Assembly: GCF_002911015.1 (NCBI RefSeq)
Contig: NZ_KZ626862.1
Span: forward strand, 1 to 64,000
Length of the DNA: 64,000 nt
Direction of reading: 5' to 3'
DNA from: Streptomyces populi
GTDB lineage: Bacteria; Actinomycetota; Actinomycetes; Streptomycetales; Streptomycetaceae
Shown: piece after piece, positions 1 to 64,000 of the stretch
Layout: each line of letters opens with the position of its first letter
Position numbering within the stretch: the stretch's first letter is position 1
Notes under the pieces: model-generated
What the model saw: only the letters and a program-made list of their open reading frames with translations
Database searches by the model: none
What the model was told of the DNA's origin: nothing
Position numbers and translations under genes: made by a program

Positions 1-132
1 ACCGCGACCTGGGACGTCAGCGCCGTCCTCTCAACGGTCGCCGACACGGCCGGCGATGACCTGCTGGGCCAGATCCTGCTCCAGCTCCCCACCGGCTACG
101 ACCTCCTCTTCGGCCGCCCACAACCCACCTGA
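1..132 (+). CDS. DUF2267 domain protein, C-terminal fragment
   Basis: The gene is cut by the window edge and only the last 43 residues are visible, read in frame 1 to a TGA at 130-132. The tail carries the motif LLQLPTGYDLLFGR. It closely parallels the C-terminus of the next gene (ILHQLPTGYALLFGR), so the two are tandem paralogues of the DUF2267 family. The family has no firmly assigned biochemical role. A strong hairpin follows directly. Confidence 0.7.
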   Translation, partial: TATWDVSAVLSTVADTAGDDLLGQILLQLPTGYDLLFGRPQPT

Positions 133-140
133 CCAAGACC

Positions 141-174
141 TGGGGTGGCGCCACACGCTCCGGGCGCCACCCCA
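141..174 (+). terminator. GC-rich hairpin after the first DUF2267 gene
   Basis: A perfect 12-bp inverted repeat (141-152 and 163-174) has a 10-nt loop and starts 8 nt after the stop codon of the preceding gene. There is no U-tract, as is common for actinobacterial terminators. It probably separates the two DUF2267 genes transcriptionally. Confidence 0.6.
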
Positions 175-204
175 TCCCGGCTCCGATGAAAGGCATGCAC
201 CGCA

Positions 205-648
205 GTGATCACCGACGTACGCGCACCGCAAGGGCACCAGCAGCCGTACAGGACGGCGTACGAGCAGATGCTGGAGAAAGTCCGCTACGAGGGCGCCTAC
301 CCCACCCGCGAGAAGGCCGACGAAGCCGTCCGCCTCGTCCTGGGAGGGCTCGGGCGTCAGCTGACCGGCGACGAACGCGCCGACCTGGCCGCCTGCCTGC
401 CACTGGAGGCCGCACGCGTCCTCACCACGCAGATCCCCGACACCCAGTCGCTGACCGGCTGGGCCTTCGTCAAGGACCTCGCCGCCCGCTCCGGCGCCTC
501 TCTGGCCACCACCCGCTGGGACACCGGCTCCGTATTCGCCGCCGTCGCAGCCCACGCCGGCCCCGACCTGACCACCCGCATCCTGCACCAGCTTCCCACC
601 GGCTACGCCCTACTGTTCGGCCGCGCCGAACTCACCCCCGCCGCGTAA
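205..648 (+). CDS. DUF2267 domain protein
   Basis: A 147-residue soluble protein with a GTG start. The body (about residues 15-140) matches my recollection of DUF2267: an N-terminal helix pair (YRTAYEQMLEKVRYEGAYPT), a DERADLAACLP segment and the C-terminal QLPTGYALLFGR motif shared with the gene before it. The family is small, helical and of unknown function. It often sits near stress or regulatory genes in Streptomyces, and the neighbours here (ANTAR protein, PP2C phosphatase) are regulatory too. No signal peptide or membrane helix is seen. Confidence 0.75.
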   Translation: MITDVRAPQGHQQPYRTAYEQMLEKVRYEGAYPTREKADEAVRLVLGGLGRQLTGDERADLAACLPLEAARVLTTQIPDTQSLTGWAFVKDLAARSGASLATTRWDTGSVFAAVAAHAGPDLTTRILHQLPTGYALLFGRAELTPAA

Positions 649-815
649 GCGGCGACGGCGACCCTCGGGGCAGGCGCGACGCCCGCTGCCGCTGCCCGCC
701 CCTGCGCCGGGCGCGCGCTCCTGGCCGGTCGCAAGAACGAAGTGATGACGTATCACGCAGAAAGGACTGGCTGACCGGCAGCATCAGGCCTGCGGGGGGG
801 GCAGCCTGTCAGGAG

Positions 816-1163
816 GTGAACATAACGGAGCACGGTCTGGAGGACTCTTCACCGTTCAACGCCGACGCCCCTGGGCCGGAAGAGCTTGCTCGCAGAATCG
901 GCCAGTTGCAGCGGGAAATCGGCCAGCTTGAGGAAGCCGTGGTCTCACACGCGGTGATCGACCAGGCCATCGGGGTAGTCATATCCCTCGGTGGCCTCCC
1001 TCCCGACCAGGGCTTTGGCGTTCTGCGGATGGTCTCCCAGAAGACGAACATCAAACTGCGGGAAGTCGCGGAACAGATTGTCGGCTGGCCCGCCGACAAG
1101 AAGCTGTCCGAGGACATCCGGCAAGCCCTGGAGGCCGCTCTGTCCCAGGCAGGCTGCGCCTGA
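816..1163 (+). CDS. ANTAR domain protein
   Basis: About 115 residues. After a short coiled N-terminus (ELARRIGQLQREIGQLEEAV) comes an ANTAR-type helical domain with the recognisable core IDQAIGVVISLGGLPPDQGF followed by LRMVSQKTNIKLREVAEQIV. ANTAR domains bind tandem RNA hairpins and act as transcription antiterminators. Here there is no GAF or response-receiver domain, so it may depend on a partner protein. The start is uncertain: AGGAGGTGA at 811-819 looks like a Shine-Dalgarno sequence but overlaps the only normal in-frame start, GTG 816. The next gene is a SpoIIE-type phosphatase, a common companion in Streptomyces signalling clusters. Confidence 0.65.
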   Translation: MNITEHGLEDSSPFNADAPGPEELARRIGQLQREIGQLEEAVVSHAVIDQAIGVVISLGGLPPDQGFGVLRMVSQKTNIKLREVAEQIVGWPADKKLSEDIRQALEAALSQAGCA

Positions 1164-1386
1164 ATACGTACACGATCCAGGGTTCGTCGGCGGATCTTCA
1201 GGACCAGAGATCTCTCAGGCTGCACCGAGAGTTGCGCCCCGAGCATCACGCAGCCCTGTTCCCGTTCGCCGTAGCCGTATGGGAACAGAGCCAGCCAGGT
1301 AGTGCCGTACCTGGGCGGGCCGCGCACCGAGCCGACCGGTCTCAGACTTGAAGAAGGGGCCGAGACGGTGAGAGGACCGGTGAGCG

Positions 1387-2579
1387 ATGGTGGAGGAACC
1401 GGGGGCCGCGTTGGCCCTGTTTCTGGAGCGGTCGCACACCGCCTCCCCGCTGCAGGTACCGCAGCTGGTCGACGAGACGGCCCGTCGGCTGGGGATGGTC
1501 TCGGCGACCGTGTACCTGGCGGATGTGCAGGAGAATCAGCTGGTGCCCCGCCCGACACCGGGGGCCAGGACAACGCCACCCTGGCGATCGAGGGGACGGT
1601 GGCCGGGTGGGCCTACCGCACCATGTCGCTGCGGCTGTCACACCGTCGGCCGCTGACGGTGTGGCTGCCCTTGGTCGACGGCATCGCCCGGATCGGCGTA
1701 CTGCGCGTCAGCGCCGACCAGATCACGCCCCCGATGCTGGACGGCGCCGTACAGTTGGCGGCGGTGACCGCGCTGACCATCGTGTCCAAGAGCGGGTTCA
1801 GCGACCTGTTCAGGCGCACCGCCCGCCAGCGCCCGATGACCACCGCCTCAGAGATGGTCTGGGCGTTCCTGCCGCCCCGCACGCTGGGCACCGACACTGT
1901 CACCTCCACCGCCGCGCTGGAACCCGCCTACGAGATCGGCGGGGACGCCTTCGACCACGGCCTGGACGACGGACGCCTGCACCTGACCGTGGTCGACGCC
2001 ATGGGCCACGACCTGGCAGCCGGGCTGGCCTCTGCCGTCGCGCTGGCCGGCTGCCGGTCCACCCGCCGCGCGGGCGGAACGCTCACCGACATCGCCGGCC
2101 GGATCGACGAAGACCTGCACCGCTGGCAGCCTGGCGGCCTGCTGACCGGCGTCTTCGCGCACCTGGACCTCGACACCGGGCAGCTGGACTGGATCAACGC
2201 CGGCCATCCGCCGCCGCTGTTGATCCGCGCCCATCACGTCGTGCCGGGGGCCCTGGAGGCGCCGGGCGAGCTGCCACTCGGGCTGGGCCCGGGCTACGAG
2301 CACCCCCTGACCGTGCACCACGCCCAGCTGGAGCCCGGCGACCGGGTCCTGATCCACACCGACGGCGTCACCGAAGCCCGTTCCGCAGTCGGTCAGCAGT
2401 TCGGCGAGGACAGGCTCGTCGACTTCGTCACCCGCGCCCTCGCCGCGGGCGAACCCTCCCCCGAAGCCCTGCGCCGCCTCATCCACGCCATCCTCGACCA
2501 CCACCACGGCCAACTGCAGGACGACGCCACCATCGTCCTGGCCGAATGGCACCCCGACAGCGGCGACGCCGGTTCATAA
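1387..2579 (+). pseudogene. GAF/SpoIIE-type PP2C phosphatase, frameshifted
   Basis: The coding sequence starts at ATG 1387 (MVEEPGAALALFLERSH, a sensor-like N-terminus with QVPQLVDETARRLGMVSATV). It must change frame near 1550-1575 to continue as DNATLAIEGTVAGWAYRT and then the full PP2C domain (EIGGDAFDHG, VVDAMGHDLAAGLASA, WINAGHPPPLL, HTDGVTEAR, DDATIVLAEW). The span of 1193 nt is one short of a multiple of three, and adding one G to the five-G run at 1560-1564 restores a single frame of about 397 residues. SpoIIE/RsbU-type phosphatases dephosphorylate anti-anti-sigma factors. The catalytic half is intact, so this is either a recent inactivation or a homopolymer sequencing error. Confidence 0.75.
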
Positions 2580-2589
2580 CGGTTCACGC

Positions 2590-3289
2590 AGGTCATGGGC
2601 CACCCAAAACTCAAGAACGCCGGTGGAGCCTGTTTGAACGGCCCATCCCCACCGGCGCCCGGCAGGGGCTGGCCACCAGGAACAGAGCGAGGCAGGATCT
2701 GCGCTCGAGCACATGGACTCCGAGTGCGGACGCGGGGTGCGTAAGTGCGGCGGACCTGAGGCAGTAGAGAAACACCTGATTCGTCGAGGACCACGATCCA
2801 GGCACGTTTCTTCACCGCCCCCTTTGATGCGCGGCCACTCATGCGCAACCCAACGGGCGATCTCCGACTCGTCCCGCTCCCCCGCGCGACGCTCGGGCCG
2901 TTGCAGACTCCAGCCGAGTCGGCCGGTCAGCAGGCGCCAGACCGTCGCCCGCGACAACGACACCCCTGTCACCCGCTCCACCACCACGCCGACCCGCTCC
3001 AACACGGCCCGCACCTGCTCCACCTGGGCGTCGTCCAACTTCGGCCAGCGACCGGTTGCCGGCTTCCCCGTAGTGTCTGAGTTCCACCGTTCTCCCAAGC
3101 ACGTCTCCAGCGCCGCACGCTCTCCGCGTGCACCCCCACCATCTGCGCGATCTCGGCATTCGAGCGGTCCTGCCCGAACAACTTGACCGCACAAACACGC
3201 CGAGCCTCCGCCAACTGCGGCCGCTCAGCAGTTGTGACCAGGATCAGTGGTTGGCACCAGGCAACGTTCGCAACCTGCTCTGATGCCAA
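2590..3289 (-). pseudogene. IS630-family transposase remnant
   Basis: Recognisable IS630 transposase segments run on the minus strand in three different frames. First comes a helix-turn-helix N-terminus (RSNAEIAQMVGVHAESVRRW, about 3289-3060). Next is a linker/HTH segment in a second frame (RATVWRLLTGRLGWSLQRPE, then RDESEIARWVAHEWPRIKG). Last is the beginning of the catalytic domain in a third frame (RAWIVVLDESGVSLLPQVRR), which includes the first DDE-type aspartate. Nothing recognisable follows, so the remaining catalytic acidic residues are lost. Two frameshifts plus a 3-prime truncation make it non-functional. No terminal inverted repeats were identified. Confidence 0.75.
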
Positions 3290-3450
3290 CTGGCTTCGGC
3301 AACCGGAGGCCCGGAATCAGCGAGATAGTCGGCACTTGGGTACAGCGCAGGCCACAAAGGATGCCGCTGTCTACCCATGAGGCCGGGCGTAGGTACGTCC
3401 GCACCGCAGGTGGTCGAGGACGAGCGCACCGGTTCCACCACCGGCCCCGT

Positions 3451-4083
3451 TCAGTGACCGGCGGTTATCCACTCATCCAGCTGGGGAGCTTCCGCCCGGA
3501 CGCTCGTATCGCTGCCGTGCCCGGTGCGGACCTGCGTGCCGGGCGGCAGGGTGAGGAGTCGGTCGCGGATCGAGCGGATGATGGTAGGAAAGTCCGAGTA
3601 CGAGCGTCCGGTTGCTCCGGGGCCGCCCGCGAACAGAGTGTCACCGGTGAATACGGTGCCGAGCGTCGATGCGTACAGGCAGATCGATCCCGGTGTGTGT
3701 CCGGGGGTGTGTATCACCCGCAATTCTGTTCCCGCGACGTCGATGCGCTGGTCATGGGATAGGTAGCCCTCAGGGCTGTGTTCGGGATGGGTGTGCTTCC
3801 ACAGCAGTCGGTCGTCCAGGTGTAGGAGGATGGGAGCTCCGGTGGCTTCGGCGAGCGCCGGGGCCGCGTTGATGTGGTCGTTGTGGGCGTGGGTGCACAC
3901 GATGGCGGTCAGGCGCCGGTCGCCTACGGCTGCCGCGATGGCATCGGCGTCGTGGGCAGCGTCGATCACGATCGCCTCGTGGTCGTCACCGACGATCCAG
4001 ACGTTGTTCTCGACGTCCCAGAGGCCGCCGTCCAGGCTGAAGGCGCCTGAGGTTGTGAGGTGTTCGATGCGGACCTCGGTCAT
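3451..4083 (-). CDS. MBL-fold metallo-hydrolase beside the mycothiol formaldehyde dehydrogenase
   Basis: A 210-residue glyoxalase-II-like metallo-beta-lactamase fold. The metal-binding motif THAHNDH is near residue 64-70, with further ligands in HTPGHTPGS, FTGDTLFAGG and TGHGSDT, so both metal sites appear complete. Its ATG overlaps the stop of the upstream dehydrogenase gene as ATGA, so the two are translationally coupled. Next to S-(hydroxymethyl)mycothiol dehydrogenase, such proteins are thought to hydrolyse the S-formylmycothiol product to formate and mycothiol. That role is inferred from context and family. Cytoplasmic, with no signal peptide. Confidence 0.85.
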   Translation of the reverse strand: MTEVRIEHLTTSGAFSLDGGLWDVENNVWIVGDDHEAIVIDAAHDADAIAAAVGDRRLTAIVCTHAHNDHINAAPALAEATGAPILLHLDDRLLWKHTHPEHSPEGYLSHDQRIDVAGTELRVIHTPGHTPGSICLYASTLGTVFTGDTLFAGGPGATGRSYSDFPTIIRSIRDRLLTLPPGTQVRTGHGSDTSVRAEAPQLDEWITAGH

Positions 4084-5168
4084 CAGAAGATCACCACCGA
4101 GCGGAGGACATCGCCCTTGTGCATGCGGGCGAAGGCGTCTTCGACCTCGTCCAAAGTGATCGTCTCGGTGACGAAGGAGTCGAGGTCCAGGCGGCCTTGG
4201 AGGTAGAGGTCGGTGAGCATGGGGAAGTCGCGGGACGGCAGGCAGTCGCCGTACCAGGAGGACTTGAGCGCGCCGCCTCGTCCGAAGACGTCCAACAGCG
4301 GTAGGTCGAGTTGCATGTCGGGGGTCGGGACGCCCACGAGGACGACGGTGCCGGCCAGGTCACGGGCGTAGAACGCCTGTCGGTAGGTTTCCGGCCGCCC
4401 GACGGCTTCGATGACGATGTCGGCGCCGAATCCGTTGGTGAGCCGGCGGATGGCCTCCACCGGATCGGTGTCGCGCGCGTTCACGGTGTCCGTGGCGCCC
4501 ATCGTCCGAGCTGTCTCGAGCTTGCGCTCGTCGATGTCCACGGCGATGATCTTCGCGGCGCCGGCCAGTCGGGCACCGACGACGGCTGCGTTGCCGACGC
4601 CGCCGCAGCCGATGACAGCGACGGTGTCGCCTCGGCCCACTCCTCCTGTGTTGATTGCCGCGCCGATGCCTGCCATGACCCCGCAGCCGAGCAGCCCGGC
4701 GGCGGCCGGTGAGACGGCCGGATCGACCTTCGTGCACTGGCCGGCAGCTACAAGGGTCTTTTCGGCGAAAGCACCGATGCCGAGGGCAGGTGACAGTTCG
4801 GTGCCGTCGCTGAGGGTCATCCTCTGGCGCGCGTTGTGCGTATCGAAGCAGTACTGCGGGCGTCCGCGTCGGCATGCGCGACAACGGCCGCAGACCGCCC
4901 GCCAGTTCAGGACGACGAAGTCGCCCGGCGCCACGTCGGTGACTCCGGTGCCGACCGCCTCCACGATGCCCGCCGCCTCGTGTCCGAGAAGGAACGGGAA
5001 GTCATCGTTGATGCCGCCTTCGCGGTAGTGCAGGTCGGTGTGGCAGACGCCGCAGGCCTGCACTCTTACCACCGCCTCGTCCGGCCCTGGATCGGGCACG
5101 ACGATCGTCTCGACGCGCACCGGCTCGCCTTTGACGCGGGCGACGACGCCGCGTACGTGCTGAGGCAT
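4083..5168 (-). CDS. S-(hydroxymethyl)mycothiol dehydrogenase
   Basis: A 361-residue zinc-dependent class III type alcohol dehydrogenase. The catalytic zinc site is in [14 protein letters not shown] and [12 protein letters not shown], the structural zinc cysteines are in [15 protein letters not shown], and the NAD-binding turn is in [20 protein letters not shown]. The overall match, including FPFLLGHE and [16 protein letters not shown], is to the mycothiol-dependent formaldehyde dehydrogenase (MscR/AdhE2 type). That enzyme oxidises the adduct of formaldehyde and mycothiol, the actinobacterial thiol. A GAGAGGA sequence precedes the ATG. It lies downstream of a P450 and its reductase, which suggests that the formaldehyde comes from O-demethylation. 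Confidence 0.9.
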
Positions 5169-5232
5169 GGATGGATCCTCTCGACTGTCTGTCTGTGTGG
5201 GAGGTGATGCTCGGGTTCACGAGGGACGGTGG

Positions 5233-6450
5233 TCAGCTCACGGGGCGCACGTGTACGGGGAGCGCTGCGAAGGAGCGCAGGGTGTTGTTGAGGTGCCGGC
5301 GCGGTTCGCCTGCGAGCTCGATGCGTTCCACCCGTCGAGCCAGGGCCGTGAGGAGTGCTTCGGCTTCCAGGCGTGCTACGTGCTGGCCTACGCATTGGTG
5401 GATGCCCATGCCGAAGCCGACGTGTCCGGATGGATCGCGGGTGAGGTCGAAGCGGTCCGGGCCGTTCCAGCGGGCCGGGTCACGGTTCGCCGCGCCGAGG
5501 AACATGAGGATCTTGGATCCCTCGGGGATGAGGGATCCCGCGATCTCGACGTCGGTCGTGGCGGTGCGGAAGAAGGTCTGGACGGGTGACTGCCAGCGCA
5601 CCGCCTCATCGAATGCCACGCGGGCCAGTTCGGGGCGTTCGCGGAAGCGCTGCCATTCGTCAGGGTGGCCGGCGAGGGCGTAGAGGGTGGCGGCCAGGCC
5701 GTGCACTGTCGTGTCGACGCCGGCGGTGAGGAGTGAGCGTACGACCAGCGGTGCCTGCTCGTGGGTGAGGTCGCCGCGGTCGGCGGCGGCCCAGATGCGG
5801 GCGCCGAATCCGTCATCGGTGAGGGCTCGGCGGGCGCACTGGGCATTGACCCAGGCAGACAGGTCGGCGGCCCTGTGCGCATCTGCCTGCACGAGGGCGT
5901 TGGCGGGGCCGAAGGCGTTGAATGCCATGTTGCCGTAGGGCAGGAGGTTGTCGCGGCCGTCGGGTCCCAGCCCCACCGCGTCGGGGAAGACGCGCAGGGG
6001 GAAGGCTTTGGCGAGGGATTCGAATGCGTCGAAATCGGTTCCTTGTGTGGCCAGGACGGTGTCGACGAGGTCGTCGGCCATCGGCTGCCAGGCCGCGCGC
6101 AGTCGGCGCAGTGCTGGTGGGGCGAGTATCTCGCGCAGGACGCGGCGCGGTGCGTCGTGGTGCGGCGGATCGGCCTCCAGCAGCAGGCTCGGAGGCCGCC
6201 AGGGCTTCGAATGGCGGAAGTTGGCCAGTCCCACGCCGGCGGCGGACTGGAACGTCTGCCAGTCGACGAGGGCCGCGTGCACTTCGCGGTATCGGGCGAG
6301 CGCGTAGACGTCGTGGCGGGACAGCCGCACGACGGGCCCGGCTTCCCGGAGGGCGTTGTGCAGGGGTTCGGGGGTTGTGAGGTGTTCGGGGGCGAAAGGG
6401 TCGACGTCGTTCACCGGCGGTTCGACAACAGCGGCGGGTGCTTCGGTCAT
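5233..6450 (-). CDS. cytochrome P450, probable aromatic O-demethylase
   Basis: A 405-residue bacterial class P450. The heme-thiolate motif is FGMGIHQCVG with the ligand cysteine near residue 353, the I-helix oxygen-activating segment is LLTAGVDTTVHGL, and substrate-recognition regions precede it. The start is the ATG at 6450 because similarity begins there. No transmembrane anchor. The gene sits between a PDR-type flavin/iron-sulfur reductase (44 nt upstream) and the mycothiol formaldehyde-detoxification pair. That arrangement is known for two-component P450 demethylases acting on methoxylated aromatics (guaiacol, syringol, methoxybenzoate types). The exact substrate cannot be read from sequence. 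The O-demethylase call is inference from neighbours. Confidence 0.85.
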   Translation of the reverse strand: MTEAPAAVVEPPVNDVDPFAPEHLTTPEPLHNALREAGPVVRLSRHDVYALARYREVHAALVDWQTFQSAAGVGLANFRHSKPWRPPSLLLEADPPHHDAPRRVLREILAPPALRRLRAAWQPMADDLVDTVLATQGTDFDAFESLAKAFPLRVFPDAVGLGPDGRDNLLPYGNMAFNAFGPANALVQADAHRAADLSAWVNAQCARRALTDDGFGARIWAAADRGDLTHEQAPLVVRSLLTAGVDTTVHGLAATLYALAGHPDEWQRFRERPELARVAFDEAVRWQSPVQTFFRTATTDVEIAGSLIPEGSKILMFLGAANRDPARWNGPDRFDLTRDPSGHVGFGMGIHQCVGQHVARLEAEALLTALARRVERIELAGEPRRHLNNTLRSFAALPVHVRPVS

Positions 6451-6494
6451 GGCGGCTCCAGCGAGGTGCGGCTCGGGAAGGGGCGGGTCGTGGC

Positions 6495-7484
6495 TCAGAG
6501 GTCCAGGACCAGGCGGGCTGAGCGGGAACGCGAGACGCAGGGCAGCATGCAGTCGTTGGCGGCGCGTTCGTGTTCGGTCAGTACCGAGTCCCGGTGGTCC
6601 GGGGTCCCTTCCACGACCGGAGTGAGGCAGGTGCCGCAGGTGCCGTGCTCGCAGGAGGACAGCACATCCGCACCTGCCTGCCGTAGGGCTTGGAGGACGG
6701 TGGCATCGGGGGTGATGGTCACTGTCCTGCCGCTGCGGCACAGCTCAACCTCGAAGGGCCCGCGGTGCACCGGCTCTGTCAGGGCCTTGGCTGTGAATCG
6801 CTCGGTCCGCAGGTTGTACGGGGGCCACCGGGAACACGCTGCCTCAACCGCAGTGAGCAAGGGCCCCGGTCCGCAGCAGTACACCTTGGTTCCCGTGTCC
6901 GGTTGGCTCAGCCAGGCTTCCAGGTCGAGCAGGCCGCACTCGTCCTGGGGGCTGATCTGTACGCGGTCGCCGTAGGAAGCTGCGAGTTCGTCGAGGAACG
7001 CCATGGAGGCTCGATTGCGGCCCCCGTACAGCAGCTGCCAGTCGGCTCCGGTCACGTCGGCTTGGTGGATCATCGGCAGCAGCGGGGTGATGCCGATGCC
7101 GCCCGCGATGAACAGGTACCGCTCGGCAGGCGCCAGGGGAAAGTGGTTGCGCGGCCCTCCGACCTCCACGAGGTTCCCAGGCATGAGCTGATCATGAACG
7201 TAGGCGGAGCCGCCCCTGCCGGAGTCTTCGCGGAGGACCGCGATGCGGTAGGTGTACGGGTCCCATCGGTCTCCGCACAAGGAGTACTGGCGGGTCACTC
7301 CGCTCGGCAGGATGAGATCGATGTGCGAGCCGGGTGTCCAATCCGGCAGCCGTGTGCCGTCCGGGTGCACGAGGGCGAGTGACACGACACCGTCGGCGAC
7401 AGGAGTCTTGTCCTGTACCTGCAACGTCACGGTGGAGGGATGCTGCTGCAGCGGAGCAGTGGGCAGCAGGTTGTGTACGACCAC
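6495..7484 (-). CDS. PDR/VanB-type oxidoreductase, P450 electron donor
   Basis: About 329 residues. The order is an N-terminal flavin-binding barrel (RQYSLCGDRWDPYTYRIAVL), an NAD-binding domain (FIAGGIGITPLLPMI, YCCGPGPLL) and a C-terminal plant-type [2Fe-2S] domain with SSCEHGTCGTCLTPV and a final cysteine in MLPCVSRS. This is the phthalate dioxygenase reductase/VanB layout, in which one polypeptide carries electrons from NADH to the oxygenase. The GTG at 7484 is chosen as start because GGGAGG lies 7 nt upstream; longer frames lack a ribosome site. It lies immediately upstream of the P450 and is presumably its redox partner. Confidence 0.85.
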   Translation of the reverse strand: MVVHNLLPTAPLQQHPSTVTLQVQDKTPVADGVVSLALVHPDGTRLPDWTPGSHIDLILPSGVTRQYSLCGDRWDPYTYRIAVLREDSGRGGSAYVHDQLMPGNLVEVGGPRNHFPLAPAERYLFIAGGIGITPLLPMIHQADVTGADWQLLYGGRNRASMAFLDELAASYGDRVQISPQDECGLLDLEAWLSQPDTGTKVYCCGPGPLLTAVEAACSRWPPYNLRTERFTAKALTEPVHRGPFEVELCRSGRTVTITPDATVLQALRQAGADVLSSCEHGTCGTCLTPVVEGTPDHRDSVLTEHERAANDCMLPCVSRSRSARLVLDL

Positions 7485-7550
7485 GTTGTCGCCTCCCGTC
7501 TGTGGAATGCAGGAAGCATGCGCGCGGGCGTCGTCGGGTCGCGACGGCAT

Positions 7551-7606
7551 TCTCATTCAGTGAGAGACCGACTTCGTGGAGATGTCATGCGGCTGTCGCA
7601 CAGCCG
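7551..7606. promoter_or_regulatory. two inverted repeats upstream of the reductase-P450 genes
   Basis: The 130-nt gap between the IclR gene and the reductase gene holds two inverted repeats. TCTCA-N5-TGAGA is at 7551-7565 and CGGCTGT-N3-ACAGCCG at 7590-7606. Both are perfect in their arms and suit dimeric regulators, so they are candidate IclR operators for the demethylase operon. Confidence 0.4.
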
Positions 7607-7614
7607 TCACATGC

Positions 7615-8379
7615 CTACGGAACATCCTGTGCCCCGCGCGCGGCCAATGAACGGGAGATGCCCCGGGCAGCGGTCCGTACGACAGGCACCACAGCCTGGG
7701 CACCGACGTCATTGGGGACGATGACCGACAGCGCCGCGATCACCGTGCCGTCCGCGCCGCGCACGGGCGCGGCTACGCCGAGTGCCTCCGCGTGGACGTA
7801 GCCGGGGCAGTACGCGTAACCCTGCTGCCGGATCTCGGCCAGGGTCACACGCAGCTGCGCAGGCGTGGCGGGCGTGCTCGGCGTGTACGCGGTCATGGGA
7901 CCGCTCAGGATCCTTTGCTTGAGATCACTGGGGCCGTGGGCGAGGAGCACCAGGCCGCTGGAGGAGGCGTACAGAGGAAGCCGCCCCGCGATCCGGGTGT
8001 AGTTGATCACCGCACGCGGTGCCGAGAGCCGTTCCAGGAAGAGCGCCTCGTCGCCGTCGAGGACACCGAGCTGCACATGGTGGCCCACAACGTCGTGGAC
8101 GCCCTCCATGAACGGCATAGCGTGATCACGCAGGGAGAGTGTGGGGGAAGCACGCGTGACCAGCTCCCACAGCCGCACGCCGATGCGTACTTTGCGGTCG
8201 GCGTCCCGGCTCAGGAAACCGAGAGCCACGAGCTCGGCCACGAGGCGCGAGACCGTGGCCACGTGCAGGCCCGTTCGACGGGCGATCTCGGAGACCGTCA
8301 GCGCCGGCTCGTCCTGGCTGAACGCTTCGAGAATGCGGGCTGCCCTGGACAGCACCGATTCCTGATGAGGTGTGTGCAT
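7615..8379 (-). CDS. IclR-family transcriptional regulator
   Basis: A 254-residue regulator with an N-terminal winged helix (SRAARILEAFSQ, LTVSEIARRTGLHVATVSRL, residues about 9-70) and the IclR effector domain (VHDVVGHHVQLGVLDGDEAL, GRLPLYASSSGLVLLA, CPGYVHAEALGVAAPVRG). IclR proteins commonly sense aromatic or organic acids and control adjacent catabolic operons. It lies directly upstream of the reductase, P450 and formaldehyde-detoxification genes on the same strand, so it is the likely local regulator. The ATG start is supported by immediate onset of the family pattern. Confidence 0.9.
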   Translation of the reverse strand: MHTPHQESVLSRAARILEAFSQDEPALTVSEIARRTGLHVATVSRLVAELVALGFLSRDADRKVRIGVRLWELVTRASPTLSLRDHAMPFMEGVHDVVGHHVQLGVLDGDEALFLERLSAPRAVINYTRIAGRLPLYASSSGLVLLAHGPSDLKQRILSGPMTAYTPSTPATPAQLRVTLAEIRQQGYAYCPGYVHAEALGVAAPVRGADGTVIAALSVIVPNDVGAQAVVPVVRTAARGISRSLAARGAQDVP

Positions 8380-8430
8380 GGCGAACCGTTCTGACGATCT
8401 CCCGGCCGGGGGCGGCGTCCGTCTCCGCCT

Positions 8431-9693
8431 CTACTTGTACGCCCTGTCCATGGCAGCCAGCGCGTGCGCGATGTCCGTGGTGCCCGCGAAGAGGGCACTT
8501 ATCTGCTTGAAGTGTGCCTGCTGCACCTCTGAGTTGGGCCACCGCTGATCCATGAACGGCACCGTCGTCCCGTCCTTTTGCCGTCGTGCCACCTCCGCGA
8601 CGGCGGGATCGACGGAGAAGGATTTGTTGGGCAGAGCGGGCAGCGTTGCGCCGGAGCGGTTGTACAGGTTCTGGCCCCGTTCCGACCCGAGGAAGTCCAC
8701 GAACGTCAGTGCCGCTTTGCGGTGGGGGGCCTTGGCGTTGAGCCCGTACGCGGCGGAGACGGCGCCGGGAATCCGGGTTTCGTTCGGCTGATCGGTGGCC
8801 GGCAGGGCTGTCATCCGGAAGTGCATCTCCGGTGCCACGGAACGCAGAGCGGCGAGTGTGCTGGCGACCTGGACGACTCCCACTGCTCGTCCGTCGGCCA
8901 CTTGGTCGAGTGCGTCCTCGTAGCTGGTCTTGAGCGGGGCGGTGCTGAAGCAACCGCGGTCGCGCATTTCCAGGTACTTGGTCATGGCTTGACGCCATCC
9001 GGACCGGGCGAAGGTCTCCCGGCCGGACTCCATCTGTGTGTCGAAGTCGGGGTCGTGGGCGTACACCGTAGTGGCTACCAGTGCGTAGTCGACGAGCTGG
9101 GTGACCCACGGGGTCTGGTTGCCCAGTGCGAACAGCACTTTTCCGTGCTGGCGGGCGGTGTCGCACAGGGCGAGGAGGCCGCTGTAGGTGGTGGGCCGGG
9201 TTCCTCCGATGGCCTTGAGTGTCTCTGCGGAGTAGATCGCGCCGATGGCGCTGAAGGTGACGGGCACCAGATACGTGCCGATGCCGCCGTCGGTGACCGG
9301 GCGCATGCTGTCGGGTATCCGGCCGGCGAAGAAGCGCAGACTGAGTGCTTCCAGGAAGTCGTCCTCCTTCAGGGCCAGGACGGAGGCGGGGTTGCCGTTG
9401 CCGGGCCAGACGGTGAAGACGTCCGGTGCCTTGTCCGCCCGGAGCTGCTGCGGAATTTCCTTCTGCAGGGTGTTGGTGTCGGCGTAGCTGACGCTGATGT
9501 GGATGTCGGGATGGGCCCGGTGGAAGGCCGCGACGACTGCCTGCATCGAAGCCTTGTCGGTGATGTTTGCTCTGACGGTCACCTCGGTGTCGGAGGTGTC
9601 GCCGTCGGCTCCTATGACAGAGCAGCTGGTCAGAAGCGTCATGCTCAGCGTGAGGGATGCGGCGAAGCGAAGGGGTCTGGGTCTGCGGGACAT
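8431..9693 (-). CDS. sugar ABC transporter substrate-binding lipoprotein, orphan
   Basis: A 420-residue family 1 solute-binding protein. The lipoprotein signal peptide (MSRRPRPLRFAASLTLSMTL) ends in the lipobox LLTSC, so the mature protein is anchored to the outer face of the membrane. Typical features follow, such as AFHRAHPDIHISVSYADTNT near the N-terminus and PGAVSAAYGLNAKAPHRKAA later. No permease genes accompany it. It could feed the importer encoded at 15.3-18.6 kb or act as a sensor. It lies just downstream of the GH3 gene. Confidence 0.85.
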   Translation of the reverse strand: MSRRPRPLRFAASLTLSMTLLTSCSVIGADGDTSDTEVTVRANITDKASMQAVVAAFHRAHPDIHISVSYADTNTLQKEIPQQLRADKAPDVFTVWPGNGNPASVLALKEDDFLEALSLRFFAGRIPDSMRPVTDGGIGTYLVPVTFSAIGAIYSAETLKAIGGTRPTTYSGLLALCDTARQHGKVLFALGNQTPWVTQLVDYALVATTVYAHDPDFDTQMESGRETFARSGWRQAMTKYLEMRDRGCFSTAPLKTSYEDALDQVADGRAVGVVQVASTLAALRSVAPEMHFRMTALPATDQPNETRIPGAVSAAYGLNAKAPHRKAALTFVDFLGSERGQNLYNRSGATLPALPNKSFSVDPAVAEVARRQKDGTTVPFMDQRWPNSEVQQAHFKQISALFAGTTDIAHALAAMDRAYK

Positions 9694-9809
9694 GGGCGGG
9701 CTCCATGCAGTAGTGGAGGCGAAGGTTCAACGAGCTGGACAGGAACGGCGGAGGCGCGTCACGCCGCGGCGGGGAGGCGGGTGGCGTGACGCGCCGGTTG
9801 GGATTGCGG

Positions 9810-12287
9810 TCAGCTGATGGGAACAGCGCGCTGCGCGGTCAGATCACGGGAGCTGTGCGCCGTGGCGAAGGTGTACGTGCCGGGGACGAGTGCCCAGGCT
9901 CCTGCCTTCCAGATGGTGAGGTCGTCCACGGGAACGGTCACCGTGAGCCGCTGGGAGCCCGCAGGGGCCAGTGTGATTTTGCGGAAGGCGACGAGCCGCT
10001 GCGGTTCGGCGGCAGCGGCGCTCGGCAGCGTGGCGTAGACCTGCACGAGTTCGGTGCCCTTGCGCGAGCTGGTGTTGGTGACGGTCACACTCACCGTCAC
10101 TGTCTTGGCACTCTTGTTGTATGTCGCCTCGAGGGAGCCGTGAGCGAAGGTGGCGTACGACAGGCCGTGGCCGAAGGGGAATCGGGGCTGCTGTCCCTTG
10201 CTGTCGTAGTAGCGGTAGCCGATGGAGATGCCCTCGTCGTAGGAGACGGCTCCGTTGCTGCCGGGGTAGGTCGCGGGTGTGGTACCCGGCCCTTGGGTGG
10301 CGTCGGCGGGGAAGGTGACGGGCAGTCGGCCGGAGGGGTCGCTGTCTCCGAAGAGGACGGCGGCCAGCGCCGTGCCCATGCCGCGGCCTCCGTACCAGGC
10401 TTGGAGCACGGCCTCGACATCGCCGAGCCATGGCATGGCCACGGGACCGTCGGTGTTGAGGACGACGATGGTGCGCGAGTTCACCGCTGACACAGCCGCG
10501 ATGAGCTGTTCCTGATCGCCGGGCAGACCGAGTGCCAGGTGGTCCATGTCCTCTCCGGCGACCCGGTTGACGAAAACGATCGCGGCATCCGCGGCGCGGG
10601 CCGCGTCGACGGCGGCGGGGATCAGGGATTCGGGCTGCCAGCCCAGCGTGAGCCCGCAGGTGCCGGGATCGGTGCCGGCGTTGGTGTAGGTCACCTCGAT
10701 GGCGACGGCCTTTCCGGCGGTCAGCGCAGCAGTGCCCTGCAGGGGGTAGTCGTAGGGGCCGAGGAAGAATCGACGGCTGTGCCGGGTGCCGGTGGCGATC
10801 GTGGTGCCGTTGATCTTCACGGTGGCGGTTCCGGCGGCGAGCAGAGAGAAGCGGTGCAAGCCGGTGGCTGTCGGCACCAGGGTTCCGGTCCATTTCGCCG
10901 ACCACACGTCGGGCAGGCTGTCCACGGGCGCAGCTGTGAAGTCGATGCCGGCGTCGGTGCGGGTGGCGAGCGGGGTGCCGGAGGCGTCTGCACCGGCGTA
11001 GTAACCGGCGGACAGGCCAGGAGCCCCGGCGTCGCTGCGCAGCACGGTGGAGGGAACCGCGGTCAGCGGAAGATCTCCCTTGGTGCCCTGAGCGTGGGTA
11101 ACGGTGAGGCCGCTGCCGGCGCGAGCACGGATGGCGTCCAGGGGGGTCGTCCATGATCCCGGATCGACGTAGGTGGAGCCGCCCACGCCGGTGAAGACGT
11201 CGCTGCCGGCCGGGCCGATGACGGCCAGGGACTTCAGAGTGGTCGGCAGAGGCAGTGCTGCGGAGCGGTTGGCCAGAAGTACCAGGGAGGCGACGGCGGC
11301 CTCGTGGGCCAGGTCCTGGTGGGCCTGGGTGCTGACGTCGGCCGCCGGAGTGGGCACAGGGTGGTCGAAGAGACCGTTCGCGTACATCGTGACGAGGATC
11401 CGCCGGGCGGCGTCGTCGAGCCGGGAGCTGGGTATCACACCGCCGGTGAGTCCTCCGGCGGGAATCTTGACTGCGTAGGGACCGAGCCCGGCGAGGTCCA
11501 TGCCGGCCCGCGCGGCCGCGACTTGGTCGTCGCCGGCCCAGAAGTCCGGCACGGTGTAACCCTGCAGTCCGATGGTCTTCTTCACGTCGTCGAAGAGAAC
11601 CGGGCTCTGCGTCGCGAAGGTCCCGTTGATCTTGGGATAGGCCATCATGACCGACGTGGTCGGGGCGGCTGTGACAACGCGGCGGAACGGTGCTTCGTAC
11701 AGTTCGTGCAGCGCGCGGTCGGAGACCTTGGTGTCCGTGTAGAAGCGGTTGGTCTCCTGGGTGTAGGCGGCGAAGTGCTTGACCGTGGCCACAACGTTCT
11801 GGCTCTGCATGCCGGTCGTGAGGGCCGCGCCCAGTTGGCCGGCGAGCAATGGGTCCTCACCCATACCTTCGGACTGTCGGCCGGAGTGCCAGGTCCGGGT
11901 GAGATCGATGGTGGGGCCGAGGAGATTGTTGTAGCCCTTGGCCCGGCCCTCCGCACCGATCGCGCTGCCGATGCGTGTCGCCAGACTCTCGTCGAATGCC
12001 GCCGCCTGCGCGACCGGAACCGGGAACGCGGTCACGCCCTGTTCGCCGCGCAGGCCGGCCGAGGCGTCCACCATGGTCAGAGCCGGTATGCCCAGGTGCG
12101 CGACGGTCGCGAAGTCGCACCGCACGAGCGCTTCCTTCTCCGCCGCTGTCATGCGAGCGAGCATCGCGTCCGCTTGGTCCTGCGGTGTCACGGACGGTGC
12201 GGCGATGGCCGCTTCGGTCATCAGGGGAGCCATGCTCAGGCTCATTGCGGTCAGGGTGGCGAGAGACAGGAACGATCGTCTTTTCAC
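9810..12287 (-). CDS. secreted GH3 beta-glycosidase with PA14 domain
   Basis: About 825 residues from a GTG at 12287 with GGAGAG 5 nt upstream; a TTG 42 nt earlier lacks a ribosome site. The N-terminus KRRSFLSLATLTAM is Tat-like, so export is expected. The GH3 N-domain shows GMGEDP, VKHFAAYTQETNR and SVMMAYPKINGTFATQSPVL. The nucleophile region reads VPDFWAGDDQ in place of the usual SDW, with the aspartate kept near residue 248. A PA14 carbohydrate-binding insert (SAGYYAGADASGTP onward) splits the second domain, and a fibronectin-III-like tail ends it. GH3 enzymes release terminal beta-linked glucose or related sugars. With the rhamnosidase nearby, a diglycosidic plant metabolite is a plausible substrate. 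Confidence 0.85.
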   Translation of the reverse strand: MKRRSFLSLATLTAMSLSMAPLMTEAAIAAPSVTPQDQADAMLARMTAAEKEALVRCDFATVAHLGIPALTMVDASAGLRGEQGVTAFPVPVAQAAAFDESLATRIGSAIGAEGRAKGYNNLLGPTIDLTRTWHSGRQSEGMGEDPLLAGQLGAALTTGMQSQNVVATVKHFAAYTQETNRFYTDTKVSDRALHELYEAPFRRVVTAAPTTSVMMAYPKINGTFATQSPVLFDDVKKTIGLQGYTVPDFWAGDDQVAAARAGMDLAGLGPYAVKIPAGGLTGGVIPSSRLDDAARRILVTMYANGLFDHPVPTPAADVSTQAHQDLAHEAAVASLVLLANRSAALPLPTTLKSLAVIGPAGSDVFTGVGGSTYVDPGSWTTPLDAIRARAGSGLTVTHAQGTKGDLPLTAVPSTVLRSDAGAPGLSAGYYAGADASGTPLATRTDAGIDFTAAPVDSLPDVWSAKWTGTLVPTATGLHRFSLLAAGTATVKINGTTIATGTRHSRRFFLGPYDYPLQGTAALTAGKAVAIEVTYTNAGTDPGTCGLTLGWQPESLIPAAVDAARAADAAIVFVNRVAGEDMDHLALGLPGDQEQLIAAVSAVNSRTIVVLNTDGPVAMPWLGDVEAVLQAWYGGRGMGTALAAVLFGDSDPSGRLPVTFPADATQGPGTTPATYPGSNGAVSYDEGISIGYRYYDSKGQQPRFPFGHGLSYATFAHGSLEATYNKSAKTVTVSVTVTNTSSRKGTELVQVYATLPSAAAAEPQRLVAFRKITLAPAGSQRLTVTVPVDDLTIWKAGAWALVPGTYTFATAHSSRDLTAQRAVPIS

Positions 12288-12475
12288 GGCGGCTCTCCGA
12301 AGGGGGGTGGATTTACGCGCACGGGACAAGAGGGGCCGGTCGAGGGGTCAGGTCACGGCCGGCCCCGGTTCGGGGGATGGTTTTCCCGGTCTCACCCGCT
12401 TGCTGCCGAGTCCCGCGACAGAAGAAGCAGTGAGGGAATTGGGATTTCCGTGCGACGTACGCTTGCTGAACGGAC

Positions 12476-12505
12476 AAACTAGAGGGCCCCGCCTAGAGGG
12501 GTCAA
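12476..12505 (-). promoter_or_regulatory. candidate promoter of the GH3 gene
   Basis: On the minus strand a TTGACC (-35, 12505-12500) and TAGTTT (-10, 12481-12476) are separated by 18 nt and lie about 190 nt upstream of the GH3 start. The 12288-12730 gap contains no gene. Besides this promoter it holds an AT-rich palindromic stretch and the terminator of the upstream operon. Confidence 0.4.
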
Positions 12506-12573
12506 CCCTTTTGACACTTGCCCAAAAAGAAGCACCTGACCAGCACATTTGATGCACTGATTGAAAAATGGAA

Positions 12574-12589
12574 TGAAATTTCAATTGAA
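12574..12589. promoter_or_regulatory. overlapping AT-rich palindromes upstream of the GH3 gene
   Basis: TGAAATTTCA (12574-12583) and TTCAATTGAA (12580-12589) are perfect palindromes that share four bases, inside an AT-rich island in otherwise GC-rich DNA. They lie about 70 nt upstream of the putative -35 box of the GH3 gene. They resemble the TGAA/TTCA half-sites found upstream of the rhamnose isomerase gene, so they may bind the same LacI-type regulator. Confidence 0.4.
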
Positions 12590-12676
12590 AATTCGGACCG
12601 ATCAACGGTCGCCATAGACCGCATCGATGGAGGTCATCGACGAGGCGAATTGCCAACCCTAAGAAATGCCAAAAGA

Positions 12677-12712
12677 AAGCAGTCCGGCGCCATGACTGGC
12701 GCCGGACTGCTT
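12677..12712 (-). terminator. rho-independent terminator of the rhamnosidase operon
   Basis: A perfect 15-bp stem (12677-12691 and 12698-12712) has a 6-nt loop and, read on the minus strand, is followed by a T-rich run (TTCTTTT). It begins about 20 nt after the stop codon of the GH78 gene. This is the clearest classical terminator in the window. Confidence 0.85.
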
Positions 12713-12730
12713 GAAATTCATAAATGCCTA

Positions 12731-15328
12731 TTAGGCTGTTTTCTTCACGATCTCCCAGGAATCGAGGTCATGTTCTCCCGGCCCCACCTGGACCGGCGGA
12801 CACCCCGGGAGCTGCACGACGCCGGAGCAGCCGTCAGGTACGACGGCATGGACGCACATCCGACCGTCGATGGTCGTCTCCCACGACAACTCTGCTGCGC
12901 CGTAGGGCGTTTCGTGGCGGGTCCGTGCCCACGTGATGCCGCCGCCAGGCCGCGGTTGGAAGACAAGCCGGCGATAGCCGGGCGTGGACTCGGCGATGCC
13001 TCCGACGACGCGGTGCAGCCAGTCGGCGACGGCTCCAAGAGCGTAGTGATTGAAGGAGGTCATACCGCCGGGATTGAGTGTGCCGTCGGGGCGAAGGCTG
13101 TCCCACCGCTCCCAGATGGTGGTCGCCCCCTGCGTGACCGGATAGAGCCAGGAAGGGCACTCGGTCTGGGTCAGCAGGCGGTAGGCGACGTCCAGGTGGC
13201 CGGTGTCGGTGAGGGCATCACAGATCACCGGAGTCCCGACGAATCCTGTGGCGATACGGGCTTCGTCGGCCAGCACCAACTCGGCCAGCCGGTCACCTGC
13301 TGCACGGCGTTGCGGATCGGTGAGGAGATCGAAGGCGATGCCGAGCGCGTAGGCGGTGGGAGCGTCGCTGGTCATGCGGCCATCGGGCAGTACATACCGG
13401 TCGCGGAAGGCGGCGGCCACTTCCGCAGCCAGTGCGGCGTACTGGGTGGCGTCCCGCTCCATGCCCAGTTCGGCTGCGGCCAGCGACAGATGACGGGCCG
13501 AATACGCGAAATACGCCGTGGCCACCAGGTAGCGGTCGGTGCAGCCCGCTGCCGGATCATCCGGCGGAGCGGCGGGGTCGAGCCAGTCACCCAACTGGAA
13601 TCCGGTGTCCCAGAGACGATCGGAGCCGGCGAGCCGCTCGACGAGGTCCACCCATGCCTTGGCCATGGCGTAATTGCTGCTCAGGATCTGCAGGTCGCCG
13701 AAGCGCCGGTACAGGGTCCAGGGCGTGAGCGTTGCCACGTCTCCCCAGGCTGCGCCGGGCTGGATCGGTGTCCACATCGGCTTGCCGGGAATGACGGGCA
13801 CGTACCAGGGGACGGTGCCGTCGGGAAGCTGCTCGAGCCGTACGTCGGTGAGCCAGGAGTCCAGCAGGCCGGCGCAGTCGTAGAGGAAGCTCGCCGTCGG
13901 GGCGAATACCTGTAGGTCGCCGGTCCAGCCGAGGCGTTCGTCGCGCTGGGGGCAGTCGGTGGGGATGTCGACGAAGTTGCCGCGCATGCTCCAGACGACA
14001 TTTTCGTGGAGCCGGTTGATCAGCGGGTCGCTGCACTCGAACCAGCCGGTACGGCGCATGTCCGTGTGATAGACACGGGCCGTCACCGACTCCTGTGTCA
14101 GCTCCCCCGGCCAGCCGCTGATTTCGGCGTAGCGGAATCCGTGCAGGGTGAACCGGGGCTCCCACGTGTACGGACCACGCCCGGAAAGAATCAAGGTGTC
14201 GGTGGAGTACGCCTCGCGCAGGGGTTCGGTGGCCAGTTCTCCGTCCTGGAGCACTTCGGCGTGCCGGATGGTGATGATGGTGCCCACGGGGCCGTCGACG
14301 GTGAGACGGAGCCGGCCGACGAGGTTCTGGCCGAAGTCGAGAAGATGACGGCCGTCGCCGGTGGGTGTGATGGCGGTGGGAGCCATCTCCTGGGTGCAGC
14401 GCACCGGCGGGCCCTGGGGGGAGACGAGGGTGCGCGGGTCCCGGCTGCCGAGCCGTACGGGGGTCCATTCCGTGTGCTGCTCAGGCGCGCGGGTCGCCCA
14501 GCTGGGGTCGTCGAGTCGGGCGTCGAAGCACTCGCCCTCGTAAAGACCGCTGCTGACGATGGGTCCGGCGGCGGCCGTCCAGGTGGCGTCCGTGGCGATG
14601 ACGACGGTGGTGCCGTCGTCATAGGTCACTTCCAGCTGGGCGATGAGGGCCTGGTCGTTGCCGTAGATGTTGCGGGTGCCGCCGTCGAATCCGTACTTGC
14701 CGCGGTACCAGCCGTCGCCGAGCCAGGCGCCGATCACGTTGGCGCCCGTGGCGAGGAGGGCGGTGACGTCATGGGTGCGATAGCGCAGACGGTGCGGGTA
14801 GACCGTCCAGCCCGGGGCGAGGACCTCGCTGCCCACCCGAAGTCCGTTGATCTCCACCTCGTACAGGCCGTGAGCGGTGACGTAGAGGCGGGCTCGGGTG
14901 ATCGGGCGATCCAGGTGGAAGTCTTTGCGTACCCGGGCCGGACGGCGTTCGGCATCCGAATCCTCGGGCCATCCGGCGCCGACCGGTGCCGCGCGCCAGT
15001 CGGCCGGGTCGAGCAGCCCGGCTTCCACCGTGCTGGGCTCGCTCCAGGCGGAAGGCGTCACGGCTCCGGCCGTCCAGACGCGGACTCGGACGCTCACGCT
15101 CTCGCGTGAGGCCAGCGGTTCACCGGGCCAGGGCACCAGGACCTGGCCGCTTCCTTCGATACGGCCGGTGCTGTGCTGACGGCCGGCCCGTTCGAGCCGG
15201 ATCTCGTATGCCTGCTGGCTGCCGGATGCAGGGGGAAGTTTCCAGGTCAGACGTGGGGTGGCCGTACCGATGCCGAGGCCGTCCGGGAGGTGTTCGAAGG
15301 AGACCGGGGCGGGTTGGGGGGTCGACAA
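12731..15328 (-). CDS. GH78 alpha-L-rhamnosidase
   Basis: An 865-residue enzyme with the Bac_rhamnosid domain order: an N-terminal beta domain (PRLTWKLPPASGSQQAYEIR), a second beta domain (YVTAHGLYEVEINGLRVGSE, LGDGWYRGKYGFDG), then the (alpha/alpha)6 catalytic barrel with DIPTDCPQRDERLGWTGD, which carries the acidic catalytic residues. The conserved TTIWERWDSLRPDGTLNPGG follows, with a C-terminal beta domain. It cleaves terminal alpha-L-rhamnose from glycosides. There is no signal peptide, so it acts in the cytoplasm on imported rhamnosides. The TTG start has GAAAGG upstream. It is the last gene after the ABC importer genes and is followed by a strong terminator. Confidence 0.93.
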   Translation of the reverse strand: MSTPQPAPVSFEHLPDGLGIGTATPRLTWKLPPASGSQQAYEIRLERAGRQHSTGRIEGSGQVLVPWPGEPLASRESVSVRVRVWTAGAVTPSAWSEPSTVEAGLLDPADWRAAPVGAGWPEDSDAERRPARVRKDFHLDRPITRARLYVTAHGLYEVEINGLRVGSEVLAPGWTVYPHRLRYRTHDVTALLATGANVIGAWLGDGWYRGKYGFDGGTRNIYGNDQALIAQLEVTYDDGTTVVIATDATWTAAAGPIVSSGLYEGECFDARLDDPSWATRAPEQHTEWTPVRLGSRDPRTLVSPQGPPVRCTQEMAPTAITPTGDGRHLLDFGQNLVGRLRLTVDGPVGTIITIRHAEVLQDGELATEPLREAYSTDTLILSGRGPYTWEPRFTLHGFRYAEISGWPGELTQESVTARVYHTDMRRTGWFECSDPLINRLHENVVWSMRGNFVDIPTDCPQRDERLGWTGDLQVFAPTASFLYDCAGLLDSWLTDVRLEQLPDGTVPWYVPVIPGKPMWTPIQPGAAWGDVATLTPWTLYRRFGDLQILSSNYAMAKAWVDLVERLAGSDRLWDTGFQLGDWLDPAAPPDDPAAGCTDRYLVATAYFAYSARHLSLAAAELGMERDATQYAALAAEVAAAFRDRYVLPDGRMTSDAPTAYALGIAFDLLTDPQRRAAGDRLAELVLADEARIATGFVGTPVICDALTDTGHLDVAYRLLTQTECPSWLYPVTQGATTIWERWDSLRPDGTLNPGGMTSFNHYALGAVADWLHRVVGGIAESTPGYRRLVFQPRPGGGITWARTRHETPYGAAELSWETTIDGRMCVHAVVPDGCSGVVQLPGCPPVQVGPGEHDLDSWEIVKKTA

Positions 15329-15371
15329 GGGGAACCTTTCTTCACGTGCGGGAGCGGGCGGGCTTGGGAGG

Positions 15372-16280
15372 TCAGCCCTTGAGCGCTCCGGAAGTGAGTC
15401 CCTTCATGACCTTCTGGTTGAGGAAGAGGTAGATCAGGAGGGTGCCGAAAACGTTGAGGCAGATCGCGGCGAACAGGGGGCCGTACTGGGTGGCGCCGAA
15501 GTCGCCGGTGAAGTTGAGCAGGCCGACCTGGACGGTGCGCAGATCCTGGCTGTTGGTGAAGGTGAGGGCGATCAGCAGGTCGTTCCAGATGAAGAAGAAC
15601 TCGACCAGCCCGACCGTCAGGAGTGCGTTGCGGACCATCGGGACGCTGATGGTCCAAAAGGAGCGCAGGATCCCGGCGCCGTCGATCGTGGCCGCTTCGA
15701 AGAGTTCACGCGGGACGGACTTGTAGTAGGTGGCCATCATGAAGACGGTCAGCGGCAGGCCCGTGCCGGTGTAGGTGAGGATCAGCGGCCACAGCGTGCC
15801 GGACAGCCCGGTCTGGAAGTACACCGTGAACAGAGGAAGCAGGATCATCTGCGGTGGCACCATCATGCCGGCCAGGAAGATCAGCAGGGTGAGGTTGCGG
15901 CCCTTCCACACCATGACCTGGAGTGCGAAGCCCGCTGCCGCGCCCAGCAGCAGGATCAGGGCCAGCGCAGGAACGACGGCGAGCAGGCTGTTGCGGACGT
16001 AGAGCCCGATGTGGCCCGTGGTCCACGCTTCGGCATAGTTGCCCCACTCCCACGTGGTGGGCAGGCTCCAGGTGGAGTGGTTGAGGTAGTCGCTGTTGGA
16101 CTTCAGCGAGGTCAGGAACATCCAGACCAGTGGGTAGATCTCGACGACCAGCAGCAGGGTGACAACGATCTTCACCCACAGCTTGCTGAATGGGACGCGT
16201 CGCCGGGGCCGGCTGGAAGCAGCAGACGGTCCAGGGCTTGCCTGATGGGCGGTGGCCTTCACAGGGGTGTCGATGGCCAT
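15372..16280 (-). CDS. sugar ABC transporter permease, MalG type
   Basis: About 302 residues with six predicted membrane helices (the first is VKIVVTLLLVVEIYPLVWMF). The cytoplasmic EAA loop is present as ELFEAATIDGAGILRSFWTI, which contacts the ATPase. The start is the ATG at 16280 with GGAAGG upstream. It follows the MalF-type gene with a 5-nt gap. It forms the heterodimeric channel of the importer that brings in a sugar or glycoside. No ATPase gene is linked; Streptomyces importers of this class share the general ATPase MsiK. Confidence 0.9.
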   Translation of the reverse strand: MAIDTPVKATAHQASPGPSAASSRPRRRVPFSKLWVKIVVTLLLVVEIYPLVWMFLTSLKSNSDYLNHSTWSLPTTWEWGNYAEAWTTGHIGLYVRNSLLAVVPALALILLLGAAAGFALQVMVWKGRNLTLLIFLAGMMVPPQMILLPLFTVYFQTGLSGTLWPLILTYTGTGLPLTVFMMATYYKSVPRELFEAATIDGAGILRSFWTISVPMVRNALLTVGLVEFFFIWNDLLIALTFTNSQDLRTVQVGLLNFTGDFGATQYGPLFAAICLNVFGTLLIYLFLNQKVMKGLTSGALKG

Positions 16281-16285
16281 GGCTG

Positions 16286-17170
16286 TCAGCCTTCCGTGAG
16301 GTCGCGCCGTGAGACGCGGAAGACGACCAGGCTCACCAAGAGGCATACGACGGTGAGCAGTACGGCGATGGTGCTGCCGTAGCCGTAGTCGCCGTAGGTG
16401 AACGACGTCTGGAACATGTACAGGGTCAAAGGGGTGGTGCTGTTGCCCGGGCCGCCGTTGGTGAGCGCGACGATGGAGTCGAAGGCCTTCAGCGTGCCGT
16501 TGATGCTGAAGATCAGGGAGGACATGAGCACGGGCAGGGACAGCGGCAGCACGATGTGGCGCACCAGTCGCAGGCCGGTCGCTCCGTCGAGTCGGGCGGA
16601 TTCGAGGACTTCCTCAGGGATGTCGACGAGGCCGGCGAAGAGCAGCACGGCGTAGAAGCCCATCGAGCGCCAGATGTCCATGACGATCAGGACCCAGAAG
16701 GCGCTCGAAGAGCTTCCAAAGAAGTCGATGGAGTCGATGCCGACCGCGTTCAGGAGCGAGTTGACGGGGCCGGTCTGCGGTGCGACCTGGAAGAACTTCT
16801 GGAAGAGCAGGCCGACGGCGACCGTGGGCAGCACGACGGGGAAGAACACGAGGGTCCGCACGAGCGCGGAGGCCCGCTTGAGGAAGAAGACGTAGAGCAG
16901 GGCCAGGAGGTAGCCCGCGACCACCTGACCGGCGGTGACGACGACGGCGTACTTGAGGGTGAACCACAGGGCGTGACGGACGGCGGGATCATCCAGCAGG
17001 CGGGAGAAGTTGGCGAAGCCGTTGCCGGTGAAGCCGTCGATGGAGTTGCCCTTGGTGAAGGAGTAGCCGAGCGACCACACCATCGGGACGAGCATGATCA
17101 GGGAATAGACGAGAAGCGCGGGACCGAGCAGGATCGCGATGGCCCTGCGGTCACCGAGTACGCGGTGCAT
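16286..17170 (-). CDS. sugar ABC transporter permease, MalF type
   Basis: A 294-residue integral membrane protein with six helices (first AIAILLGPALLVYSLIMLVP). The EAA loop is EEVLESARLDGATGLRLVRH, and ALTNGGPGNSTTPLTLYMFQ is characteristic of the MalF-like family. It pairs with the MalG-type permease encoded next and with the binding lipoprotein encoded upstream. Position in the operon (binding protein, MalF, MalG, GH78) indicates import of the rhamnosidase substrate. Confidence 0.9.
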   Translation of the reverse strand: MHRVLGDRRAIAILLGPALLVYSLIMLVPMVWSLGYSFTKGNSIDGFTGNGFANFSRLLDDPAVRHALWFTLKYAVVVTAGQVVAGYLLALLYVFFLKRASALVRTLVFFPVVLPTVAVGLLFQKFFQVAPQTGPVNSLLNAVGIDSIDFFGSSSSAFWVLIVMDIWRSMGFYAVLLFAGLVDIPEEVLESARLDGATGLRLVRHIVLPLSLPVLMSSLIFSINGTLKAFDSIVALTNGGPGNSTTPLTLYMFQTSFTYGDYGYGSTIAVLLTVVCLLVSLVVFRVSRRDLTEG

Positions 17171-17271
17171 GAGTGGTATCCACTTCGATGACGATGAGGA
17201 GTTGTGCCGAGCAGGCGCCGGGGCGGCGTGCAGAAGATGCGTGTGGCGTCAGGCGCGCCGCCCCGGTCGGC

Positions 17272-18588
17272 TCACTGAGCGGACAGTGCGTCCTGGACGG
17301 TCTGCATGAACTGCTGGGGGCTCATGCTTCCGCTGACCAGGCCCGCGGCGTTGGTCTGGCTGACCGTGGTGGCCTTGGTGCCGAACAGCGCCTCGAACCA
17401 CAGGACGTTCTGCTTGGAGGCGCTGATCGTGTCGCGCACCTGGGTCGTGACCTTGTTGGCGTCCGTGACCGGGGTGTTGACCTTGAAGCCGGAGATCGAG
17501 CCGTGGTCCTTGAGCGCCTTGCTGCCGTAGTTCTTGGCGATGCAGGAGACCCAGGCGCCGGTCTTCTCGTCGAAGGACTTGGCACCCAGGGTGATGCCGA
17601 GGCCGACGTTGGACGGGTACTGGTCGATGGAGCCCTTGCCGCCGGCGACAGCCGGGAAGGGCATGAAGCCGACGTTGGTCGCGCCGATCTTGTCCTGCTT
17701 GGCGTCCGAGATGTTCGCCAGTGCCCAGCTGCCCATGTAGAGCATGGCGGCCTTGCCGGTGAGGAACTGGTTCATGGCGGTGTCGTAGTCGATGGAGCCG
17801 ACGCCCTTGCCGAAGTAGCCCTTCTTGCCGAGGGCGGCGATCTCGGTGGCGGCCTTGACGTACTGCGGGTCGGTCAGCTTCGCCTTGCCGTCGGCGACGT
17901 CCTTGAGCGCGTCCGGGCCGAGGCTGCGGTAGAGGTAGCCGCTGATGAGACGGGTCAGCGGCCAGCCCTGCTGACCGGAGGCGGAGAACGGCTGGATGCC
18001 CTTGGCCTGCAGCTTGGCAGCCGAAGCGACCAGCTCGTCCCAGGTCCCGGGGACCTTCAGGCCGTTGGCCTCGAAGATCTTCTTGTTGTAGAAGACACCC
18101 TCGATGTTGTACTCGTACGGCAGGACCTCCAGCTTGCCGCCGTACAGCGCCTTGATCGTCGACACGGCGGCCGGCTCCAGCTGGTCGTCGACCCCCAGCT
18201 CCTTCAGCTTGGCTTCCAGGTCGGCGATCTTCCCCGACTTCGCGAGCTTCTGGGTGAGCGCGGGGGCATTGCCCGCGGCGAACTGCACGGGCAGGGCGCC
18301 CTGCCCGGCGAGCAGCTGCAGCTTCTGGTCGAGGCTCGCCTGGGGAACGGTTTCGACCTTCAGCGGCAGCGCGTCGTTCGCGGACTTGCACGAGCCCTCG
18401 GACAGGCTGGTCAGTGCGGTCTTGACGGTGGTGTTCTCGGTGACGCTGAGGTAGCTGAAGTTCTTCGGCGCAGCCGCGGTACCACTCCCGCTGCCGCCGC
18501 ATGCGGTGGCGAGCAGGGCCATGGAGGCCGCGCCGGCCGTGAACAGGCTCAGACGTGCGCGCCGAGCGCGGGACGTGCGAAGGGACAC
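17272..18588 (-). CDS. sugar/glycoside ABC transporter substrate-binding lipoprotein
   Basis: About 438 residues from a GTG at 18588 with GGGAG upstream. The signal peptide (RRARLSLFTAGAASMALL) ends in the lipobox LLATAC, giving a membrane-anchored extracellular binding protein. The mature part shows family 1 features (LEVLPYEYNIEGVFYNKKIF, KAAMLYMGSWALANIS). It is the first gene of the importer-rhamnosidase operon and diverges from a LacI gene. The shared intergenic region carries operator-like sites. The ligand is probably a rhamnose-containing glycoside, by context only. Confidence 0.9.
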   Translation of the reverse strand: MSLRTSRARRARLSLFTAGAASMALLATACGGSGSGTAAAPKNFSYLSVTENTTVKTALTSLSEGSCKSANDALPLKVETVPQASLDQKLQLLAGQGALPVQFAAGNAPALTQKLAKSGKIADLEAKLKELGVDDQLEPAAVSTIKALYGGKLEVLPYEYNIEGVFYNKKIFEANGLKVPGTWDELVASAAKLQAKGIQPFSASGQQGWPLTRLISGYLYRSLGPDALKDVADGKAKLTDPQYVKAATEIAALGKKGYFGKGVGSIDYDTAMNQFLTGKAAMLYMGSWALANISDAKQDKIGATNVGFMPFPAVAGGKGSIDQYPSNVGLGITLGAKSFDEKTGAWVSCIAKNYGSKALKDHGSISGFKVNTPVTDANKVTTQVRDTISASKQNVLWFEALFGTKATTVSQTNAAGLVSGSMSPQQFMQTVQDALSAQ

Positions 18589-18681
18589 GGGTGACTCCCA
18601 GAGGTCGGAGAAGAAGCGAGATGTGAGGCGAAGGCGCAAGGACGGCGCCGAGAGCGACAGGCGGCCGCGCCGCAGGAGTTC

Positions 18682-18740
18682 GTAAAACGTTCTCCATGTC
18701 GAGTGGGCAACACCCTGCACCTGTCACTCGACTCCGTCAA
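18682..18740 (-). promoter_or_regulatory. candidate promoter and LacI-type site of the importer operon
   Basis: On the minus strand TTGACG (18740-18735) is followed 17 nt later by CAGGGT as a weak -10. A site with central CG, GTAAAACGTTCTC (18682-18694), lies downstream of it and upstream of the gene start. It shares the GTAAA-N-CGTT core with the site in front of the divergent LacI gene, which supports control by that repressor. Confidence 0.45.
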
Positions 18741-18778
18741 GACACGGAGCTGTAACACCGGGGATTTCCACAAGAGAC

Positions 18779-18815
18779 TTGACGCCCGGCGTGTGACATC
18801 CTGTAAACCGTTACA
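18779..18815 (+). promoter_or_regulatory. LacI gene promoter with autoregulatory operator
   Basis: TTGACG (18779-18784), a 17-nt spacer and TGTAAA (18802-18807) form a plausible promoter. The -10 box is part of an inverted repeat TGTAA-N4-TTACA (18802-18815), which is where a repressor would block its own transcription. Confidence 0.5.
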
Positions 18816-18845
18816 CCAATGACTACGAGAACCGGAGTGCGGGCG

Positions 18846-19895
18846 ATGGACGGGGCTGCGGAACCCAGGCAGAACAAGCGCGTGACGATCACCGACGTCG
18901 CCCGGCACGCAGGCGTGTCCACCGCGGCCGTGTCCAAGGTGCTCAACAACGCCTACGGAGTGAGCCCGGCCATGCACGAGAAGGTGCAGGCCGCGATCAC
19001 CGCCCTCAACTACCGCCCCCACGCCGCCGCACGTGGCATGCGCGGGCGGACCTACACGATCGGTGTCCTGCTGGACAACGTCCGCAACGCCTTCTTCGCC
19101 GACATCCTGGACGGCATCCGGGACGAGCTGCGCAGCTCCGACTACACCGTGCTGATCGGAGCGGCCGGATTCGACGCGCAGGACCAGGCGCGCACCATTC
19201 GTTCCATGGTGGACCGCCAGATGGACGGCCTGATCCTCATCGCACCGAGCACTCCGCGCCCGGAGGTCCTCACCACCGCCGCAGCGACACCCACGGTGGT
19301 GATCGGCCATGACGACGCTGCGGACAGCCACGATTCCGTCGTCGACGCCGACGACATCGGCGCCGGTCTGGTGGTGGACCACCTGGTCTCCCTCGGCCAC
19401 CGCGACATCGCCCTCGTCTCGGCACCGGGCGGCAAGACGGGCCAGTGGAAGAGGACACCCGAGATCGTGCTCGCCTCCGGCTACATGGAGGCCATGCAAC
19501 GGCACGGTCTCGCCGGCCACACCCAGGTGCACCATGCCGCGTACTCCGACGACGGCGGTTTCAAAGCAGGCATGACGTTGTTGACCGCGGAACGCCCCCC
19601 TACCGCCATCATGACCGGCGCCGACGTCGCGGCCCTGGGCATCTATCGCGCCGCCCACGAGCTCGGCCTGCGCATCCCCGACGATCTCTCCCTCGTCGGC
19701 TACAACAACACGGCCCTCGCCGCTCTGGCCCCTGTCCAGCTGACCAGCGTCGACCAGGCCGGACACACCATGGGCTCGACGGCCGCACGCCTGCTCATCG
19801 AGAGGGTCGAAGGCCGCCGGGACCGGGCGATCCGCACCACCATGACGCCGCGCCTGGTCGTGCGGAAGAGCACGGCAGCGCCAGGAGGCCGGTAG
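18846..19895 (+). CDS. LacI-family transcriptional regulator
   Basis: About 349 residues from ATG 18846, which has GGAG 7 nt upstream; an in-frame ATG at 18819 has no ribosome site. The N-terminal LacI helix-turn-helix and hinge is VTITDVARHAGVSTAAVSKV, then LNNAYGVSP and ALNYRPHAAARGMR. A periplasmic-binding-protein-like effector domain follows (TIGVLLDNVRNAFFADILDG, ALGIYRAAHELGLRIPDDLS). It diverges from the ABC importer operon and probably represses it in the absence of the sugar ligand. A second LacI gene follows after 3 nt, so the two are co-transcribed. Confidence 0.92.
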   Translation: MDGAAEPRQNKRVTITDVARHAGVSTAAVSKVLNNAYGVSPAMHEKVQAAITALNYRPHAAARGMRGRTYTIGVLLDNVRNAFFADILDGIRDELRSSDYTVLIGAAGFDAQDQARTIRSMVDRQMDGLILIAPSTPRPEVLTTAAATPTVVIGHDDAADSHDSVVDADDIGAGLVVDHLVSLGHRDIALVSAPGGKTGQWKRTPEIVLASGYMEAMQRHGLAGHTQVHHAAYSDDGGFKAGMTLLTAERPPTAIMTGADVAALGIYRAAHELGLRIPDDLSLVGYNNTALAALAPVQLTSVDQAGHTMGSTAARLLIERVEGRRDRAIRTTMTPRLVVRKSTAAPGGR

Positions 19896-19898
19896 ACC

Positions 19899-21002
19899 GT
19901 GGAACGAACGATGCCCACCATGCCCGCAGCCCAGCGCGAACCACCGCGCCACCGCCCAGCAGCAACCCGGGAAGCCAGAGCCCGGCGCCGAGTGGGCATC
20001 AAGGACGTGGCACGGGAGGCCGGCGTCTCGCTCGGCACGGTCTCCAACGTCCTCAACCGCCCCGACATCGTGGCCGCGCCGACCCGGCAGCGGGTCCTGG
20101 ACGTCATCGACACCCTCGGGTACGTACGCTCGGACGGCGCGCGCCAGTTGCACGGCTTCACTTCCCGACTCGTGGCCGTCCTGGTCCTCGACCTGGCCAA
20201 CCCCTTCTTCACCGCGCTGGCCGCCGGTGTGGAACAGGCCGCGCTCGAAGCCGACCTCGGTGTCATGGTGTGCACGGCCGGCCGAGGACCGGCCGACGAG
20301 GCCCGTCACCTTTCGCTGATCACCTCGCACCAGGTCCGCGGCGCCGTCCTGGCCTCCGGAGACGACACAGGGCGCAGGGTGGCAGGCTTCCGTCGTAACG
20401 GGGTGCCGTACGTCATCGCGGACCAGAACGCCCCTCAACAGGGGGCCTGTTCGGTCGGCATCGACGACGTCGCCGGAGGACAGGCCGCCGTGCGCCACCT
20501 GATCCAGCAGGGGCACCGGTCGATCGGCTACGTCAGCGGACCGGACAGTCTCCAGCAGGTCCGAGACCGGCGCCGGGGGGCCGCCATCGCGGTCAGCATG
20601 GCCGGCCTTCCGGCGGAGTCTCTTCGGGACCTGCCGTGCCCGGCGCTCACAGTGAGCGCCGGCAAAGACGCCGGATACAGGATCCTCGGCCTCAGGAAAC
20701 GCCCCACTGCCGTCTTCTGTGCCAATGACCTGCTTGCTCTCGGGGTGATGCAGGCACTGTACGAGGCTGGTCTGCGGGTTCCGGAAGACATCGGAGTGGT
20801 GGGATACGACGACATCGAGTTCGCCGCGTCCGCCGTCGTTCCGCTCACTTCGGTGCGACGGCCGGCTCTCACGTTGGGCCGGGAAGCAGGCAGGCTGCTC
20901 CTCGAGGACACGGCGGAACCCGCCACGCACGAACACACCCACGTCGTGCTGCAGCCGGAACTGGTCGTGCGCCGGTCGACCATGAGGACGTCGGTGCGGT
21001 GA
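19899..21002 (+). CDS. second LacI-family transcriptional regulator
   Basis: A 367-residue protein with GTG start and AGGAGG at 19883-19888. The DNA-binding part is GIKDVAREAGVSLGTVSNVL followed by NRPDIVAAPTRQRVLDVI. The effector domain includes VAVLVLDLANPFFTALAAGV and EDIGVVGYDDIEFAASAVVP. It is clearly a distinct paralogue of the gene before it, not a recent copy. Two LacI repressors in one transcript suggest two ligands or two operator sets, for example the importer operon here and the rhamnose operon at 40.7 kb. Confidence 0.92.
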   Translation: MERTMPTMPAAQREPPRHRPAATREARARRRVGIKDVAREAGVSLGTVSNVLNRPDIVAAPTRQRVLDVIDTLGYVRSDGARQLHGFTSRLVAVLVLDLANPFFTALAAGVEQAALEADLGVMVCTAGRGPADEARHLSLITSHQVRGAVLASGDDTGRRVAGFRRNGVPYVIADQNAPQQGACSVGIDDVAGGQAAVRHLIQQGHRSIGYVSGPDSLQQVRDRRRGAAIAVSMAGLPAESLRDLPCPALTVSAGKDAGYRILGLRKRPTAVFCANDLLALGVMQALYEAGLRVPEDIGVVGYDDIEFAASAVVPLTSVRRPALTLGREAGRLLLEDTAEPATHEHTHVVLQPELVVRRSTMRTSVR

Positions 21003-21012
21003 CCCGTCAGAG

Positions 21013-22242
21013 TCAGATGCTTTCGGGAACATGCTGGGGCAGCGTCTTCGGCGATCGGCGGGTCAGGGGAAGCAGCGCGGCCGAGACCAGCATCGTGAGC
21101 AGGCCGAGGAGGACGACGGCCGAGGCCAGCGTGCCCAGCATGCCCTTGGCGGCCAGCAGCGCGAGCGGACACGCGAATTCACCGAGGAAGAAGGCCGCCG
21201 TCCACAGGCCGGTGCCGCGTCCGCGGTCGGCGAAATCGAGCCGGGACAGCGCCAGCGTCAGCAGAGAGGGCAGAAGCAGCCCGGTACCGACGCAGTTGAC
21301 GACGGCGCCGACGACGAGGAGGGCGACATGGTCCGTCGCCCCCATCAGCAGAAAGCCCACGGCACACAGGAGAAAGAGGACCGGCATACGGCGGCGGGGC
21401 CGATCGGTGAGCCGGGTGAAGAGCACCGAGCCCACGACCGTGGCCGCGCTGGCCAGCGCCGTGACCGCGCCCACCACTCCGGTGGAGTGCACGCCCAGGT
21501 CGTCCATCAGGTACGACATCTCCACGGGCACGGTGTAGAAGACCGCCGCGCCGAAGACGGTCAGCAGGCAGATCCCCGCCATGCGCCGCAGGGGGAAGGG
21601 GTGCTGGCCGACCGATGTCGGCTCAGTGACGGTCGGATGTGGAGCCGGGAGGACCCGGGCCATCACCGGAGCGAGCAGCAGGCCGACGGCGTACAGCCAA
21701 AAGGGCGCTCTCCAGCCGATCGAGCCGAGAGCCCCGCCCAGGACGAAGAAGAGTGTGGCGGACGCCGATGCGCACATGGTCTGCAGCGCGAGGTACCGGT
21801 CACGGGTCCGTCCGCTGTAGTAGTCGCCGATCATGGTGGTGCAGCACGTCATGATGGCCGCTTCGGCGACGCCCACCAGGACGCGGCTGAGCACGATGCC
21901 GTAGAGGGAGCCCAGCCACAGTGGGGCGGTGCCGAACAGGGCGTACAGCACGGTGGCTGCGACCAGCAGGCGCTTGCGGCCGAGCCGGTCGACGAGGACG
22001 CCGGCGAACGGGGCGAGCGCGGCCAGGGAGAGGGCGGGGACGGTGAGCACGAGCGGGACGAGAGCCTCGCTGCCGGCGATGTGGGAGAAGTGGTCCTGCA
22101 TGCGTGGCAGGACGGGTGCGATGAGGACGGCTCCCAGGATCGGCAGGCAGCTTCCGGCCATCAGCAGCACGGCGGGCAGCCTGCCCCTGACGGCCGGGTC
22201 CCCCGTGTGTTCGTGAGATGGCAGGGCGGCGGAAGTGGGCAT
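21013..22242 (-). CDS. MFS transporter
   Basis: About 409 residues with twelve predicted membrane helices and a short hydrophilic N-terminus. The loop 2-3 motif is GVLVDRLGRKRLLVA, and VLVGVAEAAIMTCCTTMIGD lies in the fourth helix region. The start is ATG 22242. It is convergent with the LacI pair and lies downstream of a LysR gene on the same strand. By position it may import an aromatic acid for the catabolic cluster or export an intermediate; substrate cannot be read from sequence. Confidence 0.85.
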   Translation of the reverse strand: MPTSAALPSHEHTGDPAVRGRLPAVLLMAGSCLPILGAVLIAPVLPRMQDHFSHIAGSEALVPLVLTVPALSLAALAPFAGVLVDRLGRKRLLVAATVLYALFGTAPLWLGSLYGIVLSRVLVGVAEAAIMTCCTTMIGDYYSGRTRDRYLALQTMCASASATLFFVLGGALGSIGWRAPFWLYAVGLLLAPVMARVLPAPHPTVTEPTSVGQHPFPLRRMAGICLLTVFGAAVFYTVPVEMSYLMDDLGVHSTGVVGAVTALASAATVVGSVLFTRLTDRPRRRMPVLFLLCAVGFLLMGATDHVALLVVGAVVNCVGTGLLLPSLLTLALSRLDFADRGRGTGLWTAAFFLGEFACPLALLAAKGMLGTLASAVVLLGLLTMLVSAALLPLTRRSPKTLPQHVPESI

Positions 22243-22506
22243 GGCGACACTCCGTGGGACGTGAGGGAGAAGCGCCGTGCAGCGGACCGGGCCGGATCTG
22301 CTGTGCAGGCGGCTCCGCAGTCGGCCGACCGGCGCGGGCGGTGTCCCCCGACTATGCGTTCCGGTTCTCGGCCTGCCCACCCCTCACGTCATTCGAGTTG
22401 CCGATGCCCTCGATCCAGCGCGCGGATAGTGATGTCGTCTGCTGCCCCGGGCCTCAGCGGCTTCCCGTCCGGCAGGCATCTCTGGCTGGAATGTCGAAAA
22501 CGCCGC

Positions 22507-23418
22507 TCAGTCCTGGTGGCCCAGACGGGCCCCGACGCGGGCGGCGGTCTCGCGCAGCCAGATGTGTGCCGCGTCGTGCGTGTGCACCGGGTGCCACCAC
22601 AGCGCTTCCCTCAGCGGCACGGCTTCGTAGGGCGGCTCTACCACCCGCACGGCTGCGATGGGTTCCATCATCCGGGCCATGCGCTCCTGGATCAGCGCGA
22701 TGCGTCGGGTCCCCGCGACCAGCAGGGGCAGCGACTGGAAGCTGTCGACGGAGACCTCGACCCGCGGTTCGACGCCGAGCATGCCGAGCTGGCGCACCGC
22801 CGGGGCGTCGTACGTCCGCTGGTACGTCACCCAGGGAAGGCGGGCGAGGTCCTTGCGGGTGAGCCGGTCGTCGACGCTCGGGTGGTCCCGCGCGACGAGG
22901 AAGACCCAGCGGTCGTCGTAGAGGTCGGTGGCGGGGAAGTCGCTGATGACCCCGTGCGGCATGAACAGACCGTCGCTGGCGCTCAGCAGCGTGGCGGTGT
23001 CGTCCACCACGGTGGTCGGGGTCTGGGAGAAGCGCAGCCGGATCCCGGGCGCCTCCTCGTGGATCACCCGGGCCAGCTCGGTGCCGAAGATCGCCACGGC
23101 GTAGTCGGACGCCACCAGCTTGAATTCCCGGTTCTCCTTGGCCGGGTCGAAGTCCGCCTGGCTGGCGAAGAGGCGTTCCAGCACGTCATAGGCGGTCGAA
23201 GTGCGGTCCAGAAGCACCTGTCCCAGCGCGGTCAGCTCGTAGTGGCCGCCGACGCGGGCGAGCAGGTCGTCGTCGAAGTGCCGGCGCAGCCGGGAGAGAG
23301 CGGCGCTCATCGCGGGCTGGCTGAGCCCGACGCGCTGTCCGGCACGAGTGACGTTGCGCTCCTCCAGTAGGGCGCGCAAAGCGACGACGAGGTTGAGATC
23401 CAAGCGGGCCAGGTTCAT
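22507..23418 (-). CDS. LysR-family transcriptional regulator
   Basis: About 303 residues. The N-terminal winged helix starts NLARLDLNLVVALRALLEER and contains GQRVGLSQPAMSAALSRLRR. The C-terminal effector-binding domain follows, resembling the NodD/NahR/LinR branch (PHGVISDFPATDLYDDRWVF). Start ATG 23418 has AGGGA 6 nt upstream. It is divergent from the ten-gene aromatic catabolic cluster and is its likely activator, with a pathway compound as co-inducer. Confidence 0.92.
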   Translation of the reverse strand: MNLARLDLNLVVALRALLEERNVTRAGQRVGLSQPAMSAALSRLRRHFDDDLLARVGGHYELTALGQVLLDRTSTAYDVLERLFASQADFDPAKENREFKLVASDYAVAIFGTELARVIHEEAPGIRLRFSQTPTTVVDDTATLLSASDGLFMPHGVISDFPATDLYDDRWVFLVARDHPSVDDRLTRKDLARLPWVTYQRTYDAPAVRQLGMLGVEPRVEVSVDSFQSLPLLVAGTRRIALIQERMARMMEPIAAVRVVEPPYEAVPLREALWWHPVHTHDAAHIWLRETAARVGARLGHQD

Positions 23419-23453
23419 CAAAAGTCCCTCTACAGAGCGATATCAACCACAGG

Positions 23454-23472
23454 CCATCCATGAAGTGGATGG
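23454..23472. promoter_or_regulatory. inverted repeat between the LysR gene and the catabolic cluster
   Basis: CCATCCA-N5-TGGATGG is a perfect 7-bp inverted repeat placed centrally in the 127-nt divergent intergenic region. Another CATCCAT-like half lies about 5 nt further on. This is the expected position for a LysR recognition site serving both directions. Confidence 0.55.
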
Positions 23473-23545
23473 CAATCATCCATACAATCAATTTCCCTGA
23501 TCAGTGGTGCGGGGTCCAGATTAGTCGCACTGCAATCAGGAGGAC

Positions 23546-24547
23546 ATGTCCGTGAAACCTGGATCCGCGTCCGCACTCTTCGCCGGACCTTTCGCCCTCG
23601 CGACTCTCTCGGCCCCCGACGGGCCCCGCTTTCCTGCTCTCATTACGCCTGATGGCAACGCTCTCGACCTTCGGACCGCACTGGGCGACGACCAGCTGAC
23701 CGTGCTGAGCCTGCTGGATCGCTGGGACACGTCCCTGCCGCACCTGCGCGCCCTGGCTGCCGACACCGGTGTCAGCCGTACGCCGATTGCGGACCTTCAG
23801 GTGCACGCCCCGGTCGAGCCGCGTCAGATCTTCCAGTCGGGTGCGAATTACCGGCAGCACGTGATCGACCTGCATGTCGCCCACCGTGCCCCCGGCGACG
23901 ACCGGCCGGAGGCGGAACGGCGGGCGGAGGCGGCCGAGATCATGGACCGGCGGGCGGCCGAGGACCTGCCGTACGTGTTCATCGGTCTGCCCAGCGCGAT
24001 CACGGGCCCCTACGACGACGTCGTGCTGCCCGCCTGGGCTGAGAAGCCGGACTGGGAGCTGGAGCTGGCGGTCGTGATCGGCCGGCCCGCGTACCGGGTG
24101 TCCGTCGACGAGGCGGCCGCGCACATCGCGGGTTACACGATCGCCAACGATCTGACCGATCGGTCGACCGTCTTCCGCAGGGACATGCCGCAGATCGGCA
24201 CCGACTGGCTGCGCAGCAAGAACGCGCCCGGTTTCACGCCGCTCGGCCCATGGATCGTGCCCGCGCAGTCCATCGCCAACCCCGACGACCTGCGCGTGGT
24301 GCTGAAGCTCAACGGCGAGACCATGCAGGACGAGTCGACCAAGGACATGATCTTCAAGGTCGCGCGGATGGTGTCGTACGCCTCGCAGACGGCGCACCTC
24401 CTCCCGGGTGATCTCGTGCTCACGGGCAGCCCGGCCGGCAACGGCATGCACTGGGGGCGTCTGCTGCGCGACGGCGACGTGATGGAGGGCTCGGTCACCG
24501 GGCTCGGCGTCCAGCGCACCCGATGCGTGGCGGAGGCGACGGCATGA
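23546..24547 (+). CDS. fumarylacetoacetate hydrolase family protein (first copy)
   Basis: 333 residues, start ATG 23546 with CAGGAGG. The C-terminal FAH fold is seen as FQSGANYRQHVIDL (about 95-108), the metal-binding acidic residues in PDWELELAVVIGRPAYRVS and ANDLTDRSTV, and LLPGDLVLTGSPAGNGMHW near the end. FAH-superfamily enzymes hydrolyse C-C bonds in acylpyruvates or hydrate 2-oxo-alkenoates after ring cleavage. It is the first gene of the cluster. Its stop overlaps the next start as ATGA. Confidence 0.88.
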   Translation: MSVKPGSASALFAGPFALATLSAPDGPRFPALITPDGNALDLRTALGDDQLTVLSLLDRWDTSLPHLRALAADTGVSRTPIADLQVHAPVEPRQIFQSGANYRQHVIDLHVAHRAPGDDRPEAERRAEAAEIMDRRAAEDLPYVFIGLPSAITGPYDDVVLPAWAEKPDWELELAVVIGRPAYRVSVDEAAAHIAGYTIANDLTDRSTVFRRDMPQIGTDWLRSKNAPGFTPLGPWIVPAQSIANPDDLRVVLKLNGETMQDESTKDMIFKVARMVSYASQTAHLLPGDLVLTGSPAGNGMHWGRLLRDGDVMEGSVTGLGVQRTRCVAEATA

Positions 24548-25509
24548 CGGCCATGGATCCCCGTGACCCGGAAGCCGCGATTGCGCGGGCGGCCAAGGCG
24601 TACTCCAACTGGGGGCGCTGGGGTGAAGACGACCGGCTCGGCACCCTGAACTTCCTGGACGAGGCGAAGCGCCGCGAGGCCGCTGGTCTCGTCCGGCGCG
24701 GGGTCAGCTTCTCGCTGTCGCAGTCCTTCGACATGAACGGCCCGCAGAAGGGCTGGCGGCGGCGCACCAACCCGGTGCACACCATGCTGGACACCGGCAC
24801 CGATGCCGCACTTGGCCACCAGGGCTTCCCGCACGGCATCGGCGGCGCCGACGACGTGATCGCGATGCCGCTCCAGTGCTCCACGCAGTGGGACGGGCTG
24901 GGGCACATCTTCGACCACGGCAAGGCGTGGAACGGCCGTGCGGCCGAGAAGGTCGTCACCTCGGACGGCGACCTGATCACCGGCATCGAGCACATGGCCC
25001 CCCACGTCGCAGGACGCGGTGTGCTCCTGGACGTGGGGCAGGTCGTGGGCGCAGCGGGCGAGCTGCCCGACGGGTTCGCCGTCACAGAGGAGCACCTGGC
25101 CGCCACCGCCACGGCCCATGGGGTGAGCGTGGGCCGCGGCGACATTGTGCTGGTGCGCACCGGCCAGCTCGCGCGCGTCCGCCGGGACGGATGGGGTGAC
25201 TACGCCGGAGGCCCCGCACCGGGGCTTTCCTTCACCACGGCCGGCTGGCTCCACGGCACCGAGATCGCAGCGATCGCCACCGACACCTGGGGCTTCGAGG
25301 TCCGCCCCAACGAGTTCGAGAACGCCTTCCAGCCCCTGCACCAGGTCGCGATACCCAACATCGGACTCCTCATCGGCGAGATGTGGGACCTGGAAGCCCT
25401 GGCCGAGGACTGCGCGGAAGACGGCGTGTACGAGTTCTGGCTCACCGCCGCCCCTTTGCGCATCACCGGCGCCGTCGGTTCCCCCGTCAACCCGGTCGCG
25501 GTCAAGTGA
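24544..25509 (+). CDS. cyclase/kynurenine-formamidase-like hydrolase
   Basis: About 321 residues of the putative cyclase family (Pfam Cyclase). Visible features are WGEDDRLGTLNFLDEAKRRE, the metal-site region PLQCSTQWDGLGHIFDHGKA (related to the H-x-G-T-H-x-D motif), VLLDVGQVVG and GDIVLVRTG. Members are metal-dependent hydrolases acting on amides, lactones or cyclic intermediates. The ATG 24544 overlaps the preceding stop. In this cluster a lactone or ring-opening step is plausible. Confidence 0.85.
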   Translation: MTAMDPRDPEAAIARAAKAYSNWGRWGEDDRLGTLNFLDEAKRREAAGLVRRGVSFSLSQSFDMNGPQKGWRRRTNPVHTMLDTGTDAALGHQGFPHGIGGADDVIAMPLQCSTQWDGLGHIFDHGKAWNGRAAEKVVTSDGDLITGIEHMAPHVAGRGVLLDVGQVVGAAGELPDGFAVTEEHLAATATAHGVSVGRGDIVLVRTGQLARVRRDGWGDYAGGPAPGLSFTTAGWLHGTEIAAIATDTWGFEVRPNEFENAFQPLHQVAIPNIGLLIGEMWDLEALAEDCAEDGVYEFWLTAAPLRITGAVGSPVNPVAVK

Positions 25510-25532
25510 CGCGCCCAGCAACGGAGTTCTCC

Positions 25533-26663
25533 ATGAACACAGCCCGCACGGTCCTGGTGATCGGTGGCGGCGCCGCCGGAAACGCCATGACCATCCTGCT
25601 GCGCCGGGCCGGTCTCGCCGTCGACCTCATCGAGGCGAAGGACGACTGGAACGCCACCGCCGGTTCAGGTATCACCCTGCAGGGCAACGCCCTGCGGGTC
25701 CTGCGCGAACTGGGCGTGTGGAAGGAGGTCAGTGCTTCCGGCTTCGGTTTCGGATCCGTCGGCATCACCGCCCCCGACGGCACGGTCCTGCACGTCGCCG
25801 AGGACCTTCGCACCGGAGGCGACGACCTGCCCGCCACCGTCGGCATGCAGCGCCCCCAACTGCAACGCATCCTGATCGACGCCGTCCGCGCCAGCGACGC
25901 GTCGGTGCGCCTCGGCACCCGGGTCGAGCACCTGGAACAGGACGACACCGGCGTGAGCGTGCGCTTCACCGACGGCACCGAGGGCCACTACGACCTGGTG
26001 GTCGCCGCCGACGGCATGGGTTCCACCACCCGCGCCGCCATCGGCATCACGGCGAAGCCGGAACCCACCGGCATGGCCATCTGGCGCGTCGCGGTCCCCC
26101 GGCCGGCCGATGTGACCCGCACGGATCTCGCCTACGGCGGTCCCGCCTACATCGCCGGCTACTGCCCGACGAGCGACACCACTATGTACGCCTACGTGGT
26201 CGAGGCCAACCGCGACCGGGCATCGATCCCCCCGGAGTCCTACGCCGACGAGATGCGCAGCCTCACCGCAGCCTACGGAGGATTCTGGCCGGAGATCACC
26301 GAGCACATCACCGATCCCACGAAGGTCAACTACACCTGGTTCGACCAGATGCTGGTCGAGGGTTCCTGGCACCGGGGCCGCGTGGTCCTCGTCGGCGACG
26401 CCGCCCACTGCTGCCCGCCCACCCTCGCCCAGGGCGCCGCCCTGTCACTGGAGGACGCCTGGGTGCTCGCGCATCTGCTCATCAGCGCCGAACACTGGGA
26501 CGACGCGCTCTTCCAGGCGTACTACGACCGGCGGATCGCCCGCGTCCGTCCGGTGGTCGAGGCGTCCGTGCAGATCGGACAGTGGCAGCTCGACGGCGTA
26601 CGCGACGCGGACGTGCCCGGCCTGATGGGCCGCACGATGACGATGCTCAGGGAGCTGCCGTGA
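25533..26663 (+). CDS. FAD-dependent aromatic monooxygenase
   Basis: A 376-residue flavoprotein of the PHBH/salicylate hydroxylase class. The ADP-binding motif is VIGGGAAGNAMTILLRRAGL at the N-terminus, GMQRPQLQRILIDAV follows, LVVAADGMGSTTR matches the DG motif, and RVVLVGDAAHCCPPTLAQGA near residue 288 is the second FAD motif. Such enzymes hydroxylate phenolic acids, sometimes with decarboxylation, and would prepare a catechol for the ring-cleavage enzyme two genes downstream. Its stop overlaps the next GTG start. Confidence 0.9.
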   Translation: MNTARTVLVIGGGAAGNAMTILLRRAGLAVDLIEAKDDWNATAGSGITLQGNALRVLRELGVWKEVSASGFGFGSVGITAPDGTVLHVAEDLRTGGDDLPATVGMQRPQLQRILIDAVRASDASVRLGTRVEHLEQDDTGVSVRFTDGTEGHYDLVVAADGMGSTTRAAIGITAKPEPTGMAIWRVAVPRPADVTRTDLAYGGPAYIAGYCPTSDTTMYAYVVEANRDRASIPPESYADEMRSLTAAYGGFWPEITEHITDPTKVNYTWFDQMLVEGSWHRGRVVLVGDAAHCCPPTLAQGAALSLEDAWVLAHLLISAEHWDDALFQAYYDRRIARVRPVVEASVQIGQWQLDGVRDADVPGLMGRTMTMLRELP

Positions 26664-27664
26664 CCTCGCCGACCGTCGACGTCCACGCGCACGTGCTGCT
26701 GCCCGAAGTCGACTCACTCCTCGACGGCCTGCCCGGACTCACGGCCGCGAGAGCCCTGGATGCGCGGCGCAACGGCCCCGCAGCCCTCGCAATCAGCGGC
26801 CCCATGGTGCGCGACCGCATACCCCAGCTCACCGACCCGGCCGCACGACTGGCCGCGATGGACGCGCAGGGCGTGGACGTCCAGCTCGTCAGCCCCTCCC
26901 CCTCGCACTACCACTACTGGACGGACGAGGAGACAGCCGAAAAGCTGTACCGGCTGGCCAACGAGGCGACAGCCAAACACTGTTCAGCCGCTCCGCACCG
27001 GCTGCGCGGCCTCGGGCTCGCGCCGCTCCAGCACCCGGACCACACGGTGCGCGCACTGGATCACGCACTGGAACAGGGTCTGGCCGGAGTGGAGATCTCC
27101 AGCCACGCCCCGGGCCGGGAACTGTCCGACCCGGCCTACGAACCGTTCTGGTCGCGAGCGCAGGAGACGGGCGCCGTCATCTTCCTGCACCCCTTCGGAT
27201 GCACCCTGGACGAGCGTCTGGACCAGTGGTACCTGTCCAACACCGTGGGACAGCCCACCGAGAACGCCGTGGCACTGTCGCACCTGATCTTCTCGGGAGT
27301 GCTCGACCGCCACCCGGAGCTGAAAGTGATCGCCGCCCACGGCGGCGGCTACCTGCCCACCCACATCGGCCGCTCCGACCATGCCTGGTCCGCCCGCCCC
27401 GACGCCGCCGCCGGCTGCGCCCATCCGCCCAGCAGCTATCTGAAGCGCCTGTACTTCGACTCGCTCGTGCACGACCCGTCCGTCCTACGCGAGCTGATCC
27501 GGACCGCCGGCCCCGACCGCGTCCTGCTCGGCTCCGACTTCCCCTTCGACATGGGCACGAAGGACCCTGTCGGCGCGCTGCGCGCCGCACGTCTCCCCGA
27601 GGCCGACTTCGAGGCCATCCGGGGCGGCACCGCCTCCGCCCTGCTCAACCTGACCCAGTCCTGA
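26660..27664 (+). CDS. ACMSD-like amidohydrolase, probable decarboxylase
   Basis: 334 residues, GTG start overlapping the previous stop (GTGA). Amidohydrolase_2 metal ligands are visible in order: VDVHAHVLLPE at the N-terminus, VIFLHPFG, KVIAAHGGGYLPTHIGRSDH and LLGSDFPFDMG. This family includes 2-amino-3-carboxymuconate-semialdehyde decarboxylase, resorcylate and carboxyvanillate decarboxylases and some hydratases. In this context non-oxidative decarboxylation of an aromatic acid or of a ring-cleavage product is the best guess. Confidence 0.88.
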   Translation: MTSPTVDVHAHVLLPEVDSLLDGLPGLTAARALDARRNGPAALAISGPMVRDRIPQLTDPAARLAAMDAQGVDVQLVSPSPSHYHYWTDEETAEKLYRLANEATAKHCSAAPHRLRGLGLAPLQHPDHTVRALDHALEQGLAGVEISSHAPGRELSDPAYEPFWSRAQETGAVIFLHPFGCTLDERLDQWYLSNTVGQPTENAVALSHLIFSGVLDRHPELKVIAAHGGGYLPTHIGRSDHAWSARPDAAAGCAHPPSSYLKRLYFDSLVHDPSVLRELIRTAGPDRVLLGSDFPFDMGTKDPVGALRAARLPEADFEAIRGGTASALLNLTQS

Positions 27665-27676
27665 GGAGGAACGCTC

Positions 27677-28615
27677 ATGAGCGCACGACTGCTCACCCAT
27701 CTGCGGCACGTCGACCTGGCCGTGCCCGACTACGACAAGCAGCTCGACTTCTACGCGGGCGTCTGGGGCCTGACCAAGGTCGCCGAGGACTCCGGGATCT
27801 CCTTCCTCGCCGCAGAGGGCTCCCCGGAACAGTACGTCGTCAGGCTGCGCAAAGCCGAGGAGAAGCGCCTCGACCTCGTCTCCTACGGCGCCGCCACACC
27901 CGCCGACGTCGACACCCTGGCCGAACAGCTCCTCTCCGGCGGCGTGCAGCTGATCACGCAGCCCGGCCAGGTGGACACCCCCGGCGGCGGTTACGGCTTC
28001 CGCTTCTTCGACGTGGACGGCCGCACCATCGAGGTCTCGGCCGACGTCGCGGTGCGACAGCACCGCAAGATCGAGGAGAAGGAGTCGATCCCGGTCAAGC
28101 TGTCCCACGTCGTGCTCAACTCCCCGGATCTGGAACGAACGAGGCAGTGGTACGAGCAGCACCTCGGCTTCCGGCTCTCCGATTCACTCAGCTCGCCGCA
28201 CATGGGCGAGGTCATGCACTTCATGCGGATCTCCAACCAGCACCACTCGATGGCGCTGGCGAAGGGCCCCCACGCTTCCCTGCACCACGTGTCGTTCGAG
28301 ATGCGCGGCATCGACGAGTACATGCGCGGCTCCGGTCGTGTGATCCGCGCCGGTTTCCAGAAGATCTGGGGCCCCGGCCGTCACATGGCCGGTGACAACA
28401 CCTTCACGTACTTCCTCGACCCGCACGGCAACACCGTCGAGTACACCACCGAGCTGGAATGCCTGGACGAGGACACCTGGCACCCGCACGTCTACGACTT
28501 CTCCCAGCCCGAGGTCACCGACCAGTGGGGCACCGCCAATCCGATGAACGAGCTCGTCGCCAAGGAGTCCTTCAACGACCCCGACCGCGGCTGCTTCGTC
28601 GCCCCGCCGGTCTGA
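27677..28615 (+). CDS. type I extradiol ring-cleavage dioxygenase (VOC fold)
   Basis: 312 residues with two vicinal-oxygen-chelate modules (about 8-122 and 141-262). The second, catalytic module keeps metal ligands consistent with the family: His144 in KLSHVVLN, His203/204 in SLHHVSFEM and Glu256 in NTVEYTTE, with a likely catalytic His in ISNQHHSMAL. These enzymes open catechols next to the diol (meta cleavage) using Fe(II). GAGGAACG precedes the ATG. It is the last gene before a strong intra-cluster hairpin. Confidence 0.9.
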   Translation: MSARLLTHLRHVDLAVPDYDKQLDFYAGVWGLTKVAEDSGISFLAAEGSPEQYVVRLRKAEEKRLDLVSYGAATPADVDTLAEQLLSGGVQLITQPGQVDTPGGGYGFRFFDVDGRTIEVSADVAVRQHRKIEEKESIPVKLSHVVLNSPDLERTRQWYEQHLGFRLSDSLSSPHMGEVMHFMRISNQHHSMALAKGPHASLHHVSFEMRGIDEYMRGSGRVIRAGFQKIWGPGRHMAGDNTFTYFLDPHGNTVEYTTELECLDEDTWHPHVYDFSQPEVTDQWGTANPMNELVAKESFNDPDRGCFVAPPV

Positions 28616-28629
28616 TCCCCTTCCGAACT

Positions 28630-28680
28630 CCCGGGGCGCGGCCGTGTCACCTGCCCTGACACACGACGCCGCGCCCCGGG
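28630..28680 (+). terminator. long two-tier hairpin inside the catabolic cluster
   Basis: A perfect 13-bp outer stem (28630-28642 with 28668-28680) encloses a 6-bp inner stem (28644-28649 with 28657-28662). It starts 15 nt after the dioxygenase stop and ends 20 nt before the next ATG. It could be a partial terminator or an mRNA stabiliser or processing site that sets different levels for the two halves of the cluster. There is no U-tract. Confidence 0.6.
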
Positions 28681-28699
28681 CCCCAGCCAGGAGCTGCTC

Positions 28700-29677
28700 A
28701 TGCGCTTCGCCGCCTACGAACACCAGCACCGGCCCCGCGTCGCCGTCGTCGACGACGACGACGACGGCGTCCTGTATCCCGTCCCCGGCGTCCGATCGCT
28801 GACCGAGGTCATCCGCGCCGGAGACGGCCTCCCGGCACTCCTCGAACTCGGTGCCACCACCCTCGACGTCCCACCAGGCCCGCACGTCTCCGAAGTGCGC
28901 CTGCTGCCGCCGCTCCGGCCCGCCTCCGTACGGGACTTCGTCACCTTCGAGGAGCACGTCGAGGGCGTTCGCCGTTCCGTGGAGGGCACCGGCGGGGTGC
29001 CCGAGCAGTGGTACGCCGCGCCCACCTTCTACTTCACCAACCCGCACGCGATCTACGCGACCGGCGACGACATCCCGATGCCGCCGGGTTCCACCGTCCT
29101 GGACTTCGAGCTGGAGGTCGCCGCCGTCATCGGCCGCGAGGGCCGCGACCTGACTCCCGACCGGGCGCGCGAGCACATCATCGGCTACACGGTCTTCAAC
29201 GACTGGTCCGCACGGGACCTGCAGTCCGCCGAGATGAAGGTGGGACTGGGCCCGTGCAAGGGCAAGGACACCGCCACCACCCTCGGCCCGTACCTGGTCA
29301 CCGCCGATGAACTCGAACCGTACCGGGACGAGGACGGCTTCCTGAGACTGGCGCTCACCGCCGAGGTCAACGGCGAGGTCGTCGGCCGGGATCTGCTGTC
29401 CAACATGAGCTGGACGTTCGAGGAGATGGCCGCCTACGCCTCCCGCGGCACCCGGGTCGTCCCGGGCGACGTGCTCGGCTCCGGCACCTGCGGCAACGGC
29501 GGCTGCCTCGCCGAACTGTGGGGCGTACGCGGGGAGCAGACCCCGCCGCCGCTCAAGCCCGGCGACACCGTCACGCTCACCGTCGAGGGCATCGGCACCG
29601 TGACCAACACCGTCGCCCCCGGCACCGAGCCCATAGCCCTCCCCGCCGGCCGGCGCCGCTCACGGGAGAGGCCGTGA
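28700..29677 (+). CDS. fumarylacetoacetate hydrolase family protein (second copy)
   Basis: 325 residues with AGGAG upstream of ATG. Motifs are DFVTFEEHVEGVRRSVEG, FYFTNPHAIYATGDDIPMPP, the acidic metal site in DFELEVAAVIGREGRDLTP and FNDWSARDLQSAEMKVGLGP, and VVPGDVLGSGTCGNGG. It differs strongly from the first FAH gene in the N-terminus and metal-site context, so the two probably act on different intermediates (hydratase versus acylpyruvase type). Its stop overlaps the next GTG (GTGA). Confidence 0.88.
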   Translation: MRFAAYEHQHRPRVAVVDDDDDGVLYPVPGVRSLTEVIRAGDGLPALLELGATTLDVPPGPHVSEVRLLPPLRPASVRDFVTFEEHVEGVRRSVEGTGGVPEQWYAAPTFYFTNPHAIYATGDDIPMPPGSTVLDFELEVAAVIGREGRDLTPDRAREHIIGYTVFNDWSARDLQSAEMKVGLGPCKGKDTATTLGPYLVTADELEPYRDEDGFLRLALTAEVNGEVVGRDLLSNMSWTFEEMAAYASRGTRVVPGDVLGSGTCGNGGCLAELWGVRGEQTPPPLKPGDTVTLTVEGIGTVTNTVAPGTEPIALPAGRRRSRERP

Positions 29678-30429
29678 ACGACCTGCACCCCAAGAGGCTG
29701 CTCGGCAAGGTCATCGTGGTCACCGGAGCCGCCCGCGGCCAGGGCGCCGCCGAGGCCGAGGCGCTGGTGCGGGAGGGAGCCCGCGTCATCGCCACCGACG
29801 TCGCACCCGCCGAAGGCTGTCGCCGCCTCGACGTCACCAGCGAGAAGGACTGGGCCGAACTGGCCACCGAACTCCAGGAGACGTACAGGCAGGTGCACGG
29901 CCTGGTGAACAACGCCGGCATTACCTGGCGCGCCCGCATCGGTGACGTGCGCCCAGACGACCTGGCACGGGTCCACGCGGTCAACGTGGCCGGACCGCTG
30001 CTCGGCATCCAGCACCTCGCCCCGCTGATGCCGCCCGGTGCGTCCATCGTGAACGTCGGCTCCTCGGCGGCCCTCACCGCTCACTACCCGGTCGCCTACA
30101 CGACCAGCAAATGGGCGCTGCGCGGTCTGTCGAAGACCGCGGCCACGGAACTCGGCCCGCGCGGCATCCGCGTCAACACGATCCACCCCGGCTACATCGA
30201 GACCGAGATGACCGCCTCCGCCGCGCCGGCCTTCCGCGACGCCAACGTCCGTGAGACCCCGCTCGGACGCACGGGCACCGTCGCCGAGGTGGCCCCGCTG
30301 GTCGTCTTCCTCCTGTCGGACGAATCCTCTTTCATCACCGGCGCGGAGATCGCCGTGGACGGCGGCCTGACCGCGCACGGCGGCGTGAAGTCCGTGTCGG
30401 ACGCGCTCCTCGGGGAGACCGGCGCATGA
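29674..30429 (+). CDS. short-chain dehydrogenase/reductase
   Basis: 251 residues, GTG start overlapping the preceding stop. The classical SDR fold has the cofactor motif VTGAARGQG (TGxxxGxG), [14 protein letters not shown] and the active-site triad Ser131, Tyr142 and Lys146 in [13 protein letters not shown]. The C-terminus has [11 protein letters not shown]. It would oxidise or reduce a hydroxyl/keto group of a pathway intermediate. It overlaps the next SDR gene by ATGA. Confidence 0.9.
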
Positions 30430-31205
30430 AGCGGCTCGACGGCAAGGTTGCCCTCATCTCCGGGACCGCCCGCGGCCAGGGCCGGGCCGCAGCACTGCGT
30501 TTCGCGGCCGAGGGCGCGCTCGTCGTGGGCGGCGACCTCCTGCACGAGCAGGCCATCGAGACGCAGCACCTCATCGCCCGCGAAGGCGGAACCGCGCTGA
30601 CCCCCGGCCCCCTGGACGTCACCGACGAGCAGTCCGTGTCCTCCTGGGTCGAGGAAGCCGTGGACGCCTTCGGCGGCATCGACATCGTCTACGCCAACGC
30701 GGGCGCCGTCCGCTTCGGACCGGTCGACAGCCGGCCCTACCAGGACTTCGCCTTCACCATGCGGGCCGAACTGGACTCGGTGTGGCTGACCGTCCGCTCC
30801 GCCTGGCCGCATCTGCGGCGCAGCCACGGCTGCATTCTCACCGTCGGCTCCACCGCGGGACTCACCGGCTCACTCACCAACCGGCGAACCGCGCACTCCG
30901 CCTCCAAGGGTGCCGTCATCGCGCTGACCCGCCAACTCGCCGCCGAAGGCGCCCCGCACGGCATCCGCGCCAACTGCATCAGCCCCGGCCTGATCGACAC
31001 CGCCGGCTCCCGCACCAACCTCCTCTCCGACGACCACCCGATGCGCGCCATCGCCCGTCACATTCCGCTCGGCCGGGTCGGAGGTCCCGACGACGTCGTC
31101 AACGCCGCCGTCTTCCTCGCCTCCGACGAAGCCGCCTACATCACGGGGGCCAACCTCGTCGTCGACGGCGGCTGGTCCGCCGTCCTGCCCGGCACGAGCC
31201 CCTGA
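30426..31205 (+). CDS. SDR-family protein lacking the catalytic tyrosine
   Basis: 259 residues with the SDR cofactor motif [20 protein letters not shown] and [11 protein letters not shown]. The usual YxxxK active-site motif reads [17 protein letters not shown]. His157 (codon CAC at 30894-30896) replaces tyrosine while Ser142 and Lys161 remain. This may be a non-classical catalytic arrangement, a changed reaction, or a regulatory partner of the SDR encoded just upstream. The reading frame is otherwise intact and overlaps its neighbour, so decay is unlikely. Confidence 0.85.
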
Positions 31206-31220
31206 AAGGACGCTCTCCAC

Positions 31221-31976
31221 ATGAACAAGGTCAGGGCGAGCGCCGCGGAAGCGGTCGCCGACATTCCCGACGGCGCCTCGCTGGCCGTCGGCGGCTTCGG
31301 CCTCAGTGGCGTGCCCGAAACCCTCATCCGCGCCCTGTACGCACACGGCGCCGACGGCCTGCAGGTCGTCTCGAACAACTGCGGCGTCGACGGCCGCGGC
31401 CTCGGCGTGCTCCTCGCCGCGCACCGCATCAGCCGGGTCACCGGCTCCTACGTCGGCGAGAACAAGGAGTTCGCCCGGCAGTACCTCTCCGGAGAACTCG
31501 AGGTCGAACTGGTGCCCCAGGGCACGCTGGCCGAACGCCTGCGGGCCGGCGGCGCCGGTATTCCGGCCTTCTACACCCCGGCAGGCGTCGGCACGCAGGT
31601 CGCCCGGGGCGGACTGCCCTGGCGGCACGGTCCCGACGGCTCGGTCGCCGTGGCCTCCCCGCCCAAGGAGACCCGCGACTTCGGAGGCCGCACGCACGTC
31701 CTGGAGCGCGGCATCACCGCCGACTTCGCCCTCGTACGCGCCTGGCGCGGCGACCGCCACGGCAACCTGGTCTTCCGGAAGGCCGCCGCCAACTTCAACC
31801 CCCTAGCAGCCATGGCCGGCCGCATCACCATCGCCGAGGTGGAGGAACTCGCCGAGCCAGGGGAACTGCGCCCCGACGAGATCCACCTGCCCGGCATCTA
31901 CGTCCAGCGGATCGTGGCGCTCACCGCCGACGAAGCCTCCGACAAGAAGATCGAGAAGAGGACGGTACGTTCCTGA
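31221..31976 (+). CDS. 3-oxoacid CoA-transferase subunit A
   Basis: 251 residues of CoA transferase family I, alpha subunit. Diagnostic segments are [44 protein letters not shown] and [20 protein letters not shown]. It activates a 3-oxo acid (such as 3-oxoadipate or acetoacetate) with succinyl-CoA, the usual end step that delivers ring-derived carbon to thiolysis. The stop overlaps the subunit B start by one base. No thiolase gene is linked. Confidence 0.92.
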
Positions 31977-32626
31977 TGGCCTGGACCCGCGACCAGATGG
32001 CCGCCCGCGCCGCCGCCGAGCTCACCGACGGCTCCTACGTCAACCTGGGCATCGGCCTGCCGACGCTGATCCCCGGACACCTGCCCACCGGCGTGCACGT
32101 CGTACTGCACTCCGAGAACGGCATCCTCGGCACGGGCCCCTACCCCACCGAGACAGAGGTCGACCCCGACCTCATCAACGCGGGCAAGGAGACCGTCACC
32201 GTCCTGCCGGGCGCGTCCTTCTTCGACTCGGCCCTGTCCTTCGGCATGATCCGCGGCGGCCACATCGACACGGCCGTCCTGGGTGCCATGCAGGTCTCAG
32301 AACGGGGTGACCTCGCCAACTGGATGATCCCCGGCAAAATGGTCAAGGGCATGGGCGGAGCCATGGACCTCGTCCACGGCGCCTGGCGGGTCATCGTCCT
32401 CATGAAACACACCGCCAAGGACGGCAGCCCCAAGCTCCTCAAGGAGTGCACCCTCCCGCTCACGGGCGAACAATGCGTGCACCGCATCATCACCGACCTC
32501 GGTGTCCTCGACATCACCCCGGAAGGCTTCGCCCTCGTCGAAACCGCCCCCGGCGTCACGGTCGAAGACATAGCCGGCTGCACGAACGCGCCGCTCCGCC
32601 TGGACGCCACCACCGCTGTCTGCTGA
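31976..32626 (+). CDS. 3-oxoacid CoA-transferase subunit B
   Basis: 216 residues, beta subunit of the family I CoA-transferase. The catalytic glutamate is Glu47 in the [10 protein letters not shown] motif. [39 protein letters not shown] and [14 protein letters not shown] are also diagnostic. ATG 31976 is preceded by AAGAGGA in the coding sequence of subunit A. It is the last gene of the plus-strand cluster and converges with the lut-rha operon across a 226-nt gap with no clear terminator. Confidence 0.92.
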
Positions 32627-32852
32627 GCTCTATACGGGAACACCGATCGGCGGGGCACCGCTGGAATCTGTTTCCTGCCTACAGACCAGATGCCGCATCC
32701 AGGAGATGGCATCGACTTCGTACGGGAAGATCGCAGCAGGGCGAAGGCCAGCCCGCCCGAGCTGTTGTGCGCGTGCGGACGCCGAAAAGCTGTCGCGTAC
32801 ACCGCAGCCGATGAGTTCGTGCTACAACGCCAAGACCAGAAGGCGGCCTCTC

Positions 32853-33569
32853 CTATTCGTCGGTGACCAGGACCACGTGCAGAGTGCGAGGACCGTGCAC
32901 CCCCTCGACACGGTCGAGTTCGATGTCGCTGGTTGCTGACGGGCCGGAGATCCAGGTTTGCGGTCGTGTCGGATCGAGGTGCGGCAGTGATTGCGGTACA
33001 GAAGCGACAACCTGGTCCGCAGCTCTGACAACGCAGATATGAATGTCGGGTACGAGTGTCAGAGCGCGACGTCCCTGTCCCGGACCGGCGTCGAGAACAA
33101 TCGTTCCGGTCTCGGCGATTGCCACCGCGCATCCGGTGACGACCGCATCTGTAGTGTCGAGCTCGTACGGCGTCAGCGGTTCACCCGCCGGCCGGTCTGA
33201 GCCCGACGGGGCCAGCGATGAGACACCGTCGCCCTCCAGTCCGGCGGTCACGTCGTGACGCTGTTGGATCTTCGCTCCCGAAAGCCAGGCGGCGGGCAGC
33301 CCCGCAGGTACCGCGACCGACGCCGCGTCGTGCTGTTCCAGCAGCCGGGCAATGACGGTGGGCAGTTCGCTCTCCGCGGTTCGGTGCACGATCGCCCTGT
33401 AGTCGGCCAGGTTTTCGTGCAGGAGATCGAGGATCGCCGCCGGATCATCGGGGGTGTGCGACGCGAAGTAGTCCCGCGAGGGCAGCGGCGCCGCAGGGCC
33501 GTCGGCGAGCGCCGTGCGGACCCGCGCCAGGATCTGAGCGCGCGAGGAGGACGTCGTGGACGATGTCAT
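32853..33569 (-). CDS. lutC: L-lactate utilization protein LutC
   Basis: 238 residues of the LUD-domain family. The N-terminus SSSRAQILARVRTALADG, the middle IAETGTIVLDAGPGQGRRAL and the end DIELDRVEGVHGPRTLHVVL are typical of LutC. With LutA and LutB it forms an iron-sulfur complex that oxidises L-lactate to pyruvate. It is the last gene of the rhamnose operon, and its ATG overlaps the LutB stop (ATGA). Confidence 0.9.
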   Translation of the reverse strand: MTSSTTSSSRAQILARVRTALADGPAAPLPSRDYFASHTPDDPAAILDLLHENLADYRAIVHRTAESELPTVIARLLEQHDAASVAVPAGLPAAWLSGAKIQQRHDVTAGLEGDGVSSLAPSGSDRPAGEPLTPYELDTTDAVVTGCAVAIAETGTIVLDAGPGQGRRALTLVPDIHICVVRAADQVVASVPQSLPHLDPTRPQTWISGPSATSDIELDRVEGVHGPRTLHVVLVTDE

Positions 33570-34990
33570 GTGCGGTTCTTCTTCCACCAGTCGCGAAACG
33601 GTTCGGCCGGCATCTCGGGCAGGTCCCTGCTGTTCGTCCACTGGCTCGCGCCCGGACCAGGTATCTTCCGCGGGTGCAGCTTGCGGGTCTTGGCGGCGAC
33701 ACGCTCGCCCACCGCGAGGACGGCGGGGTTGTCCAGGACCCAGGTGGCCGCCTTGATGGCGACCTTCTCCAGGCGGTGCCCCTTGCCGCCTTGGTCTGCG
33801 ACCTGTTCGCGCAGGTGGACGAGGACTTCGGGGATGTCGATGGCCACCGGGCAGACGTCGTAGCAGGCTCCGCAGAGCGAGGACGCGTACGGCAGCGACG
33901 CATCGACCTCGCTCTGGGTTCCCCGTAGTTGTGGGGTGAGGATCGCGCCGATGGGACCGGGATAGACGGATCCGTAGGCGTGCCCGCCGGCCCGTTCGTA
34001 GACGGGGCAGACGTTCAGGCAGGCCGAGCAGCGGATGCAGCGCAGGGCCTGCCGGCCGACCTCGTCGGCCAGGGTGGCGGTGCGGCCGTTGTCGAGCAGC
34101 ACGAGGTGGAAGGTCTTTGGGCCGTCCGCTTCGGTCGTGCCCGTCCACATGGACGTGTACGGGTTCATCCGCTCGGCCGTCGAGGAGCGTGGCAGGGTCT
34201 GCAGGAACACCTCCAGGTCCTGCCAGGTCGGTACGACCTTCTCGATGCCGACGACCGAGATCAGGGTCTCGGGCAGGGTCAGGCACATACGGCCGTTGCC
34301 CTCGGACTCGACCACGACGAGCGTTCCGGTCTCGGCGACCATGAAGTTCGCCCCCGAGATGCCGACCTTCGCCCGCAGGAACTTCTCCCGCAGGTGAAGC
34401 CGCGCGGCTTCGGCGAGCTCGGCCGGGCTGTCGGTGAGGTTGTCCGGTGCCGGGCGTCCCCAAGCGCTCATCTCGGAGCGGAAGATGTCACGGATCTCCT
34501 CGCGGTTGCGGTGGATCGCGGGAACGAGGATGTGCGAGGGCCGGTCTTTGCCCAACTGCACGATCAGCTCGGCCAGATCGGTCTCGTAGGCGGCGATGCC
34601 CTCGGCCTCCAGCGCCTCGTTGAGCCCGATCTCCTGCGTGGCCATCGACTTGACCTTGACGACCTCGCTCTCACCGGTCGCCTTCACCAGATCGGCGACG
34701 ATCCGGTTCGCCTCATCGGCGTCGGCCGCCCAGTGCACCGTCCCGCCCGCCGCGGTGACCGACTCCTCCAACTGGACGAGATAGTGGTCCAGCCGGCTCA
34801 GCGTGTGGTCCTTGATCTGCTTCCCGGCCTCGCGGAGCTGATCCCAGTCGTCGAGCTCCGCCACCGCCACCGCACGCTTGTCGCGGATGGTGTGCGTGGC
34901 GTGCCGCAAATTCCGGCGCAGCGTGACGTTCTGCACCGCCTCGTGGGCGGCCTTCGGGAAGGCCGGCATACCGACGAACGTGCCGCTCAT
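33566..34990 (-). CDS. lutB: L-lactate utilization iron-sulfur protein LutB
   Basis: 474 residues from ATG 34990. The LUD domain (VKVKSMATQEIGLNEALEAE, NFMVAETGTLVVVESEGNGR) is followed by two [4Fe-4S] motifs, CIRCSACLNVCPVYE and CGACYDVCPVAID, and the C-terminal DUF3390-like tail. It is the central electron-transfer subunit of LutABC. Overlaps of 4 nt with both lutA and lutC indicate coupled translation. Confidence 0.92.
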   Translation of the reverse strand: MSGTFVGMPAFPKAAHEAVQNVTLRRNLRHATHTIRDKRAVAVAELDDWDQLREAGKQIKDHTLSRLDHYLVQLEESVTAAGGTVHWAADADEANRIVADLVKATGESEVVKVKSMATQEIGLNEALEAEGIAAYETDLAELIVQLGKDRPSHILVPAIHRNREEIRDIFRSEMSAWGRPAPDNLTDSPAELAEAARLHLREKFLRAKVGISGANFMVAETGTLVVVESEGNGRMCLTLPETLISVVGIEKVVPTWQDLEVFLQTLPRSSTAERMNPYTSMWTGTTEADGPKTFHLVLLDNGRTATLADEVGRQALRCIRCSACLNVCPVYERAGGHAYGSVYPGPIGAILTPQLRGTQSEVDASLPYASSLCGACYDVCPVAIDIPEVLVHLREQVADQGGKGHRLEKVAIKAATWVLDNPAVLAVGERVAAKTRKLHPRKIPGPGASQWTNSRDLPEMPAEPFRDWWKKNRT

Positions 34991-35742
34991 GCCGCAGGCT
35001 CCTCTTCCGTGCTCGCGAGAATCTCGGCGATGTGCAGCGCCCGCTGCGGGGCGTCCTGGCGGTGCAGGATGCCGCCGATGTGCATCAGGCAGGAGTTGTC
35101 GGCACCGCACAGCACCTCGGCGCCGGTGGACAGGGCGTTGCGGACCTTGTCGTTACCCATCGCCGTCGACACGTCGGCGTTCTTCACCGCGAACGTGCCA
35201 CCGAACCCGCAGCACTCCTCCGCTCCGGGCAGTTCCACCAACTCCAGCCCCTTCACGGCCTCAAGCAGTCGGCGTGGCCGATCGCCCAGCCCCAGCATCC
35301 GTAGGCCGTGGCAGGAGGGGTGGTAGGTGACCGTGTGCGGGAAGTACGCCCCGACATCGGTGACACCGAGCACGTCTACCACGAACTCCGTCAGTTCGTA
35401 CGTCCGGGGGACGAGCGACGTCGCGGCGTCCTTCAGTCTGGTGCCGCGTCCTTCGGCGCGGGCCTTGTCCCCGATGCGGGGGTAGTTGTCGCGGACCATC
35501 GCGACACAGGACCCGGAGGGGGTGACCACATAGTCGTAGCCCTCGAAGGCCCTGGTCATGCGTTCAACCAGCGGCTCGGTCTCCCTGCGGTAGCCGGTGT
35601 TGAACTGCGGCTGCCCGCAGCACGTCTGCGCCGCGGGGAAGTCCACGGTGACGCCCAGGCGTTCCAGCAGCTTCACGGTCGCGATGGCCGTGGACGGATA
35701 GACCGCGTCGTTGACACAGGTTGCGAACAGAGCGACGCGCAT
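34987..35742 (-). CDS. lutA: L-lactate utilization protein LutA
   Basis: 251 residues with two cysteine-rich CCG domains: TCCGQPQFNTGYR with ATCVNDAVYP near the N-terminus, and SCHGLRMLG with ECCGFGGTFAVKNADVS in the second half. This matches LutA/GlcF-type proteins. Start ATG 35742 overlaps the stop of the rhamnulokinase gene (ATGA). That ties lactate oxidation directly to rhamnose breakdown, which makes lactate through lactaldehyde. Confidence 0.92.
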   Translation of the reverse strand: MRVALFATCVNDAVYPSTAIATVKLLERLGVTVDFPAAQTCCGQPQFNTGYRRETEPLVERMTRAFEGYDYVVTPSGSCVAMVRDNYPRIGDKARAEGRGTRLKDAATSLVPRTYELTEFVVDVLGVTDVGAYFPHTVTYHPSCHGLRMLGLGDRPRRLLEAVKGLELVELPGAEECCGFGGTFAVKNADVSTAMGNDKVRNALSTGAEVLCGADNSCLMHIGGILHRQDAPQRALHIAEILASTEEEPAA

Positions 35743-37241
35743 CACGAAGTCCTCGAGGCGGAAGCGATCCGGGCGGCGGCCGCGTCCCACGCGGCACCGT
35801 CCCCCCGGGGGGTGTAGTGCCGTAGGTGCTGGGTGGAGGCGATGAGCTTGCGCATCGCGGCGAGGTCACCCACCAGGCCGGCGGCCCGGGCCTGAACGAG
35901 AATGTTGCCCAGGGCAGTCGCCTCGGTGGGGCCGGCGATGACGGGCAGCCCGGTTGCGTCGGCCGTCAGTTGGCACAGCAGGTCGTTGCGCGACCCCCCA
36001 CCGACCAGGTGGACGTGGGTGACATCGCAGTCGGCCAGCTCAGCGGCCTGGCGCAGAGCGCGCCGGTGGGCCAGGGCCAGACTCTCCAGAATGCAGCGGA
36101 CCACCGCGCCCTGGCTTCCCGGAACCCGCTGCCCGGTCCTGGCGCAGTAGTCCCGGATACGGGCCGGCATGTCGCCGGGGGCGAGGAACTCCGGCGCGTC
36201 CGGGTCGACAACCGAGTCGAAGGCCTTGGCCCGGGCTGCATCGGCCAGAAGAGCCGGGATGTGCGTGGGCAGTCCCTGCCGCTCCCATGTGCGCCGACAT
36301 TCCTCCAGCAGCCACATGCCCATGATGTTGCGCAGATAGCGGATCGTGCCGTCGATGCCACGCTCGTTGGTGAAGTTGGCGGCCCTCGACTCCTCGCTCA
36401 AGACCGGAGCCTCCAGCTCCAGACCGGCCAGCGACCAGGTACCGCACGAAATGTAGGCGAAGCAGGGCTCCGTTGCTGGCACAGCCACCACCGCGGATGC
36501 TGTGTCGTGCGAGGCGACCGTCGTCACCGAAGTCTTCGGGTCAAGCCCGGTGTACGCGGCGACATGGGGGAGCAATGTGCCCGCCGGGTCACCAGGAGCG
36601 CGCAGCGCGGGAAGCAGCTCCGGGTCGATGTCGAGCCGGTCCAGCAGGTCCTTCGACCACGTGCCCGTGCGGGCATCGAGCAGGCCGGTGGTCGAGGCGT
36701 TGGTCTCCTCGGCGCCGACCGAGCCGGTCAGCCAGTGGACCAGCAGATCGGGCATGAGCAGCAGACGCCGGGCAGCACCCAGCTGGACACTGCCCGCCGC
36801 AGCTGCCAGCTGGAAGACCGTGTTGAAGGGCAGGTGCTGCAGCCCCGTGATCGCGTACAGCTCCTCGCGGCCGACCTTGGCCCACACCCGCTCGGCCGCA
36901 CCGTCGCTGCGCGTGTCGCGGTAGTGGAAGGGGTGCCCGAGCAGGGCGCCGTCCGCGTCCAGGAGCCCGTAGTCCACCGCCCAGGTGTCCACGCCGACGG
37001 ACGCGACCCCGCCGGAGCGGGCTGCCTCGCGCAGCCCGTCGAGGATGCCCTGGAAGAGGGCCAGTACATCCCAGTGCAGTCCGCCGGGCAGCCGGACGGG
37101 TGTGTTGGGGAAGCGATGCGCCTCGGTGAGGTCGAGGTTGTCCGGGCCGACCCGGCCCAGGATCACGCGTCCGCTGGTGGCGCCGAGATCGACCGCGGCG
37201 AACGCGGAAGCGAAAGCGGAGGACGGTGGGGTGGTGGTCAC
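35742..37241 (-). CDS. rhaB: rhamnulokinase
   Basis: About 499 residues of the FGGY kinase family. Features are the ATP-site FAAVDLGATSGRVILGRVG, GVDTWAVDYGLLD, SHDTASAVVAVPAT, CGTWSLAGLELEAPV and LVGGGSRNDLLCQLTADATG. The match to RhaB (NFTNERGIDGTIRYLRNIMG) is specific. It phosphorylates L-rhamnulose at C1. The GTG start at 37241 has GGAGG 9 nt upstream. A 198-nt gap with a stable hairpin separates it from the preceding aldolase gene. Confidence 0.93.
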   Translation of the reverse strand: MTTTPPSSAFASAFAAVDLGATSGRVILGRVGPDNLDLTEAHRFPNTPVRLPGGLHWDVLALFQGILDGLREAARSGGVASVGVDTWAVDYGLLDADGALLGHPFHYRDTRSDGAAERVWAKVGREELYAITGLQHLPFNTVFQLAAAAGSVQLGAARRLLLMPDLLVHWLTGSVGAEETNASTTGLLDARTGTWSKDLLDRLDIDPELLPALRAPGDPAGTLLPHVAAYTGLDPKTSVTTVASHDTASAVVAVPATEPCFAYISCGTWSLAGLELEAPVLSEESRAANFTNERGIDGTIRYLRNIMGMWLLEECRRTWERQGLPTHIPALLADAARAKAFDSVVDPDAPEFLAPGDMPARIRDYCARTGQRVPGSQGAVVRCILESLALAHRRALRQAAELADCDVTHVHLVGGGSRNDLLCQLTADATGLPVIAGPTEATALGNILVQARAAGLVGDLAAMRKLIASTQHLRHYTPRGDGAAWDAAAARIASASRTS

Positions 37242-37385
37242 GCGGGGGTACCTCCGCTGTGCATGTGACTCGTCGAACAGAAGAACGAGAACGCTTGGGA
37301 AAAGACGCGGGCCGGCGGCTTCCTGACAGTGCTGGGTCAGGCAACAGCTGCCATGGCGTACCGCCACCGGCCCGCAGAGGGTGCA

Positions 37386-37420
37386 CCTGGGGCCGGAGGG
37401 TTGGTTCCACCGGCCCCAGG
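37386..37420 (-). terminator. hairpin between the aldolase and rhamnulokinase genes
   Basis: A perfect 11-bp stem (37386-37396 with 37410-37420) with a 13-nt loop begins 19 nt after the aldolase stop on the minus strand. There is no U-tract. It is probably an internal attenuator or stabiliser between the rhaI-aldolase and kinase-lut parts of the operon. Confidence 0.5.
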
Positions 37421-37439
37421 GCGATCGGAGGGGCGTCTG

Positions 37440-39482
37440 TCAGCGCAGGAACGCCGCTGCCACGCCCGCGTCGACCGGGATGTGCAGGCCGGTCGTGTGG
37501 GTCAGGTCGCCGCCGGTCAGGGCAAAGACAGCGTTCGCGACGTGCTCGGGCAGAACCTCACGCTTGAGGAGCGTGCGCTGGGCGTAGAACTCGCCGAGCT
37601 TCTCCTCCTCGATGCCGTAGGTGGCCGCACGCTGTGCCCCCCAGCCCGCGGCGAAGATGCCCGAGCCCCGCACGACACCGTCGGGGTTGACCCCGTTGAC
37701 GCGGATGCCGTGCTCACCGAGCTCGGCTGCCAGCAGCCTCACCTGGTGGGCCTGGTCGGCCTTGGTGGCGGAGTAGGCGATGTTGTTCGGGCCGGCGAAG
37801 ACCGCGTTCTTGGAGGCGATGTACACGATGTCGCCGCCGAGGCCCTGCTCAGCCATGATCCGCGCAGCTTCCCGGGAAACCAGGAACGAACCGCGGGCCA
37901 TGATGTCGTGCTGCAGGTCCCAGTCACGGACCGTGGTCTCCAGCAGCGGCTTGGAGACGGAGATACCGGCGTTGTTCACGATCAGGTCCACGCCGCCGAA
38001 GGCGAGCAGGGCAGCACGGAACGCGTCGCCGATCTGCTTCTCCGAGGTCACGTCCACCGTCACCGGGACGGCCTTGTCGGGCCCGCCCAGCTCCTCGGCG
38101 ACCGCTGCCGCGTTCTCCCCGTTCAGGTCGGCGACCACCACGCACGCGCCCTCGGCGACCAGCCGGTGGGCGATCGCCTTGCCGATGCCGCTGCCCGCGC
38201 CCGTCACCAGTGCCACACGCGTGGCGAGAGGCTTCGCTTTCGGCATCCGCCGCAGCTTGGCCTCCTCCAGCTCCCAGTACTCGATGCGGAACTTCTCCGA
38301 CTCCTCGATCGGGGAGTACGCGGAGACCGCCTCGGCACCCCGCATCACGTTGATCGCGTTGACGTAGAACTCGCCCGCAACCCGCGCGGTCTGCTTGTCC
38401 TTGCCGAAGGAGAACATCCCCACACCCGGCACCAGGATGATCGCCGGGTCCGCACCGCGCATCGCGGGCGAGTCCGCGGTGGCGTGCCGCGCATAGTAGG
38501 CGGCGTACTCCTCACGGTAGGCGGCGTGCAGCTCCTTCAGCCTGGCCACCGCCTCACCGAGCTCCGCCGTGGCCGGCAGGTCCAGAACCAGCGGACGGAC
38601 CTTCGTACGCAGGAAGTGATCCGGGCACGAGGTACCCAGAGCCGCCAGACGCGGGTGCTCAGCACGCGCCAGGAAGTCCAGCACCACATCGGAGTCGGTG
38701 AAGTGGCCGACCTGCGGCCGGTCCTGCGAAGCCAGCGCACGGATCACCGGCGCCAACGCGGCAGCCCGCTCACGACGCTGCTCCTCCGCCAGCGCCCCGA
38801 ATCCCTCCAGTGGCGCACCGAACGGCTGCTCCTTGCCGCGGTCGGTGAGGAACTGCTCCGCCGTCCGGATCATCCACAGCGCGTTGGCCTCGCACTCCTG
38901 GGCCGAGGCACCCCAGGCGGTGATTCCGTGGCCGCCCAGGACGACGCCGACCGCTTGCGGGTTGGCCTCCTTGATCGCGGCGATGTCCAGACCCAGCTGG
39001 AAGCCCGGCCGCCGCCACGGCACCCAGGCCACCTTCTCGCCGTAGCACTCCTTCGTCAGCGCCTCACCATCTGCCGCGCAGGCCAGTGCGATTCCGGAGT
39101 CCGGATGCAGATGGTCCACGTGCGCGGCGTCCACCAGACCGTGCATGGCAGTGTCGATCGACGGCGCCGCACCGCCCTTGCCGTGAAGGCAATAGTCGAA
39201 CGCGGCGACCATCTCGTCCTCGCGCTCCACGCCCGGATAGACGTCGACCAGGCCGCGCAGCCGATCCAGCCGCAGGACCGCGAGACCGTTCTCGGTCAGG
39301 GTTCCCAGGTCACCGCCCGAGCCCTTGACCCACATCAGCTCGACATCGCTGCCGGTCACCGGGTCGATGACGGAGCCCTTGGCGGAGGCGTTGCCGCCGG
39401 CGTAGTTGGTGTTGCGCGGGTCGGAACCCAGTCGGTGCGCCCGCTCCAGCAGAGCGGCGACTTCGGGGTGGGCGGAGGACAT
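37440..39482 (-). CDS. bifunctional rhamnulose-1-phosphate aldolase/(S)-lactaldehyde dehydrogenase
   Basis: 680 residues, the usual length of this fused enzyme (RhaEW type). The N-terminal class II aldolase domain has the metal histidines in VDHLHPDSG and GVVLGGHGITAWG. A linker ends in EEAKLRRMPKAKPLATR, and the C-terminal SDR domain has VTGAGSGIGKAIAHRLVAEG, IVNNAGISVSKPL and the active site YSATKADQAHQVRL. It splits rhamnulose-1-phosphate to DHAP and L-lactaldehyde and oxidises the latter to L-lactate. That explains why LutABC is in the same operon. Confidence 0.95.
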   Translation of the reverse strand: MSSAHPEVAALLERAHRLGSDPRNTNYAGGNASAKGSVIDPVTGSDVELMWVKGSGGDLGTLTENGLAVLRLDRLRGLVDVYPGVEREDEMVAAFDYCLHGKGGAAPSIDTAMHGLVDAAHVDHLHPDSGIALACAADGEALTKECYGEKVAWVPWRRPGFQLGLDIAAIKEANPQAVGVVLGGHGITAWGASAQECEANALWMIRTAEQFLTDRGKEQPFGAPLEGFGALAEEQRRERAAALAPVIRALASQDRPQVGHFTDSDVVLDFLARAEHPRLAALGTSCPDHFLRTKVRPLVLDLPATAELGEAVARLKELHAAYREEYAAYYARHATADSPAMRGADPAIILVPGVGMFSFGKDKQTARVAGEFYVNAINVMRGAEAVSAYSPIEESEKFRIEYWELEEAKLRRMPKAKPLATRVALVTGAGSGIGKAIAHRLVAEGACVVVADLNGENAAAVAEELGGPDKAVPVTVDVTSEKQIGDAFRAALLAFGGVDLIVNNAGISVSKPLLETTVRDWDLQHDIMARGSFLVSREAARIMAEQGLGGDIVYIASKNAVFAGPNNIAYSATKADQAHQVRLLAAELGEHGIRVNGVNPDGVVRGSGIFAAGWGAQRAATYGIEEEKLGEFYAQRTLLKREVLPEHVANAVFALTGGDLTHTTGLHIPVDAGVAAAFLR

Positions 39483-39540
39483 GAGCTTCTTCCTTCGGAG
39501 AATGAGGGGAATGGCAGAGGATCAGGAACGACGACGGGGC

Positions 39541-40707
39541 CTACGCGCCCCAACCGGCCTGCTCGCCACCGACACGCTCGGCGGTGATCCGCTCCTGCCA
39601 GCCAGAGCCGGCGTACGCGGCGACAGGGTCGGGAGCCAGGCCGGTCTCCTCCCGGATTTCGCGCAGCAGGGGACGGACGTCGGTGTTGTACGCGTCCATC
39701 AGCACCGCGTTCGCGGCCAGCACGTCACCGGACTGCTGCGCCTCGGCCAGAGCGTCGACGTCGACGAGGAGCGCCTTGGCGGTGGCCTCCTGGACGTTCA
39801 TCACGGAGCGGATGACCGCAGGAATCTTCGCCTCGATGTTGTGGCACTGGTCGAGCATGAAGGCCACGTTCGTCTCCGGCGCCAGGCCACCGTTCTTGGC
39901 GACCTCGTGCATGATCCGGAACAACTGGAAGGGGTCCGCGGAGCCGACCATCAGGTCGTCGTCCGCATAGAAACGCGAGTTGAAGTCGAACCCGCCGAGC
40001 TTCCCCTCCCGCAGCAGGAACGCGACGATGAACTCGATGTTCGTACCCGGAGCGTGGTGCCCGGTGTCCACGACCACCTGCGCCTTGGAGCCCAGCTTGA
40101 GGCAGTGGGCGTAGGAGGTGCCCCAGTCCGGTACGTCCGTCGTGTAGAAGGCGGGCTCGAAGAACTTGTACTCCAGGAGCAGGCGCTGGTCGTCACCGAG
40201 CCGCGCGTACACCTCGGCAAGAGCCTCGGCCAGCCGGTCCTGGCGGTCGACGATGTCGTCCTGGCCGGGGTAGTTCGTGCCGTCCGCGAACCACAGCTTC
40301 AGATCCGAGGACCCGGTCGCGTCCATGATGTCCACGCACTCGAGGAGGTGGTCGACCGCCTTGCGGCGGACCTTCGCATCCGGGTGGCAGACACTGCCGA
40401 GCTTGTAGCTGTCGTCCTGGAACGTATTGGAGTTGATCGCGCCCAGCTCGAGGCCGCGGTCCTTGGCATAGGCCGCCAGCGCCGCGTAGTCCTCGACCCG
40501 GTCCCACGGAATGTGCAGGGACACCTTGGGGGCGACGCCGGTGAACGCGTGCACCTGCGCGGCGTCGTCCAGCTTCTCGAACGGCGTGCGCGGCACACCG
40601 CTCTGCGCGAACACCTTGAAGCGGGTGCCCGAGTTGCCGTACCCCCACGACGGCGTCTCGATCCGCTGGCCGGAGAGTGCGGCCTTCACGGCTGCGATGT
40701 CAGGCAT
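39541..40707 (-). CDS. rhaI: L-rhamnose isomerase
   Basis: 388 residues of the RhaI-type (Pseudomonas stutzeri-like) xylose-isomerase-fold enzymes. Motifs are LGAINSNTFQDDSYKLGSVC, KLWFADGTNYPGQDD, LLLEYKFFEPAFY, VVVDTGHHAPGTNIEFIVAF and FDFNSRFYADDDLMVGS, which supply the metal-binding Glu, Asp and His residues. It converts L-rhamnose to L-rhamnulose. ATG 40707 has GAGGTGG upstream and is preferred over an ATG six codons earlier. It is the first gene of the rhamnose-lactate operon. Confidence 0.95.
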   Translation of the reverse strand: MPDIAAVKAALSGQRIETPSWGYGNSGTRFKVFAQSGVPRTPFEKLDDAAQVHAFTGVAPKVSLHIPWDRVEDYAALAAYAKDRGLELGAINSNTFQDDSYKLGSVCHPDAKVRRKAVDHLLECVDIMDATGSSDLKLWFADGTNYPGQDDIVDRQDRLAEALAEVYARLGDDQRLLLEYKFFEPAFYTTDVPDWGTSYAHCLKLGSKAQVVVDTGHHAPGTNIEFIVAFLLREGKLGGFDFNSRFYADDDLMVGSADPFQLFRIMHEVAKNGGLAPETNVAFMLDQCHNIEAKIPAVIRSVMNVQEATAKALLVDVDALAEAQQSGDVLAANAVLMDAYNTDVRPLLREIREETGLAPDPVAAYAGSGWQERITAERVGGEQAGWGA

Positions 40708-40776
40708 GTCCACCTCAGGAAACACGGGGACAGCCCGATGGGTGGGCTGCCGAACTAGCGAAACGGTGAAACGATC

Positions 40777-40826
40777 TGAATCGATTCAACGCGTGAAGCT
40801 AATACTGCCGGGGGCGCGCCCGTCAA
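40777..40826 (-). promoter_or_regulatory. rha operon promoter with palindromic operator
   Basis: On the minus strand TTGACG (40826-40821), a 16-nt spacer and TATTAG (40804-40799) form the promoter. The perfect palindrome TGAATCGATTCA (40777-40788) falls at about +4 to +15, the classical blocking position for a LacI-type repressor with a central CG step. Confidence 0.7.
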
Positions 40827-40895
40827 GGGGAGGTATGGCCGAGCTGAAGCAGGACTAGCAACCCTATGCCGCCAGCGCAAGCCATCATCTACGAA

Positions 40896-40909
40896 TTGAA
40901 ACCATTCAA
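40896..40909. promoter_or_regulatory. second operator-like repeat upstream of the rha promoter
   Basis: TTGAA-N4-TTCAA is a perfect 5-bp inverted repeat with the same half-sites as the palindrome at 40777. It lies about 110 nt away, so a looping tetramer or a second repressor dimer could use it. Confidence 0.5.
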
Positions 40910-41107
40910 ATCTGCATTGATCCGTGATGACCTGCAGTCCACGAGTGCCCTCTGATGGCAAGCAGCCCCGTTACCCGTGGCAATCGCAGACCACGGTGCA
41001 GGTGGCGCCCGCTGGCCCCTGCCAGCGAGGGACACCACACAGTGCGACTGTCGTTGGTCGGGCCTGTCAAACGAGTGTTGTAACTGGGGGTAGTTGAGGG
41101 TTACTGA

Positions 41108-41310
41108 CGGACTGCGGGGGGGGGCGGCCGTCGAAGGTAACGCCGAAGGCGCTCAGTGCCGTCTTCCAGCGCATGGTCCAGCGGGCCCGAGCTTGCCGGT
41201 GGGATCGAGCGACATGATCGCCATGTGGATGCACTTCAGGGTGGCCTGCTCGTTGGGGAAGGTCCTGCACGCTTTGGGCCGGGTCGAGATCCTCAAAAGG
41301 GTGGGTCATC
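41108..41310 (-). pseudogene. transposase C-terminal remnant (IS256-like) at the element junction
   Basis: Minus-strand translation gives FPNEQATLKCIHMAIMSLDP in one frame and RARWTMRWKTALSAFGVTF in a second frame, with a frameshift between them. Together they match my memory of the C-terminal end of an IS256-type transposase. Everything upstream of this tail is missing. The family call is from recollection of conserved tails and is less certain than the call that it is a transposase fragment. The surrounding 40910-41368 contains no intact gene; apart from this remnant it holds only a 7-bp-stem hairpin at 41010-41027. Confidence 0.55.
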
Positions 41311-41368
41311 ATGGGCAGGGTTCCTGCTGGAAGAGTGCGGAACGCCGGGGCTGGCAGGGCGGCGCGGC

Positions 41369-41851
41369 TCAGCGGGCGCGGGCGCCGCTTCGGGTGATCG
41401 GCACGGCGGGAGTCGTGTGCACGGTCCGGCCTGCGGTGCGGCTGGTCGCGGTCCAGGCGCCGGGGAACCAGACGGTGGTGTACTGCTCGATGGCGTCGCG
41501 CAAGCGGGTGGTGACGGCCCCCTCCCATGGTGGCCGCCCGGGACGGTGGTACGTGTCGAAGGTGCCGTACTGCTTGGTGTTCGGCCGGGTGTTGGTCGCT
41601 TCGTCGCGCCTGTGAAAAGTGCCGTGATCCAGGAAACTGAGCGCCACCGCGTCGATCTCCCCGCGGTCCGGATGGACAACCGCCAAGCGCAGGCCGCCGT
41701 AGGTGTCCGCGTAGATGGTGCGGCTGAAGTCGATCCGCAGCCGCAGGGACGTGCCCGGGACCGGGGCGGCGTAGTAGGTGTTGCCCACGACGGTGCTGTC
41801 GCGGAAGGGAAGGCACAGCTCGGCGAAGAACTCCGGGGCCTGCAGGGACAA
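41369..41851 (-). CDS. hypothetical protein next to the DUF317 gene
   Basis: 160 residues, no named family recognised. It starts MSLQAPEFFAELCLPFRDST and includes TSLRLRIDFSRTIYADTYGG and AVVHPDRGEIDAVALSFLDH. The sequence is soluble, with a basic C-terminus. A coding pattern with strong third-position GC and a position 30 nt after the DUF317 gene support a real gene. Such a pair is often met in Streptomyces integrative elements, in my recollection. Confidence 0.65.
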   Translation of the reverse strand: MSLQAPEFFAELCLPFRDSTVVGNTYYAAPVPGTSLRLRIDFSRTIYADTYGGLRLAVVHPDRGEIDAVALSFLDHGTFHRRDEATNTRPNTKQYGTFDTYHRPGRPPWEGAVTTRLRDAIEQYTTVWFPGAWTATSRTAGRTVHTTPAVPITRSGARAR

Positions 41852-41881
41852 GAGGGGTCTCCGGGAGGGGTCGAGCTGGTC

Positions 41882-42751
41882 CTATCGGCGTGGACCGGGC
41901 AGAGCCGGTCGGCTGGTGGTGCTCCAGCGCGGGATGCTGGCCGCGGGGAGCGGGGCCAGGCGGCGAGATGCGACGGCCCGCTGTACATCGAGCGGGGTGG
42001 GAGTCTGCGGCCTGGACGGAAGGATCGGGGTGAGCTGGGCCATGCCCTCGATGTAGCTGAAGGTGTCCTCGCGCCATCGGGGCAGCGGAGCCGGGTCGGC
42101 GACGCACTCGGTGAGAGCGGCGAGCAGGGCGACGGGGGTATCGGTGCTGGCCGTGGCGTACCAGAGAGGCCGGTTGACGGACTTGCCCGCCCACAGCTGC
42201 CAGCGAGCGTCCCGCGTCGTCAGCTCGGCCTCCGGATCGATGTCGCCGGTGGTGAACTCCAGGCCGGCGAGGCCGTCCGGGGCTTGGACAGCGAAGACGC
42301 CCCAGCGCGGGCGTTCGATCTCCCAGCCCTGTTTCAGCAGAGGCACGACGGCGAGGAAGGGATCGTGCTCGTCAGTCCCGGTGACCGGCCGGGCGAGGTA
42401 GGCGTCCGGCCCCTGCTCGTACGCCGTGGCGAGAACAGTAGTGAACGCGGTCACGAACTCAGTGGGAACGCGGTCGTTGAAGCACACGCCCCAGGTCGGC
42501 GGTCCGAACGGATCGCGGTAGGCGTTGATGCGCCAGAGCCCGTCGTCCTCGCCTTCAGGGAGGTAGCCCAGGCGGACCTTGCGGTCGGGGGCGTTGACGT
42601 AGGCGTTGCCGAGGTCGTCGTTATGGAGGTCCTAGCCGAGGCCAATGAGTGGGGCGAGGGCTGGGTCGCCGATCCCGGTGGTGGAGGCGAGGTGGCGTGG
42701 AGAGACGAAGACGTCTCCGTCAATTACACGTGGTTCGTCGTGAGGGGTCAC
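41882..42751 (-). pseudogene. DUF317 protein interrupted by an amber stop
   Basis: A continuous minus-strand frame starts at GTG 42751 (VTPHDEPRVIDGDVFVSPRH), reaches PALAPLIGLG, meets TAG at 42634-42632, and then continues as DLHNDDLGNAYVNAPDRKVR and LGYLPEGEDDGLWRINAYRD. It then enters the clear DUF317 body (FLAVVPLLKQGWEIERPRWG, TTRDARWQLWAGKSVNRPLW). Family members normally have tryptophan at the stop position, so TGG to TAG is the simplest history. About 290 codons in total. DUF317 proteins are of unknown function and typical of Streptomyces. Restart from ATG 42487 could give a 201-residue partial product. Confidence 0.75.
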
Positions 42752-42779
42752 AGGTTCCTGAGCGGTGAAGACGGACGGG

Positions 42780-43400
42780 TCAGGCAGCGGGCCTCAGGGC
42801 TTCTTGGAGGGCGTCGCTGGAGCCGGTGTAGTGCAGTGTCCGCAGGCCCAGGCGGGCTGCGGCCTGGCAGTTGTCGGCGCGGTCGTCAACGAACAGGACG
42901 CGTCGTGGATCGCGAACTCCGGTGGCTCGCAGGGCGTAGTGGTAGGCGGCCGGGTCGGGCTTGCACACCTCAAGTTGGGCTGAGTACAGCGCCTGGGTCA
43001 TCAGACGGCGCCAGTCGTGGGTATCGAGCACGGTACTGAGGTGGGCCGGTGCGTTGGACAGCAGCACCATCGGCAGTCCGGTGCCGTGGGCGAGGCGGAG
43101 CACGGACAGAACTCTCTCGTCGGTCGCGGTCCACATGACCGTGTCCGCGGCGAGGAGCTCGCGCAGCAGGCGGGATCCGGGGTGGGCGCCGAGGACGCGA
43201 GCCCAATACGCCAGGTCGCTGAGCTGGCCGGCGTCGTAGAGGTCGCGGGCGTTCCAGAAGGCTCGCTGGAAGCCTACGAGATCGTCTTCGGGCCAGGAGG
43301 CGGTGCGGGCCAGTCGGAGCCAGTGGGCGCGCGTGGGCTGCAGTCCGATGACGCCGTTGTAGTCGAGGATGACGGCGTCGAGGCTGGTGGGGCGGGTCAA
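42780..43400 (-). CDS. HAD-superfamily hydrolase
   Basis: 206 residues, TTG start overlapping the stop of the upstream MFS gene (TTGA). HAD motif I reads VILDYNGVIG, so the second aspartate of DxD is asparagine. Motif II is VLLSNAPAHL, motif III is EVCKPDPAAYHYAL, and motif IV is RVLFVDDRADNCQAA. Most HADs are phosphatases, and loss of the second aspartate occurs in dehalogenase-like and some other HADs, so phosphatase activity is not assured. It is the last gene of the ATP-grasp/MFS cassette. Confidence 0.88.
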   Translation of the reverse strand: MTRPTSLDAVILDYNGVIGLQPTRAHWLRLARTASWPEDDLVGFQRAFWNARDLYDAGQLSDLAYWARVLGAHPGSRLLRELLAADTVMWTATDERVLSVLRLAHGTGLPMVLLSNAPAHLSTVLDTHDWRRLMTQALYSAQLEVCKPDPAAYHYALRATGVRDPRRVLFVDDRADNCQAAARLGLRTLHYTGSSDALQEALRPAA

Positions 43401-44542
43401 GGGGTGGTGTTCTCCAGAGCGCGAGGGGTGAGGGCGGCGAGGGCGGTTGCGAGGAGGGCGGGCAGCAGCAGTGCTGTGGGCAGGGTGGTGACGCTGGCCA
43501 GGGCGCCGATGAGGGCGGGGCCAGCGAGCAGGCCGAGGTAGCCGGTGACGGAAACCGTGGCAACGGCCCTCGGTCCATGGTTTCCAGCGGCGGTGATCAG
43601 GGAGGGGACGGTGCCGGACAGACCGAGCCCGAAGAGCGCCCAGCCGGCCAGCGCCGCAGCCACGCTGTCGGCCAGGACACCAGTGGCCAGTCCGGCTGCG
43701 GCAAGCAGCGCGCCGGTGCGAACTACGGCAGGGGCGCCAAAGCGGGTCGTGAGCCGGTCGCCGGTCAGTCGGCCGATCGCCATGCCGGTGCTGTAGAGGG
43801 CGAAGGAACTCGCGGCGGCAGCCGTACCGGCGTGCAGCGTGTGTACGTGCACGGCGGCCCAGTCAGCTGCCACGCCCTCCCCCAGCAGACTGGCAGCCGC
43901 CAGCGCACCCAGCAGCCATACCTTCCCCGTCGCCCGGTCCTGATCGGCCCCTTGGGGGCTGGAGGTCTTGGGGTCGGCGCCGCTCAACATGAGGGTGCGC
44001 GGCCCGGCCACGAGCACGCTCGCCATCAGCGCGGCGCCGACCGTCAGGAACAGAGCGCTGTGGGTTGTGCCGGCGGTGACCACGGCCAGAGCTGCGCCGC
44101 CTAGCGCGCCGATCGAGTACGCGGCGTGCAGGGACGACATGATGGGCTTGCCGTAAGCGTTCTGGCAGCGGACCGCCCCCGTGTTGACTGCGACGTCCAG
44201 GACACCGTGCGCGGCGCCGAAGGCCAGCGCCGCTGCGAGCAGCGAGGCCAGCGTCTGGCATTGCCCCAGCAGGGCGAGGGCTGCTGACAGTGCGACAGCT
44301 CCGCCGATCAGGAGCGCAGAGAGCCGTTCGGGCCGGATGAGTCGGCCGCCGGCCTGCAGTCCGGCGACCATGCCGAGGGCGGCGGCAAGCAGGACGAGGG
44401 ACAGGCTGCTGGTCGTGAGGTGGGCGGCATGCTGGACGGTCGGCATTCGGGCGCCCCAGACAGCCATCACCACGCCCAGACCGAGGAAGTAGCCGGTCAG
44501 CAAGACCCGGCTGCGCCGTAGGGAAACGTCGGGGCGGCTCAT
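43397..44542 (-). CDS. MFS transporter (first of cassette)
   Basis: 381 residues with about twelve helices. The start LLTGYFLGLGVVMAVWGARM and the segment GAAHGVLDVAVNTGAVRCQN resemble FucP/YbjJ-like MFS proteins, a group of sugar or small-molecule permeases and exporters. Both ends overlap neighbouring genes by 4 nt (ATP-grasp upstream, HAD downstream), so the three products are made together. It could export the product of the ATP-grasp enzyme. Confidence 0.87.
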   Translation of the reverse strand: MSRPDVSLRRSRVLLTGYFLGLGVVMAVWGARMPTVQHAAHLTTSSLSLVLLAAALGMVAGLQAGGRLIRPERLSALLIGGAVALSAALALLGQCQTLASLLAAALAFGAAHGVLDVAVNTGAVRCQNAYGKPIMSSLHAAYSIGALGGAALAVVTAGTTHSALFLTVGAALMASVLVAGPRTLMLSGADPKTSSPQGADQDRATGKVWLLGALAAASLLGEGVAADWAAVHVHTLHAGTAAAASSFALYSTGMAIGRLTGDRLTTRFGAPAVVRTGALLAAAGLATGVLADSVAAALAGWALFGLGLSGTVPSLITAAGNHGPRAVATVSVTGYLGLLAGPALIGALASVTTLPTALLLPALLATALAALTPRALENTTP

Positions 44543-45807
44543 GCGGGGCGCCCACCGGCAACAGGCTCATCGACCGGGCGGGGCTCGACGTGGATCTGGA
44601 TGCGTCGGGCAGCTTGCTCGGCGCGGGCCTGGGCGAGATCCGCGGTGGGCGCTGTGGTGATCAGGTAGCCGATCCGTGCGGTCCACATGTTGCCGCCGTC
44701 GGCCGGGAGAAGCAGTCGGTCGCCGACCTGGTGCTGGAAGTGCACGCGGTCCAGCCAGAGCGGGTTGACGCCCTCGAAGCCGAGACGGTGCAGAGTGCCG
44801 GAGGTGTCCGGGTAGAGCAGCTGGATCGCGGCGGCCGAGGACTTGGTCGGGGTGAGGTCGGGGGCCCGGCCGCAGGCGATGTCGGCGGCGGCGCGCGGCA
44901 GGTCGATGCCGGTGACGAATCGGACGAGGTGGCCGATCATGTCGCCAGCGATCCGGCCATTGACCTCGACCAGTCGCGGTCGGCCGTCGACCAGCCGCAT
45001 CTCGACATGGCAGACGCTGTCGGTGATCCCCAGAGCCCGGATCGCGGCCCGTGCCACGGGAGTCACCACGTCGAGCAGAGGGTCGGTGGCGTCCACGCGG
45101 TGGGCCAGTTCCTCGAAGAAGGGCGGAGCGCTGACCGTCTTGCGGGTGAGCGCGACCACCGCGGTCTCGCCGCGGTAGGTGACGCACTCGACCGACACCT
45201 CGGGTCCGTCGAGATACTCCTCCACCAGCACGCTGGTGGACTCCCGCCCGAACCCGGCCGCCTGGTCGGCGAACGCGAAGGCGGCGGTGAGCTGTTCGGG
45301 AGTGTCGGCGCGGATCACTCCGATACTGGCCGCGTGCGCGGCTGGCTTCAGCACGAGCGGGTAGCCGATCTGCCGGGCCGCCGCCTCGGCCTCGGCCAGG
45401 GTGCGCACGCTCACCGAGGCAGCCGACGGTACCCCGTGCCGTGCGAACAGCGCACGGGACGTGGCCTTGTTGCGGCACGCCTGCATGGCTTCCGGGGTGG
45501 TGGTGGGCAGGCCGAGCTGGCGTGCGAGGCGGGCGACCGGGACGAGGTACCACTCGGTCCAGGTGAACACCCCGGCCAGGTCGTAGCGTTCGGCCAGAGT
45601 CCGGCCGGCGGCGGACAGCTCCGCCTGGTCGGTCGGATCGGACACGACCACGCAGTCCCGCAGGTACGGCACCTCCCACGAGGGCTCTTGGCTGGTGATC
45701 AGGACAACGTCATAGGCGGCGGCCACGGACTGGAGGCAGTAACCGCGGTACGCCTCGGCCTCCATGTCGGCTGCGGCAACGACCAGGACGACAGGACGGT
45801 CGGACAA
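44539..45807 (-). CDS. ATP-grasp carboxylate-amine ligase
   Basis: About 422 residues from a TTG at 45807 with AAGGAG 7 nt upstream. The ATP-grasp core includes YPLVLKPAAHAASIGVIRAD, VEEYLDGPEVSVECVTY, CHVEMRLVDGRPRLVEVNGR (metal-binding Glu and Asn) and a C-terminal subdomain (GFEGVNPLWLDRVHFQHQVG). The closest types in my memory are L-amino-acid ligases and biotin-carboxylase-like ligases that join an amino acid to a carboxylate. With two MFS transporters around it, dipeptide-like metabolite production and export is a reasonable hypothesis. Confidence 0.87.
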   Translation of the reverse strand: MSDRPVVLVVAAADMEAEAYRGYCLQSVAAAYDVVLITSQEPSWEVPYLRDCVVVSDPTDQAELSAAGRTLAERYDLAGVFTWTEWYLVPVARLARQLGLPTTTPEAMQACRNKATSRALFARHGVPSAASVSVRTLAEAEAAARQIGYPLVLKPAAHAASIGVIRADTPEQLTAAFAFADQAAGFGRESTSVLVEEYLDGPEVSVECVTYRGETAVVALTRKTVSAPPFFEELAHRVDATDPLLDVVTPVARAAIRALGITDSVCHVEMRLVDGRPRLVEVNGRIAGDMIGHLVRFVTGIDLPRAAADIACGRAPDLTPTKSSAAAIQLLYPDTSGTLHRLGFEGVNPLWLDRVHFQHQVGDRLLLPADGGNMWTARIGYLITTAPTADLAQARAEQAARRIQIHVEPRPVDEPVAGGRPA

Positions 45808-45918
45808 GAGCAAGCTCCTTGGAACGGAGGGTGGAAATGCGGAGGGCATGAGGCGGCGGACTGCAGCGGCAAAGAGCGGCTGCTCGACGCGCGGCCAGCG
45901 GCGTGGTGAGCCCTTCGG

Positions 45919-45942
45919 TCGAGGCTGCTCACGCAGCCTCGA
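45919..45942 (-). repeat. 10-bp-stem hairpin upstream of the ATP-grasp gene
   Basis: TCGAGGCTGC and GCAGCCTCGA pair perfectly around a TCAC loop, in the 267-nt gap between the second MFS gene and the ATP-grasp gene. It lacks a U-tract and could be an attenuator, a terminator or a protein site. No gene was seen in this gap. Confidence 0.5.
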
Positions 45943-46074
45943 AGGCTGCACGTGTCTGACGAGGGCCTGCTCGGCGGCCCGACAGGCGGCCTTCATCTGG
46001 CCGAGGCACTCGCGCGGCTCGTCCCGAGGACAGCGGCGGGCATGAGGTTCTCCCCAGGCCAGGGCGCAGCAGAG

Positions 46075-47310
46075 TCAGATACGCAGAGCGGGATCCGTGC
46101 GCAGTCGGGCGAAGGCGAGGAACAGGCCGAGGGCCTGCAGGACGGCGCAGGTCGTGATGATGTGGCCCATCGCGTCAGGCGGGGTGAGCGCGGTCAGTAC
46201 GCCAGCGACGGGGAACGGCAGCAGCAGGATGAGGATAGTCACCGACAGGGTGCTGCCGAACTTCTCCGCTGGGATCAGGCGGGAGCGCAGGGTGCGCAGG
46301 ACCACCGTCATGCCGCCGTCTGCCGCCATGAGGACCGCGACCAGAACCAGGTAGGACAGGTAGTCGGGGGCTTGGGAGACGGCGAGACAGGCGAGTGATG
46401 CGAGGGCACCGCAGGTGGCGCCGACCGGCCACAGGCCCAGACGGTCCAGCGCGAACCGGCAGAGCGTGACGCTGAGGAGTGTTGCGCCGGCGGCTACGGA
46501 CCAGACCAGGCCGACGGCAGTGGTGGACTGCCCGAAGTGCTCGACGACGATCACCGGACCGGCCGCTTGGAGCAGCCCGGTGGCCAGGTTGGACAGGGTC
46601 AGCCCGGTCACGAGCCAGCCGAGCACGGGCAGCGAGCGGATGGTGCGCCACCCGGTGAGGAGTCCGGCGCCGGGCCGCCCCTTCGGAGCGCGGGCCGGGA
46701 CGGCGGGCGAGGAGGGTGTGCGCAGGGCGAGCAGCGCGGCCAGTAGCGAGAGAACGGTGATCACGGCGAGCATCGGCGGCGGCCCGGCGAGCAGCAGCAG
46801 TGCGGCGAGCGCCGGGCCGGCCAGCGTCGCGGTCTGGTCGATGCCCAGCAGGACGGCCTGGACGCGGTGGGCTCGTGCACCTGCCCGGCGGCCGACGGCG
46901 GCGCCCGTTGTCTCGGCCGCGATGTAACTGAACTCGCTGAGCACTCCGGTGGCCGCCGCGAGCACCATGACGGTCACGCTCGCCATGGTGCCGACAGGGT
47001 GGAGGTGGAGGAGCACCGCGCCGGAGGCGAGTACCAGCGCGCGTCCGAGGGAGGCGAGGTGGAAGACCACGGATGCCCCGCGCCGGTCGACGATCGATCC
47101 GGCCCACCCGAACGCCGCCAGGCGCGGGATCCATTCCAGGACGAACGCGGTGCCCGTCAGAGCGGCAGAGCGCGTGGTTGCCAGGACCAGCAGCGGGATG
47201 CCGTAGGTGGACATCGCCAACGCGAGGGCGTCCGCCGTACGCGGCAGGTAGATGCCGCGCACCAGCCCGGCGGTGTGGCACGCCTGTCGCGGTGTAGCCG
47301 TCGTGCTCAT
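46075..47310 (-). CDS. MFS transporter (second of cassette)
   Basis: About 411 residues, twelve helices. RGIYLPRTADALALAMSTYG, RLAAFGWAGSIVDRRGASVV and MAADGGMTVVLRTLRSRLIP resemble the MFS_3/enterobactin-exporter-like branch. The ATG at 47310 overlaps the stop of the winged-helix gene upstream. It is unlike the other MFS protein of the cassette, so the two probably carry different substrates or face opposite directions. Confidence 0.87.
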   Translation of the reverse strand: MSTTATPRQACHTAGLVRGIYLPRTADALALAMSTYGIPLLVLATTRSAALTGTAFVLEWIPRLAAFGWAGSIVDRRGASVVFHLASLGRALVLASGAVLLHLHPVGTMASVTVMVLAAATGVLSEFSYIAAETTGAAVGRRAGARAHRVQAVLLGIDQTATLAGPALAALLLLAGPPPMLAVITVLSLLAALLALRTPSSPAVPARAPKGRPGAGLLTGWRTIRSLPVLGWLVTGLTLSNLATGLLQAAGPVIVVEHFGQSTTAVGLVWSVAAGATLLSVTLCRFALDRLGLWPVGATCGALASLACLAVSQAPDYLSYLVLVAVLMAADGGMTVVLRTLRSRLIPAEKFGSTLSVTILILLLPFPVAGVLTALTPPDAMGHIITTCAVLQALGLFLAFARLRTDPALRI

Positions 47311-47825
47311 GCGACCGGCTCGGGGACGGACAGGCGGGTGACCTGCGGATTGCCGGTCAGCCACCGGATCAAGAGGGTACGGGGACGGGCGAGGCCCTCC
47401 TCAGCCTCGGCGCTGGGCAGGCGCGCGGCGGACAGTCGTACGAGGCTGTCGGCGCTCTCGGCCGCGAGCGAGGACGTCAGCAGGTCGAGAACGTGGCGGA
47501 CGCGATTGCTGAACTCGCAGACCCGTGACGGGTAGGCGTGGCGTCGGGACCAACGCGCAGCCGCGTCGTACAGGTCGGCCAACTCCGAGCCGGAATCTGT
47601 GAGGACCAGGCCCATGCCGGGCGCGGTCCGGACGAGACCGTGGGTGCGGGCTGTTTCGGTCGCACGGCGCAGTTCGTGCGAGGCAAGGTCGGGGAGGGTA
47701 GCCGCCAGCCGTCGTGGCGGTATCGCCCCGTTGTCGTCGATCTCGGTGACCAGGCGGATCAAGGAGCGAGAGGCCAGCAACTCGACGGCGTTGCGTACTT
47801 CGGCTGTGGTGAACAGGGTGGTCAT
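47307..47825 (-). CDS. winged-helix regulator, small
   Basis: 172 residues. The N-terminus (AEVRNAVELLASRSLIRLVT, GAIPPRRLAATLPDLASHEL, GLVRTAPGMGLVLTDSGSEL) has the shape of an HxlR/MarR-like winged helix with a C-terminal helical part. ATG 47825 overlaps the upstream regulator gene and its stop overlaps the MFS gene. It probably forms a regulatory pair with the two-domain protein before it. Confidence 0.75.
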   Translation of the reverse strand: MTTLFTTAEVRNAVELLASRSLIRLVTEIDDNGAIPPRRLAATLPDLASHELRRATETARTHGLVRTAPGMGLVLTDSGSELADLYDAAARWSRRHAYPSRVCEFSNRVRHVLDLLTSSLAAESADSLVRLSAARLPSAEAEEGLARPRTLLIRWLTGNPQVTRLSVPEPVA

Positions 47826-48664
47826 CGGCGCGGTCCTCCTACCGGAACGGCCGCCTTCGGGCGAGCGGTCGTGGCGTGGGAGAAGAGATCGCGGTTGTGC
47901 CAGACCGGAACGGCCCCAGCCGTCCGGACCGGAGGAAGCACCGCAGGGGGCAGGCGGGACTGGCTGCTGGTCCATGGCCTCGGCGAGGGCTTCGCCTGCG
48001 GGTGCCCCCAGACCGGGTGGTGGGCCGCCCGGTCGAGGGGCTGCCCGGCGGACCACACGGACAGGGCGCCGAGAACGGGGCCCAGGCCGTCGCCCGCCGC
48101 CGACAGCCGGTAGGGCTGGCCGATGCCCTCGGTGTCGACCAGTCCGTCGGCCGCGAGTTGCCGCAGCGGCGGGTAGATGTTGGTCCAGTCGCTGCTGGGC
48201 ATCACGATCCGGGCAAGGGCACGCCCGCTGGCCTCCTGGCGGGACTTCAGCACCCACAGGATGGCGGCGGAGTACCGCCGGGTGAGCAGGGTGAGGCTGT
48301 CTTCGATCTGCTCGATCGCGGGCAGTGGATTGTCCGCGGTCTCCAGATGTTGCTCGGCCCAGGTGACGATCATCGGCAGGACCGGCAGCAGGGCGGCACC
48401 ACGCTCGGTGTGGCCGTAGGTCACATGGCGTGCGGTGTGTTCGGTGCGCTCGACGAGCCCGGCGTCGCACAGCGACTTGAGCTTGGGGTGGAGCTGGCCG
48501 TTCTGCAGCCAGGAAACCTTGGCCGCCAGCTCGGTGTACCGCAGCGGCGGGCCGGAGAGTGCCAGCAGGATTCTCACGTTCCAGCGCGGGGTGATCATGG
48601 CGAGGGCCTCGGTGACCCGGGCGATGTCGACGTCGGTGTCGGGAGGCAGAGCGGTGATGGCCAA
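47822..48664 (-). CDS. tandem HxlR-type winged-helix regulator
   Basis: About 280 residues from TTG 48664 with GGAG upstream. It contains two HxlR-like winged helices in one chain: RWNVRILLALSGPPLRYTEL then LKSLCDAGLVERTEH (about 20-95), and RRYSAAILWVLKSRQEASGR then PPLRQLAADGLVDTEG (about 120-195). A proline-rich tail follows. HxlR proteins normally work as dimers of one-domain subunits, so this is a built-in dimer. It heads the run of overlapping cassette genes and is its likely regulator. Confidence 0.8.
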   Translation of the reverse strand: MAITALPPDTDVDIARVTEALAMITPRWNVRILLALSGPPLRYTELAAKVSWLQNGQLHPKLKSLCDAGLVERTEHTARHVTYGHTERGAALLPVLPMIVTWAEQHLETADNPLPAIEQIEDSLTLLTRRYSAAILWVLKSRQEASGRALARIVMPSSDWTNIYPPLRQLAADGLVDTEGIGQPYRLSAAGDGLGPVLGALSVWSAGQPLDRAAHHPVWGHPQAKPSPRPWTSSQSRLPPAVLPPVRTAGAVPVWHNRDLFSHATTARPKAAVPVGGPRR

Positions 48665-48704
48665 GGAAGGAACTCCGGGGTGAATGAGGGGGATCGCCTG
48701 CGGG

Positions 48705-49118
48705 TCAGCGGTTGCGCGCCGCGGTCCGGGCCGAAAGGGGCGGAGCCGGTAGCGGCGGCGAAGGAATCGGCGGGGACGGCGTTGGGGCCGGGACGCGGGC
48801 GAGGCTCTGCAGAACAGCGGCAACCGACTTGGCCTGGACATCACGCACGGCGACGGCTTCAGCGAGCCGACGGGAACCGTCGAGGAGGTGAGAGACCTCA
48901 TGCCGGCCGATCTGCCGTTCGGGGTGGACGAGCCGGGCGAGGTGGTCGCGGTGGACATTGATGCTGCGCTCGGCGATGGCGAGGTCGTCGTGCATGCCGA
49001 GCAGGGCGGAGAGCATGCCGGGCGGCTGGTCCTGGGCGTGGGTTTCGAGGTCGGCGAGCGGCACGCCGTACAGGTCCTCGATCCGTCCGGCTATGTCGGT
49101 GGACGTGAGGTGGGGCAA
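48705..49118 (-). CDS. hypothetical protein, coiled-coil-like
   Basis: 137 residues with a TTG start and no recognised family. It has MPHLTSTDIAGRIEDLYGVP, AIAERSINVHRDHLARLVHP and a proline-rich C-terminus (PTPSPPIPSPPLPAPPLSA). The helix-rich middle suggests a small structural or adaptor protein. It belongs to a run of closely spaced minus-strand genes (48.7-52.6 kb) typical of actinomycete mobile elements. Confidence 0.6.
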   Translation of the reverse strand: MPHLTSTDIAGRIEDLYGVPLADLETHAQDQPPGMLSALLGMHDDLAIAERSINVHRDHLARLVHPERQIGRHEVSHLLDGSRRLAEAVAVRDVQAKSVAAVLQSLARVPAPTPSPPIPSPPLPAPPLSARTAARNR

Positions 49119-49127
49119 GCGGGGCTT

Positions 49128-49571
49128 TCAGGGACGGCGGGCCCGGGACGCCCCGGCACGTGGTGGTGCCGGGGCTGCGGACGGAGACAGGGTGACGGTG
49201 GCCTTGAGCTGCGTCATACGGACGGGCCGGGCCTGCTGGTCGGACGAGGGCACGGTGCGCAGAAGTTCGCCGAGAGCTGCGCGGTAACCGTCGCGGGCAT
49301 CGAGCGCGGCCTCGAGCCACCGAGCGTCGAAGCGGAGCCTGTCCGCCGACAGTTCGCTCATGTCGCGGTCCGGGTCCATGTCCGCGTGCACGCGGTCGCG
49401 GACGCGGGCGACCTGCTCCTCGATCAGAGCCAGGAACGAGCGCAGTTCCAGGGCACGGGCGAGGGCGGGAGAGGCATCGTGGTCGGCAGTCGCCTCGTGC
49501 AGCTCGGGGACCGGGCTGCCGAAGATCTTCTGCAGGTCGGCGTCCATGCTGCTGGGCTTGTCCCGGATCAT
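49128..49571 (-). CDS. hypothetical protein
   Basis: About 147 residues, starting MIRDKPSSMDADLQKIFGSP, with a mainly helical middle (ALELRSFLALIEEQVARVRD) and no recognised domain. ATG 49571 overlaps the stop of the upstream gene (ATGA); ATG 49547 is an alternative. It shares general character with the next two genes (conserved RW-x-L/E helices), so they may be distant paralogues. Confidence 0.6.
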   Translation of the reverse strand: MIRDKPSSMDADLQKIFGSPVPELHEATADHDASPALARALELRSFLALIEEQVARVRDRVHADMDPDRDMSELSADRLRFDARWLEAALDARDGYRAALGELLRTVPSSDQQARPVRMTQLKATVTLSPSAAPAPPRAGASRARRP

Positions 49572-50050
49572 CGGGTGGGCCTTCCCGCCCGCCCCGCCGA
49601 CGTCGGCGCGGGTGCACCCGCGGGTCGGTGGGGAGGGCTGGTCTGCACCGCCGGACCGGTTCGGGGGCGAAGGCGGGCGAGCCGTTCGGCAGCGAGGTCC
49701 TTCTTGCCCGGGGCGTCGGGATCGAGAAGCCATCGCACGACCAGGGCCCGGCCGTCGCGGGCGGTGACGGCTGCGTTCACGCGGTGGGCGAGGCCCATCG
49801 TCGGGTCGTCGACCTCGCCGGGCTGGGTTTCCAGCGCGGCAAGGAGGTCGTCCTCCGCGCAGTCGAGCACGGACTGAGCCTCGACGAGGAGGCCGTACCA
49901 CCTGACGGCATCGGTAGCGTCAGGATTCACGGTCGGAGCTGCGGCTACTGCGGCCTTCAACTGGTCGATGTCCATGGCGAAGCGCGCTTCGATCCGTTCG
50001 GTGAGCACGCCCACGACATCCTCAGCGTCATCGGATATGCCTTCGGACAA
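49568..50050 (-). CDS. hypothetical protein
   Basis: About 160 residues from a TTG at 50050 with AGGAG 8 nt upstream. It has SEGISDDAEDVVGVLTERIE, DAVRWYGLLVEAQSVLDCAE and LAHRVNAAVTARDGRALVVR, then a basic proline-rich tail. No family was recognised. It is soluble and helix-rich, and its stop overlaps the next start. Confidence 0.6.
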   Translation of the reverse strand: MSEGISDDAEDVVGVLTERIEARFAMDIDQLKAAVAAAPTVNPDATDAVRWYGLLVEAQSVLDCAEDDLLAALETQPGEVDDPTMGLAHRVNAAVTARDGRALVVRWLLDPDAPGKKDLAAERLARLRPRTGPAVQTSPPHRPAGAPAPTSAGRAGRPTR

Positions 50051-50121
50051 AAGGAAAGCTCCTGTTCTGAGAAGTGTGCCGATGCCTTGGGGAAGATGAG
50101 AAAGCGGCCGTGCCTGGCGGC

Positions 50122-50229
50122 TCAGCCACTTACGACAGCGGGCGCCGCGCTGGCGGTGATGGCGAAGAACACCGGCAGGGCGAGCGCTCCGACCATCGCC
50201 GCGGATATGGCAATTCGGGTGGAGCACAC
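50122..50229 (-). CDS. 35-residue hydrophobic peptide
   Basis: A short frame on the minus strand starts at GTG 50229 with GGAGG (50241-50237) 7 nt upstream and ends at TGA 50124-50122. The product has one hydrophobic stretch (AISAAMVGALALPVFFAITA) after a short RIA start, ending SAAPAVVSG. It looks like a single membrane helix or a cleavable signal. It heads the run of small element genes and resembles the tiny membrane peptides found near spread and transfer genes of Streptomyces elements, without a specific match. Confidence 0.5.
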   Translation of the reverse strand: MCSTRIAISAAMVGALALPVFFAITASAAPAVVSG

Positions 50230-50310
50230 ACAAAAACCTCCGTGAATGCATAGGGATTGCGGGAAGGGTGCCGCGACAGTTGTTCCGGCGGCTGTACAAG
50301 AGTCCGGAGA

Positions 50311-50335
50311 ATCGCCGGTTTGGCCAACCGGCGAT
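50311..50335. promoter_or_regulatory. 25-bp inverted repeat upstream of the small-peptide gene
   Basis: Perfect 10-bp arms (ATCGCCGGTT and AACCGGCGAT) surround a 5-nt centre, with TTGGCCAA inside. It lies between the stop of one minus-strand gene and the start of the 35-residue peptide gene. The form suits a repressor operator; there is no T-tract for a terminator. Confidence 0.45.
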
Positions 50336-50373
50336 CGTCGGCTACGTTTCGCCGCCCGCGTTGGTCCTGGCGC

Positions 50374-51120
50374 TCAGCGCGAGCGGCCGGGCGGACGCGG
50401 AGGAGCCTTCGCAACACCGGTCGGGCGGCTCACTCCGGCTGCCGGACGAACCGGCGGGAGAGCGCCGGCTTCGCCGGTGAGCCGATCGTCGCACCACTGC
50501 AAGGCGTCTTCGACCGTGGCGAAGCCGCCCTCGCGCAGGGTGCGGGTCCACGCGCTGGGGTCGACCTCTTCGACGACGACGCGGTACGGCGAGAGGGCTC
50601 GCTCGCCCAAGGCGCGCAGTGCCACGACGGTGACCATGTCGTCAGGGTCATCGCAGGTGTAGGAGTAGCCCATGGCGTAGTGGTCGCCCTCGCCCGCAAG
50701 GCGTTGCTCCAGCGCCCGCGTTGCCTCGTCCGCCGACGGCGGGCCCAGCTCGGGGTTGAGGCCGATCGCGCCGGGAGGACAGCCTCGGTGGATGAGCCAG
50801 GACTGCGCCATCGCGGGCAGCGGCATCGGGGCCTGCTCGTAGCTGAACGTCCGCTTCTCTTGGTCCCGTTGAAGGTATACGGCGATCAGGTGCGGCATAC
50901 CGGGGTGCCCCCAGGTGGCGGTGCGGTCGAACAGGACGTAGTAGCTGTTCACCCCGTCGGGAGTGTGGTGTTCGGCGAGAGGGACGAGCATGTCCTCGGG
51001 GACACCGACCTTGCGATAGAAGTCGAGGTAGACCTCTTCATCGGCATCGAAGTCATCCAGCTCGAAGTCGACTTGAGGGATGACCTTCCGAGGCGGTGCC
51101 GGTTCGGTGGGAGACAACAA
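50374..51120 (-). CDS. hypothetical protein
   Basis: About 248 residues from a TTG near 51120 (AAAGG upstream), overlapping the preceding gene by 68 nt. It contains VDFELDDFDADEEVYLDFYR, GMPHLIAVYLQRDQEKRTFS, IHRGCPPGAIGLNPELGPPS and VEEVDPSAWTRTLREGGFAT. The sequence is acidic and soluble. No named family is assigned. The coding character is strong, but the start is uncertain. Confidence 0.6.
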   Translation of the reverse strand: MLSPTEPAPPRKVIPQVDFELDDFDADEEVYLDFYRKVGVPEDMLVPLAEHHTPDGVNSYYVLFDRTATWGHPGMPHLIAVYLQRDQEKRTFSYEQAPMPLPAMAQSWLIHRGCPPGAIGLNPELGPPSADEATRALEQRLAGEGDHYAMGYSYTCDDPDDMVTVVALRALGERALSPYRVVVEEVDPSAWTRTLREGGFATVEDALQWCDDRLTGEAGALPPVRPAAGVSRPTGVAKAPPRPPGRSR

Positions 51121-51370
51121 GGGCCTTTCGGTGGAGTTCAGCGCCGCTGCGCCGGGGGGATGGCGACTCGTCAGGGCCCGCCGGGAGCTTGAGTTCCTGG
51201 GCCGTAGGCGTTCGGCAGGCGGCAAACAGCGCGGCACGTCCGGCGTCGGTGAGAGCGACCGACTGGCCGACGTGCACGAGGTGGCCGGTGTCCCGGACGA
51301 CCGGGCCGACGGCTTCCAGCCGCTGCAGCTCGGTGTGAGGGATGCGGGTGCCGGCAGCGGTCACGGACAT
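51053..51370 (-). CDS. hypothetical protein, start uncertain
   Basis: 105 residues from ATG 51370, which lacks a ribosome site. The open frame upstream reads GAELYEHLLTGR and looks coding, but I find no ordinary start codon there, so the true N-terminus is unclear. The body (TELQRLEAVGPVVRDTGHLV, SVALTDAGRAALFAACRTPT) is reminiscent of a small winged-helix fragment. The 3-prime end overlaps the next gene. Confidence 0.5.
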   Translation of the reverse strand: MSVTAAGTRIPHTELQRLEAVGPVVRDTGHLVHVGQSVALTDAGRAALFAACRTPTAQELKLPAGPDESPSPRRSGAELHRKALVVSHRTGTASEGHPSSRLRAG

Positions 51371-51426
51371 ACGGCCGGTCAGCAGGTGTTCGTAGAGTTC
51401 GGCGCCGGCGGCGACGCTCCGCGGGT

Positions 51427-51912
51427 TTAGCGGGTGTGGTGGTGCGCGGGGTTGTGTGGGGGATGGGGCAGATCCGGCAGTGCGGTGGGCGGCGGACCGG
51501 GCCGGGTCGCGGTAGTGCGGGTGGCCAACTGCGGGGAGCGCGATCGTGCCGCGTGGGTGCGGGCGCTCAGTGGCCGTCGGGGCATTCCCAGGCGGCGGCC
51601 GACCTCGTCATAGACGTCGTTGCCCGCACGCGGCCGGACCGCGACGACGTGGATCTCCCTCGGGTGCGCGGACTCCGCGGGCGCCGGACGGACGCCGTAG
51701 ACGACGCGCCAGTCCTTACGCGAATCCACGAACAGCTTTCGGTAACCCTCCAGATCACCGTCGAGGCGTAGCCCGAAGCGCTGCGCGTTCACGACTTCCT
51801 GCAGGTAGGCGAGAGTGAGGTCGCGGATGTCGCTGGGGGCCTGGAGGAGATCGGTCAGCGCGCGAGGGTCGAAGCTCAGACCGAAGGCGGGCTGTCCCTG
51901 GCCCGCGTTCAT
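51427..51912 (-). CDS. RelE/ParE-like protein with long tail
   Basis: 161 residues from ATG 51912, overlapping the DUF4913 gene by ATGA. The middle part (LEGYRKLFVDSRKDWRVVYG, then REIHVVAVRPRAGNDVYDEV) has the strand order and basic residues of RelE/ParE-type ribonuclease toxins. A 50-residue proline- and arginine-rich tail follows. No antitoxin gene is adjacent, so it may be a domesticated or regulatory RelE-fold protein. Confidence 0.65.
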   Translation of the reverse strand: MNAGQGQPAFGLSFDPRALTDLLQAPSDIRDLTLAYLQEVVNAQRFGLRLDGDLEGYRKLFVDSRKDWRVVYGVRPAPAESAHPREIHVVAVRPRAGNDVYDEVGRRLGMPRRPLSARTHAARSRSPQLATRTTATRPGPPPTALPDLPHPPHNPAHHHTR

Positions 51913-52559
51913 GACGTCGACTCGTCCGGCTCGGCGGCGCCGACGGCTTCCGTCGTGGCCGCCGTCTCCGTACGTACGGACGGCGGCGGGCCGGGCAGAA
52001 GACGGTGCGCGGGCCGGTCGGGAGAGGTCATGCAGGCCGACAGCGGCCCACCCGGCGCGCGGATCGCCGTAACGGCATGAGCAAGGAAGTCCCGGTGCCA
52101 CACGAACAGGCCGGAGAGCCCGGATTCAGGGTCCTTGTGCTGCTGGTAGGCGAGCCACAGGGCATGGAGCCAGGCCACGACGTCGTCGTGCTCCTGCCAC
52201 TGCAGGCACCAGGGCGCCGCGGTGGTGACCTCCGCCCCGTAGACCGGAAGGAAGAAGTCGTCGACCCAGTCCGACAGGGCGTCGAGTTCGTCCTCGCGTT
52301 CCTCTCCGTCCAGTTCCAGGATCGGGCGAGGCTCCGGCGGAGCCGCAGGAGCCGGCCGGCCGAGCCCCTGCATGCCGAAGGCCGCGAACGGCGATCCGCC
52401 CGGCGCCGGAGCGGACGCGAGATGATCGAGTTGCTGGGCCTGCTGCGCCGACTGCTCCATGAGCCGTCGGACGCTTGCCTCGATCCCCTCCAATTGCGGG
52501 TCCGGAACGCGAACCGGCTCCCGTTTCCCGCTGTCTGCGGGCTCTATGGATTCAGGCAT
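51909..52559 (-). CDS. DUF4913 domain protein
   Basis: 216 residues. An N-terminal coiled segment (EGIEASVRRLMEQSAQQAQQ) is followed by the conserved block LDALSDWVDDFFLPVYGAEV, APWCLQWQEHDDVVAWLHAL and GLFVWHRDFLAHAVTAI that I recall as DUF4913. The family is typical of actinomycete plasmids and integrative elements and has no known activity. It is the first gene of the minus-strand run. Confidence 0.75.
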   Translation of the reverse strand: MPESIEPADSGKREPVRVPDPQLEGIEASVRRLMEQSAQQAQQLDHLASAPAPGGSPFAAFGMQGLGRPAPAAPPEPRPILELDGEEREDELDALSDWVDDFFLPVYGAEVTTAAPWCLQWQEHDDVVAWLHALWLAYQQHKDPESGLSGLFVWHRDFLAHAVTAIRAPGGPLSACMTSPDRPAHRLLPGPPPSVRTETAATTEAVGAAEPDESTS

Positions 52560-52639
52560 GAAAAGTACGGTCTCCTACGAGATGTGAGATGACAGATGAG
52601 CGGGATCCACGGCACATAACCCGCCGGAGGGTTGCACTA

Positions 52640-52674
52640 CTGAACTTGAACGGGCGATGTCTGGTCGGTTGGCC
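52640..52674. repeat. left copy of a 35-bp inverted repeat
   Basis: This copy starts CTGAACTTGAACGGG and pairs in inverted orientation with 53305-53339; 29 of 35 positions match, including the first 15. The two copies bracket the hypothetical gene at 52811-53278. No target duplication was seen. Confidence 0.6.
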
Positions 52675-52810
52675 TGATGGGGGCTGGCTGCCTCGCCGCG
52701 CTGGCCTTGCCATCCACGAGTAACGAACCCGAGGAACGGCTGGCCTGCCACGTGGCCCTACGATCACGGCACCCCGCCGAACGCTTGTGCCCGACGAATT
52801 GAGTGAGCCC

Positions 52811-53278
52811 ATGAGCGACGACGTCCTGTCGAGCATTCCGACCGATCCCCAGTGGCAGCCCGACCGGCCGGCGGCCGAGCGGACCGCTGCGCTCGCCGCG
52901 GACCTGGCTCCTGGCCTGTCCGATGGAGTGGATGTCGAGATCGACGTCACCTGGCACGACGCCCTCACCCCCGTCGACTGCGGCGAGAACCTGGAACGGA
53001 TCGGCTGCCCGCACTGCGGTGCCTCGATCGACCTCGAGTGGTACGCCGACCTGGTGGAAAGCCACTGCGAGGACGGCTTCGCCACCCTGGCCGTAGAAGT
53101 GCCGTGCTGCGGTGCCGCCACGTCGCTGGACGTATTGGACTACGCGTGGCCGTGCGGCTTCGCCCGCTTCGAGATCGCCATCTGGAACCCCGAACGTGAC
53201 TGGTTCGACGACGAGGAACTGGCCACTATCGGCGACACACTCGGGCACCCGGTGAAGCAGATCAGAGCCCACATCTGA
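52811..53278 (+). CDS. hypothetical cysteine-rich protein between inverted repeats
   Basis: About 155 residues from ATG 52811 (GTG 52787 is an in-frame alternative). It has two Cys pairs, IGCPHCGASIDLEWY and VEVPCCGAATSLDVLDYAWP, which could hold a zinc ribbon, and an acidic end. No named family is assigned. It is the only gene lying between a pair of 35-bp inverted repeats and runs opposite to the genes on its left. Confidence 0.65.
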   Translation: MSDDVLSSIPTDPQWQPDRPAAERTAALAADLAPGLSDGVDVEIDVTWHDALTPVDCGENLERIGCPHCGASIDLEWYADLVESHCEDGFATLAVEVPCCGAATSLDVLDYAWPCGFARFEIAIWNPERDWFDDEELATIGDTLGHPVKQIRAHI

Positions 53279-53304
53279 CTCAGGTCTCAACAGGAACCGA
53301 GTGC

Positions 53305-53339
53305 GGCCGTCCAGCCCGACATCACCCGTTCAAGTTCAG
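53305..53339. repeat. right copy of the 35-bp inverted repeat
   Basis: It ends CCCGTTCAAGTTCAG, the reverse complement of the left copy with one mismatch in the outermost 22 bp. It lies 27 nt after the stop of the enclosed gene. Confidence 0.6.
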
Positions 53340-53437
53340 CAGACGCTGCAAGAGGCCTCGGTCGGATCGCTGAAAACGGAAGTCTGCTCGGATCCGGGGG
53401 CAGCTGCGTTGTCGGTACCACCGTCTACGGTGCGCTC

Positions 53438-54217
53438 ATGTCGTTTGCCCTGCCCGATGGTCTGCCACGCGGCCAGTTCCTGCCTTCCGAGCTCCCGCGC
53501 GTGTGGGTCTCCGACGAGTTTCCTCGGAACGTCGAGGAGTTGTGGCCTCGCCTGCTGAGCGAGCAGAGTGCATACGGCCTGGTTCCGCTGCTCTGCCAGC
53601 CCGATGCCATGGGAACACCGCTCAGCTTGGAGCAGGTCGACGCCGTCAGCCTGGAGGAGGAACTGGCTGCGGACTTCGCCGAATACCGGCGCAGACGGCT
53701 GCCCTGGTGGACGGACCCGACACCGGTCCTGGCACCTGAAGGAATCGAGCCGTGGCCCCATGACCCCGGACCGCCCTTCGAACAATGGCCGGGCCTGGCA
53801 CCGTCCATGCCGACTACACCCGCAAGCCCGTCGCCCGAGGAGGCAGCGTCGAACCTGTTGGCGTGGCTGGTCAAAAGGGGCCTGCTGTACGAGTGTCGTC
53901 TGGCGCTCGTTCCCGCCCGTCGCGGCAGCGATGCTCTGGCCTTGATCGGCTGGTCCGGAGGGGGATACCTGCCTCTGCTGTGTGCGCTCACACGGAGCTG
54001 GGAGGACCGCTTTGGCGCACAGGTCGTGGCGGTGTTCGGCAGCGAGGTGTACGTCTCGGCCGCGAGACCTCCCGTTGAAGCAGAGCACGCAAATCTGCTC
54101 GCTCTGGAGCACGTGCTGTCGACCGCGGACAACATCGTCGATGACCCGCCCACGCCGTTCCCCGAGTACGCGATGGACCTCCCGGGACGGACCTTCTGGT
54201 CGTTCTGGTGGGACTAG
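53438..54217 (+). CDS. DUF4253 domain protein
   Basis: 259 residues, ATG start. The C-terminal half (ECRLALVPARRGSDALALIG, SWEDRFGAQVVAVFGSEVYV, HANLLALEHVLSTADNIVDD) matches the DUF4253 pattern in my memory. The N-terminal half is variable. The family is widespread in actinobacteria and has no known activity. It may belong to immunity-like or polymorphic-toxin contexts, but nothing here proves that. No signal peptide. Convergent with the methyltransferase gene. Confidence 0.75.
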   Translation: MSFALPDGLPRGQFLPSELPRVWVSDEFPRNVEELWPRLLSEQSAYGLVPLLCQPDAMGTPLSLEQVDAVSLEEELAADFAEYRRRRLPWWTDPTPVLAPEGIEPWPHDPGPPFEQWPGLAPSMPTTPASPSPEEAASNLLAWLVKRGLLYECRLALVPARRGSDALALIGWSGGGYLPLLCALTRSWEDRFGAQVVAVFGSEVYVSAARPPVEAEHANLLALEHVLSTADNIVDDPPTPFPEYAMDLPGRTFWSFWWD

Positions 54218-54349
54218 CCCCGGCAAACCAGCACGCAGGACAGCTCGCAGCCACGGCCGATGCAGCCCACAACGCGCTGAGCCTCCCCGTCAGCGCCGAG
54301 CTCACAACCGCGGGCGGCGGCGCCAAGCATGTCATTGTGCTAGCCGCTT

Positions 54350-55105
54350 TCAGACGGCGAGAACCACGTCGTCCTGGGTGAGTGTTTCGCGGATCGTCTC
54401 GGTGAGCCGGTCGGCCGCGATCGACGCGTAGTGCTCGGTCTTCTCCACACCGATGAAGTCGCGGCCTTCCAGCAGGGCGGCGACGCCCGTGGAGCCGGAG
54501 CCGGCACAGAAATCGAGCACCGTGCCACCATCAGGGCTGATCTTGACCAGCTCGCGCATTACCTCGACCGGCTTCTGCGTGATGTGCTGACGCTTCGCCC
54601 CCGAGGGCTGCGAGGCGCTGTAGAGACCGGGCAGGTAGACGGGGTTACAGGAGCCGTCGATCGCTCCCTTCGACGCCCAGACGATGAATTCACAGTTCTG
54701 GGTGAACCGGCCCTTCTGTGGCCTGGCCTGCGGCTTGTGCCAGGCCAGCACCCCACGCCACAGCCATCCAGCCGCCTGGATCGCGTCCGTCGTGGTGGGG
54801 AGCTGACGCCAGTCGGTGAACAGCAACGCGGTGCCGCCAGCCTTCGTGAGGCGGTGGGCTTCGGTCATGATCTGCGTCAGCCAAAACCCGTACGACCTTT
54901 GGTCCATGTTCTCGCCGGTGAAGTCCGGCAGCGCGTGCTGGGCGTCGGCGGAGGTGTACTTCTGCTTCGCGGAGCGGGTGGTGCGCTCCTTCGCGGTCCG
55001 GCCCCCGCTGTTGTACGGCGGGTCGGTGATGACGGAGTCGACGCAGCCGTCCGGGAGGCCGGTGAGAACACTGAGGGCGTCGCCCTGATGCAGGGAAAAA
55101 GGCAA
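54350..55105 (-). CDS. site-specific DNA methyltransferase, beta class
   Basis: About 251 residues from a TTG at 55105. The catalytic motif SVITDPPYNSGG comes first and the AdoMet-binding motif VLDFCAGSGSTGVAALLEGR comes near the C-terminus, with HITQKPVEVMRELV before it. That order (IV then I) is the beta class, methylating N6-adenine or N4-cytosine. No restriction endonuclease gene is adjacent, so it is an orphan. On a mobile element it may protect DNA during transfer. Confidence 0.9.
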   Translation of the reverse strand: MPFSLHQGDALSVLTGLPDGCVDSVITDPPYNSGGRTAKERTTRSAKQKYTSADAQHALPDFTGENMDQRSYGFWLTQIMTEAHRLTKAGGTALLFTDWRQLPTTTDAIQAAGWLWRGVLAWHKPQARPQKGRFTQNCEFIVWASKGAIDGSCNPVYLPGLYSASQPSGAKRQHITQKPVEVMRELVKISPDGGTVLDFCAGSGSTGVAALLEGRDFIGVEKTEHYASIAADRLTETIRETLTQDDVVLAV

Positions 55106-55279
55106 AGAGGAACCCCTATTCGGGTGCGGAATCGCGGAGGGAACTACCCGTCTCGTACAGGAGTCCTCGCGGGACGGAAGTGGGAATACGAAAGCCCAGA
55201 GCCCAGACCAAGGAGGGCGAGGGGAGTCCAAAAAACTGTAGAGGCGAATCCGTCGACGACCAAGAAGTGCCCTGCTGGG

Positions 55280-55339
55280 GTGCCGGATTCCGGCACGTCA
55301 CGCCGACTTTTTGGTCAACCGCCGATCCGTACCTAATGT
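55280..55339 (+). promoter_or_regulatory. palindrome and candidate promoter upstream of the transfer operon
   Basis: In the 450-nt gap between the divergent methyltransferase and transfer genes, a 17-bp palindrome (GTGCCGGA-T-TCCGGCAC, 55280-55296) precedes TTGGTC (55311-55316), a 17-nt spacer and TAATGT (55334-55339). The arrangement suits a regulated promoter for the transfer genes. No gene other than a 20-codon leader is seen in this gap. Confidence 0.45.
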
Positions 55340-55556
55340 TTTTGAACCGCCCGACACATACCGCCGCTGGATACCCCCGCCACACCTCACAGAGGTACCC
55401 CCTGTCCTGGCACACCTGGCTCACGGTCCGGCCTCTCGGAGCGAGTGGCAACTCGCCCGCGCCGGTCCACCCCGATCTCCCACCCCGGCCACCGCGCCCT
55501 TCCAACACGCCTCGCGCACCCGGCCCGCCGGACACCGCACGCCGAAGGACACGTTC

Positions 55557-55619
55557 ATGACGTCTCGCTACCCACCCTCACCCAAAATCGCTGACTGGCG
55601 AGCGGTCCGCTCCGGTTGA
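55557..55619 (+). CDS. 20-codon leader frame coupled to the hydrolase gene
   Basis: ATG 55557 has a good ribosome site (GAAGGAC) and the frame MTSRYPPSPKIADWRAVRSG ends at TGA 55617-55619. That stop overlaps the TTG start of the next gene as TTGA. The hydrolase start itself has no clear ribosome site, so translation may depend on this leader. Confidence 0.5.
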   Translation: MTSRYPPSPKIADWRAVRSG

Positions 55620-56734
55620 AGGCGCTCACCGCCGGCATCGGCGTCGTCTTCCTCTCCCCCGTCCTGATCGCCAGCACCGGCATGATGCTCGCTTCCTCCG
55701 CCGACGCCGTGCAGAGCAGCAGCTCCTTCAGCGACTGTCTGAGCGACATCGACACGGACAAGATCGCCGAACAGGTCACCAAGATCCTCGACGGCGCGTC
55801 CGGCAAAGACGTCCATGTCGAGGGCCTGGACCTGCCCGCCGAGCAGGTCCCCAACGCGCAGACGATCGTGGCCGCGGGCCTCTCGCTCGACGTTCCCAAG
55901 AAGGGGCAGATCATCGCGCTCGCCACGGCGATGCAGGAGAGCCGGCTGCGCAACCTCAACTACGGCGACCGCGACTCCCTCGGCCTGTTCCAGCAGCGTC
56001 CCTCCCAGGGCTGGGGCAGTGCCCAGCAGATCCGCGATCCGGTCTACGCCTCCGAGCAGTTCTACAAGCACTTGCTCAAGGTGGACGGCTGGCAGCAGAT
56101 GACCGTCACCCAGGCCGCCCAAGCCGTGCAGAAGTCTGGGCTGCCGGACGCGTACGCGCAGTGGGAGAACCTGGCCACCGCGCTGCAGGAAGCCATCGCC
56201 AAGACCTTCCCGGGCGGCGGCAAGGGTGCGGACCAGGGCAAGCAGCCGTCGACCGACGCGAGCGGCTGCACTCCGGGCCAGGACGGTTCCGGCTTCGGCC
56301 ACATCCCCGAGGGGAGCATCCCCAAGGGGTACAAGATCCCCGAGAACGCCGATCCAAAAGCGCGCAAGGCCATCGAGTGGGCGATGCAGCAGCTCGGCAC
56401 GCTCTACCAGTGGGGCGGGTCCTGCACCAACGCGCACGGTCCCGACCCCATGGGCCGCTGCGACTGCTCCAGCCTGATGCAGCAGGCGTACGCCCACGCC
56501 GGCGTCACACTCACCCGCACCACGTACACGCAGGTCAACGAGGGCAAGACAGTATCGCCCGCCCAGCTCAAGCCCGGTGACCTGATCTTCACCCGCGGCA
56601 CCGCGGCCCGGCCCGAGCACGTCGGCATGTACATGGGCGAGGGCCTCGTGATCGAGGCGCCCCGCACCACCAAGCCGGTCCGGATCACCCCGATCAAGGA
56701 CTGGACGATCCTCGCCGCCCGCCGCGTCCTGTGA
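55616..56734 (+). CDS. bifunctional lytic transglycosylase/NlpC-P60 hydrolase
   Basis: 372 residues. An N-terminal membrane helix or signal anchor (LTAGIGVVFLSPVLIASTGM) leads to a lysozyme-like domain (ALATAMQESRLRNLNYGDRD with Glu108, DSLGLFQQRPSQGW). A linker and a C-terminal NlpC/P60 peptidase domain follow, with Cys284 in RCDCSSLMQQAYAHAG and His335 in PEHVGMYMG. Such proteins cut peptidoglycan glycan and peptide bonds and, in Gram-positive type IV secretion systems, open the wall for the conjugation channel (VirB1-like role). It is the first large gene of the transfer operon. Confidence 0.9.
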   Translation: MKALTAGIGVVFLSPVLIASTGMMLASSADAVQSSSSFSDCLSDIDTDKIAEQVTKILDGASGKDVHVEGLDLPAEQVPNAQTIVAAGLSLDVPKKGQIIALATAMQESRLRNLNYGDRDSLGLFQQRPSQGWGSAQQIRDPVYASEQFYKHLLKVDGWQQMTVTQAAQAVQKSGLPDAYAQWENLATALQEAIAKTFPGGGKGADQGKQPSTDASGCTPGQDGSGFGHIPEGSIPKGYKIPENADPKARKAIEWAMQQLGTLYQWGGSCTNAHGPDPMGRCDCSSLMQQAYAHAGVTLTRTTYTQVNEGKTVSPAQLKPGDLIFTRGTAARPEHVGMYMGEGLVIEAPRTTKPVRITPIKDWTILAARRVL

Positions 56735-56872
56735 CTCCGCCCCCGCCCGGACACCTCTTCGGGCAGGGCCAGCGCCGCGGCCTCTTCCGCACCCCTCGCG
56801 TACCTCCCCCTCCCTTCCCCCTTCCTGTCGGCCCTCGCCTGGCCCGCGTATGCAAGGAGCCCCGCCACACCT

Positions 56873-57187
56873 ATGTCCGTCCCTCTCGCAGACCGTGTCA
56901 TCCGGCTCGCCTACGACCCAGGAATCTCGCCCAAGGGTGGTGGCCTGCCCGGCCTGAGCGTGCTGAAGAACGTCGTCAACAGCATCAACATGTTCGGGAT
57001 CATCGCCGTCGTCGGCGCTCTCGCCGTCTCGCTGGGTGTATGGGCCTGGGGGCACCACACCGGTGGTCACCAGGCCGAAGCCAACGGTAAAAAGGGCGCG
57101 GTCGTGGCCGCGGGCGCTGCCCTCGGTCTGGGTGCCGCGAACGGAATCGTGGCCTTCTTCTCTGACCTCGGGTCGCAGGTCCACTGA
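56873..57187 (+). CDS. small two-helix membrane protein (DUF6112-like)
   Basis: 104 residues. After LPGLSVLKNVVNSINMF come two hydrophobic segments, FGIIAVVGALAVSLGVWAWG and AVVAAGAALGLGAANGIVAF, with a short polar loop (GHHTGGHQAEANGKKG). The size and topology resemble VirB2/TrbC-type pilins or channel subunits, and the name DUF6112 is from memory. AAGGAG lies 13 nt before the ATG. Its stop overlaps the next ATG by one base. Confidence 0.7.
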   Translation: MSVPLADRVIRLAYDPGISPKGGGLPGLSVLKNVVNSINMFGIIAVVGALAVSLGVWAWGHHTGGHQAEANGKKGAVVAAGAALGLGAANGIVAFFSDLGSQVH

Positions 57188-57879
57188 TGCGGAAACGACC
57201 CCACTCCTTTTTGCTGTCCTCATACGGCGCGGGCTGGTCAGCCAACCGGCGCGTCGCGATCGTCACCTGCGTCGTCGCCGTCCTGCTCGCCATCGCCGGG
57301 ATCGTCGCCCTGCTGGCCGACAGCGGGAACAGCCACCAAGCCCCGGACACCACCGCGCCCGCCCCAGGTGATAGCCCGTCCTCCACCGAGGCCGCCCCGA
57401 AGCCGTCCTCCGGACCCGGGTCAGTGCCCAATCCCCCGCAGATCGCCGAGCCGGTCGCCTACGCCAGGGCAGCGGCGCAGATGCTGTGGTCCTACGACAC
57501 CCGCGACACCAGCCGCGACCAGCAGCTCGCCGGCATGCGCGCCTGGATGACCCCGGAGACCAAGTACGCCGACTGGACCTCGGTCTCGAGCCAGGTTCCC
57601 GATCCGGTGCTGTGGTCGCGGATGGCCGACCAGGACCAGCACGCCACCGCCAGCGTCACGGAGGGCCACTACCCCTCCGCGTTCAAGCAGGCGCTGGCCG
57701 AGGACCCGTCCGCGATCACCGAGGCGTACATCTATGTCGTCACCGTCAACGGCAAGCAGCAGATCGCCTGGAAGAAGGGCGGGGGCGGAGCCGAGGAGCG
57801 CGCCGTGACCCTCGCAGTCCAGTGTCGCCCGAGCCGCGACTGCGCCTTGGCCGCCATCGCCCCGAGCGTCACGCAGTGA
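57187..57879 (+). CDS. single-pass membrane protein in VirB8 position
   Basis: 230 residues. A short cytoplasmic start is followed by one membrane helix (AIVTCVVAVLLAIAGIVALL), a proline/serine-rich linker and an extracellular domain (AAAQMLWSYDTRDTSRDQQL, EAYIYVVTVNGKQQIAWKKG). The layout is that of VirB8/TcpC-like conjugation proteins with an NTF2-like domain. The assignment is by topology and position, not by a clear motif. Confidence 0.65.
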   Translation: MRKRPHSFLLSSYGAGWSANRRVAIVTCVVAVLLAIAGIVALLADSGNSHQAPDTTAPAPGDSPSSTEAAPKPSSGPGSVPNPPQIAEPVAYARAAAQMLWSYDTRDTSRDQQLAGMRAWMTPETKYADWTSVSSQVPDPVLWSRMADQDQHATASVTEGHYPSAFKQALAEDPSAITEAYIYVVTVNGKQQIAWKKGGGGAEERAVTLAVQCRPSRDCALAAIAPSVTQ

Positions 57880-57900
57880 CCCGCGCCTGGGACACGAAAG

Positions 57901-57918
57901 GAGGAGTAACTCCTCGTG
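57901..57918 (+). promoter_or_regulatory. hairpin covering the ribosome site of the polytopic transfer gene
   Basis: GAGGAG-TAA-CTCCTC (57901-57915) is a perfect 6-bp stem whose left arm is the Shine-Dalgarno sequence, and the GTG start follows at 57916. When folded it would hide the ribosome site. A ribosome finishing the upstream gene 20 nt earlier could open it. Confidence 0.55.
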
Positions 57919-59286
57919 GGTTTCTGTGATTACCCCCTGGCAGACAAGCTGTGCGCCGTCGGCGACGCGGTGGATTTCGCCTCGGACCCCGGCAAGGCCA
58001 TCGGCGACTGGATGGCGAAGTCCGCCGGTGAACTGGCAGCCGCCGCAGCCGATTTGGCCGCCGAGGCGGTCGACACCACCACGAAGGTGGACCTCAACGC
58101 ATCGTGGTTCGTCGACAACTACGAGACGCTGCTGCCACTGGGCCTGGTCCTGCTGGTCGCCACGTTCTGCGCGCAGCTGGTGCGGGCCGCCGTCCGGCGC
58201 GACGGACAAGCGCTGACCCAGGCGTTCACCGGCACCATGAGCGGCGTCCTGTTCGCCTTCTGCGCCATCTCTCTGACCACGGTCGCCGTCGAAGTGGTCG
58301 ACGCCGTCAGCGCCGGCCTGTTCAAGACCGCCCACCTGAACATCGAGTCGGCCGTTCGACGCATCGTGAAGGTCAACCAGATCCCGGGGCTGTCCGGGCT
58401 GGGCTGGCTCGTCGCGGTCGTCGTCGGCCTCGGCGCCGCCATCGGGGCCTTCCTCTACTGGTGCGTGATGATGGTCCGCAAGGTCGGCATCCTCGTCATG
58501 GTCACGCTGGCCGTCTTCGCGTCCGCAGGCGGCGGCTGGGAGGCCGCACGGCGCTGGCGCCGGGGCTGGATCGAGGCCACCGCCACTCTTGTCGCCTCGA
58601 AGTTGCTGATGACCGTGATCTTCGTACTCGGCATCGCTGCCATGGGCGAGACCGAGGCCAAGGACGGCATCGCTGCCCTCGCCGACGTCATGTCCGGCAC
58701 CGTGATCATGGTCCTGGTGCTGTTGTGCCCGTACGCCGTCTTCAAGTTCGTCCACTGGGCGGCCGACGGGACCGACGGCGAGTCCATCCACCGTGCCGGC
58801 GGTGCCGGAGCGCAGATCGCCAAGGCTCATGCCGAGAAGGCCGCCCGTAAGGCTGCGGCAGCTGTGGCCACCGTCGGAACCGGTGGCGCTGCCGCCGGAG
58901 CGGGTGCCGCACCGCAGGGCCCCGACACCGCTGGTGGTTTCCCCGGCGACATCGCCGCCAACCCGACCGGCGGAGGCGGAGAGGGGAAGGAAGGTTCGCA
59001 GGGCGGCGGAACGGTCGGTTCGCCCGGTGGCGATGCCATCAAGTCCGGTCTGGAGAAGGCCGTTCAGTCGGCGCCGACGAGCGTGTCCGACGACACCGGC
59101 GGCCAGGTGGGTGGCAGCCCAGGATCTGGCGGATCCGGGGCGAACGCTACGTCCGGCCTGGGCGGCGGATGGCGGTCCGCACCGCCGACCACGACCCCGC
59201 CGCCGCAGGGCGCGCCACCGTCCTCCGGCTCGCAGAACGCCACGTCCAACGGGGTGAGCGGACCGCCGCCTCCGACCGGCCTCTGA
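57916..59286 (+). CDS. polytopic VirB6/TrbL-like transfer protein (SCO6881-like)
   Basis: 456 residues with about six membrane helices (LLPLGLVLLVATFCAQLV, GVLFAFCAISLTTVAVEVV, WLVAVVVGLGAAIGAFLYWC, VGILVMVTLAVFAS, ASKLLMTVIFVLGIAAM, SGTVIMVLVLLCPYAVF). A long Gly/Pro-rich low-complexity tail follows from about residue 300. The pattern of helices followed by a flexible soluble tail is that of TrbL/VirB6 inner-membrane channel proteins. It matches my recollection of the S. coelicolor SCO6881 family. GTG start with a sequestered ribosome site. Confidence 0.75.
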   Translation: MGFCDYPLADKLCAVGDAVDFASDPGKAIGDWMAKSAGELAAAAADLAAEAVDTTTKVDLNASWFVDNYETLLPLGLVLLVATFCAQLVRAAVRRDGQALTQAFTGTMSGVLFAFCAISLTTVAVEVVDAVSAGLFKTAHLNIESAVRRIVKVNQIPGLSGLGWLVAVVVGLGAAIGAFLYWCVMMVRKVGILVMVTLAVFASAGGGWEAARRWRRGWIEATATLVASKLLMTVIFVLGIAAMGETEAKDGIAALADVMSGTVIMVLVLLCPYAVFKFVHWAADGTDGESIHRAGGAGAQIAKAHAEKAARKAAAAVATVGTGGAAAGAGAAPQGPDTAGGFPGDIAANPTGGGGEGKEGSQGGGTVGSPGGDAIKSGLEKAVQSAPTSVSDDTGGQVGGSPGSGGSGANATSGLGGGWRSAPPTTTPPPQGAPPSSGSQNATSNGVSGPPPPTGL

Positions 59287-59367
59287 TCACCTGCCCGTCT
59301 GCCGGGGGCGGGACGTGCACCGCGCCTCCCGCCCCCGGGTTCCACTCGCGCCTCCAGGACCCGCCCT

Positions 59368-60840
59368 ATGACTGATCTATCCGTCGCCCCGGTCACGGTG
59401 AAGTTTCCGCACCGGTCCCGCCGCGGCATCCTCCTCGGCCTCTCCCTGCCCCAACTCGTCCTCGTTTCTTGCACGTTGGCGCTGCTGCTGATGACGGTGA
59501 TCTCCACCGGACTGCTCGGGGCCGTCGTCCTGGCCCCGCTGTGGGCGGCATCCGGGGCGCTCGTCGCGATCCGCCGGCACGGCCGCTCCCTGATCGACTG
59601 GGCGCCGACCGTCGCTCGCTACGCACACCGCCGCCGTACCGGACAGACCCTCTGGCTCGCCCGCCCCGTCACCCGGCCCCGGCAGGACGGCGCCCTTCAC
59701 CTGCCCGGCACCGCCGCCTCGCTCAAGGTCGTCACCCCCGGAGACTCCGTCAACGGCGCCGCGGCCGTCCACGACCCGCACCACCAGACGCTGACCGCCA
59801 TCGCCCGCGTCAGCAGCCGCGCCTTCGCCCTTCTCGACCCCGCGGCCCAGAACCACAACGTGAGCAGCTGGGGACGCGCGCTGGCGGGCATCGCCCGCGC
59901 CGGGCACATCGCCACCGTCCAGGTGCTGGAGCGCACCGTCCCCGACAGCGGCGACACCCTCACCCGCCACTGGGCCCAGAACGGGCAGCCCCAGACCCCC
60001 GTCGCCGGACAGATCTATTCCGAACTGGTCGCCTCGGCCGGACCCACCGCCGCCCCGCACGAGACCTACCTCGCCGTCTCCCTCGACCTCAAGGCCGCTC
60101 GGCGCCTGATCCGCCAAGCCGGCGGAGGTTTGCCCGGGGCGTTCACCGTCATGGAGCAGACCACGGCCGGCATCGCGCAGGCCGCCCGCAACGCCGGACT
60201 CCAGGTCACCGGGTGGCTGACCGCGCGGGAGATCGCCGCCGTCATCCGCACCGCCTACGACCCGAAGGCCCTCGCCGCACTCCAGCAGTGGTCCGAGACC
60301 GGTCGCACGGAGGCCGACCCCGCAGCCGCCGGGCCCGTCGTCCAGTTCGAGGAGTACGACCGCCTCGCCACCGACAGCGCACGGCACGCGACGTACTGGG
60401 TGGAGAACTGGCCGCGCACCGAGATGGGGGCCGGGTTCCTGCACGGGATCATGTTCACGGCCGGCGTGCGGCGTAGCCTCTCCCTCATCTACGTACCGCA
60501 GGGGCTCGAGTCCGCGCTGCGAGACGTCCAGCGGAAGAAGGCGGCGATCATCGCCGACGCCAACGAACGCGCCCGCCGCGGACAAGTCGACTCCGAAGAG
60601 GACTCTGTCGAGTACGCCGACGTCAAGCAGCGTGAACGCCAGCTCATCGCCGGACATGCGGACGTGGCCCTGACCGGCCTGGTCACCGTCACCGCCGAGA
60701 CCGACGCCCTCCTGGACGCCGCCTGTGCGCAGATCGAGACCCACGCCGTCACTTCGGGTGTCGATCTCCGGCGGCTCAACTACCAGCAGCCGGAAGCCTT
60801 CACTCTCACCGCCCTCCCGCTCGCCCGGACCGCCCTGTGA
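59368..60840 (+). CDS. SCO6880-like transfer protein, VirB4 N-terminal-like
   Basis: 490 residues. A PrgI/VirB3-like N-terminus has two adjacent membrane helices (LPQLVLVSCTLALLLMTVIS, GAVVLAPLWAASGALVAI). A large soluble domain follows whose end (VALTGLVTVTAETDALLDAA, VDLRRLNYQQPEAFTLTALP) resembles the N-terminal CagE/TrbE domain of VirB4. It has no Walker motif. The matching ATPase domain is encoded separately at 61431-62945, so together they may make a split VirB3-VirB4. The name SCO6880 is from memory. Confidence 0.8.
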   Translation: MTDLSVAPVTVKFPHRSRRGILLGLSLPQLVLVSCTLALLLMTVISTGLLGAVVLAPLWAASGALVAIRRHGRSLIDWAPTVARYAHRRRTGQTLWLARPVTRPRQDGALHLPGTAASLKVVTPGDSVNGAAAVHDPHHQTLTAIARVSSRAFALLDPAAQNHNVSSWGRALAGIARAGHIATVQVLERTVPDSGDTLTRHWAQNGQPQTPVAGQIYSELVASAGPTAAPHETYLAVSLDLKAARRLIRQAGGGLPGAFTVMEQTTAGIAQAARNAGLQVTGWLTAREIAAVIRTAYDPKALAALQQWSETGRTEADPAAAGPVVQFEEYDRLATDSARHATYWVENWPRTEMGAGFLHGIMFTAGVRRSLSLIYVPQGLESALRDVQRKKAAIIADANERARRGQVDSEEDSVEYADVKQRERQLIAGHADVALTGLVTVTAETDALLDAACAQIETHAVTSGVDLRRLNYQQPEAFTLTALPLARTAL

Positions 60841-60940
60841 GTCAGTCCCGTCGACCGACGCCCTGGCCCGCTGCTCTTCGCTCGTCCGCGACGGACCACT
60901 CGTCGCCGCTCCTGCCTCCCGGCAAGAAGGACCACCGCTT

Positions 60941-61402
60941 TTGACCTCCCGCACACCTCCAGGCGACGCGCACCCCTACCTCCGCGCCGCGAGCGCCGGA
61001 GTCCGCCACCACACCCGGGCCCTTGCCTCATCCGACGCGACCGCGCCCCGGCGGGCGGACCGTCCGCACCTTGACGTGCTCCACGCCCACCTGACCGCCC
61101 TGCTCCAGCTCCTGGACCGCCTCGCCGAAACCACCCGTCCGCCGCACCCCGCCGCCGGCCGTCACCTGGCCGGCGCGCACACCCGTCTCTGGCAGGCCAC
61201 CAGCGAGGTCCACTCCGCCTTCCATCTGCTGCCCGCCAGCACCGCGGCAGAAGGCGAGACGAACATCTGCCATCCAGAGCGGCTGCCCGAGGGGCCGCCC
61301 GTTCTGACGATCTGCCAGCGCCACCTCGCCGCCGGGCACGTCCTCCGCCGTAAGGCCACCCCCACCGACCTCCGTCCGCACGTCACGGCCTGTGTGCGAT
61401 GA
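60941..61402 (+). CDS. DUF6238-like small protein of the transfer operon
   Basis: About 153 residues from a TTG at 60941 with GAAGGA upstream. It is soluble, with a helical middle (HLDVLHAHLTALLQLLDRLA, GAHTRLWQATSEVHSAFHLL) and a short Cys/His-bearing end (NICHPERLPEGPPVLTICQR). No catalytic motif was seen. It lies between the two halves of the putative VirB4, so an adaptor role is possible. The DUF6238 label is from memory. Confidence 0.65.
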   Translation: MTSRTPPGDAHPYLRAASAGVRHHTRALASSDATAPRRADRPHLDVLHAHLTALLQLLDRLAETTRPPHPAAGRHLAGAHTRLWQATSEVHSAFHLLPASTAAEGETNICHPERLPEGPPVLTICQRHLAAGHVLRRKATPTDLRPHVTACVR

Positions 61403-61430
61403 GCCCCGCCCGCAGAATCGAGGGCCCTCG

Positions 61431-62945
61431 ATGACGAACCGGCCCGCCCGGCGCTCCCGCCGCGCCTCCGTCAGTCCGCTCTTCACGCCCGACGGCACCG
61501 ACCGTGCCGGCCGCAAGGCCGCGCGTCGCCAGCTCGCCGAGGCCACCGCCAGGGCCCGCGCGGAAGCTGGCGCCCGCCAGACCGAGAGCACGTCTGCCGA
61601 GCACGAGATACCCGCCGCGCTCTACCCTCCGAGCGGCCGTCCTGGGACCGCCTCCGCGCGGGGGAACCGGTTGAAGCTGCCCGACCACCGCATGACGACG
61701 GCCGTGGCCGCCGGGGCATACCCGTTCCTGGCCGAAGGCGGCCTCGGCGCCGAGGGCATCTACATCGGGCGCGACGTCCACGCGGAAGCGTCGTTCGTCT
61801 TCGATCCGTTCGCGCTGTACGGCCGCGTAGAGGGATTCACCAATCCGAACCTCCTGCTCGCCGGGGTCATCGGCCAGGGCAAGAGTGCCTTGGCCAAGTC
61901 GTTCGCGCTGCGTTCGGTGGCCTTCGGATACCGCGTCTACGTGCCGTGCGATCCGAAAGGTGAATGGACGCCGGTGGCGGAAGCCCTCGGCGGCCGGTCC
62001 GTCGCTCTCGGCCCTGGTCTGCCCGGACGGCTGAACCCCTTGGACGCGGCCCCGCGCCCCGAGAGCGTGGCGGAGGCCGCCTGGGTCGGCGAGATCCGCA
62101 AACGGCGCCTGCTCCTGCTCGGTTCCCTCGCCCGGACGGTCCTGGGCCGGGACCTGACGCCCATGGAGCACACCGCCCTGGACGTCGCCCTCGACGCCGC
62201 CGTCACCCGCGCCGCCGCCACCGGCCGCACCCCGCTCCTCGGCGACGTCGCCGCCGCCCTCAACACCCCCAGTGCGCTCGACGAGGCCGCCGGGATGATG
62301 TCGGGTCGGCTCGGCGACGCCGCCCGCGACCTGGCCCACGCGATGCGGCGCCTCGTCCACGGTGACCTGGCCGGCATGTTCGACGCCCCCTCCACCGTCG
62401 CCTTCGACCCGAACGCACCGATGCTCACCATCGACCTGTCCCGGCTCGGCGGCTCCGGCGACGACACCGCCCTCGTCCTGGCCATGACCTGCGCGAGTGC
62501 CTGGATGGAGTCCGCCCTCTCCGATCCGTCCGGCGGTCGGCGCTGGATCGTGTACGACGAGGCGTGGAGGTTGATGCGGCACGTCGGGCTGCTGCAGCGC
62601 ATGCAGGCCCAGTGGAAGCTCAGCCGCGGCCTCGGCATCGCCAACCTCATGGTGATCCACCGGCTGTCCGACCTGCTCACCGCTGGCGACGCCGGATCAC
62701 AGGGCCGCGCTCTCGCCGAAGGACTCCTCGCCGACTGCAGCACCCGCATCATCTACCGCCAAGAGACCGACCAACTCCATGCCGCAGCCTCCCTGCTGGG
62801 CCTGACCTCGGTGGAGACCGACGCGATCTCTCACCTCAACCGGGGCCGCGGCTTGTGGAAAGTCGCGGGCAGGAGCTTCATCGTGCAGCACCTCCTACAC
62901 CCCCATGAGCTGGTGCTCTTCGACACCGACGCTCGCATGCACTGA
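61431..62945 (+). CDS. VirB4-like transfer ATPase
   Basis: 504 residues. Walker A is GVIGQGKS (residues 145-152) and Walker B is RRWIVYDEAW with Asp377 and Glu378. VPCDPKGEWTPVAEALGG, LMVIHRLSDLLTAGDAGSQG and STRIIYRQETDQLHAAASLL are typical of VirB4/TraC hexameric ATPases. The first 130 residues are short compared with full VirB4, because the usual N-terminal domain appears to sit in the SCO6880-like protein. It energises assembly of, and substrate passage through, the secretion channel on the cytoplasmic side. Confidence 0.88.
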   Translation: MTNRPARRSRRASVSPLFTPDGTDRAGRKAARRQLAEATARARAEAGARQTESTSAEHEIPAALYPPSGRPGTASARGNRLKLPDHRMTTAVAAGAYPFLAEGGLGAEGIYIGRDVHAEASFVFDPFALYGRVEGFTNPNLLLAGVIGQGKSALAKSFALRSVAFGYRVYVPCDPKGEWTPVAEALGGRSVALGPGLPGRLNPLDAAPRPESVAEAAWVGEIRKRRLLLLGSLARTVLGRDLTPMEHTALDVALDAAVTRAAATGRTPLLGDVAAALNTPSALDEAAGMMSGRLGDAARDLAHAMRRLVHGDLAGMFDAPSTVAFDPNAPMLTIDLSRLGGSGDDTALVLAMTCASAWMESALSDPSGGRRWIVYDEAWRLMRHVGLLQRMQAQWKLSRGLGIANLMVIHRLSDLLTAGDAGSQGRALAEGLLADCSTRIIYRQETDQLHAAASLLGLTSVETDAISHLNRGRGLWKVAGRSFIVQHLLHPHELVLFDTDARMH

Positions 62946-63015
62946 GAAGCCCCGAGTTCACGGAGCTCATCCCCGATAACCAGCCCAGCCAGCACCGGAG
63001 CGGCCGATGCTACGG

Positions 63016-63441
63016 CTACTCGGTCGCCGTCGGCAGGTCGTGCCATGCATGTCCACAGTCGCCCTTGCAGTACATCTCGCGGCGGCGAGTGTCAGCAACG
63101 GCGAACACGGAGACAAGGACACGGAACGCCTTGACGTGTTCAGCGGAGGGCAGGCCCGCGAACCCGTAGCGGGGCGGGTCCATGCAGATCATCACCGAGG
63201 GGTTGGCCGTGGGCTTCACACCGGACCGCGCCACCCCCGCACAGCCGTCCGCAGCAGTAATGTGCGCCTGCATCGCATAGCCGGCGACCTCCTGCAGAAC
63301 CTCCTGCTGGCGTGTCGGGGCGAGGCCGGAGAACCAGCCCGCACCAGCATCCAACGTACGGAGCCCTTGGGAGATTTCGTTGACAACCCGCTCGGTCTCG
63401 CGCCGGAAGGTGCTGCCGTCGTCGCTGCTCGGTTCGGTCAT
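63016..63441 (-). CDS. DUF5958 family protein
   Basis: 141 residues, ATG start, running opposite to the transfer operon. The conserved run EISQGLRTLDAGAGWFSGLA, then PTRQQEVLQEVAGYAMQAHI, is what I recall for DUF5958. The C-terminus has RREMYCKGDCGHAWHDLP with a Cys/His cluster. Function unknown. It may be a cargo gene inside the element. Confidence 0.7.
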   Translation of the reverse strand: MTEPSSDDGSTFRRETERVVNEISQGLRTLDAGAGWFSGLAPTRQQEVLQEVAGYAMQAHITAADGCAGVARSGVKPTANPSVMICMDPPRYGFAGLPSAEHVKAFRVLVSVFAVADTRRREMYCKGDCGHAWHDLPTATE

Positions 63442-63544
63442 CGCTTGATGATTTCACGATGCCAATTCCGGACGAAGGCCCGTATCCGCACCCGAGGCAG
63501 CGCGGGCAAAACCGGGAACCGTCCGCTGATGAGAGGAGCTACTT

Positions 63545-64000
63545 CTGTCCGACCTCGACCAGCAGATGCTGCTGATCACCCTGGCCGGCCAACTGAACGA
63601 CGCCGCCGACAGGCTTCCGCTACCCGACATGATCCAGCCCACTCCGGCCCTCGCGAAGATCCTGGAAGACGAAATCCGCACCGTCGAGGGGCTGCTGAAC
63701 AACCTCTCCAGCGAGTCCGCCTTCCGCTTCCGGGCCGGCAGCCGCGAACCTCTCCCGCCCGCCGCCCACATCAGACAGACCACCACCGCACTCGTGAAGG
63801 CTGCTGAACCAGTCGGCGCCGCGCTGCGCGATCTCGGCGCGGCCGTGTCCTGCCTGGGCCACGCCGACGACTGCCGACATCGGTCCGCAGGTCCCGAACG
63901 GGAACGGGCACTCGCCTTCGCCCGCGAGGGCCTGCTGTGGACCATCGCCCATGCGCACCGGCGCCTGGTCCACGCCGCGGCCCTGCTGCGCACCGCCGCC
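63545..64000 (+). CDS. hypothetical transfer-operon protein, cut by the window end
   Basis: An open frame with strong coding character runs to the last base. GAGGAG at 63533 suggests a CTG start at 63545 (or ATG 63566). The product is soluble and helical: SDLDQQMLLITLAGQLNDAA, TPALAKILEDEIRTVEGLLN, VKAAEPVGAALRDLGAAVSC. No family was recognised. It is on the same strand as the transfer genes and probably resumes that operon after the DUF5958 insertion. Confidence 0.6.
   Translation, partial: MSDLDQQMLLITLAGQLNDAADRLPLPDMIQPTPALAKILEDEIRTVEGLLNNLSSESAFRFRAGSREPLPPAAHIRQTTTALVKAAEPVGAALRDLGAAVSCLGHADDCRHRSAGPERERALAFAREGLLWTIAHAHRRLVHAAALLRTAA

Follow-up and report, generated by a model that had tools for sequence, protein, structure and literature searches.

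The minus strand of positions 42780-48664 of the window, by which we mean the whole 64,000-nucleotide stretch of Streptomyces populi DNA that was analyzed, carries six genes, encoding a tandem-HxlR regulator (HxlR), a winged-helix protein (WH), an MFS transporter (MFS2), an ATP-grasp ligase, a second MFS transporter (MFS1), and a HAD protein (Table 1). All six had been named in the original prediction and are present where it placed them, with several starts corrected; a longer reading frame of the ligase opens with an ATG at 45996. The genes had been said to overlap almost throughout, and this proved true of four of the five junctions, with an overlap of 4 nt at each, but not of the fifth, where a 267-nt gap separates MFS2 from the ligase. 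A gene of ~100 codons (SMALL) occupies this gap in most relatives, and its start is still visible in the window, in a frame that stops after 16 codons. Since every operon gene tested was under purifying selection (dN/dS 0.17-0.43), and the order HxlR-WH-MFS2-SMALL-ligase, with or without MFS1-HAD, was kept in ~30 Streptomyces loci among the genome contigs, the gene set is not a chance assembly. Of the anti-phage defence models of PADLOC, none matched the operon apart from Csa3, which hit the HxlR domain weakly, and an anti-phage system was rejected, as PADLOC gave nothing useful.

Table 1. The operon and the conjugative element around it (positions in the window unless marked as contig positions).
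Feature	Coordinates	Strand	Corrected or visible start	Basis
Downstream element backbone: SPDY/DUF317 gene f04 (interrupted by an in-frame TAG) and f14	41369..42779	-		PF03771, conserved order
HAD-IA family protein, motif I DYNGV	42780..43400	-	TTG 43400	TIGR01509, PF00702 above cut-off
MFS1, second MFS transporter, partner of HAD	43397..44542	-	ATG 44542	PF07690
ATP-grasp ligase (GRASP), L-amino-acid-ligase kind, 422 aa from TTG	44539..45807	-	TTG 45807, after AAGGAG	PF13535, PF18130, PF18603
SMALL stump, first codons MPAAVLGTSRAS... and ribosome-binding site	45993..46043	-	ATG 46043	Gap compared with relatives
MFS2, MFS transporter of TIGR00900 (H+ antiporter) type, likely exporter	46075..47310	-	ATG 47310	PF07690; TIGR00900 below cut-off
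WH, winged-helix protein, 172 aa, HxlR-like relative	47307..47825	-	ATG 47825	hhalign, AlphaFold model
Tandem-HxlR regulator, 280 aa: N-terminal HxlR and diverged C-terminal HxlR-like domain	47822..48664	-	TTG 48664	PF01638, profile comparison
Upstream element backbone: f11, f12, f05, f03, f13, f06/DUF4913 (all minus)	48705..54217	-		Order conserved in relatives; DUF4913
Two ORFs within the upstream backbone	52787-54217	+
N6/N4 DNA methyltransferase, backbone	54350..55231	-		PF01555, E 2e-31
Conjugation module: NlpC/P60, DUF6112, SCO6881 family, SCO6880 family, VirB4-like ATPase	55616..62945	+
VirD4-like coupling protein, beyond the window	contig 75561-77351			PF12696, E 1.6e-33

The ligase matched PF13535 (ATP-grasp_4), PF18130 (ATP-grasp N domain), and PF18603 (LAL_C2), each above the curated cut-off. 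Its nearest solved structures were BL00235 (3vot, E 6.6e-28), followed by BacD (E ~1e-15), and in the alignment with these two proteins the ATP lysine region and the FFEE..H and E-V-N-x-R motifs line up. Among its relatives, EEYLDGPE was exact in 41 of 48, and the metal-site motif E-V/I-N-x-R/G was found in all 48 aligned rows. Domains, nearest structures, and gene order thus bear out the predicted amino-acid-ligase-like enzyme between two different MFS transporters. As judged from its sequence, the ligase is of the L-amino-acid-ligase kind and not an enzyme of primary metabolism, the identity that had been named as counting against the original prediction. Since it lies below the cut-off of each named model listed, among them that of the alanine-anticapsin ligase BacD (NF053745; 58 bits vs. 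850), its family does not give its substrates. The model of an argininosuccinate-lyase-fused ATP-grasp protein (NF002563/PRK02186) scored 201 bits against a cut-off of 625, covering the ATP-grasp part alone, and no lyase domain was present. Such a fusion, to which this match and long frames in relatives might point, was rejected, as the relatives are extended at the N-terminus, with no C-terminal fusion, and the match is confined to the ATP-grasp part. Residue P85 of BL00235 shapes the substrate pocket (PMC6920838), and its equivalent is Trp in 40 of the 47 relatives that have a residue at this position, which suggests one restricted pocket throughout the clade. Further ATP-grasp matches in the source genome were weaker, the best at 42% identity.

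MFS2 adjoins the ligase in nearly all relatives and, considering its resemblance to TIGR00900, which falls below the curated cut-off, it likely exports the product. Roughly half of the loci have MFS2-ligase without MFS1-HAD, a pair that also occurs in two genome contigs and on one giant plasmid. Ordinary HAD phosphatases have a DxD motif I with a second Asp. In the HAD protein, motif I is DYNGV in 19 of 19 relatives, with Asn in place of the second Asp and hence without the phosphatase DxD, so its chemistry may differ from that of ordinary HAD phosphatases.

The regulator has the tandem architecture that had been proposed for it. The protein scored 58.5 bits against PF01638 (cut-off 20.8); among solved HxlR regulators, the N-terminal half was best matched by YodB (E 4.6e-14) and the C-terminal half gave a weak match (E 1.6e-4), while the two halves matched one another by hhalign (E 2.1e-7). 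WH had no match in Pfam, NCBIfam, or PHROGs. Its profile is related to the HxlR C-terminal half (hhalign E 9.8e-7), and its AlphaFold model (mean pLDDT 86) was closest, with weak statistics, to DtxR/MntR-type winged helices, in agreement with the second winged-helix protein of the original prediction.

Intact SMALL shows 24 invariant columns in the alignment of relatives and matches a phage family with no assigned function (phrog_13625). The predicted model is all-helical, with four helices, and a fold search with it returned no match. Deletions or truncations of SMALL were seen in the window and in loci L018, L026, and L056/L057, all of which have an open ligase frame. A phage origin was rejected, despite the phrog_13625 match, because tblastn searches of phage records gave no match for either the ligase or SMALL.

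To compare the histories of these genes, we correlated the distances between proteins, pair by pair, across up to 48 loci. HxlR correlated at 0.96 with f11 and 0.90 with f06, two genes of the element backbone, and at 0.54 with the ligase. SMALL correlated at 0.87 with MFS2 and 0.59 with the ligase; MFS1 correlated at 0.91 with HAD, and the ligase at 0.74 with MFS1 and 0.71 with HAD. By these protein distances, the operon is made up of three evolutionary modules, i.e., the regulator with the element backbone, MFS2 with SMALL, and the ligase with MFS1 and HAD. The single cassette that had been proposed does not hold, considering that HxlR tracks the backbone and not the ligase, MFS1-HAD is optional, and SMALL is missing in the window. 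In the absence of co-variation with the ligase, there is no need for HxlR to act as a sensor of the product. The backbone, HxlR, and MFS2 of the window mostly share 78-91% identity with their counterparts in loci L054-L057, whereas its ligase shares only 61-64% with theirs and 87-88% with the ligases of L009 and L010, indicating that the ligase-MFS1-HAD block was exchanged by recombination. The exchange junction probably lies at the truncated SMALL gene.

Conjugation genes adjoin the operon, in keeping with its predicted location in a mobile region. The contig (98,437 bases) extends past the window, where a VirD4-like gene and a lone TrpA (PF00290, E 1.6e-42) are accompanied by a cytosine methylase and by a CRISPR-Cas system of type I-E. 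The VirB4-like ATPase and VirD4-like coupling protein by which a T4SS conjugative element is recognized are thus both present. Genes for an integrase or relaxase and attachment sites were not recognized on the 98,437-base contig, which stops within the CRISPR region. From the conjugation genes and the recurrence in many chromosomes, we infer that the element is mobile, i.e., an integrative conjugative element. At its border, ~41 kb, lie chromosomal genes that, as named from sequence, resemble those of rhamnose catabolism.

The recurrence of the set on other elements had been put forward as a check, and its failure to recur as counting against the prediction, and we searched 296 Streptomyces genomes forward with the ligase and in reverse with the SCO6880-family protein. 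The set does recur: 66 of the 296 genomes matched the ligase with an E of at most 1e-80, and comparison of whole elements showed one backbone common to nine loci. The reverse search, in which loci were not chosen by the ligase, gave 50 at ≥ 83% identity. In 40 of these, the distance to the ligase was 13.3-24.1 kb, with a median of 14.6 kb, and the two genes lay on opposite strands in all 40; in six, the ligase was on a separate draft contig. No ligase passed the threshold in the other four, of which one (L201) has a partial ligase match, two (L199 and L203) have flanking operon genes without the ligase, and in the last (L202) the operon was not found within the stretch read. The operon is therefore a near-constant module of a clade of large T4SS conjugative elements and not loose, occasional cargo. 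Among looser SCO6880-family elements, a ligase was found in 7 of 12 at 70-82% identity and in 5 of 36 at 57-69%. In these last five, ligase and MFS2 lie beside VirD4, and this position in distant elements indicates that the ligase entered or moved more than once. The more distant elements carry MFS2-ligase or the ligase alone, with the HxlR gene not nearby.

Homologous genes also occur on giant plasmids. NZ_CP107773 carries, in order, SH3 proteins, MFS, MFS1, HAD, GNAT, ligase, a glutathione-synthetase-like protein, MFS, EgtD, MFS, and trpA; homologous sets are present in two genome contigs (L077 and L078), and NZ_CP109456 and NZ_CP109385 hold variant clusters with a PLP decarboxylase. No published product of these clusters was found in the open-access literature searched. 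Streptomyces plasmids with closer ligase matches (H91-H108) carry trpA in at least 13 of 18 cases, at least nine within ~8 kb, compared with 0 of 10 plasmids with weaker matches, among the matches listed. The association is rough (Fisher p 2.5e-4, among the matches listed), as the split was made post hoc by eye and the plasmids are related. On integrated elements, TrpA was found in 12 of 296 genomes, in nine loci 38-49 kb from the ligase and on the opposite strand; it is thus optional, and we rejected it as a constant part of the element. In L065, a TrpA match close to the ligase seems to be a fragment.

Taken together, these features lead us to propose, with a probability of roughly 60%, that the operon encodes a system of the element for the synthesis and export of a dipeptide-like amide, controlled by the element's HxlR and WH regulators. 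Against this, the operon itself holds no gene for synthesis of an unusual amino acid. The ligase would activate one amino-acid-like carboxylate as an acyl phosphate and couple it to a second small amine, giving the amide. MFS2, as the constant partner, would export it, its steady presence suggesting export, and the optional MFS1-HAD pair may transport or modify it, with expression governed by the HxlR and winged-helix regulators. The near-constant place of the module suggests that the product would serve the element, as a signal, as a weapon against element-free cells, or in self-protection.

The alternative that survives best, which we regard as possible though not probable, is a cargo like bacilysin, i.e., a dipeptide antimetabolite of use to the host cell, with MFS2 as the self-resistance exporter, as for BacD/BacE. 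The resemblance of the ligase to BacD and, far below cut-off, to the alanine-anticapsin ligase model fits this reading, as do the MFS gene beside the ligase and the swapping of ligase-MFS1-HAD by recombination, which would be expected for weapons under diversifying pressure. However, the operon itself holds no warhead-synthesis genes, the pocket residue is constant across the swapped alleles, and 46 of 50 elements keep the module, making it steadier than usual cargo.

It seems rather unlikely that the product is a diffusible signal that would report on cells bearing the element and control conjugation by way of the HxlR and winged-helix proteins. Such a signal would agree with the near-constant place in the backbone, with regulators that lie directly upstream with 4-nt gene overlaps, with the presence of an exporter, and with a regulator that evolves with the element. 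Yet co-variation of the regulator with the synthase, as seen in many synthase-receptor pairs, is lacking here (r 0.54), and the distant elements have no HxlR gene near their MFS2-ligase or lone ligase. A more specific version, which we consider doubtful, is a dipeptide-like pheromone of the conjugative element, by which element-bearing mycelia would sense one another and tune transfer, with the lone TrpA of some elements supplying or modifying a building block.

The original prediction had allowed for either production or capture of a peptide-like metabolite, of which production is better supported and capture, although possible, less so. Under an uptake or salvage reading, MFS1 and HAD would import and process an environmental compound that the ligase conjugates, in detoxification or nutrient capture. 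The tight pairing of a HAD hydrolase with a second MFS is consistent with this, but MFS2-ligase persists without the pair in about half of the loci, and a TIGR00900-type MFS is efflux-like, making the reading improbable. Modification by the ligase of a small protein encoded just upstream, SMALL, which is conserved and lies between MFS2 and the ligase, is very improbable indeed, considering its frequent loss from loci where the ligase stays open and, where tested, under purifying selection, its co-variation with MFS2 rather than the ligase, and the L-amino-acid-ligase C-terminal domain of the enzyme.

When mobile elements carry genes for the synthesis of small molecules, these are, as a rule, passing cargo. 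The ligase-exporter module described here keeps one place in ~90% of a conjugative-element clade that occurs in about one-sixth of the sampled Streptomyces genomes, and is also found on giant plasmids and in element lineages further removed. Should its product act on recipients or rivals, this would represent an unexplored way for a mobile element to spread through metabolism and a new class of natural product that can be found. As originally reported, the operon could not be matched to a described cluster: our search of the open-access literature (ATP-grasp and HxlR in Streptomyces) returned no description, which is weak evidence of absence, and that for ATP-grasp on integrative and conjugative elements returned work on Pantoea pantaphos and not this operon.

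Compared with known systems, the element resembles SCO6880/SCO6881-type conjugation regions and the T4SS-based integrative conjugative elements of actinobacteria (PMC3218068) in its VirB4-like, VirD4-like, SCO6880, SCO6881, and NlpC/P60 proteins. It differs from them in its near-constant ligase module, and in that integrase and relaxase were not recognized on its contig. The ligase shares the ATP-grasp N domain, ATP-grasp_4, LAL_C2, and the catalytic motifs with BL00235, BacD, and RizA (PDB 3vot, 3vmm, 4wd3). Unlike them, it has Trp at the P85 position, is distant (~100 bits to BL00235), and is set in a conjugative element with HAD and tandem-HxlR partners and without anticapsin-type genes. 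In bacilysin biosynthesis, the ligase gene bacD adjoins the MFS exporter gene bacE, and the operon likewise places its ligase beside an MFS exporter; by this analogy, its parts are of known kinds. The giant-plasmid clusters (e.g., NZ_CP107773) share with it a homologous ligase and MFS1-HAD and, in some integrated elements, a lone TrpA, but add GNAT, a second ATP-grasp enzyme, and EgtD or a PLP decarboxylase, next to which the element operon is reduced and has HxlR, WH, and SMALL. What is new, as far as the open-access literature shows, is that such a ligase-exporter pair forms a near-constant module of a conjugative-element clade and is linked to giant plasmids.

Since the SPDY/DUF317 backbone gene of the element, f04, carries an in-frame TAG at a position that is open in its relatives, the copy in the window may be broken. 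Upstream of the ATP-grasp ligase, an insertion of ~4-5 kb separates the MFS transporter gene MFS2 from the ligase in two other Streptomyces loci, L060 and L063; it encodes a protein resembling tyrosine recombinases as well as a small HTH-like one, and its site is close to the position of SMALL, the ~100-aa gene between MFS2 and the ligase.

Neither an attachment site nor the exact element junction was found at the border with the rhamnose-catabolism-like genes. Element genes also adjoin a type I-E CRISPR-Cas system, whose cas genes are accompanied by repeat-like stretches; no such system was detected in the eight compared elements.

Features of contig NZ_KZ626862.1 (G000:C23) in and around the element
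Feature	Location	Remarks
Rhamnose-catabolism-like genes	window 35742-41000	directly abutting element
f04 (SPDY/DUF317), in-frame TAG	window 41882-42750	
Lone trpA (L126)	G000:C23 78377-79213	
Type I-E CRISPR-Cas (L127)	G000:C23 84.8-98.4 kb	outside window; Cas3, Cse1, Cas7, Cas5, Cas1

No trpB was seen alongside the trpA gene, which lies beside genes for a VirD4-like protein and for a cytosine methylase. A lone trpA was found again in Streptomyces giant plasmids, close to ATP-grasp ligases. Clusters of the giant-plasmid type (L131, L133, L205, L077, and L078) comprise MFS, GNAT, two ATP-grasp enzymes, SH3 proteins, and TrpA, together with EgtD or a PLP decarboxylase, and look like undescribed biosynthetic clusters.
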